23,671 nucleotides of DNA. Source: a virus. Positions 1-23,671 of this stretch are shown here, piece by piece. The DNA is taken from the IMG/VR virus record IMGVR_UViG_3300037847_008158, positions 2,626-26,296 of that record. One strand, given 5' to 3'. The notes below the pieces were generated by a model that did not search any database, had not been told where the DNA came from, and worked only from the letters and a program-made list of their open reading frames with translations. Positions within the stretch are counted from its first letter, which is position 1, and every line of letters begins with the position of its first letter. A program made the translations under genes and the position numbers.

Positions 1-195
1 TGTGGTTTCAGAGGAAGTAATTTCTTAGAAACAGGTGCTGTCTATGCTCCATACATTCCGTTAATTATGACACCTCTCGTTTACGACCCTGTGAATTTCA
101 CACCTCGTAAAGGCGTAATGACACGTTATGCTAAGAAGATGGTACGTCCTGAGTTCTACGGTAAAGTTATCGTTGCTGACGTTGACAAAGTGTAA
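1..195 (+). CDS. 23: Major capsid protein, gp23-type, C-terminal part (partial)
   Basis: The window begins in frame inside this gene; 64 codons remain before the TAA at 193-195. The readable C-terminus contains ETGAVYAPYIPLIMTP, then a Thr-Pro-Arg-Lys-Gly segment, TRYAKKMVRPEFYGK and a short hydrophobic end. This is the typical ending of T4 gp23-family major capsid proteins of marine myoviruses, where the APY-P-L-TP stretch and the R-YAKK--RPEFY stretch are strongly conserved. The protein assembles the icosahedral head lattice; in T4 it is matured by the head protease. Codon choice (CGT, GGT, TTC, TAC, GAC) is richer in C than in the following genes, as expected of a very highly expressed product. 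A strong terminator follows 25 nt after the stop, so the gene ends its transcription unit. The 5' part lies outside the window. Confidence 0.88.
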   Translation, partial: CGFRGSNFLETGAVYAPYIPLIMTPLVYDPVNFTPRKGVMTRYAKKMVRPEFYGKVIVADVDKV

Positions 196-220
196 GTAAT
201 TTAACTTATACTCTTTAAGG

Positions 221-247
221 AAAAAGGCCCTGTTTTGGGCCTTTTTT
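221..247 (+). terminator. Intrinsic terminator after the capsid gene
   Basis: A perfect 10-bp inverted repeat pairs AAAAAGGCCC (221-230) with GGGCCTTTTT (237-246) around a TGTTTT loop, followed by more T residues. A GC core flanked by an A-tract and a U-tract is the classic Rho-independent form. It separates the capsid transcript from the late promoter at 283. Confidence 0.9.
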
Positions 248-282
248 CTTTTTATACAATCTTCAGAAATTTAATAGTTTTA

Positions 283-294
283 TATTTATATATG
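283..294 (+). promoter_or_regulatory. Late-type promoter, copy 1
   Basis: TATTTATATATG lies 24 nt upstream of the ATG at 318. The same 12-mer, with at most one change, occurs at 4608, 17502 and 23504, each time just ahead of a gene block. It resembles the T4 late promoter -10 box (TATAAATA), which is read by a phage sigma factor and sliding clamp. An AAATTT tract lies 17 nt upstream (from 266). Transcription would begin a few bases downstream and give a very short leader with the GGAG at 308-311. Confidence 0.75.
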
Positions 295-317
295 ACAAAA
301 GACTTTTGGAGAAATAA

Positions 318-1475
318 ATGGCACAATTACCAATTTGGGCAGGTAGTAGTAATTTTACAAGTAGCCAAACACCTTACGGATTTTATGATAGTGACACAGA
401 ATTTTCAGGTTCGGGTGTACACTCAGTAGATAGATTTGCAGATTGGGCGGCAAAGAGACTTGGATATCCTATTGTAGATGTAGAATTACAATCAGGTTCT
501 TTTTACGCTTGTTATGAAGAAGCTATAACTGAATATTCAGCACAAGTAAATCAATTTAATATTAAAGATAATTTACTATCTTTACAAGGACAATCTACAG
601 GTTCTAATTTAACACACAGACCTGTTACAAATTCTTTTGGTAGATTTATAACTCTTTCAGAACAATATGGTACAGAAGCAGGAGTAGGTGGTACGGTAGA
701 TTTTAAGACAGGTTCTATTGATATAACAAGTGGTTCACAAGAATATGATTTAAACGCTTTGTATGCTAATGTTTCTGAAAGTGGTAATGCTATAGAAGTT
801 AGAAAAGTCTATTATGAAGGACCTGCCGCAGTAAATAAATACTTTGACCCTTATGCAGGTGTTAATAGTAATAATTTAAATCTTTTAGATTCATTTGGTT
901 GGGGAAATTATTCACCCGCTATACAATTTTTATTGATGCCGATGTATGCAGATTTACTAAGAATACAAGGTATAGAATTAAATGACCAAATAAGAAAATC
1001 TGCTTATTCATTTGAATTAGTAAATAACAAATTGAGAATTTTTCCAAAACCTACAGAAGCATACACACTACATTTTAAGTATTTAGTAAAAGACGACAGA
1101 GGTAATCCTTTAAAAGGCAGTAGTGTAGGAAGAGTTAGTGATATAAGTAATGCACCATACGACAATATGGAGTTTAGACACATCAACGATGTTGGTAAAC
1201 AATGGATTAAAAAGTATGCACTTGCTCTTTGTAAAGAATTATTAGGAACAATAAGAAGTAAGTATGGTTCAGTTCCAATACCAAATGGTGATGTCACAAT
1301 GGATGGTGACACATTGAGAAACGAAGCCGCAGCTGAAAAAGAAACTTTAGTAACACAACTTAGGGAAATATTAGAACAGACAAGTAGAAAAGCAATGATG
1401 GAAGCAGAAAGAGATGAAGCAGAGGCATTGCAAGAGAAACTACAAAAAGTTCCTTACCCTATTTACATAGGATAA
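318..1475 (+). CDS. Putative neck / head-tail connector protein
   Basis: This 385-residue protein is the first gene after the late promoter, with GGAG 6 nt ahead of the ATG. Its N-terminus reads as a mixed-charge helical region (DRFADWAAKRLGYPIVDVE, then YACYEEAITEYSAQVNQ). A beta-rich centre follows, with LRIFPKPTEAYTLHFKYLVKD near residues 238-258. The C-terminus (about 295-375) is a long Lys/Glu/Ala-rich helix. The F-P-K-P-T turn followed by a hydrophobic strand is frequent in phage neck and connector proteins. In T4-like genomes the gp13/gp14 neck genes are located with gp15, and a gp15-like gene sits two genes downstream here, so a gp13-like neck role is the best guess. I do not recognise a decisive motif; it could be another head-completion protein. 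Confidence 0.5.
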   Translation: MAQLPIWAGSSNFTSSQTPYGFYDSDTEFSGSGVHSVDRFADWAAKRLGYPIVDVELQSGSFYACYEEAITEYSAQVNQFNIKDNLLSLQGQSTGSNLTHRPVTNSFGRFITLSEQYGTEAGVGGTVDFKTGSIDITSGSQEYDLNALYANVSESGNAIEVRKVYYEGPAAVNKYFDPYAGVNSNNLNLLDSFGWGNYSPAIQFLLMPMYADLLRIQGIELNDQIRKSAYSFELVNNKLRIFPKPTEAYTLHFKYLVKDDRGNPLKGSSVGRVSDISNAPYDNMEFRHINDVGKQWIKKYALALCKELLGTIRSKYGSVPIPNGDVTMDGDTLRNEAAAEKETLVTQLREILEQTSRKAMMEAERDEAEALQEKLQKVPYPIYIG

Positions 1476-1479
1476 CATA

Positions 1480-1965
1480 ATGGCAGGAAGATTTCTCTCA
1501 ACGAGAGATAACAACTTTTTTCATAAAGTTAATAAAGAACTACTTGGAGATTCTTTAAGAAGTAAAGAAGGTATCATAAATCAAGAAGTTACTATATATC
1601 AACTTGATGAAAGAGAAACACCAACTGATATGTACGGTGAAGCCGCATCAGGAAAATCATGGAAGCCAGGTGTTACTTTGAAATGTGTTATTGATGCAGA
1701 AGATTTTGATTTTAACACAGATGAATTTGGACCTGAAAGAAATCAAAATGTAACGTTTGCTTTTTTAAGAGATTCAGTTTTAGAATCTAAAATGGTAATC
1801 AGTTTAGGTGATGTTGTAAATTGGAATTACGCATATTGGACTATATCAAGTTTGAATGAAAATCAGTTAATAGGTGGTATGCAAGACCAAAATTTTTCAG
1901 TAGTAGCAAGTGCGTACTTAACACGTTTAAGTAGTTTAGGTATTGAACAAGTGAGAGCAATATAA
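1480..1965 (+). CDS. Putative head-closure / neck protein
   Basis: This 161-residue protein starts 4 nt after the upstream stop and its TAA overlaps the next ATG by one base (TAATG), so translation is probably coupled. The N-terminus (SLRSKEGIINQEVTIYQLDE) leads into a beta-rich body. A GDVVNWNYAYWTISSLNENQ segment lies at about residues 115-134; a Gly-Asp-x-hydrophobic strand followed by a Tyr/Trp-rich strand is common in small head-closure and stopper proteins of tailed phages. The size and position between a connector candidate and the gp15-like gene fit a protein sealing the portal before the tail joins. This assignment rests on context and general strand pattern, not on a diagnostic motif. 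There is no good Shine-Dalgarno sequence, which supports coupling to the preceding gene. Confidence 0.45.
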   Translation: MAGRFLSTRDNNFFHKVNKELLGDSLRSKEGIINQEVTIYQLDERETPTDMYGEAASGKSWKPGVTLKCVIDAEDFDFNTDEFGPERNQNVTFAFLRDSVLESKMVISLGDVVNWNYAYWTISSLNENQLIGGMQDQNFSVVASAYLTRLSSLGIEQVRAI

Positions 1966-2834
1966 TGGCAAGTAGAAACATAGAACAAAAATTACCAAGA
2001 CCTATAGAATATACAGAAAAAAGAACTATCAATAGGTCTCGTGAGTTACGAAGAGATAATGATGATTACAAAAAAAATTATTCTATTACTCTTATGGACC
2101 ACGATGCGGCTGTTATGTATTATTTTAATGAAGTAATTAGACCTGCTGTAGAAGAAAATGGTAATCAAGTAAAAGTTCCAATTATGTATGCTAATCCTGA
2201 AAGATGGGCGAATGTAAGAAAATCAGGTTGGATGGTTGACAGAAATAAAAAAAGAATTATTCCTGTTATAGCTTTTAGAAGAGTTTCTATTGAAAAAGAC
2301 CCTAACTATGCTATTGACAAATTAGATGCTAATAAGCCAAGACTTAGTTATCAATTTCAAAAGAAGTATTCTATTAATAATCGTTATGATTTAATGAGTG
2401 CTATGAACGGTGCACAACCAAGTAATGAATTTCATTCTGTAACTATGCCTGACTATATGATTATGAATTATGAAGCAATAGTTTGGACAAACTTTACAGA
2501 CCAAATGAATAGAATTATTGAGAAGATTAATTTTACAGATGGTGCTTATTGGGGAGACCCTGGTAAATTTAAATTTCGTGCAAGTATAGATAGTTTTCAA
2601 GATGCCTCTGAATATGAACAAGAAAGACTAATCAGAACTAATTTTAGTTTTACATTTAATGGGTATCTATTACCTGAAGAGTTCAATGGAGTGTCTAATA
2701 CACAAAGAGGATTTTCACCAAAATTTCTTACTAACTTTTCAGAAACATCAGCTAATATTAATCAAACTTTAACTAATAGTGATATTAATGATAACAATAA
2801 CTATGGTCCTCCTTCTGTAGAAGGACAGGTGTAG
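1965..2834 (+). CDS. 15: gp15-like tail terminator / sheath stabiliser
   Basis: This 289-residue protein matches the order of conserved patches I know from T4 gp15. First comes an N-terminal helix with YYFNEVIRPAVEE, then a strand VKVPIMYANPERW (T4: IRVPITYASKEHF). Next is a basic segment with IIPVIAFRRVSIEKD and a PDYMIMNYEAIVWTNFTDQM strand-helix (T4: IKMIYELSIFTRYEDDM) leading into RIIEKINF. The last patch is RTNFSFTFNGYLLPEE (T4: IEWSLTFEVNGWMYPP). In T4, gp15 forms the hexameric ring that ends the tail tube and sheath and docks the tail to the neck. The C-terminal 40 residues are Asn/Ser-rich and probably flexible. It overlaps the previous gene by 1 nt. The match is from remembered family sequence, but the patches occur in the same order, so I am fairly confident. 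Confidence 0.75.
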   Translation: MASRNIEQKLPRPIEYTEKRTINRSRELRRDNDDYKKNYSITLMDHDAAVMYYFNEVIRPAVEENGNQVKVPIMYANPERWANVRKSGWMVDRNKKRIIPVIAFRRVSIEKDPNYAIDKLDANKPRLSYQFQKKYSINNRYDLMSAMNGAQPSNEFHSVTMPDYMIMNYEAIVWTNFTDQMNRIIEKINFTDGAYWGDPGKFKFRASIDSFQDASEYEQERLIRTNFSFTFNGYLLPEEFNGVSNTQRGFSPKFLTNFSETSANINQTLTNSDINDNNNYGPPSVEGQV

Positions 2835-2843
2835 GAGAGAGTA

Positions 2844-3311
2844 ATGCCTGATGCTACAGATTTTTTAAGAACAAATCAAATAGGTCAACAAGAAGATTTA
2901 GAATTTACTAATGCAAATAGTGGACCTACTCTTTATGTTATGAGAGGACAAGGATTTCCTACAAGTTCAGCTGATACAAAAGCTATAGTCACTTATGGAT
3001 ACGTACAAGGAAATCTTTTAACTAAACAACAATATTTTTCAGGTAGTCAATCTGCTTCACTTGACGGAGATGGTAATCAAGTATTTCAAGTTAGTTTAGC
3101 AAATACAGGTTCACAAAATATTAATGGTGATACTTTAGAAATATATTTAAACGGATTAGCTTTGAGAAGAAATGAAGCACCTAATGTACACTCATCTGAT
3201 TATTTTAAATCTGATACTGATAAAGTTACTATTTACAAAGTAACAGGTTCTTATGGATATAATTTAAAAGATGAAGATAGAATAAAAATAAGGTTTAATC
3301 AAGGACTATAA
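2844..3311 (+). CDS. Small beta-rich virion protein A
   Basis: This 155-residue protein has a good ribosome site (AGGAGAG at 2832-2838). I do not recognise a named family. It is Gly/Ser/Asn-rich and beta-patterned. Its C-terminal half carries GDTLEIYLNGLALRRNE, then SSDYFKSDTDKVTIYKV, then YNLKDEDRIKIRFNQGL. This series (strand + hydrophobic-Asn-Gly, Asp-Tyr-Phe, strand, Asp-x-hydrophobic-x-I-x-[FY] strand) is repeated in the next gene, so the two are probably diverged copies of one small fibre or baseplate-type domain. It ends with TAATG, sharing one base with the next start. Position among tail-completion and fibre genes suggests a virion component, possibly an adaptor for the fibres downstream. 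Confidence 0.5.
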   Translation: MPDATDFLRTNQIGQQEDLEFTNANSGPTLYVMRGQGFPTSSADTKAIVTYGYVQGNLLTKQQYFSGSQSASLDGDGNQVFQVSLANTGSQNINGDTLEIYLNGLALRRNEAPNVHSSDYFKSDTDKVTIYKVTGSYGYNLKDEDRIKIRFNQGL

Positions 3312-3820
3312 TGCCAAACGCAACAGAAATAAGAAGAATTTTAGTAAACTCTATAGTATCTACAGATGATGGTAATAATGTTTCTGAAGATTTAGGATTC
3401 AAACATACTATAAAAGGTTCGTTTAAACCTTATAAATTACATTTGACAAGTAGTTTATCAACAAGAACCGAGGATATTGTATCACATAATCACATTAAAA
3501 CTTTGTTTGAAGATAGAAGAGAATTTTTAGATGCTGATGCACCTGTGATTAGTGATGCTACTAAACAAGTTTATGATATAAATGTTCCTGATGATTTTAA
3601 AGTAGTGACAGGAAGTGTTACTTTTAAAATAAATGGATTAGAACAGCAGACTACAGAAGACCAAAAAACTGATAGAGATGTTGTTACAGATTATTATTTA
3701 TCAGGCTCAAAATTTGAACAATTAGTTTTGTATAAACCACGCGCAGACCATAGTGGTTTGGCAGTAGATAATCAGGACACCTTACTAATTAAGTATAGAG
3801 TGGAGAAAGTAATTGGCTAA
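3311..3820 (+). CDS. Small beta-rich virion protein B (related to protein A)
   Basis: This 169-residue protein starts at the A shared with the preceding stop codon. The C-terminal half has VTFKINGLEQQTTED, VTDYYLSGSKFEQLVLYKP and DNQDTLLIKYRVEKV. These match the strand-NGL, D-Y-Y/F, and D-x-L-x-I-[KR]-[YF] pattern of the upstream protein in the same order. The N-terminus differs (MPNATEIRRILVNSIVS), with a Thr/Ser-rich strand region after it. It is probably a structural protein of the tail or fibre attachment site. It overlaps the next gene by 8 nt. No enzymatic motif is visible. Confidence 0.5.
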   Translation: MPNATEIRRILVNSIVSTDDGNNVSEDLGFKHTIKGSFKPYKLHLTSSLSTRTEDIVSHNHIKTLFEDRREFLDADAPVISDATKQVYDINVPDDFKVVTGSVTFKINGLEQQTTEDQKTDRDVVTDYYLSGSKFEQLVLYKPRADHSGLAVDNQDTLLIKYRVEKVIG

Positions 3821-4580
3821 AATAGATTTAACAAGACAGGCAAAAGCGCCACAACAAGCAGGACAATTTTTAAGAACTACGAATGTCACAAGTTCACTAA
3901 CAAGTGAATATGAGTGGGAGACGGCAGATTTTAATTTTACGGGTTCTTTTACAGGCTCGTTTTCAGGTTCTTTTGAAATTGATAGAATACACGGACTCGG
4001 AATCGTTAGTAGTTCTACTCAAATAGTATCACTTCTTCCTGCGGGAAGCATAAGTAGTTCAGCACAGATAGCAGCTGCTGTAAGTGGTTCTCTTTCAAAA
4101 GCACATCTCGCAGCAAAAATACCGGAGATTGTAAGTGGAGCGGCACAGATTAAGTCACTCTTACCATTAGGAATACGTTCCGGTTCAGAAGCGAGTGATG
4201 ATAGAGACCAACAGACATTGAGTTATAATCCTACTACTTATGGACTAAGTATTTCAAATGGTAACTCTGTAGATTTATCAGGACTCGCCGGAGGAGGCGG
4301 AGGCGGTGGTGGTTCAGGCGATGGATTAGCAATAACTGCATCTGCTGAAGGTGTTGTGTTGAGTCAAAACTTTAGGTCAATTAATTTTGATGGCGATGGT
4401 ATAAAAGCATCAAGTAATGGAAATGCTATAACATTAACCGGTACAACAGGTTCTCGTGTAGTAACAAGTAACGTAACAGCATCAATGTTTTTATTACGTG
4501 AAATACAAGGTAGCACTCCACCCGCAACAAAAGGCGGTGTAATGTTTAGTGGTAGTGCTTTTTATTTAGGATTTCAATAG
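3813..4580 (+). CDS. Gly/Ser-rich tail-fibre-type protein
   Basis: This 255-residue protein starts at TTG 3813, chosen because GGAG (3802-3805) stands at a normal distance and the reading (MAKIDLTRQ) begins before the conserved part. It has FTGSFTGSFSGSF at 42-54. The IVSSSTQIVSLLPAGSI segment (64-80) is repeated in looser form at 107-120 as IVSGAAQIKSLLPLG. The V-S-[SG]-x-x-Q-[IV] repeat is a hallmark I associate with marine myovirus fibre proteins. A Gly run at 160-167 looks like a flexible hinge between an N-terminal attachment half and a C-terminal beta half. The C-terminus (STPPATKGGVMFSGSAFYLGF) resembles fibre tips. It is last before the second late promoter, with no terminator between. 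Receptor specificity cannot be judged. Confidence 0.6.
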   Translation: MAKIDLTRQAKAPQQAGQFLRTTNVTSSLTSEYEWETADFNFTGSFTGSFSGSFEIDRIHGLGIVSSSTQIVSLLPAGSISSSAQIAAAVSGSLSKAHLAAKIPEIVSGAAQIKSLLPLGIRSGSEASDDRDQQTLSYNPTTYGLSISNGNSVDLSGLAGGGGGGGGSGDGLAITASAEGVVLSQNFRSINFDGDGIKASSNGNAITLTGTTGSRVVTSNVTASMFLLREIQGSTPPATKGGVMFSGSAFYLGFQ

Positions 4581-4607
4581 AGATGGTTGAAATTTTTGAC
4601 AATATTA

Positions 4608-4619
4608 TATTTATAAATG
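4608..4619 (+). promoter_or_regulatory. Late-type promoter, copy 2
   Basis: TATTTATAAATG lies 25 nt before the ATG at 4645 and contains the T4-like TATAAAT core. It differs by one base from the copies at 283, 17502 and 23504. GAAATTTTT (4589-4597) stands 19 nt upstream. The leader holds GGGAG (4632-4636) as ribosome site. Confidence 0.78.
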
Positions 4620-4644
4620 ATAGCCGAAATCAGGGAGAAAACTA

Positions 4645-6015
4645 ATGGCAAGTTGGAAAAAAATAATAGTATCAGGCAGTAGAGCGCATCTTAATGATGT
4701 AACTGCATCTTTCTTTAAAGGAGATGGTTCAGGTCTGACTAATGTCGGTGGTACAATATCAAATGATTTAGTAGTAGATAACGCTACTATTCAATTCAAT
4801 TCAGGTACTACATATGATGGTTCCTCTGAAAAAACTTTGTCTATCAAAGATGGAGGTGTTGATGCAGATGCTCTCGCAACAGGAGTAGCAGGTACAGGTA
4901 TCGCAGGTGGCGGTGGAACAGCACTTTCAGTAGATTTAAATGAAGTAGCCGCAGCTGTTGTAAATGTAGCAAATGATAGTATAGCAATAATTGATGCTGA
5001 TGGTTCTAATGCTACAAAGAAAGAATCTATTGCAGACCTTGTATCAGGAATAGCAGGTACAGGTTTAGATGCGGCAAGTGGTCAATTATCTGTAGATGTT
5101 TCTGATTTTATGAGCACCGGTGCTGATAACAGAGTTTTAACTGCTACAGGAACAGATGCTCTTCAAGGTGAAGCAAATCTTACTTTTGATGGAAGTGTTT
5201 TACTTGCAGGAGGAGCAAGTGCAGTAGTAAGTTCTTCAAAAATTGTATCAGAAGGTCACATAAGTGGTTCTTTGATTAGTGGTTCATTTTATGGTGATGG
5301 TTCAAACATTACAGGTGTATCTGCTACAGGTTTAAACATAGACGCTTTTGGTGCAGATGGTACAAGTGATACTATAGCAAGTGATGATAAATTTATATTT
5401 AGTGATGCGGGTACAGAAAAAAGAGCAAACATAAGTCAACTTGCGGCACCATTAGTTGGAACAGGTTTAGAGGCTAATAGTGGTACAATAAGAATAGCTG
5501 CGGCCGCAGCAGGTACAGGTTTAACAGGTGGTGCGGGTTCAGCATTAGATGTTGATTTATCAGGTGAATCTGCTGTATCAATCGGTGCAGGAACATCTAC
5601 CGTAACTTTTGGAGACAACGTTAGAATCAATGGTGACTTAACAATATTTGGTGATACGGTACAACAAAACGTTGCAAATTTATTAGTAGAAGATAAATTC
5701 ATTTTACTTAATAGTGGCTCTGCTTCAGGTGATGGTGGTATCATAGTACAAACTAACGCATCTTATGCGGGTGCGGCTTTAGTATTTGATGATGACATTA
5801 ATAGATGGGCAGTTGGTGCTGAAGATAAATTAGCACAAAATGCTACATCAGTAGACTCTGCCGCAGCAGGATTTCAATTTATAGTTTCTGTTTCAGGTTC
5901 AGCTAAAGACCCAATCGATGGCTCAAATCCAAATGACTTTGGAACAGCCGCAGCAAATAGAATTGGTATGATGCACGTTAATACTGCAACAGGAGATATA
6001 TTTATTTACTCTTAA
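4645..6015 (+). CDS. Tail-fibre-type structural protein with SWKK N-terminus
   Basis: This 456-residue protein begins MASWKKIIVSGSRAHLNDV, a short N-terminal signature seen in fibre proteins of marine T4-like phages and shared with the gene at 6494; it is probably the virion-attachment or assembly tag. The body is Gly/Ala/Ser/Asp-rich beta structure. There are two copies of a GSF-x-GDGS-x-T-V element (about 22-34 and 213-225) and several G-T-G-[IL]-x(n)-G-x-L-x-V-D units (about 83-98, 138-151, 272-285, 290-304). A conserved segment GDLTIFGDTVQQNVANLL followed by VEDKFILLNSGSA lies at 330-360, where a stretch of similar sequence occurs in many such fibres. The Ala/Gly repeats suggest a trimeric fibre shaft. 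No chaperone or protease domain is visible at the C-terminus. Confidence 0.7.
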   Translation: MASWKKIIVSGSRAHLNDVTASFFKGDGSGLTNVGGTISNDLVVDNATIQFNSGTTYDGSSEKTLSIKDGGVDADALATGVAGTGIAGGGGTALSVDLNEVAAAVVNVANDSIAIIDADGSNATKKESIADLVSGIAGTGLDAASGQLSVDVSDFMSTGADNRVLTATGTDALQGEANLTFDGSVLLAGGASAVVSSSKIVSEGHISGSLISGSFYGDGSNITGVSATGLNIDAFGADGTSDTIASDDKFIFSDAGTEKRANISQLAAPLVGTGLEANSGTIRIAAAAAGTGLTGGAGSALDVDLSGESAVSIGAGTSTVTFGDNVRINGDLTIFGDTVQQNVANLLVEDKFILLNSGSASGDGGIIVQTNASYAGAALVFDDDINRWAVGAEDKLAQNATSVDSAAAGFQFIVSVSGSAKDPIDGSNPNDFGTAAANRIGMMHVNTATGDIFIYS

Positions 6016-6035
6016 TTTTAAGATAAGGTTATACT

Positions 6036-6254
6036 ATGGGATTAATAGACAAGGTTGACCCAACTAAAAAGAAAAAGGTTCAACCAAAAAAAGCAATGAA
6101 AACTCCAAATCAGGTTTTAGATTTGGAACAAAAACATATTGAGTGGATTTTGAGAGTTATAGGAGATTCAGTATCATTGAGAGGTACTGACTTACAAGTC
6201 GCAATTGATGCGGTGAGATGGTTACAAAATGAATATACGAGGTTACAGAAATGA
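6036..6254 (+). CDS. Small conserved-type hypothetical protein (72 aa)
   Basis: The start ATG at 6036 is preceded by AAGG (6025-6028). The N-terminus is very basic (DPTKKKKVQPKKAMK), followed by a helical part with LDLEQKHIEWILRVIGD and LQVAIDAVRWLQNEYTRLQ. A Lys-rich tail in front of two amphipathic helices could bind nucleic acid or an acidic partner, but I recognise no family. The stop overlaps the next start as ATGA, so it is translationally coupled to the 54-residue gene below. It lies between two fibre genes and may be an assembly factor; that is only context. Confidence 0.6.
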   Translation: MGLIDKVDPTKKKKVQPKKAMKTPNQVLDLEQKHIEWILRVIGDSVSLRGTDLQVAIDAVRWLQNEYTRLQK

Positions 6255-6415
6255 AGTTAGATATAGCTGAGTTAGATTTTATAAAAGAGTGTGTTTTTAA
6301 CTCTACAATAAAAGGAAAAGATTCTATTTTTGTAGGGGCATTAGTTTCAAAGATTTATAAAGAAGTAGAAAAACTTAAAAGTTTAGAAGAAAAGAAAGAA
6401 GTAGTTAGTAAGTAG
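6251..6415 (+). CDS. Very small hypothetical protein (54 aa)
   Basis: An ATGA overlap with the preceding stop starts a 54-codon frame (MKLDIAELDFIKECVFNS..., ending EKKEVVSK) with stop TAG at 6413-6415. The predicted product is one amphipathic helix pair, acidic at the N-terminus and Lys/Glu-rich coiled-coil-like at the C-terminus. Coupled start, codon use like its neighbours and absence of any other gene in this stretch support that it is real. Function unknown; the pair may act together as a small chaperone or adaptor for the fibres on either side. Confidence 0.55.
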   Translation: MKLDIAELDFIKECVFNSTIKGKDSIFVGALVSKIYKEVEKLKSLEEKKEVVSK

Positions 6416-6427
6416 TAGTAGTATAGT

Positions 6428-6478
6428 CTATATTGGCCCGAAAGGGAAGTGGGCTCAAAAGAGTAACCAACCATATAG
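6428..6478 (+). promoter_or_regulatory. Structured leader (possible three-way junction) before the cupredoxin fibre gene
   Basis: CTATATTGG (6428-6436) can pair with CCATATAG (6471-6478), giving 8 bp with one bulged T. Inside it are CCC-GAAA-GGG (6437-6446, GNRA-type tetraloop) and CTC-AAAA-GAG (6454-6463). The ribosome site AGGAG (6480-6484) starts right after the outer stem. It has no U-tract, so it is not a standard terminator. It may stabilise the mRNA or control initiation at 6494. Confidence 0.4.
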
Positions 6479-6493
6479 TAGGAGAAGTAGTAA

Positions 6494-7558
6494 ATGCCAA
6501 GTTGGAAAAAAGTAATAACATCAGGCAGTAACGCAGTACTAAACGATATCACATCAAGTGGTGACATTAAAAACACCGAAGGTGATTTTACAATCGATGC
6601 AGTAGGTGATATTATTTTAGATGCAGACAATGCAGATGTAATTCTAAAAGATGGTGGAACTGAATTTGGTAGGTTAAGTAGAGTATCTTCTGATTTAGTT
6701 ATAAAATCTGCAACATCAAATAAAGACGTATTAATTAAAGGTAATGATGGTGGTTCAACTATAACTTCATTACAATTAGATATGTCTGATGCGGGAAGTG
6801 CGACATTTAATAACCACATTACAGCAAGTGGTAACGTAAAGACCGACTATAAAGGCAGGATGATTAGTAACCTTACTGAAGTAATAGAGGTTACGGTAGT
6901 TGATGATGGTGGTAATCATTTCGCTTTTGAAGGAGCAACAACTCCTAATTTAGTAGTTAGTGAAGGAAAAACTTATAGATTTGACCAATCAGATAGTTCA
7001 AATTCTACACATCCATTTGCATTTAGTTTGACAGAAGACGGCACAACATATACAACAGGTGTTACAACACGTGGAACTGCAGGAAGCGCAGGAGCTTATA
7101 CTGAATTAAAAGTAACAAAAGCAACTGCTGGTAAATTATTTTATAAGTGTACTGCTCATAGTGGTATGGGTAATCAAGGTAATATACTTAAAAATGATTT
7201 AACAAACTTTGGCGGAAACATAAAAGTTGATGCGGCGTTTACCGTAACACAAACAGCTTCTTCTATTACAGGCGCTAATAATATTGACTTATCTGCAAAA
7301 AACAATTACAATCTTACTTTAACCGGTAACGTCACTTTAACTCCAACAAACCTAACAGGTCGTGAAGGACAAAGTGGACTTATCGCTCTTATACAAGATA
7401 GTTCAGGTGGTCATTCAATAACTCTTAATTCATTGTTTAAAACCCCTCGAGGAAGTGCTATAACATTTGACACAACCGCCAACGGCATATCTTTAATGTC
7501 GTACTACGTGGTAAACACAAGTAACGTGGCAGTCAATTATTTAGGCCCGTTTTCATAA
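6494..7558 (+). CDS. Fibre protein with inserted cupredoxin-like domain
   Basis: This 354-residue protein begins MPSWKKVITSGSNAVLNDI, sharing the N-terminal tag of the fibre gene at 4645. Residues 20-118 form a repetitive beta region (GDF-x-I-D-A, GDI-x-L-D-A, ADV-x-L-K-D), typical of phage fibre shafts. Residues 131-233 are a separate domain ending in FYKCTAHSGMGNQG. That ending and the earlier STHPFAF give His173, Cys219, His222 and Met225, the ligand set of type-1 copper proteins; the C-x2-H-x2-M spacing is that of amicyanin. Similar domains occur, as far as I recall, in other marine phage structural proteins. Residues 234-354 are a beta-rich C-terminal region, perhaps the tip. The ribosome site is AGGAG (6480-6484). 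Whether copper is bound cannot be told from sequence; the fold may serve only as a surface-binding module. Confidence 0.7.
   Translation: MPSWKKVITSGSNAVLNDITSSGDIKNTEGDFTIDAVGDIILDADNADVILKDGGTEFGRLSRVSSDLVIKSATSNKDVLIKGNDGGSTITSLQLDMSDAGSATFNNHITASGNVKTDYKGRMISNLTEVIEVTVVDDGGNHFAFEGATTPNLVVSEGKTYRFDQSDSSNSTHPFAFSLTEDGTTYTTGVTTRGTAGSAGAYTELKVTKATAGKLFYKCTAHSGMGNQGNILKNDLTNFGGNIKVDAAFTVTQTASSITGANNIDLSAKNNYNLTLTGNVTLTPTNLTGREGQSGLIALIQDSSGGHSITLNSLFKTPRGSAITFDTTANGISLMSYYVVNTSNVAVNYLGPFS
6884..7192 (+). other. Cupredoxin-like domain (residues 131-233 of the fibre protein)
   Basis: The segment runs from IEVTVVDDGG to GNIL. It shows the order of a cupredoxin: first strands, a Gly-Lys-Thr-Tyr-Arg-Phe strand (158-163), S-N-S-T-H-P-F with His173, a loop with a Gly/Thr/Ala-rich stretch, then KLFYKCTAHSGMGN with Cys219, His222 and Met225. 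The Y-[KY]-C-x-x-H-x-x-M-x-G motif is the most diagnostic part. Confidence 0.7.
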
Positions 7559-7575
7559 TGAATTAAGGGATAGTT

Positions 7576-10500
7576 ATGGCGAACGGCGCTTTTGGATTTC
7601 TTGAAGAATTAAAATTTAGTACAGAGTTTAACACAACTAAAGCTACTAATACCACCTTAATCACCTCAAAATCAACTGCTACTACATTAGCAACCGCTAC
7701 TACGTTAGCTACTACAACAACTTTTAATACTACAAAAGAAACAACTACAGAATATAACACTACTAAAGATACCACTACAACTTTTAATACTACACGAGAA
7801 ACAACTACAGAGTATATTACTTCAAACGTAACACAGACTACTCTTAATACAACTGCAGACACTATTACAACTTACAATACTATTACAACATATGATACCG
7901 CTACTACATTAGCAACTGCTACAAGCAAAACTACAACTACTACGTTTGAAACAAGTAAGACTACAACTACAACTTACAATACTACTAAAACAACCACAAC
8001 AACTTTTAACACTACTAAAGAAACAACAACCACTTTCAATACTACAGAAACCACGGCCACAACTTTTAACACCATAACGACTTACGATACTGCTACTACT
8101 TTAGCAACTGCTACAACTTTATCTACAATTACAACTTTTGAAACTTCAAAAGATACTACGACTACGTTTAATACTACAAAGTCAACTACAACTACTTACA
8201 ACACTACCCTTGCTACGGCCACTACTTTAGCAACTATAACTTCAATAGTAACACAGACAACATATGATACCACGCAAAGTACAACAACTACGTTTAATAC
8301 CATAACAACTTATGATACTGCTACAACGTTAGCTACTGCTACAAGTAAAACCACAACGACTACTTTTGAAACTACATTAGCTACAATTACAACTTTTAAT
8401 ACTACTAAATCAACCACAACTACATATGAAACCACATTAGCTACTGCTACAACTTTAGCAACTATAACTTCAATAGTAACACAGACAACTTACAATACTA
8501 CTCAAAGTACCACAACTACATTTAATACTATTACAACTTATAATACAGCTACAACATTAGCTACTGCTACAAGTAAATCTACGACCACAACTTTTGAAAC
8601 ACAGAAAACAACTACGACTACTTTCAATACCACCAAGTCAACTACAACAACTTTTAACACTACTAAAAGTACTACAACTACTTTTGAAACTACACAAAGT
8701 ACTACTACTACTTTTAACACAATTACAACGTATAACACCGCTACTACATTAGCAACTGCTACTACCTTGTCAACTATTACAACTTTTGAAACAACTAAAA
8801 GTACTACCACAACTTTTAATACTACTAAAGATACTACTACGACTTTCAACACTACAAGAAGTACCATTGAACAACGTTCTACAAGTACATCTAAGACAAC
8901 TACGACTACATTTAATACCACACAAAGCACAACTACAACTTTTAATACTATAACAACTTATGATACTGCTACTACATTAGCAACTGCTACAACTAAAAAT
9001 ACCACAACAACTTACGAAACTACGTTATCTACAATTACAACTTTTAATACTACTAAAAGTACGATAACTACTTATGAGACAACTTTATCTACTGCTACAA
9101 CTTTAGCAACTATAACTTCAATAGTAACGCAGACAACTTTTAATACCACACAAAGTACGATAACTACGTTCAATACAATCACAGCGTATAATACAATCAC
9201 AACTTTTAATACTACGAAGTCTACTACCACAACTTTTAATACTACTAAGAGTACGACAACTACATTTAATACTACAAAGTCCACTACAACGACTTTTAAC
9301 ACTACACAAGCCACTACAACTACATTTAATACTATTACAACATACGATACTGCTACTACATTAGCAACCGCTACAAGTAAGACCACAACGACTACTTTTG
9401 AAACTACGTTGGCTACAATTACAACTTTTAATACTACGAAGTCAACTATAACTACATATGAAACTACGTTAGCTACTGCAACCACTTTAGCAACTATAAC
9501 CTCAATAGTAACTTCAACGACTTTTAATACTACTCAGAGCACCACAACTACGTTTAATACCATTACAACATATTCTACGATTACAACTTTTCAAACACAG
9601 AAAACAACTACGACTACTTTTGAAACTACTAAGAGTACTACTACAACTTTTAATACTTCGAAAACAACTATTGAACAACGTTCTACGATTACATCGAAAA
9701 CAACTACAACAACTTTTGAAACTACTAAAGATACAATTACGGTCTATAATACAATTACAAAATATAATACTATTACGACTTACGAAACTTCAAAGACAAC
9801 TACAACAACTTTTAATACTACAAAGTCTACGACAACAACCTTTAATACCACAAAGTCTACAATTACAACCTACAATACTACACAGACGACCACTACAACG
9901 TTTAATACGATTACAACATATAATACTGCTACTACTTTAGCTACTGCTACAAGTAAGACTACAACAACTACATTTAATACCACAAAGTCTACGACTACAA
10001 CCTTTAATACTACTAAAGATACTACTACGACTTTCAACACCACAAGGTCAACTATTGAAACACGAAGTACTTCAACTTCAAAAACAACTACCACAACTTT
10101 TGAAACTACAAAAACAACCACTACAACGTTTAATACAATTACAACGTATGCTACTATTACAACTTATGAGACTTCAAAGTCAACAACTACAACCTATGAA
10201 ACTTCAAAGTCAACAACTACAACTTTTAATACCACAAGAAGTACTATTGAACAACGTTCTACGATTACATCAAAAACAACTACAACAACTTTTAACACTA
10301 CAAAAGATACAACTACGGTTTATAATACAATAACCAAGTATAATACGATTACAACCTATGAAACTTCGAAGAGTACGACAACAACTTTTAATACCTCAAG
10401 AATAACTATTGAGACAAGGAATACCTCTACTTCAAGAAATACTACTACAACTTTTAACACTACACAAACGACTACTACCACGTTTAACACTATTACAACT

Positions 10501-13500
10501 TATGCTACAGCAACGACATTGGCAACAGCTACATCAAAAAGTACTACAACAACTTTTAATACTTCTAAATCAACTACAACCGTATTTAGTACAATTACAA
10601 AATTTAATACTATTACAACTTTCGCAACTTCAAAGTCAACAACTACTACCTTTAACACTACTTTGGCTACTGCGACAAGTAGGAATACTATAACTTCAAT
10701 AGTAACCTCAACGGTCTACAATACTACTCAAAGTACCACAACTACTTTTAATACGATTACAACGTATTCTACTATTACAACCTTTGAAACTACGTTATCT
10801 ACTATTACAACTTTTAATACTTCGAAGTCAACTACTACAACTTTTAATACAAGTAAAAATACTTTAGAAGTAAGGTCAACTATAACTTCAATAGTAACAC
10901 AGACGACATATAATACTACACAGAATACTACCACAACGTTTAATACAATTACAACGTATGCCACTATTACAACATTTGCAACTTCAAAGTCAACTATAAC
11001 GACTTTTAATACTACGTTAGCAACTTCAACTTCAAGAAATACTGCTACATCAAAAACCACTACAACTACTTTTAATACAAGTAAAAATACTTTAGAAGTA
11101 AGGGCCACTTCTACTTCGAAAAGTACCATAACAACTTTTAATACAAGTAGAAACACTATTGAACAAAGAACCACATCTACTTCAAAAACTACTACAACCG
11201 TATTCAGCACAATTACTACTTATGCGACGATTACAACTTTTAATACTTCGAAGTTAACGGTATCTTCTTTTAATACTACACTATCAACTAAAGAAGTGAG
11301 GTCTACTTCTACTTCGAAGAATACTTCAACGGTTTATAATACTACTTTAACAACTGCAACGGTTTTCAGTACTATTACGGTTTATTCTACTATTACAACT
11401 TTTAATACTTCGAAGTCAACTATCACGACCTACAACACCACAAGGTCAACTATTGAAACAAGAAATACTATTACTTCGAAGTCAACTATAACGACTTTTA
11501 ATACTACATTAGCAACTATTGAATCAAGAAATACTTCTACTTCAAAAACTACGTCAACTGCGTATGCTACTATTACTACTAAATCAACTATTACAACTTT
11601 TAATACAAGCAGAAATACTATTGAAACAAGAGCTACTTCTACTTCGAAAAGTACAACTACTACTTTTGGTACAATTACAACTTATTCTACGATTACAACT
11701 TTTAATACTTCGAAGTCAACTACAACTACTTATAACACTTCGAAGTCAACTACTACGGTTTATAGTACAATTACATCATACTCTACTATTACAACGTTTG
11801 CAACTTCGAAGTCAACCACAACTATATTTAGTACTATTACTGCTTATAATACTTCAACGGTTTTTAATACCACGTTAGCAACAATTACGGTTTACTCTAC
11901 GATTACAACGTATGCTACTATTACAACTTTTAATACAAGTAAAAATACTTTAGAAACAAGAAATACAATTACTTCTAAGAATACTATTGAATCAAGGTCA
12001 ACCGCTACTTCAATAGCTACGATTACAACTTTTGAAACGAGTAGAAACACTATTGAATCAAGGTCAACGGCTACTTCAAAAAATACAACTACAATTTATA
12101 GTACAACTACAACGTATTCTACTATCACAACTTATCAAACTTATAGAAGCACTATTACTGCTTTTAATACTATTACCGTATATACAGGTATTTCATTGTT
12201 TAATACTTCAAAATCTGCAAGTACATCGAAGTCAACTATTGAATCAAGAAATACAACAACAACTTTTAATACAAGCAGGACTACAACATACGCAACATCA
12301 AAGTCTACAAATACAACTACTTTAACAACATTTAATACAATTACAACGTATAATACGACATATTATACTTTTTATAAAACGTTGTATAGAACTTATTTTA
12401 ATACTTATTTTCCTTTTTATAATCCACCATTTAAAATTACATATAGAAATACAAGTAGAAATACCTACAGAAGTACTTCGAAGAGTACTCAAATAGCAAC
12501 TTCGACTTCAAGAAATACTATTACGCAAACTATAACGACTTTTAATACGGTAAGGACTACAACGTTTGAAACTACTAAGGACACCACAACTATATATAGC
12601 ACTATTACTACTTTTAATACGATTGTCACATTCCAAACTTCGATTGCTACAATTTTACAACGGGCTACTTCTACTACAGGTAGTACTAATACGGTTTATA
12701 ATACCACGCTCTCAACCATTGAATCGAGGAGTACGATTACATCAAAGTCAACTACAACAACTTTTAATACTACTACGACATATACCACCTCGACAACTTT
12801 TAATACTACACAAGCCACTACAACGACTTTTAACACAATTACATCTTATACCACTTCAACCGTATTTGCTACACTTACTGCATACATTACAAGTACGACC
12901 TACAATACTACAAGGTCAACTATTGAGACACGTGCTACGATTACATCGAAGTCAACTATAACTACATTTAGTACAATTATACCTAATACTTTAGAAACAC
13001 GTTCTACCATTACTTCTAAAAATACGACTACAACTTATAATACCACAAGGTCAACTATCGAATCACGTGCAACGATTACATCGAAAAATACAACTACTAC
13101 ATATAATACTACAAAGAGTACTACAACGACTTACAACACCACAAGGTCAACTATTGAAACGAGAACTACTGCTACTTCAAAAAGTACTACAACTACGTAT
13201 AATACGATTACTACTTATACCACTTCGACAACTTTTAATACTACAAAGTCTACGACTACTGCATATGCTACTATTACTTCGAAGAATACAACAACTACAT
13301 TTAGTACTACTACGATTTATTCTACGATTACAACTTTTAATACTACAAAAAGCACTACGACTGCTTATAGTACGATTACAACGTATGCTACTATTACAAC
13401 TTTTAATACCACTAAAAGTACTACTACAGAATATAACACTACGAGGTCAACGATTGAGTCACGTGCAACGATTACTTCAAAGAATACCACAACTACTTAT

Positions 13501-16500
13501 AATACAAGTAAAAGTACTACTACGGTTTTTAATACAAATACTACATATAATACTATTACAACGTTTATTACTACGATAGGCACCTCTACAACTTATAATA
13601 CTACAAGGTCAACTATTGAGACACGTGCAACGATTACTTCAAAGGATACCACAACTACTTACGGTACAACTACAACTTATACCACTTCAACAACTTTCAA
13701 TACTACAAAAAATACAACTACGGTTTATAATACTATTACTGCATATATTACAAGTACAACTTTTAATACTACAAAAGATACTACTACAACCTATGCGACT
13801 ATAACTACATTTAATACAATAACAACTTTTAATACTACAAAGAGTACTATAACAACTTACAACACCACAAGGTCAACTATTGAAACAAGAGCAACGTCTA
13901 CTTCAAAAAATACTATCACAACGTTTGAGACTAATAAAAACACTAACACCGTTTTCTCAACTATTACTGCATATATTACGAGTACAACTTTCAATACTAC
14001 AAAGAGTACTACAACTACTTTTAATACTACGAAGTCAACTATTACTAAGTTTAATACCACAAAGTCAACTATTGAAACAAGAGCGACTTCGACTTCAAAA
14101 AGCACTATTACGACTTTTGAGACTACTAAAAACACTAACACCGTTTTCTCAACTATTACAACATTTAACACAATAACAACTTTTAATACCACAAAGTCTA
14201 CGACTACAACTTACAACACCACAACATCTACTCTTACAAGTAAAAACACTATAACTACAAAGAGTACTACAACAACTTACAATACCACAAAATCTACGAC
14301 TACAACGTATAATACTATTACTACGTACAATACTGCTACAACTTTAGCAACTGCTACTTCAAAAAATACTACTACGACTTTTGAAACTTCAAAAAATACT
14401 ACAACTACGTTTACTACGATTACAGAATACTCAACCACAACTACATTTAATACGACTAAAACTACAACTACTACATTTAATACTACCAAAAGTACTTCAG
14501 AATCAAGAGCGACTTCTACTTCAAAGACCACCACAACTACTTTTGAAACTGATAAAGTAACTAATACGGTTTACTCGACTATTACAGCATATGCAACTAT
14601 AACAACTTTTAACACTACTAAAAGTACTACAACTACGTTTAATACTAATACTACAACTACGACAACTTTTAACACTACAAAGTCAACTATTGAAACAAGA
14701 GCGACTTCGACTTCAAAAAATACTACAACTACTTTTGAAACTGATAAAGTAACTAATACGGTTTACACAACTATTACAACTTACTCAACTATAACAACGT
14801 TTGAAACTACAAAAACGACCACTACAACTTTCAATACAACAAAGAGTACAACAACTACTTTTGAAACTTCAAAAGACACTACTACAACGTTTAATACAAT
14901 TACAACTTATAACACAGCAACGACATTAGCAACTGCTACTTCAAAAAACACCACAACAACGTTTGAAACTACAAAGTCAACCACTACGACTTTCAATACA
15001 ACAAAGTCTACAACTACAACTTTTAATACTACTAAAGATACGACAACTACGTTCAATACTACTACTACAACTTTAGAATCAAGGTCAACTTCTACTTCAA
15101 AGTCAACCACAACAACTTTTAATACTACAAAAATTACGAACACCGTATATGAAACGATTACTATTTATGAAACTACAACTACGTTTAATACTACCAAGAC
15201 AACTACAACAACTTTTAATACCTCTACGTTAACCACTACGAAGTATAATACTACGAGGTCAACTATTGAAACAAGAGCAACGTCTACTTCAAAAAGTACT
15301 ATAACAACCTTTGAAACAAATAAAAATACTAATACGGTTTTTTCAACTATTACGACTTTTAATACAATAACGACTTTCAATACTACAAAGTCTACAACTA
15401 CAACTTTTAATACTACGAAGTCAACTATTACTACGTTTAATACTACGCAGGCTACGACAACTACGTTTAATACAATTACAACTTACAATACAGCTACCAC
15501 ATTAGCTACTGCTACTTCAAAAAGTACTACAACAACTTTTGAAACAACTAAGAGTACGACAACAACCTTTAATACTACAAAGTCAACTACAACTACTTTT
15601 AATACTACAAAGTCAACTACTACAACTTATGAAACTACTAAAAGTACTGAGACAAAATTAGCAACTGCTACAACATTAGCAACTATTACAACTTTTGAAA
15701 CCGTAAAGAATACGAATACGGTTTTTAACACTATTACAACATTTAACACAATAACAACTTTTAATACTACAAAATCAACCACTACAACTTTTAATACTAC
15801 TAAGAGTACGACAACAACCTTTAATACTACAAAGAGTACGACAACTACATTTAATACGATTACTACTTACAACACAGCTACAACATTAGCTACTGCTACT
15901 ACTTTAGCAACTATTACAACTTTTGAAACTTCAAAAGATACTACGACTACTTATAGTACAATTACATCGTATGCAACTATAACAACTTTTGAAACTACAA
16001 AAACAACCACTACGACTTTTAATACTACGAAGACTACAACTACGACCTTTAACACTACTCAAAGTACCACAACTACTTTCAATACAATTACTACATATGA
16101 TACTGCTACGACTTTAGCAACTGCTACTTCAAAAAATACTACTACGACTTTTGAAACTACTAAGAGTACTACTACAACTTTTAATACTACAAAAACGACT
16201 ACTACGACTTTTGAAACTTCTAAGTTAACTACTACTAAGTTTAATACTACAACAAGTACCATAACAACTTATAACACGATTACAACTTATGATACTGCAA
16301 CGACATTGGCAACCGCTACAACATTAGCAACTATCACAACTTTTGAAACCGTAAAGAATACAAATACCGTATTCAATACTATTACAACGTTTAATACTAT
16401 TACAACGTTTAATACTACGACCACTACGACAACTACATTTAATACTACGAAGTCAACTATTACTAAGTTTAATACTACGCAGGCTACTACAACTACTTTC

Positions 16501-17472
16501 AACACAATTACTACGTACAATACTGCTACAACATTAGCTACTGCTACTACTTTAGCAACTATTACAACTTTTGAAACCATAAAGAATACAAATACCGTAT
16601 TCAATACTATTACGACTTTTAATACTATTACAACGTTTGAAACAAATACAACAACTACTACGACTTTCAATACAACAAAGTCTACAACTACAACTTACAA
16701 TACTACTCAAAGTACTACAACTACTTTTAACACTATAACAACTTATAATACGGCTACTACTTTAGTAACTGCTACTTCAATAGCTACGATTACAACTTTT
16801 GAAACCGTAAAGAATACAAATACGGTTTTTGAAACAATAACAACTTTTAATACTATTACAACATTTGAAACAAATACAACAACTACTACAACTTTTAATA
16901 CTACTAAGACAACCACTACGACTTTTAATACTACTCAAAGCACTACAACCACGTTTAATACAATTACAACTTATAACACAGCTACTACATTAGCAACGTC
17001 TACAAGTAAAAATACTTCAACAACTTTTGAAACAAGTAAAAGTACAACGACTACGTTTAATACTACTAAGACAACCACTACGACTTTTGAAACAAGTAAG
17101 ACCGTAACTACGGTTTACAACACTACACTACCTACTACAACTACGTTTAATACAATTACAACTTATAATACTGCTACTACTTTAGCAACAGCAACATCTA
17201 AGTCTACAACTACTACCTTTGAAACAACTAAAAACACTAATACGGTTTATAATACTACTACGACCACTACGACAACTTTTGAAACAACTAAGACTACTAC
17301 AACGACTTTCAATACGACAAAAACTACAATTACAACTTTTGAAACAACAAAAGATACAATTACAACGTTTAATACGATTACAACTTTTGATACTATAACA
17401 GAATATACAACAACTTTTGAAACTATTACGACTTACAATACGACTCGAATAACAAGTTACTACGTATCCTAA
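7576..17472 (+). CDS. Giant Thr/Asn-rich repeat protein, probable long virion fibre (3298 aa)
   Basis: This single open frame of 3298 codons starts at ATG 7576 with AAGGGA (7564-7569) as ribosome site. About 15 unique residues (MANGAFGFLEELKF) precede the repeats, and a short end (NTTRITSYYVS) follows them. Everything between is built from tetrads such as F-N-T-T and hexads such as K-S-T-T-T-T, L-A-T-A-T-T, F-N-T-I-T-T, R-S-T-I-E-T. By eye about half the residues are Thr; I noticed no Cys, Trp or His. All spacings between the anchor residues are even (4, 6, 10, 12), which suits alternating in/out residues of beta-strands and suggests a solenoid or fibrous beta-structure. A Tyr/Phe/Pro-rich break lies near the middle (residues 1592-1624). 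It sits after fibre genes and before a glycan operon, so a surface fibre is likely. I do not recognise a named family. A tape measure is unlikely, since those are helical. Confidence 0.8.
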   Translation: MANGAFGFLEELKFSTEFNTTKATNTTLITSKSTATTLATATTLATTTTFNTTKETTTEYNTTKDTTTTFNTTRETTTEYITSNVTQTTLNTTADTITTYNTITTYDTATTLATATSKTTTTTFETSKTTTTTYNTTKTTTTTFNTTKETTTTFNTTETTATTFNTITTYDTATTLATATTLSTITTFETSKDTTTTFNTTKSTTTTYNTTLATATTLATITSIVTQTTYDTTQSTTTTFNTITTYDTATTLATATSKTTTTTFETTLATITTFNTTKSTTTTYETTLATATTLATITSIVTQTTYNTTQSTTTTFNTITTYNTATTLATATSKSTTTTFETQKTTTTTFNTTKSTTTTFNTTKSTTTTFETTQSTTTTFNTITTYNTATTLATATTLSTITTFETTKSTTTTFNTTKDTTTTFNTTRSTIEQRSTSTSKTTTTTFNTTQSTTTTFNTITTYDTATTLATATTKNTTTTYETTLSTITTFNTTKSTITTYETTLSTATTLATITSIVTQTTFNTTQSTITTFNTITAYNTITTFNTTKSTTTTFNTTKSTTTTFNTTKSTTTTFNTTQATTTTFNTITTYDTATTLATATSKTTTTTFETTLATITTFNTTKSTITTYETTLATATTLATITSIVTSTTFNTTQSTTTTFNTITTYSTITTFQTQKTTTTTFETTKSTTTTFNTSKTTIEQRSTITSKTTTTTFETTKDTITVYNTITKYNTITTYETSKTTTTTFNTTKSTTTTFNTTKSTITTYNTTQTTTTTFNTITTYNTATTLATATSKTTTTTFNTTKSTTTTFNTTKDTTTTFNTTRSTIETRSTSTSKTTTTTFETTKTTTTTFNTITTYATITTYETSKSTTTTYETSKSTTTTFNTTRSTIEQRSTITSKTTTTTFNTTKDTTTVYNTITKYNTITTYETSKSTTTTFNTSRITIETRNTSTSRNTTTTFNTTQTTTTTFNTITTYATATTLATATSKSTTTTFNTSKSTTTVFSTITKFNTITTFATSKSTTTTFNTTLATATSRNTITSIVTSTVYNTTQSTTTTFNTITTYSTITTFETTLSTITTFNTSKSTTTTFNTSKNTLEVRSTITSIVTQTTYNTTQNTTTTFNTITTYATITTFATSKSTITTFNTTLATSTSRNTATSKTTTTTFNTSKNTLEVRATSTSKSTITTFNTSRNTIEQRTTSTSKTTTTVFSTITTYATITTFNTSKLTVSSFNTTLSTKEVRSTSTSKNTSTVYNTTLTTATVFSTITVYSTITTFNTSKSTITTYNTTRSTIETRNTITSKSTITTFNTTLATIESRNTSTSKTTSTAYATITTKSTITTFNTSRNTIETRATSTSKSTTTTFGTITTYSTITTFNTSKSTTTTYNTSKSTTTVYSTITSYSTITTFATSKSTTTIFSTITAYNTSTVFNTTLATITVYSTITTYATITTFNTSKNTLETRNTITSKNTIESRSTATSIATITTFETSRNTIESRSTATSKNTTTIYSTTTTYSTITTYQTYRSTITAFNTITVYTGISLFNTSKSASTSKSTIESRNTTTTFNTSRTTTYATSKSTNTTTLTTFNTITTYNTTYYTFYKTLYRTYFNTYFPFYNPPFKITYRNTSRNTYRSTSKSTQIATSTSRNTITQTITTFNTVRTTTFETTKDTTTIYSTITTFNTIVTFQTSIATILQRATSTTGSTNTVYNTTLSTIESRSTITSKSTTTTFNTTTTYTTSTTFNTTQATTTTFNTITSYTTSTVFATLTAYITSTTYNTTRSTIETRATITSKSTITTFSTIIPNTLETRSTITSKNTTTTYNTTRSTIESRATITSKNTTTTYNTTKSTTTTYNTTRSTIETRTTATSKSTTTTYNTITTYTTSTTFNTTKSTTTAYATITSKNTTTTFSTTTIYSTITTFNTTKSTTTAYSTITTYATITTFNTTKSTTTEYNTTRSTIESRATITSKNTTTTYNTSKSTTTVFNTNTTYNTITTFITTIGTSTTYNTTRSTIETRATITSKDTTTTYGTTTTYTTSTTFNTTKNTTTVYNTITAYITSTTFNTTKDTTTTYATITTFNTITTFNTTKSTITTYNTTRSTIETRATSTSKNTITTFETNKNTNTVFSTITAYITSTTFNTTKSTTTTFNTTKSTITKFNTTKSTIETRATSTSKSTITTFETTKNTNTVFSTITTFNTITTFNTTKSTTTTYNTTTSTLTSKNTITTKSTTTTYNTTKSTTTTYNTITTYNTATTLATATSKNTTTTFETSKNTTTTFTTITEYSTTTTFNTTKTTTTTFNTTKSTSESRATSTSKTTTTTFETDKVTNTVYSTITAYATITTFNTTKSTTTTFNTNTTTTTTFNTTKSTIETRATSTSKNTTTTFETDKVTNTVYTTITTYSTITTFETTKTTTTTFNTTKSTTTTFETSKDTTTTFNTITTYNTATTLATATSKNTTTTFETTKSTTTTFNTTKSTTTTFNTTKDTTTTFNTTTTTLESRSTSTSKSTTTTFNTTKITNTVYETITIYETTTTFNTTKTTTTTFNTSTLTTTKYNTTRSTIETRATSTSKSTITTFETNKNTNTVFSTITTFNTITTFNTTKSTTTTFNTTKSTITTFNTTQATTTTFNTITTYNTATTLATATSKSTTTTFETTKSTTTTFNTTKSTTTTFNTTKSTTTTYETTKSTETKLATATTLATITTFETVKNTNTVFNTITTFNTITTFNTTKSTTTTFNTTKSTTTTFNTTKSTTTTFNTITTYNTATTLATATTLATITTFETSKDTTTTYSTITSYATITTFETTKTTTTTFNTTKTTTTTFNTTQSTTTTFNTITTYDTATTLATATSKNTTTTFETTKSTTTTFNTTKTTTTTFETSKLTTTKFNTTTSTITTYNTITTYDTATTLATATTLATITTFETVKNTNTVFNTITTFNTITTFNTTTTTTTTFNTTKSTITKFNTTQATTTTFNTITTYNTATTLATATTLATITTFETIKNTNTVFNTITTFNTITTFETNTTTTTTFNTTKSTTTTYNTTQSTTTTFNTITTYNTATTLVTATSIATITTFETVKNTNTVFETITTFNTITTFETNTTTTTTFNTTKTTTTTFNTTQSTTTTFNTITTYNTATTLATSTSKNTSTTFETSKSTTTTFNTTKTTTTTFETSKTVTTVYNTTLPTTTTFNTITTYNTATTLATATSKSTTTTFETTKNTNTVYNTTTTTTTTFETTKTTTTTFNTTKTTITTFETTKDTITTFNTITTFDTITEYTTTFETITTYNTTRITSYYVS
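7640..17450 (+). repeat. Degenerate 12/18/30-nt coding repeat array
   Basis: The DNA repeats with 30-nt units (10 codons) mixed with 18- and 12-nt units, matching the hexad/tetrad protein grammar. Successive copies differ mainly at third codon positions: Thr is written with ACA, ACT, ACG and ACC, Asn with AAT/AAC, Phe mostly TTT. Protein copies are therefore far more alike than DNA copies. Recurrent longer cassettes, for example F-N-T-I-T-T-Y-[DN]-T-A-T-T-L-A-T-A-T, occur before about 10.6 kb and again after about 14.3 kb. Confidence 0.9.
12349..12447 (+). other. Tyr/Phe/Pro-rich central interruption of the giant protein (residues 1592-1624)
   Basis: The repeats break into an aromatic segment with TFYKTLYRTYFNTYFPFYN, then Pro-Pro-Phe-Lys-Ile-Thr-Tyr. 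It has a 4-residue rhythm (T-F-Y-K, T-L-Y-R, T-Y-F-N) and one of the rare proline clusters of the protein. The gene midpoint is near 12524, so this lies almost at the centre. It may be a hinge, a kink or a binding site. Confidence 0.75.
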
Positions 17473-17489
17473 AAAAAATCAATTTTACA

Positions 17490-17533
17490 AGAATAACTTT
17501 ATATTTATATATGTGTATATAAAAGGTTATTCT
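17490..17533 (+). repeat. Inverted repeat enclosing late promoter 3
   Basis: AGAATAAC (17490-17497) and GTTATTCT (17526-17533) form a perfect 8-bp inverted repeat. With a 2-nt bulge it extends inward as TTTATAT (17498-17504) against ATATAAA (17517-17523). The late-promoter box at 17502 lies inside. It could form a stem at the 3' end of the giant gene's transcript, or be an operator; there is no U-tract. Confidence 0.55.
17502..17513 (+). promoter_or_regulatory. Late-type promoter, copy 3 (glycan operon)
   Basis: TATTTATATATG is identical to the boxes at 283 and 23504 and sits 31 nt before the ATG at 17545. A strong ribosome site AAGGAG (17534-17539) follows. It implies that the carbohydrate genes are expressed in the same late phase as the capsid and tail genes. 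Confidence 0.78.
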
Positions 17534-17544
17534 AAGGAGTTATA

Positions 17545-18516
17545 ATGGCTAAAATGAAAGCAGAAATGTTCGATGCTAATATTGCAAACGAACGGATTGG
17601 CGAGTATGAAAAAAATAAATACTTGGTTGACAATCTTGCAGGTGTAGATAAATATTTTAGAAAACGTATGAAAAGATACACTACTGAATTTTCATACGAT
17701 GTAATGGCTAATGAAATAGCATATTTCAAAACTATAAATTATACAGAGTACGCTACATCTTTTATGATGTGTCCTCTTAGTCACATAATGAGAGAACAAT
17801 CAATTAGAGATGCTTACTACGATGACGAAAGTGAAGATTATCCACTTTTAGATTGGGTTTCATATTTTAAAAATAATGTAGAAAACAAAGTATCTAATAA
17901 ATATGAAGACAGAGTAGATTTTACTAAAGACCCAAAATACGATAGAGATATTGAAGCATTAGTAGTTTTACCTGGTTCTAATAAAATCAAAAGTAGAGTC
18001 TGTTTAAATAAATTAAAAACTATTAAAGAAAGACACGGAGATAAAGTTTTATTCAAACCACATCCTATAACACAACATCAGATTATAGGTGAGTTAAAAG
18101 ACTTGTTTGGTGAATCTTGTATATTACCACGTGAAGCAGATTTGTATGCTTTTATGATGAAGGTACCGATGATATATAGTACTAATATTAGTGAATCTTC
18201 TTTATATGCAGTTTGTTTAGGAAAACAACTTGACCATATTGAAGTACATCAAGATATGCAATGGGGTTCTTTTTATCATATGAATTGGCCTATATTTCAA
18301 TGTGAAGTTCGTGGACAAGATACACATTATTTTATTAATAAAGTTCTTTCAAGTCCAAAGTGTGGGATAATAAATCCTAAAGTAGATAAGAATTGGAAAC
18401 GTAAGATTAATGATTATTTGACTTATATTCACAAAGAGAGGGAATTGTGGTACGAGGTATTTGTTCGTGATGACCCTATTGTTAAACCTGAAGAATTTAA
18501 AAAGAAAAAATCTTAG
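17545..18516 (+). CDS. Putative GT-B-type glycosyltransferase (capsule/KPHP-type)
   Basis: This 323-residue protein is first in the glycan operon. Its C-terminal half looks like the nucleotide-sugar half of GT-B enzymes of the capsule and polyol-phosphate type. It has ALVVLPGSNKIKSRVCLNKL (138-157), VLFKPHPIT (168-176), an ADLYAFMMKVPMIYST segment (198-213) and ISESSLYAVCLGKQ (215-228). The K-P-H-P element and the later S-x-S-S-L-x-x-x-x-L-G-K are what similar enzymes use to bind the donor phosphates. The N-terminal half is charged, with no membrane helix or signal peptide, so it is cytoplasmic. The ribosome site AAGGAG and start are clear. Donor and acceptor are unknown; Kdo transferases also use GT-B folds, and the next gene makes a Kdo precursor, but I cannot assign it. 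Confidence 0.6.
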   Translation: MAKMKAEMFDANIANERIGEYEKNKYLVDNLAGVDKYFRKRMKRYTTEFSYDVMANEIAYFKTINYTEYATSFMMCPLSHIMREQSIRDAYYDDESEDYPLLDWVSYFKNNVENKVSNKYEDRVDFTKDPKYDRDIEALVVLPGSNKIKSRVCLNKLKTIKERHGDKVLFKPHPITQHQIIGELKDLFGESCILPREADLYAFMMKVPMIYSTNISESSLYAVCLGKQLDHIEVHQDMQWGSFYHMNWPIFQCEVRGQDTHYFINKVLSSPKCGIINPKVDKNWKRKINDYLTYIHKERELWYEVFVRDDPIVKPEEFKKKKS

Positions 18517-18525
18517 GAGTTATAA

Positions 18526-19932
18526 ATGAAAAAAGTTTCAGTTTCAAATGTAACATTCGGCGGTAAAGATACACCTTTGATAGCAGGACCTTGTGTTGTT
18601 GAGACATACAAACTTGCTACAGATGTTGCAAAACAACTTGTAAAAATAGGAGAAAAAACAAATACTCCTATAGTTTATAAAAGTTCTTTTGATAAAGCAA
18701 ATCGTTCTTCTAATTCATCATACAGAGGCCCGGGTATAGAAAAAGGATTAGAAGCACTTAGAAGAGTAAAAAATGAAACCAACTTACCTGTTCTTACTGA
18801 TATACACGAAGTACATCACGTAAAAGAAGTAGCAGAAGTTGCTGACATATTACAAATACCCGCATTTTTGTGTAGACAGACAGACTTAATAAAAGCCGCA
18901 GCACAAACAGGTAAAGTAGTAAATGTTAAGAAAGGTCAATTTTTATCTCCTTGGGAAATAGAAAATGTAATAATAAAAATTACAGAAGAAGGTAACGAGA
19001 ATATTCTGATTACAGAACGTGGAACACAATTTGGATATAACAATCTTGTAGTAGATATGAGGTCAATACCTATTATGCAAGAGTTTGGATTTCCTGTAAT
19101 ATTTGATGCAACTCATAGTAATCAATTACCTGGAGGCAACGGAACATCAACTGCAGGTATGAGAAATATGGTTCCGTATTTAGCTAAAGCCGCAGTTGCT
19201 GTTGGGTGTGATGGGTTGTTTTTTGAAACACATCCTAATCCTAAAGAAGCAAAATCAGATGCCTCTACTCAATGGCCTTTAGATGAATTAGAAGAAGTTA
19301 TTTCAAATCTAAAGATGAAGCCAGCTAAGATAGTAGAAAGTAAAACAAAAAGTAGTGCAGACTTGTATAAAGAAAGACTTGATAAAAAGTTAAAATCACA
19401 CTCTGATACAAGTCAAATCAATGAAGTAGATTTTGATAACTTACCCGTAGCTAAACAAAAAAGAACAAATGATAATGGATTTTTATCTACTGCTAAAAAA
19501 TTAATGGAAGAAAGAAATTTAACTGAAAGTGTTTCTATTTCAAGTGTTGAAGATTTAGATGTTATGAAAGATAAAAAAGCAGAAGCAATTCTTTGTGATG
19601 GTTTTCTTGATACTTTGAATCCTGTTGAAGTTGATTTAAATTTAGTTACTTTATTTAACTCAGCATCAAGATTAATTTTTTTACAACTCGAACCATCAAG
19701 AAGACCTATGGATTGGTGGGTACAAAAATTTCAATTTCTAAGAGAAAGACACGACCAAAAAGAATTGGATATTTTTGTAGTTTTTAAAGCAGAGCCTAAT
19801 AGACTTAGAATGATAACTCTGCCTAAAAACTATTATCAAAAGAAAGAAGAAGAAGAACGTGAATCAAAGGTAAAAAGACTTCCTTTGGTCCGTTGGAATA
19901 ACCCTGAAAATAAACCTAAACCGAGACTATAA
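18526..19932 (+). CDS. kdsA: Kdo-8-phosphate synthase (class II) with extra C-terminal domain
   Basis: Residues 1-265 are a full-length 3-deoxy-D-manno-octulosonate-8-phosphate synthase, which condenses arabinose-5-phosphate with phosphoenolpyruvate, the committed step to Kdo of lipopolysaccharide. Family landmarks are IAGPC (19-23), KSSFDKANRSS (52-62), SYRGPG (65-70), TDIHE (91-95), IPAFLCRQTDL (111-121), NVKKGQF (133-139), FGYNNLVVDMRS (169-180), FDATHS (193-198), FFETHPNP (232-239) and SDAST (244-248). Cys23, His197, Glu234 and Asp245 align with the metal ligands of Aquifex-type, metal-dependent enzymes, whereas E. coli KdsA has Asn at the first position. Residues 266-468 are extra, since normal KdsA has about 280 residues. 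They hold a charged linker and then a domain resembling half of a SAM methyltransferase. AGGAG (18515-18519) is the ribosome site. Confidence 0.92.
   Translation: MKKVSVSNVTFGGKDTPLIAGPCVVETYKLATDVAKQLVKIGEKTNTPIVYKSSFDKANRSSNSSYRGPGIEKGLEALRRVKNETNLPVLTDIHEVHHVKEVAEVADILQIPAFLCRQTDLIKAAAQTGKVVNVKKGQFLSPWEIENVIIKITEEGNENILITERGTQFGYNNLVVDMRSIPIMQEFGFPVIFDATHSNQLPGGNGTSTAGMRNMVPYLAKAAVAVGCDGLFFETHPNPKEAKSDASTQWPLDELEEVISNLKMKPAKIVESKTKSSADLYKERLDKKLKSHSDTSQINEVDFDNLPVAKQKRTNDNGFLSTAKKLMEERNLTESVSISSVEDLDVMKDKKAEAILCDGFLDTLNPVEVDLNLVTLFNSASRLIFLQLEPSRRPMDWWVQKFQFLRERHDQKELDIFVVFKAEPNRLRMITLPKNYYQKKEEEERESKVKRLPLVRWNNPENKPKPRL
19321..19929 (+). other. C-terminal extension of KdsA (residues 266-468), methyltransferase-like half
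   Basis: After a Lys/Ser-rich linker (266-316) comes an alpha/beta region: FLSTAKKLMEERNL (319-332), ILCDGFLDTLNPVEVDLNLV (355-374), ASRLIFLQLEP (380-390) and RRPMDWWVQKFQFL (392-405). A hydrophobic strand ending in C-x-x-x-L-x-x-[IL]-x-P, a second strand, and R-P-x-[ED]-W-W-x-x-K match, from memory, the later half of phage and bacterial class I methyltransferases. The Gly-rich SAM-binding motif I is absent, so it is probably not an active methyltransferase. The end is very basic. Confidence 0.5.
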
Positions 19933-19933
19933 T

Positions 19934-20278
19934 ATGCACACAGCAGGAAAAGTATGGGGCAAGACAGCTAATATATTTTCTAATCCTAATTTTGAAGTAC
20001 ATAGGATTGAAGTGAATAAAGGCGGTTATTGTTCTAAACATAAACACAAATATAAATTCAATGCTTTCTATGTAGAGAGTGGTGAATTAGAAATTATAAT
20101 TTATAAAAATGATTACGATTTAGTAGATACTACGGTTCTTAAAGCAGGTGATATGACTATCGCAAAACCTGGAGAGTATCATAGTTTTAAAGCAAATGCA
20201 AAAACAATTTGTTATGAATTTTATTGGGCTGAATTAAATCACGATGATATTGAAAGAGAATCTGTAGGTGGTATGTAG
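19934..20278 (+). CDS. Single-domain cupin, sugar-isomerase-like
   Basis: This 114-residue protein starts one base after the kdsA stop. It has the two cupin motifs: G-x(4)-K-H-K-H (31-38, His36 and His38) with Asn43 where a Glu ligand is usual, then G50; and G-D-M-T-I-A-K-P-G-x-x-H (72-83, His83). Length and layout resemble the C-terminal cupin of mannose-6-phosphate isomerase/GDP-mannose pyrophosphorylase and single-domain sugar-phosphate isomerases or epimerases. Loss of the Glu leaves three His as candidate metal ligands. In this operon it may isomerise or epimerise a sugar or sugar nucleotide, or only bind it. It is soluble. Its TAG stop overlaps the next gene's GTG start by one base. Confidence 0.75.
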   Translation: MHTAGKVWGKTANIFSNPNFEVHRIEVNKGGYCSKHKHKYKFNAFYVESGELEIIIYKNDYDLVDTTVLKAGDMTIAKPGEYHSFKANAKTICYEFYWAELNHDDIERESVGGM

Positions 20279-21069
20279 TGCTAACTATTCCTATTGAAGA
20301 ACTTGTAAGAGATAAAAGAGTTATACTTGTAGGCAACTCTGTAGAGATGATGCATTATGAGTATGGAGATTTTATTGATTCTTTTGATATTGTAATACAT
20401 CACGGGGCGGCTATAGCAAGAACTAAAGCTAATCATAAAAGTCTTGGGAGTAGAACTGATATATGGATTACAGGTTCTTTTAGATTCAACACGATAAAAA
20501 CTTTGAAAACAGATTTTTATGATGGACAATATAAAGATACTATGATATTGTTTAATCGTGTTAGAACTAAATTATTAAATATAGAAGACCAAATAATATG
20601 GGATAATAGTTTGCCGCAAGTTCCAAGAATAGATATGTTTAATGATATCGAAATAGTACAGATGTTAGATGAACTAAAATATATGGAAGGATTTGGAGAT
20701 GGATATAGAGGTCCTGCTCACGGAATGAGACCTTCTGCAGGATTTATGTCTTTATTATATTTTACTAAAAAAGTAACTACTTATAAAAGTTTAGACATTA
20801 TAGGTTTTGATTTTTTTAGAAAAATAACTGAAGAAAAAAGACAAGGAACAGACAATCCATTTAGTTGGTATCTTCCTATAAAAAATCAAGGTTCAGGTGC
20901 GCATCCACATAACGGAAAATTAGAATATAACTACGTAAAAAAATTAGCAGAGGACAAAAAAATCAAATGGAATGTTTTATCTGATTTAAAAGAAGAGACT
21001 TTAGATTATGATAGACAATGGTTATCCGGAAGTATGTTTGATAATTGGTCAGATGAAAAAGATAGATGA
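20278..21069 (+). CDS. GT29-like (sialyltransferase-fold) glycosyltransferase
   Basis: This 263-residue protein starts at GTG 20278, which shares its G with the previous TAG; this reading (MLTIPIEELVRDKRVILVGNS) places the nucleotide-binding strand at the N-terminus. Motifs in order are VILVGNS (15-21), IDSFDIVIHHG (33-43), GSRTDIWIT (57-65), RPSAGFMSLLYF (151-162), LDIIGFDFF (172-180) and H-N-G-K-L-E (211-216). VGNS + acidic helix, the later P-S-[AT]-G strand start, and H-x4-E correspond to sialyl motifs L, S and VS of CAZy family 29. Family 29 uses CMP-sugars such as CMP-sialic acid, and CMP-Kdo is chemically similar, so together with kdsA this suggests a nonulosonate or Kdo transfer. No membrane anchor is present, so it acts in the cytoplasm. 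The donor is inferred only. Confidence 0.65.
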   Translation: MLTIPIEELVRDKRVILVGNSVEMMHYEYGDFIDSFDIVIHHGAAIARTKANHKSLGSRTDIWITGSFRFNTIKTLKTDFYDGQYKDTMILFNRVRTKLLNIEDQIIWDNSLPQVPRIDMFNDIEIVQMLDELKYMEGFGDGYRGPAHGMRPSAGFMSLLYFTKKVTTYKSLDIIGFDFFRKITEEKRQGTDNPFSWYLPIKNQGSGAHPHNGKLEYNYVKKLAEDKKIKWNVLSDLKEETLDYDRQWLSGSMFDNWSDEKDR

Positions 21070-21967
21070 TAAACATAGTTTTCTTCAGTATCGAAAAGAC
21101 CAGGAGAAGAAGCACTTACAATTAATTGAAAATACTAAGAATCCCTTACATAGTATTTTAACGGTTGAGATGAATCTTACAGAATTATGTAATAGAAAAT
21201 GTGTTTTTTGTCCACGTCACGACCCTAAAGTATATCCAAACAGAAATTTAAATACAACTATAGAAGATGCAAGTACAATAGCTAAACGATTAGCAGATTT
21301 TAATTATGTTGGAAGAATATCTTTCAGTGGATTTGGAGAGAACTTTTTAAATAAACAATTTAATGAAATTGTTCAAGCGATGCGAAACGAATTGCCTAAT
21401 AATGTATTTGAGTGTAACACTAATGGTGATTTTCTAAATAAAAAAACCGTTACTGAAATATATGAAAGTGGTATGGATATGTTATACATAAATCTATACG
21501 ATGGTCTTGAACAAATAGAACCTTTTGTTGAGATAATGAAAGAAGCAGGTATATCTGAAGACAATTACAAGTTACGTGCGCATCACACACAAGATGAATG
21601 GGGATTATTTGTTAATAATAGAAGTGGACTTATAGATTGGATAGGATTTGATGAAGACGATATTGAAAATTTAAAAGGAACAAAATGTCACTATCCTTAT
21701 TATAAAATGTTTGTAGATTGGAATGGCGATGTGTTGTTTTGTTCTAATGATTGGGGTAGAGAAATAGTAGTAGGTAATTTAATTGAAAGTTCTGTTATGG
21801 ATGTTTGGATGGGTGAAGAGATGAAAAAAGTTCGTGATAGACTTTCAGTAGGAGATAGAAGTCACAGCCCGTGTAATACGTGTTCAGTAAAAGGTGACTT
21901 ATTTGGAGAGCCAAGTTTTAATTTAATTAATGAGTATTATGAGAGTAGCAATAACAGGTCACACTAA
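21053..21967 (+). CDS. Radical SAM enzyme with SPASM-type C-terminus
   Basis: I chose ATG 21053 (17-nt overlap with the previous gene). An earlier in-frame ATG at 21008 would add 15 residues and overlap 62 nt; neither has a good ribosome site. The 304-residue product has L-T-E-L-C-N-R-K-C-V-F-C (Cys46, Cys50, Cys53; C-x3-C-x2-C) that binds the [4Fe-4S] cluster and SAM. ISFSGFGEN (89-97) is the usual GGE-like strand, and CNTNG (121-125) follows. The C-terminus has KCHYPYYKMFVDWNGDVLFC (Cys212, Cys230) and C-N-T-C (274, 277), a SPASM-like auxiliary cluster site. Such enzymes modify peptides or sugars (dehydrogenation, epimerisation, dehydration). Substrate is unknown; the operon suggests a sugar nucleotide, but a peptide target cannot be excluded. 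Confidence 0.82.
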   Translation: MKKIDDKHSFLQYRKDQEKKHLQLIENTKNPLHSILTVEMNLTELCNRKCVFCPRHDPKVYPNRNLNTTIEDASTIAKRLADFNYVGRISFSGFGENFLNKQFNEIVQAMRNELPNNVFECNTNGDFLNKKTVTEIYESGMDMLYINLYDGLEQIEPFVEIMKEAGISEDNYKLRAHHTQDEWGLFVNNRSGLIDWIGFDEDDIENLKGTKCHYPYYKMFVDWNGDVLFCSNDWGREIVVGNLIESSVMDVWMGEEMKKVRDRLSVGDRSHSPCNTCSVKGDLFGEPSFNLINEYYESSNNRSH

Positions 21968-22490
21968 AGGACTCGGAAAAGAGTTATATAATCGTTTTGG
22001 TGATGTAAAAGGATTTTCATCAAGTAATGATTATGATGTTTCTGACAATTATGAGCGAGCAAAAATTATTAATGAAATACATAAATTTGATTTGTTCATA
22101 AATAATGCACATCCATTCTTTGACCAAACTCGATTGTTAATGGAAGTGTTTCAAGAGTGGAAATATGAAGACAAAACTATTGTAAATATAATTAGTAGAG
22201 CAAAGTACGATAACATATCTAAAGGATTTATGTATTCTGCTTCAAAAGCATCATTATCTCATCTTTCACATAATTTAAGATTTAACACAGATAAGAAATG
22301 TAAGATAATTGATGTAAATCCAGGACTACTTGAATCAGATTTGTCAAGTTTGACTTACAAAGAGATGGCTGATATTGTTATTTGGTGTATTACTCAACCT
22401 AAACATATTGAAATAGGAGAAATATCTGCTTGGCACAGAGATTCATATGTTGAAGTACAAAATGAAAAAGCAAAAAGATTAAGTAAGTGA
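21939..22490 (+). CDS. Short-chain dehydrogenase/reductase
   Basis: The 183-residue reading starts at ATG 21939 (MRVAITGHTKGLG), which puts the Rossmann strand at the very N-terminus as usual; ATG 21930 would add MSI. Motifs are TGHTKGLG (6-13, the TG-x3-G-x-G nucleotide site), NNAH (55-58, NNAG-like), NIISRA with Ser86, YSASK (Tyr99, Lys103, catalytic) and NPGLLESD (127-134). It lacks about 50-60 residues compared with a typical 240-residue dehydrogenase, mostly in the region before the catalytic Ser. It reduces or oxidises a keto/hydroxy group with NAD(P)H, probably on a sugar nucleotide here. It overlaps the radical SAM gene by about 30 nt and the next gene by 4 nt (GTGA). Confidence 0.82.
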   Translation: MRVAITGHTKGLGKELYNRFGDVKGFSSSNDYDVSDNYERAKIINEIHKFDLFINNAHPFFDQTRLLMEVFQEWKYEDKTIVNIISRAKYDNISKGFMYSASKASLSHLSHNLRFNTDKKCKIIDVNPGLLESDLSSLTYKEMADIVIWCITQPKHIEIGEISAWHRDSYVEVQNEKAKRLSK

Positions 22491-23194
22491 ACGTTTATAT
22501 AGGATATGATAGTAGACAAGATTATTCTGAAAATTTTTCAGATATTGTTAATCCGCCTTATCAAGTATCGAAGTACTCTATGCAAAAGTATAACACTAAT
22601 GTTATCATAGAACCTATAATTGTTTCAGAACTAAAGTTAAAAAATATTTATTGGAGACAAGCAGACTATTTGTCAAGCACAGAATTTGTTTATAGTAGAT
22701 TTTTAACTCCGTATCTCAATGGTTACAAAGGATTAGCTTTATTTTGTGATTCTGATTTTTTATGGCAATGCGATGTTAATGAATTATTAGATTATTATGA
22801 TAGTAAGTATTCTGTTATGTGTGTAAAACATAATTATACACCACCTGAAAGTACAAAGATGGATGGTAAAGCACAAACACATTATCCAAGAAAGAATTGG
22901 TCAAGTTTAATGTTGTTTAATTGTGAACATCCTGATATTAAAAAATTAAGTGTGAAAAATATTAACACAAAAGACGCAAAATGGTTACATAGATTTGAAT
23001 GGACAAGTGATGAGTGTGTTGGAGAGATACCAGCAACTTTTAATTGGTTAGAAGGTTGGTATAATGATAACATAGACCCGAAAGCAATACACTATACACG
23101 AGGAGGACCGTGGCACAATACGTGGAATGGTCAGTACAAAGAAAAATGGGTAGAAACATATAACGAATTAGTTAAGGAGAAGTCAAATGGCTGA
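22487..23194 (+). CDS. Glycosyltransferase of the GT8-like / DXD type
   Basis: This 235-residue protein starts at GTG 22487 inside a GTGA overlap. It begins MNVYIGYDSRQD, the I-G-[YF]-D-x-R strand of small phage glycosyltransferases. It has the metal-binding DSD at 88-90 within LALFCDSDFLW. A SLMLFNCEHPDI segment follows, then a C-terminal P-x-x-x-x-H-Y-T-R-G-G-P-W-H with two His that could complete the metal and donor site. The order (G-Y-D, DxD, N-x-G/F-N strand, H-x-T/x-G) matches GT-A enzymes of CAZy family 8 and the related LPS glycosyltransferases. It is cytosolic, with no signal peptide. It is the last gene of the glycan operon; its end overlaps the next gene by 8 nt. Donor is unknown, often UDP-glucose or UDP-galactose in the family. 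Confidence 0.75.
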   Translation: MNVYIGYDSRQDYSENFSDIVNPPYQVSKYSMQKYNTNVIIEPIIVSELKLKNIYWRQADYLSSTEFVYSRFLTPYLNGYKGLALFCDSDFLWQCDVNELLDYYDSKYSVMCVKHNYTPPESTKMDGKAQTHYPRKNWSSLMLFNCEHPDIKKLSVKNINTKDAKWLHRFEWTSDECVGEIPATFNWLEGWYNDNIDPKAIHYTRGGPWHNTWNGQYKEKWVETYNELVKEKSNG

Positions 23195-23477
23195 AGAAAA
23201 AAAGTTCTCAGAAGAAGAACTAAAACAAATAAACGAAGTAGCAGATAACTATAGTTCTTTACAAACTGAATTAGGTAACATTGGAGTTCAGAAAATTTTA
23301 GTAGAAGAACGATTAGATAATATTACAAAACGTGAAGAGGAAATTAGAAAAGAATGGAAACAAAATCAAGTTAAAGAGCAAGATTTAGTAAAAATTCTAA
23401 GTGATAAGTATGGTCCAGGTACACTTGACCCTAAAACAGGTACTTTTGTGCCTTTAGAAGAAAATAAACCAGCATAA
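23187..23477 (+). CDS. Small coiled-coil protein preceding the tail sheath
   Basis: This 96-residue protein has AAGGAG (23174-23179) as ribosome site. Residues 1-75 are charged and heptad-like (EEELKQINEVADNY, LVEERLDNITKREEEIRKEW, VKEQDLVKIL), so a coiled coil is expected. The last 20 residues are KYGPGTLDPKTGTFVPLEEN, a Gly/Pro turn region similar to the ends of small proteins near tail genes in marine myoviruses. It overlaps the last glycosyltransferase by 8 nt and so belongs to the same transcript. Its position just before the sheath gene suggests a tail-assembly or structural role, not sugar metabolism. No specific family assigned. Confidence 0.65.
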   Translation: MAEEKKFSEEELKQINEVADNYSSLQTELGNIGVQKILVEERLDNITKREEEIRKEWKQNQVKEQDLVKILSDKYGPGTLDPKTGTFVPLEENKPA

Positions 23478-23488
23478 ATATAACGTTT

Positions 23489-23543
23489 TGAAATTTTCTA
23501 AACTATTTATATATGTTTAACAATAACCTTTTTTAAAATTTCA
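23489..23543 (+). repeat. Inverted repeat enclosing late promoter 4
   Basis: TGAAATTTT (23489-23497) and AAAATTTCA (23535-23543) form a perfect 9-bp inverted repeat around the late-promoter box at 23504. The layout is like that at 17490-17533. The arm nearer the gene ends just before the ribosome site AGGAGA (23545-23550). Confidence 0.5.
23504..23515 (+). promoter_or_regulatory. Late-type promoter, copy 4 (tail sheath)
   Basis: TATTTATATATG is identical to copies 1 and 3 and lies 40 nt before the sheath ATG at 23556. GAAATTTT begins 14 nt upstream at 23490. Confidence 0.78.
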
Positions 23544-23555
23544 TAGGAGAATAAA

Positions 23556-23671
23556 ATGGCAGAAAGAATTGTATCTCCGGGTGTATTTACCCGTGAGAAA
23601 GATTTATCATTCTTGCCGCAAGGTGTCGCAGAGATAGGAGCCGCAGTAGTTGGTCCATCTCTTAGAGGCCC
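23556..23671 (+). CDS. 18: Tail sheath protein, gp18-type, N-terminus (partial)
   Basis: The frame opens at ATG 23556 after AGGAGA and runs off the window. The visible 38 residues include MAERIVSPGVFTREKDLSF and GAAVVGPSLRG. Start with I-x-S-P-G-V-[FY]-x-x-E-x-D followed by G-A-x-V-G-x-x-x-[KR]-G is the well-known beginning of T4 gp18-family contractile sheath proteins (phage_tail_sheath family). The sheath contracts to drive the tail tube through the host envelope. It has its own late promoter, as expected for a very abundant protein. Confidence 0.9.
   Translation, partial: MAERIVSPGVFTREKDLSFLPQGVAEIGAAVVGPSLRG

Follow-up and report, generated by a model that had tools for sequence, protein, structure and literature searches.

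Metal sites in phage virions have rarely been demonstrated, and the marine discussion that we found concerns iron. According to the available part of PMC11705849, metal (iron) sites of the HxH type are proposed for phage tail fibres (T4 gp37, alterophage R22Y), including marine ones, together with a hypothesis on host binding. Copper enters the field by another route, since some of the phages considered below, e.g., P-SSM2, encode the copper protein plastocyanin (PetE; available part of PMC3037559). A cupredoxin within a phage virion is not described in the open-licence papers found. That is, it is absent from the available parts of PMC11705849, PMC3037559, PMC10665884, PMC9004378 and PMC3909814, and a term search of PMC7029224 was without match.

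Here, we analysed a stretch of 23,671 nucleotides (in the following called the window), which covers bases 2626-26296 of an IMG/VR record of 26,296 bases. Its features are summarized in Table 1. The open reading frame (ORF) 6494-7558 is a real gene by ordinary signs, i.e., its ATG, a preceding AGGAG, its length and its stop. Its product matches the tail fibre families PHROG 30742 (E 6.4e-26) and PHROG 693 (E 2.7e-10). The genes at 318-6015, which include a head-tail adaptor-like gene (PHROG 211, E 2.1e-11), have the appearance of a neck and tail region as in T4-like myoviruses, such that homology to tail-fibre families coincides with a place among tail genes, as is to be expected for a phage tail fibre. 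In another locus (L006), a relative is followed downstream by a sheath-like gene (PHROG 23, E 3.2e-4). Given the PHROG matches, the neighbours and the relatives annotated as tail fibres, we infer that ORF 6494-7558 encodes a virion fibre.

Table 1. Features of the fibre gene and its neighbourhood (window positions; residue numbers refer to the 354-aa protein).
Feature	Position	Strand	Basis
Tail sheath stabiliser-like protein, marks T4-like tail gene region	1965..2834	+	PHROG 227, E 5.2e-5
Neighbouring fibre-like protein, same N-terminal anchor	4645..6015	+	N-terminal identity
AGGAG, probable ribosome binding site	6480..6484	+	Read in sequence
Tail-fibre-like protein with cupredoxin domain, 354 aa	6494..7558	+	ATG at 6494, stop at 7558; PHROG matches
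N-terminal 22 aa, proposed virion anchor common to neighbouring fibre genes	6494..6559	+	N-terminal identity
Predicted cupredoxin-fold domain, about aa 128-234	6875..7195	+	AlphaFold2 model mf9ee6d92cf09; Foldseek and VIA matches
His173 codon, putative first equatorial ligand	7010..7012	+	Alignment of relatives; plastocyanin His aligned in profile match
Cys219 codon, putative thiolate ligand	7148..7150	+	Alignment of relatives; plastocyanin Cys aligned in profile match
His222 codon, putative second equatorial His	7157..7159	+	Alignment of relatives; plastocyanin His aligned in profile match
Met225 codon, putative axial ligand	7166..7168	+	Alignment of relatives
C-terminal region, aa 240-354, similar in part to phage proteins annotated as fibre or as hypothetical	7211..7558	+	tblastn

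The protein can be divided into three parts. The first 22 aa show 68% identity to aa 1-22 of ORF 4645-6015, and starts of the same SWKK..SGS type are also found in four further loci (L001, L002, L003, L006). Over aa 1-112, the identity to the N-terminus of an S74-chaperone fibre from locus L006 is 58%. For the C-terminal region, tblastn finds Aphanizomenon phage CL131 (over aa 248-354) and the fiber protein of Roseobacter phage CRP-811 (over aa 260-339). Taken together with the domain described below, these matches suggest a fibre composed of a shared anchor, a cupredoxin-like domain and a C-terminal part that resembles segments of other phage proteins, some of them annotated as fibres. The cupredoxin domain was not found in the neighbouring fibre-like ORF 4645-6015, and no inverted repeats were found near the borders of the fibre gene.

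The adjoining ORF 7576-17472 (+) encodes 3298 aa, of which 1604 are Thr. It is built from repeats, e.g., TTTTFNTTKS, with autocorrelation peaks at 6, 10, 16 and 22, and is possibly a giant beta-rich fibre. It has no Pfam match, and none of the 113 stretches obtained by scanning a 117-aa piece of it against viral contigs was confirmed as a relative. Further downstream, the ORFs of 18526-23194 (+) resemble a KdsA-type synthase, a cupin, a radical SAM protein, a short-chain dehydrogenase and glycosyltransferases, which, from reading by eye, would make this a phage-borne cluster for sugars or surface polysaccharides.

The AlphaFold2 model of aa 122-244, for which 96 IMG/VR rows were in the alignment, shows 9 strands (from E7-16 to E109-113 in the numbering of 6857-7225) with pLDDT 89.3 and pTM 0.82. 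The ten-residue blocks that hold the ligands have mean pLDDT values of 96, 95 and 87. A preliminary description of the window had called the region 6884-7192 a cupredoxin-like domain; the prediction yields a cupredoxin fold with nearly the same limits. Foldseek against the PDB as well as VIA-align return only cupredoxins or cupredoxin-domain enzymes among the matches listed (50/50 each), for Foldseek including rusticyanin, pseudoazurin, copper nitrite reductases and laccases. The best Foldseek match is rusticyanin 1e30 (E 1.6e-3, prob 1.00, TM 0.48 by query), while rank 7 is taken by 2ux6, a pseudoazurin with an engineered amicyanin loop. VIA-align reports 2dv6 with Z 8.5 (rmsd 3.6 over 102) and rusticyanin 2cal with Z 8.1 (rmsd 3.2 over 101). 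As modelled, the domain thus belongs to the cupredoxin fold superfamily with moderate similarity, i.e., TM by query of 0.38-0.54 (Foldseek) and a middling VIA Z of up to 8.5.

The placement within a curated family is another matter. A profile search of PDB sequences weakly aligns H52, C98 and H101 of the domain with the His, Cys and His of plastocyanin (3cvb E 0.13; the pseudoazurin 3tu6 is found at E 0.023). The Copper-bind model PF00127 scores 14.1 bits for the whole protein and 16.3 bits for the domain, below its gathering cutoff of 21.2; among 54 relatives, 6 match at E 0.1 (best 0.0018). For the amicyanin model TIGR02657, the window domain has no match at E 0.1, and 2/54 relatives match (best E 0.021). 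Membership in amicyanins or PF00127 was therefore not adopted. C-x2-H-x2-M is the spacing of the amicyanin ligand loop and is present from Cys219 to Met225, such that the earlier label "amicyanin-like" holds for the spacing and does not extend to membership by curated models. As a side observation, 5/54 relatives have a match to PF25489 (At5g54830-like) at an E of 0.1 or below, the best being 1.4e-4. When scored singly, three members reach 16-17.5 bits for a cutoff of 27, and such sub-threshold matches of A1 members (e.g., L083:6118-6486 and L087:6139-6504) hint at relatives outside prokaryotes.

All four residues named in the preliminary description are present exactly as read there. That is, the complete type-1 set of His, Cys, His and axial Met occupies the equivalent sequence places, and Cys219 is the sole Cys of the protein. 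A chance motif was rejected, as H-x30..70-C-x2-H-x2-M is found in only 15/200,000 shuffles of the same protein and is repeated by the relatives. The other His of the domain, His142, was rejected as a ligand since this column holds K in 60/87 rows and H in 6. The C-x2-H-x2-M loop is invariant in alignment A1; its 54 rows were chosen for keeping all four ligands, as were those of alignment A2, so that invariant ligand columns prove nothing alone.

The surroundings of the ligands differ in part from those of classical copper carriers. Within 110 nonredundant four-ligand rows, 98% have a Tyr two residues before the Cys, and 88% of the nonredundant four-ligand rows have a Pro directly after the His173 position. 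In plastocyanin and amicyanin this His is followed by Asn, while Pro at this place is known from multicopper oxidases. Electron-transfer cupredoxins carry a hydrophobic docking patch around the exposed His. Here, the residues beside His222 are polar or small in the alignment of relatives (S/A/R then G/Y/N), which makes a classical electron-transfer role less likely.

Many relatives of the domain are found in marine phages. At a threshold of E 1e-3, tblastn against 50,697 phage records identifies 33 with the domain. The named hosts or organisms of these matches are Prochlorococcus, Synechococcus, Pelagibacter and Methylophilales, and the remaining marine records are uncultured or lack an assignment. 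A tblastn query limited to the 45-residue stretch between the ligands gave no match. Within IMG/VR, at least 587 loci encode a relative (587 of the 600 candidate stretches listed). The respective viral contig scans provide the best 80 stretches per scan, and some of their patterns include ligand letters, e.g., GMGNQGNI, YPSAHPFA and APTLYYYC. When 19 phage records chosen for having a match were searched whole, all were found to have the domain, in 45 places at E 1e-3. Cultured carriers are P-SSM2, P-TIM68, Bellamy, Mosig and Melnitz, and carrier genes are annotated as tail fibre, gp9 baseplate wedge tail fibre connector, proximal tail fibre, baseplate wedge or virion structural protein, with some hypothetical. 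The Foldseek viral library adds 67 matches at E 1e-3, including structural proteins of P-SSM2, S-TIM5 and P-TIM68. The occurrence of such domains in marine phage structural proteins, put forward in the preliminary description, is thus borne out by tblastn, whole-record and structural-library matches.

The closest copies, with 74 to 82% identity over the alignment, reside in fibres of 495 aa and 1782 aa. The 82% identity extends over 131 aa inside the 1782-aa fibre of locus L003, which is otherwise unlike the window protein. Since the closest copies are in fibres sharing little else with the window protein, the domain appears to move as a module. By its distribution among sequences, it is a mobile module of marine phage tail fibres and baseplate proteins. 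In S-SM1 and P-SSM7, it is located at the C-terminal end of gp9, which together with its position in fibres points to the tail periphery.

Next to phages, we considered cellular genomes. A scan of genome contigs with the window domain gave 132 stretches, none of which was confirmed, while a more typical relative yielded 30 loci. Among 34 rows (window included), 31 show H-C-H-M, one shows H-C-H-Q, and two are ligand-less first copies that adjoin intact second copies in Flavobacteriaceae. Lipobox-like starts, read from the sequences, give an exported appearance to proteins of Marine Group II (L469, L470) and SAR86 (L475, L477), where the lipoprotein-like L475 has an axial Gln in place of Met. 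Several of the metagenome-assembled contigs are phage-like by their proteins (L451-L453, L457, L476), so "cellular" is true for only part of the 30 loci. The domain-bearing proteins of L451, L452, L453, L457 and L476 are small and phage-like and share a start (ASGR/ASGK...), with the cupredoxin domain mostly C-terminal. The domain is apparently also part of exported proteins of marine bacteria and archaea, and given these carriers and the viral-looking contigs, marine cells and phages may have in common a family of exported cupredoxins.

An indication for a function of the site comes from ligand retention. Profiles were built in which X replaced the residues of the four ligand columns and were iterated over all sequences, such that the ligands cannot aid detection. 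A first round on 101 records gave 109/121 matches with H-C-H-M, and the other 12 were partial or ligand-poor. The round of 429 records gave 743 rows, of which 29 lack a letter at a ligand column and were left out. Among the 714 others, 580 rows keep all four ligands, 130 keep none, 4 keep three, and not a single row keeps one or two. When reduced to 138 nonredundant rows at 80% identity, 110, 25 and 3 keep four, none and three, respectively. The final round adds named phages and the genome-contig loci; 779 of 791 rows were used, as 12 were short or unplaceable. Locus L081, in which the window recurs, was dropped. Among these 779 domain rows, 615 keep four, 5 three, 5 two, 2 one and 152 none of the ligands, where the share of ligand-less copies is no natural frequency since such copies were sought on purpose. 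At 75% identity, the respective counts for four, three, two, one and none are 97, 4, 4, 2 and 33 of 140 rows.

With 12 of 779 rows in between, free loss of single ligands, which had been named beforehand as the observation that would speak against a copper site, was not seen with the masked profiles and is rejected. The same distribution supports the earlier view that an intact set is more than a fold relic needs. The three-ligand rows lack the axial Met only, which is replaced by His (L240, L244), Ser (L319) or Gln (L475) or is shifted by one (L229). Axial variation with fixed equatorial H-C-H is allowed by type-1 chemistry. Most two-ligand rows are second copies interrupted by an insert (S-CAM4 / ACG-2014h type). 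When the ligand columns are left out of tree building, at least 6, 7, 6 and 7 changes are needed for H173, C219, H222 and M225, respectively, and 9 for the whole state. As reconstructed there, ligand losses are few and mostly shared, so co-loss rests on few independent events.

The ligand-less copies are themselves informative. Both an intact and a ligand-less copy are found in one polypeptide for 147 of 621 domain-bearing ORFs, which is not a count of independent genes as loci may overlap. Such pairs within one chain provide a natural control. The largest ligand-less class (alignment A3, 64% mean column identity) corresponds to the second of the copies carried by the baseplate wedge protein T4-GC399 (phrog_708, E 2.2e-53), where Cys, His and Met became, e.g., Ala, Ser and Leu in S-SM1. 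Examples of ligand-less paralogues in cyanophage baseplate wedge proteins (phrog_708) are L097:4990-5382 and L355:2492-2905. With regard to the intact class, hhalign reports a probability of 99.1%, and the model of the ligand-less class is again a cupredoxin (pLDDT 90.5) that matches rusticyanin and, best in VIA, auracyanin A (Z 8.1, rmsd 2.8 over 100). Conserved ligand-less copies indicate that the fold does not need the ligands, and joint retention of the ligands thus points to metal binding. By this pattern, the four ligands would serve one task together; metal binding is the simplest such task, and copper the likeliest metal. We therefore consider it likely that the domain binds metal through this set.

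The same ligand-less class speaks for a module that works without any metal, i.e., a beta-sandwich spacer or adhesin in which packing or the shape of the loops would preserve the four residues, as phage tail proteins use the fold without ligands. Moreover, fibres fold in a copper-poor cytoplasm. However, residues needed just for packing would be expected to be replaced singly, whereas nearly all rows keep either four (615) or none (152), with 12 of 779 in between, and where a ligand varies by itself it is the axial one. We thus regard a metal-free module as unlikely. Points against copper are the moderate fold scores, the scores below the cutoffs of curated families, the Pro after the first His, the intermediate rows and the small number of independent losses. 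Another comes from S-SM1 T4-GC969, which is named as detected in the purified virion in the available part of PMC3037559; no other carrier is linked to a purified virion by a paper found here. Its gene (locus L446) holds only a ligand-less copy.

Our preferred reading is that the window encodes a cupredoxin module within a virion fibre which probably holds one copper ion per chain via a type-1-like site and serves as a structural or adhesive knob. For the putative site, we infer copper occupancy. We adopt the structural or adhesive role as a choice rather than as a result, and taken by itself we hold it with somewhat less than even confidence. In terms of mechanism, the fibre would be built in the host cytoplasm without copper, and copper would be loaded after lysis, from debris or seawater. 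The ion would then tie the C-x2-H-x2-M loop, which lies between the last strands, to the HP loop, and copper would thereby rigidify the exposed end of the domain into a stable knob for host-surface adhesion.

A bolder version extends this to many marine phage particles, among T4-like cyanophages, pelagiphages and methylophages. These would be copper proteins, with a distinct cupredoxin family in fibres and connectors whose complete type-1 sites load outside the cell and act at first host contact by copper- or redox-dependent attachment, while ligand-less sisters in the same chains would be purely structural; this we consider doubtful. The redox component can also be taken alone, i.e., copper could switch between Cu(II) and Cu(I) by reacting with reductants, with superoxide or with a redox partner on the host surface, and thereby trigger or tune irreversible attachment. 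The complete type-1 set including the axial Met, the frequent Tyr before the Cys and the many carriers that infect photosynthetic hosts are in line with such sensing. Still, the surroundings of His222 are unlike a docking patch, carriers also infect Pelagibacter and Methylophilales, the domain is also found in lipoprotein-like proteins of archaea and SAR86, and no partner domain was seen, which renders redox sensing rather improbable.

Another metal, such as Zn(II), could sit in the site as a structural staple, given that the same ligands can hold other soft or borderline metals and that zinc is more available during assembly. The conserved axial Met and the C-x2-H-x2-M loop match copper cupredoxins instead, and we see little chance for this variant. 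Very improbable is a copper "Trojan horse", i.e., fibre-bound copper recognised by a metal uptake receptor of the host: the idea has a model in iron-bearing HxH tail fibres (available part of PMC11705849) and fits a domain that sits in fibres and baseplate-fibre connectors, but no link to a receptor or to copper uptake was found, and a buried cupredoxin site does not present its ion freely.

The distribution of the copper-binding candidate suggests that many ocean phage particles carry a predicted metal site. If fibres of abundant marine phages indeed bear a conserved copper-type site, phage adsorption and virion stability would be linked to seawater copper, and a class of copper-binding ligands would be added to ocean chemistry.

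Compared with known copper proteins, the phage domain shares its predicted fold as well as the four ligand types and their order with amicyanin, pseudoazurin and plastocyanin. It differs from them by residing in a fibre instead of being a free periplasmic carrier, by falling outside the curated models, by its His-Pro, by the polar loop at the exposed His and by having no partner. Rusticyanin and auracyanin provide the best fold matches (auracyanin for the ligand-less class), but have longer ligand loops, are electron carriers and show about 20% identity. The PetE of cyanophages is a separate metabolic gene and not a fibre module. Among phage families, PHROG 30742, 693, 677 and 708 (tail fibre, gp9 connector, baseplate wedge) contain the domain; these families are defined on whole proteins, take their names from annotation and carry no metal function. 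Finally, the HxH sites of T4 gp37 and R22Y hold iron in octahedral coordination, whereas the phage domain presents a putative mononuclear H-C-H-M site within one beta-sandwich.

Follow-up and report, generated by a model that had tools for sequence, protein, structure and literature searches.

A giant threonine-rich phage protein with antiparallel-matched arms and its zipper-like relatives

The locus and its genes

The window, a 23,671-nucleotide stretch of DNA from a viral record of 26,296 bases, contains an ATG frame for a giant Thr-rich protein of 3298 residues, here called the zipper protein. It lies among the following genes.

318-1475: head-tail adaptor, upstream of the zipper gene
1965..2834, + strand: T4 gp15-like tail sheath stabiliser
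4645-6015: 456-aa structural-block protein with a weak match to a Chlorovirus glycoprotein repeat
6494..7558, + strand: tail-fibre-like gene (phrog_30742, 6.4e-26), directly upstream of the zipper gene
7576..17472, + strand: giant Thr-rich zipper protein, 3298 aa
17545..18516, + strand: partner gene of the phrog_26179 family, 323 aa, next gene 3' of the zipper gene
18526..19932, + strand: KDO-8-phosphate synthase (KdsA, residues 4-263) plus an extra C-terminal part of about 200 aa
19934..20278, + strand: cupin protein, part of an accessory sugar cluster
20278..21069, + strand: GT29 (sialyltransferase-like) glycosyltransferase, accessory
21008..21967, + strand: radical SAM/SPASM enzyme, accessory

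Among named phages, Flavobacterium phage immuto has the sheath stabiliser closest to that of the window (40% identity), and the presence of this gp15-like protein identifies the locus as the structural block of a T4-like myovirus. The KDO-8-phosphate synthase, cupin, GT29-like and radical SAM genes are regarded as accessory because they are confined to the phages with giant zipper proteins and a few others. The C-terminal part of KdsA belongs to no known family and is conserved only in the giant lineage. Homologues of the radical SAM/SPASM enzyme were also seen at L120, a zipper locus of the second family described below, and at L023.

The zipper protein consists of 48.6% Thr (57% Thr and Ser together), with 5 Pro and 7 Gly, i.e. 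12 such residues in 3298, and it has no His, Cys or Trp. It gave no match to Pfam, PHROG or the PDB, in searches that are limited by low-complexity filters. Searches with tblastn and hmmscan applying zipper proteins found nothing, most likely because the same filters mask them, and the partner gene was therefore used as the probe instead. Distant blastn matches to Staphylococcus phages were rejected as AT-rich simple-repeat matches. A literature search, which covered few subscription papers, gave no description of such a class. The proposal of the initial annotation that the protein represents an undescribed class of giant fibre within the structural block is thus supported by the gene context, by the relatives and by the absence of family and literature matches.

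Unit grammar and antiparallel matching of the two arms

The protein had initially been read as a chain of tetrads and hexads. A parse by dynamic programming, with the tetrad defined as leader-x-T-x and the hexad as leader-x-T-x-T-x, bore this out: 91.1% of the residues fell into perfect units with only two frame slips, at Met1 and at a residue near 1802, as compared with 17-20% (about 19%) in the shuffled protein. The accompanying description of the aromatic spacings fared less well. Instead of 4, 6, 10 or 12 they are mainly 10 (131 cases), 6 (102), 22 (35) and 18 (19), with 4 occurring six times and 12 twice. Nor are they essentially always even: 12 of the 318 have odd values, most of these in the middle and at the C-terminus. 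The suggestion that insertions are allowed only in units that preserve the same face agrees with alignments of the window protein (W) and three relatives from IMG/VR, B (3309 aa), C (3333 aa) and D (3418 aa), in which almost all gaps are even (48/49 for W/B, 54/56 for W/D and 2/2 for B/C).

A stronger rule than the spacing rule had been overlooked. If the first 18 residues, the middle (about 1568-1664) and a few residues at the C-terminal end are set aside, every tetrad is followed by 1, 3 or 5 hexads before the next one (173 of 173 cases). Because the number of hexads is odd, the true unit is a two-slot turn of either 10 (4+6) or 12 (6+6) residues, and because the rule breaks at residues 1-18, at 1568-1664 and at the C-terminus, the protein splits into two nearly equal arms. 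The unit KSTTTT occurs in 44 copies with 33 DNA spellings and FNTT in 74 copies with 18 spellings; with so many spellings per repeated unit, it is selection on the protein that maintains the grammar. The protein was divided as follows.

7576..7626, + strand: N-terminal base segment, residues 1-17 (MANGAFGFLEELKFSTE), conserved in relatives; presumed virion anchor
7627..12348, + strand: N-terminal arm, residues 18-1591, with an equal-length C-arm partner for every unit
12349..12495, + strand: apex, about residues 1592-1640, aromatic-rich and holding three of the five prolines of the protein (YFPFYNPPF); presumed distal tip
12496..17448, + strand: C-terminal arm, residues 1641-3291, matched antiparallel to the N-terminal arm
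12982..12984, + strand: single unpaired residue 1803 (bulge), where the register shifts by one
16831..17058, + strand: residues 3086-3161, 76 residues of the register path that have no N-arm partner

A hairpin of the two arms would require the turns of one arm to run in the reverse order of those of the other. In the relatives, the reverse-order match between the turns of the N-arm and the C-arm was 135/135 (B), 136/136 (C) and 133/134 (D), whereas the best of 200 arm shuffles reached about 0.75. A parallel duplication of the arms was rejected, since the parallel turn order gives no match. Tetrad starts fell at exactly i+j = constant in 81/81 (B), 81/81 (C) and 87/88 (D) cases over 1,500 positions, and in an independent 1990-aa relative from a 126-kb record in 52/52. 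In the window protein, each of the 292 units is faced by one of the same length, over 1,574 rungs and with two register shifts, residues 18-147 lying opposite 3162-3291, 148-1429 opposite 1804-3085 and 1430-1591 opposite 1641-1802. The 76 residues left over in the C-arm may be a real bulge, a one-sided insertion or deletion, or a collapsed assembly.

The match is specific to each protein and to one register. An N-arm agrees with its own C-arm at 0.97-1.0 and with the C-arms of diverged relatives at 0.63-0.68, 80-97% of 20-turn segments have a single occurrence in the opposite arm, and off-register matches are near half. Judged from the sequence, the arms are matched antiparallel, residue by residue, with the irregular succession of turns of 10 and 12 residues as a probable register key, and the governing constraint is this mirror-image pairing of the two halves, which the initial annotation had not seen. 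Neither direct nor inverted DNA repeats can give like amino-acid units in reversed order, and the units are spelled with varied codons, so that the match reflects selection on the pairing.

In this register, leaders lie opposite leaders, tetrads opposite tetrads and hexads opposite hexads. A leader rung consists of one aromatic residue (F/Y) and one K, R, L, Q or T; exactly one aromatic was found in 290 of the 292 leader rungs of the window protein and two aromatics in none. Across the giant family, the residue facing K is F/Y in 313/313 cases, that facing R in 176/176 and that facing L in 100/101, and at the inner positions Thr is almost always opposite Thr. Covariation extends beyond unit length, with mutual information (MI) z-scores of up to 66 against within-class shuffles. 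Two relatives that are 90% identical differ by paired 12-aa indels at mirror positions of both arms, and compensation of the same type is seen in rungs flipped from R:Y to F:K and from K:F to Y:R. Other families share the rule, with His opposite Tyr in 185 of about 216 His pairs, and also with W:Q.

Relatives, two-gene systems and the partner gene

A degenerate DNA pattern for two decads was found in at least 119 stretches of viral contigs, at loci encoding Thr-rich proteins of about 230 to 3,400 aa, and only once in 257 billion bases of prokaryote genomes, on a phage-like contig in a Flavobacteriales bin. Superfamily members range from 215 to 3,418 residues and are essentially viral. They are defined by antiparallel unit matching and an adjacent partner gene of the phrog_26179 family, both of which the window has.

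A conserved partner almost always comes after the zipper: its relatives lie at most 150 bases 3' of the zipper gene or genes at 74 loci of every size and architecture, and each of 13 large records carries one copy. Among 395 genomes of the class to which the Flavobacteriales bin belongs, the partner occurs in one, the same phage-bearing bin. The phrog_26179 annotation carries no known function, and searches of the partner protein against the PDB and NCBIfam gave no real match. Its KPHP and SES motifs recall GT-B transferases, a lead only; hhalign comparisons with polysialyltransferase-like proteins did not back a glycosyltransferase assignment (probability below 1%). The partner would serve as a dedicated maturation factor, either as a chaperone or as a fibre-modifying glycosyltransferase.

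Members made of one chain, 228 to 1,701 aa long, are self-mirroring, and their pairing begins about 9 residues from the N-terminus at any length. The short ones have a near-periodic pattern, in which slipping may be limited by the tip and the ends, and in the small members about 100 aa without repeats make up the apex. A second family (MAIYVNDGG...) is also self-mirroring, with the first paired residue at 15-17. It comprises L063, L120, L118, L016 and L102, whose proteins start with MTIKV..., MAIYVNDGG... or MAIKIWDG... and end with WDG; with its offset of 15-17 it is differently anchored, and its partner homologues are distant.

In the two-gene systems, the arms are encoded by two adjacent genes, neither of which mirrors itself. 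Gene 1 is instead antiparallel to gene 2 of its own phage, with MI z-scores of up to 12.4. When ten genes 1 were tested against ten genes 2, the own gene 2 scored best (0.051-0.180 on the diagonal against 0.019-0.086 off it). At the apex end of L022 gene 1, an S74 endosialidase-type chaperone domain was detected above the Pfam cut-off.

Cultured examples were found in the Caulobacter phages Lullwater (gp41, 215 aa) and BL199 (gp042, 217 aa). Both proteins are self-mirroring, with 0 of 1000 shuffles each reaching the same match, and both are encoded directly 3' of the tail fibre gene. Like the window, these phages have a self-mirroring Thr-rich protein followed by a member of the partner family (gp42, adjoining gp41, in Lullwater and gp043 in BL199), but they are Autographiviridae phages and their proteins have 215-217 residues, a simpler pattern and 26-27% Thr. 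In Caulobacter phage Cr30, a partner homologue (L143 11851-12816) lies directly 3' of gp254 (L143 11497-11847), a very short T/Y-rich protein that shows no significant mirroring and is perhaps a degenerate or minimal form of the zipper.

A proposed fold-back fibre and alternative explanations

While the arm matching is read directly from the sequence, we infer beta structure, a trimer, a tip and a location in the virion. It is probable that the protein forms a fold-back fibre, with both ends at the base, the middle as the tip and the arms paired as above. The strict even parity and the richness in Thr suggest that the arms would pair as antiparallel beta-strands. Both termini would sit at the virion base, and the apex (1592-1640) would be the distal, receptor-contacting tip. 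Three such hairpins would then build a thin six-stranded needle; the trimer is suggested by the T4 gp37 analogy and by the presence of the S74 chaperone domain in relatives. With 10- and 12-residue units following one another irregularly, the low-complexity arms would be kept from slipping, and in the giants the KDO/GT29 cluster may decorate Thr and Ser on the outer face. At about 0.33 nm per residue, 1574 rungs would give a fibre of about 0.5 micrometre; the initial annotation had put the extended chain near one micrometre, which a fold at the middle would reduce to about half. AlphaFold2 monomer predictions for a 289-aa relative, with a six-row alignment, and for window residues 1489-1740 gave pLDDT values of 31 and 34, too low to lend the fold structural support.

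On a broader reading, which we hold to be reasonably likely, phages have evolved a code of strand complementarity written in sequence, by which one long chain or two adjacent gene products zip up in antiparallel fashion, keeping to one register for hundreds to 1,600 residues, into fibres of up to about half a micrometre that a dedicated partner protein matures. The code would consist of an aromatic opposite K/R/H/Q/L/T, with preferences for Y:H and W:Q, of Thr:Thr and of irregular unit lengths.

In T4 gp37, each chain extends to the tip and returns, which gives a six-stranded antiparallel needle (PMC9603124, PMC9659904), and the long tail fibre of T4 measures about 0.144 micrometre (700 + 740 Å, PMC3004832). 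The gp37 needle (stem, about 882-1009) resembles the proposed zipper in its out-and-back chain with both ends at the base, and the antiparallel match of N- and C-terminal halves expected of such a chain is found, as far as sequence can tell, in 292/292 units. The strands, however, have about 50 residues in gp37 and about 1,600 in the window protein, and the zipper needle would be about 30 times longer. The gp37 stem is rich in Gly, Ser, Thr and His with HxH motifs, whereas the window protein has almost no Gly and, being devoid of His, no metal-binding HxH motif of this type. The PDB search, limited by low-complexity filters, gave no sequence match between the two, and gp37 has no long complementary unit code; in the checks made on it, of composition and His pairing, a single register was not clear. 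Tail fibres and spikes of the Peptidase_S74 type share their chaperone with gene 1 of some two-gene relatives, where it sits at the apex end of one zipper half, but the window protein has no C-terminal S74 domain by Pfam. Its 10- and 12-residue units also differ from the triple beta-spirals of adenovirus and T4 gp12, with their repeats of about 15 residues and Gly/Pro turns.

The mirror symmetry alone would also fit an antiparallel homodimer. A self-complementary chain can pair with another copy, and pairing between arms on different chains is seen in the two-gene systems, so that two copies could form an antiparallel duplex paired over its full length of about 1 micrometre, with no fold-back. 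On the other hand, the apex lies outside the zipper code, being Gly/Pro- or aromatic-rich and, in small members, a non-repetitive stretch of about 100 aa. The split between the genes also falls at the apex, so that the arms stay one zipper unit, and the known analogue gp37 folds back (PMC9603124). The duplex is unlikely.

The 10- and 12-residue turns and the strict even parity would also suit a two-start beta-solenoid, a shorter and thicker rod in which each coil is made of one N-arm and one C-arm turn. Coils of 10-12 residues occur in the small insect antifreeze solenoids. In a solenoid, however, neighbouring turns must stack, as in ice-binding TxT arrays with their constant coil and stacked like residues, and here neighbouring turns tend to differ in length (lag-1 agreement of 0.24-0.39 against about 0.51 expected), the exact match existing only across the mirror. 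A rod of this kind appears distinctly improbable.

Very little probability is given to a mucin-like protein, i.e. a disordered Thr/Ser scaffold with O-linked sugars from the KDO/GT29 cluster, acting as a glycan shield or adhesin. It would account for the 57% Thr and Ser, for the KDO-8P synthase and GT29-like transferase directly downstream in the giant lineage and, as a lead, for the motifs of the partner. A disordered chain without long-range pairing has no need of residue-exact antiparallel matching over 1,574 positions, and the sugar cluster is absent from most relatives, KdsA being found in 16 of 46 records, many of which are fragments. Glycosylation may nevertheless coexist with the zipper. 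That the pattern is functionless, arising from simple DNA repeat expansion or misassembly, can practically be dismissed: the DNA of the zipper gene contains a great many tandem repeats of 30, 60 and 192 bases and the C-arm excess of 76 residues could be a collapsed repeat, but direct DNA repeats yield parallel protein patterns and inverted ones unrelated patterns, never like units in reversed order, relative B was recovered from six IMG/VR contigs, and both the two-gene phages and the cultured phage genomes show the same mirror.

Coiled-coil zippers, with pairing codes of natural or designed origin, likewise have sequence rules that pick partner and register; they are alpha-helical, short and periodic, whereas the code of the window zipper would be irregular and span hundreds to 1,600 residues. 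To our knowledge, no protein system reads partner and register over a thousand residues by simple residue pairing in the manner of nucleic acids. Should structure agree with the fold-back zipper, it would represent a new fibre architecture, with strand partners that the sequence by itself predicts, and would give the design of protein zippers a model from nature. A large set of unannotated Thr-rich proteins of marine phages, which low-complexity filters probably hide from BLAST and HMM searches, would also be accounted for. Lullwater gp41/gp42 offers a cultured model for the zipper fibre.

Two further features were observed in the relatives. Frameshifts occur in the zipper genes L011 6292-11410, L030 gene 1 (C-terminus), L052 8179-9300 and L146 1831-2475, the last being Quill gp041, which is shortened by it; they often lie in repeat tracts or near the apex and are due either to errors in assembly or to phase variation of the fibre. 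Hint/intein-like domains, with a Cys at the start and HN at the end, gave weak Pfam matches at the apex-side end of gene 1 where a zipper is split into two genes (L018, about residues 972-1149, and the C-terminus in L043), and self-processing or splicing at the fibre tip is possible.
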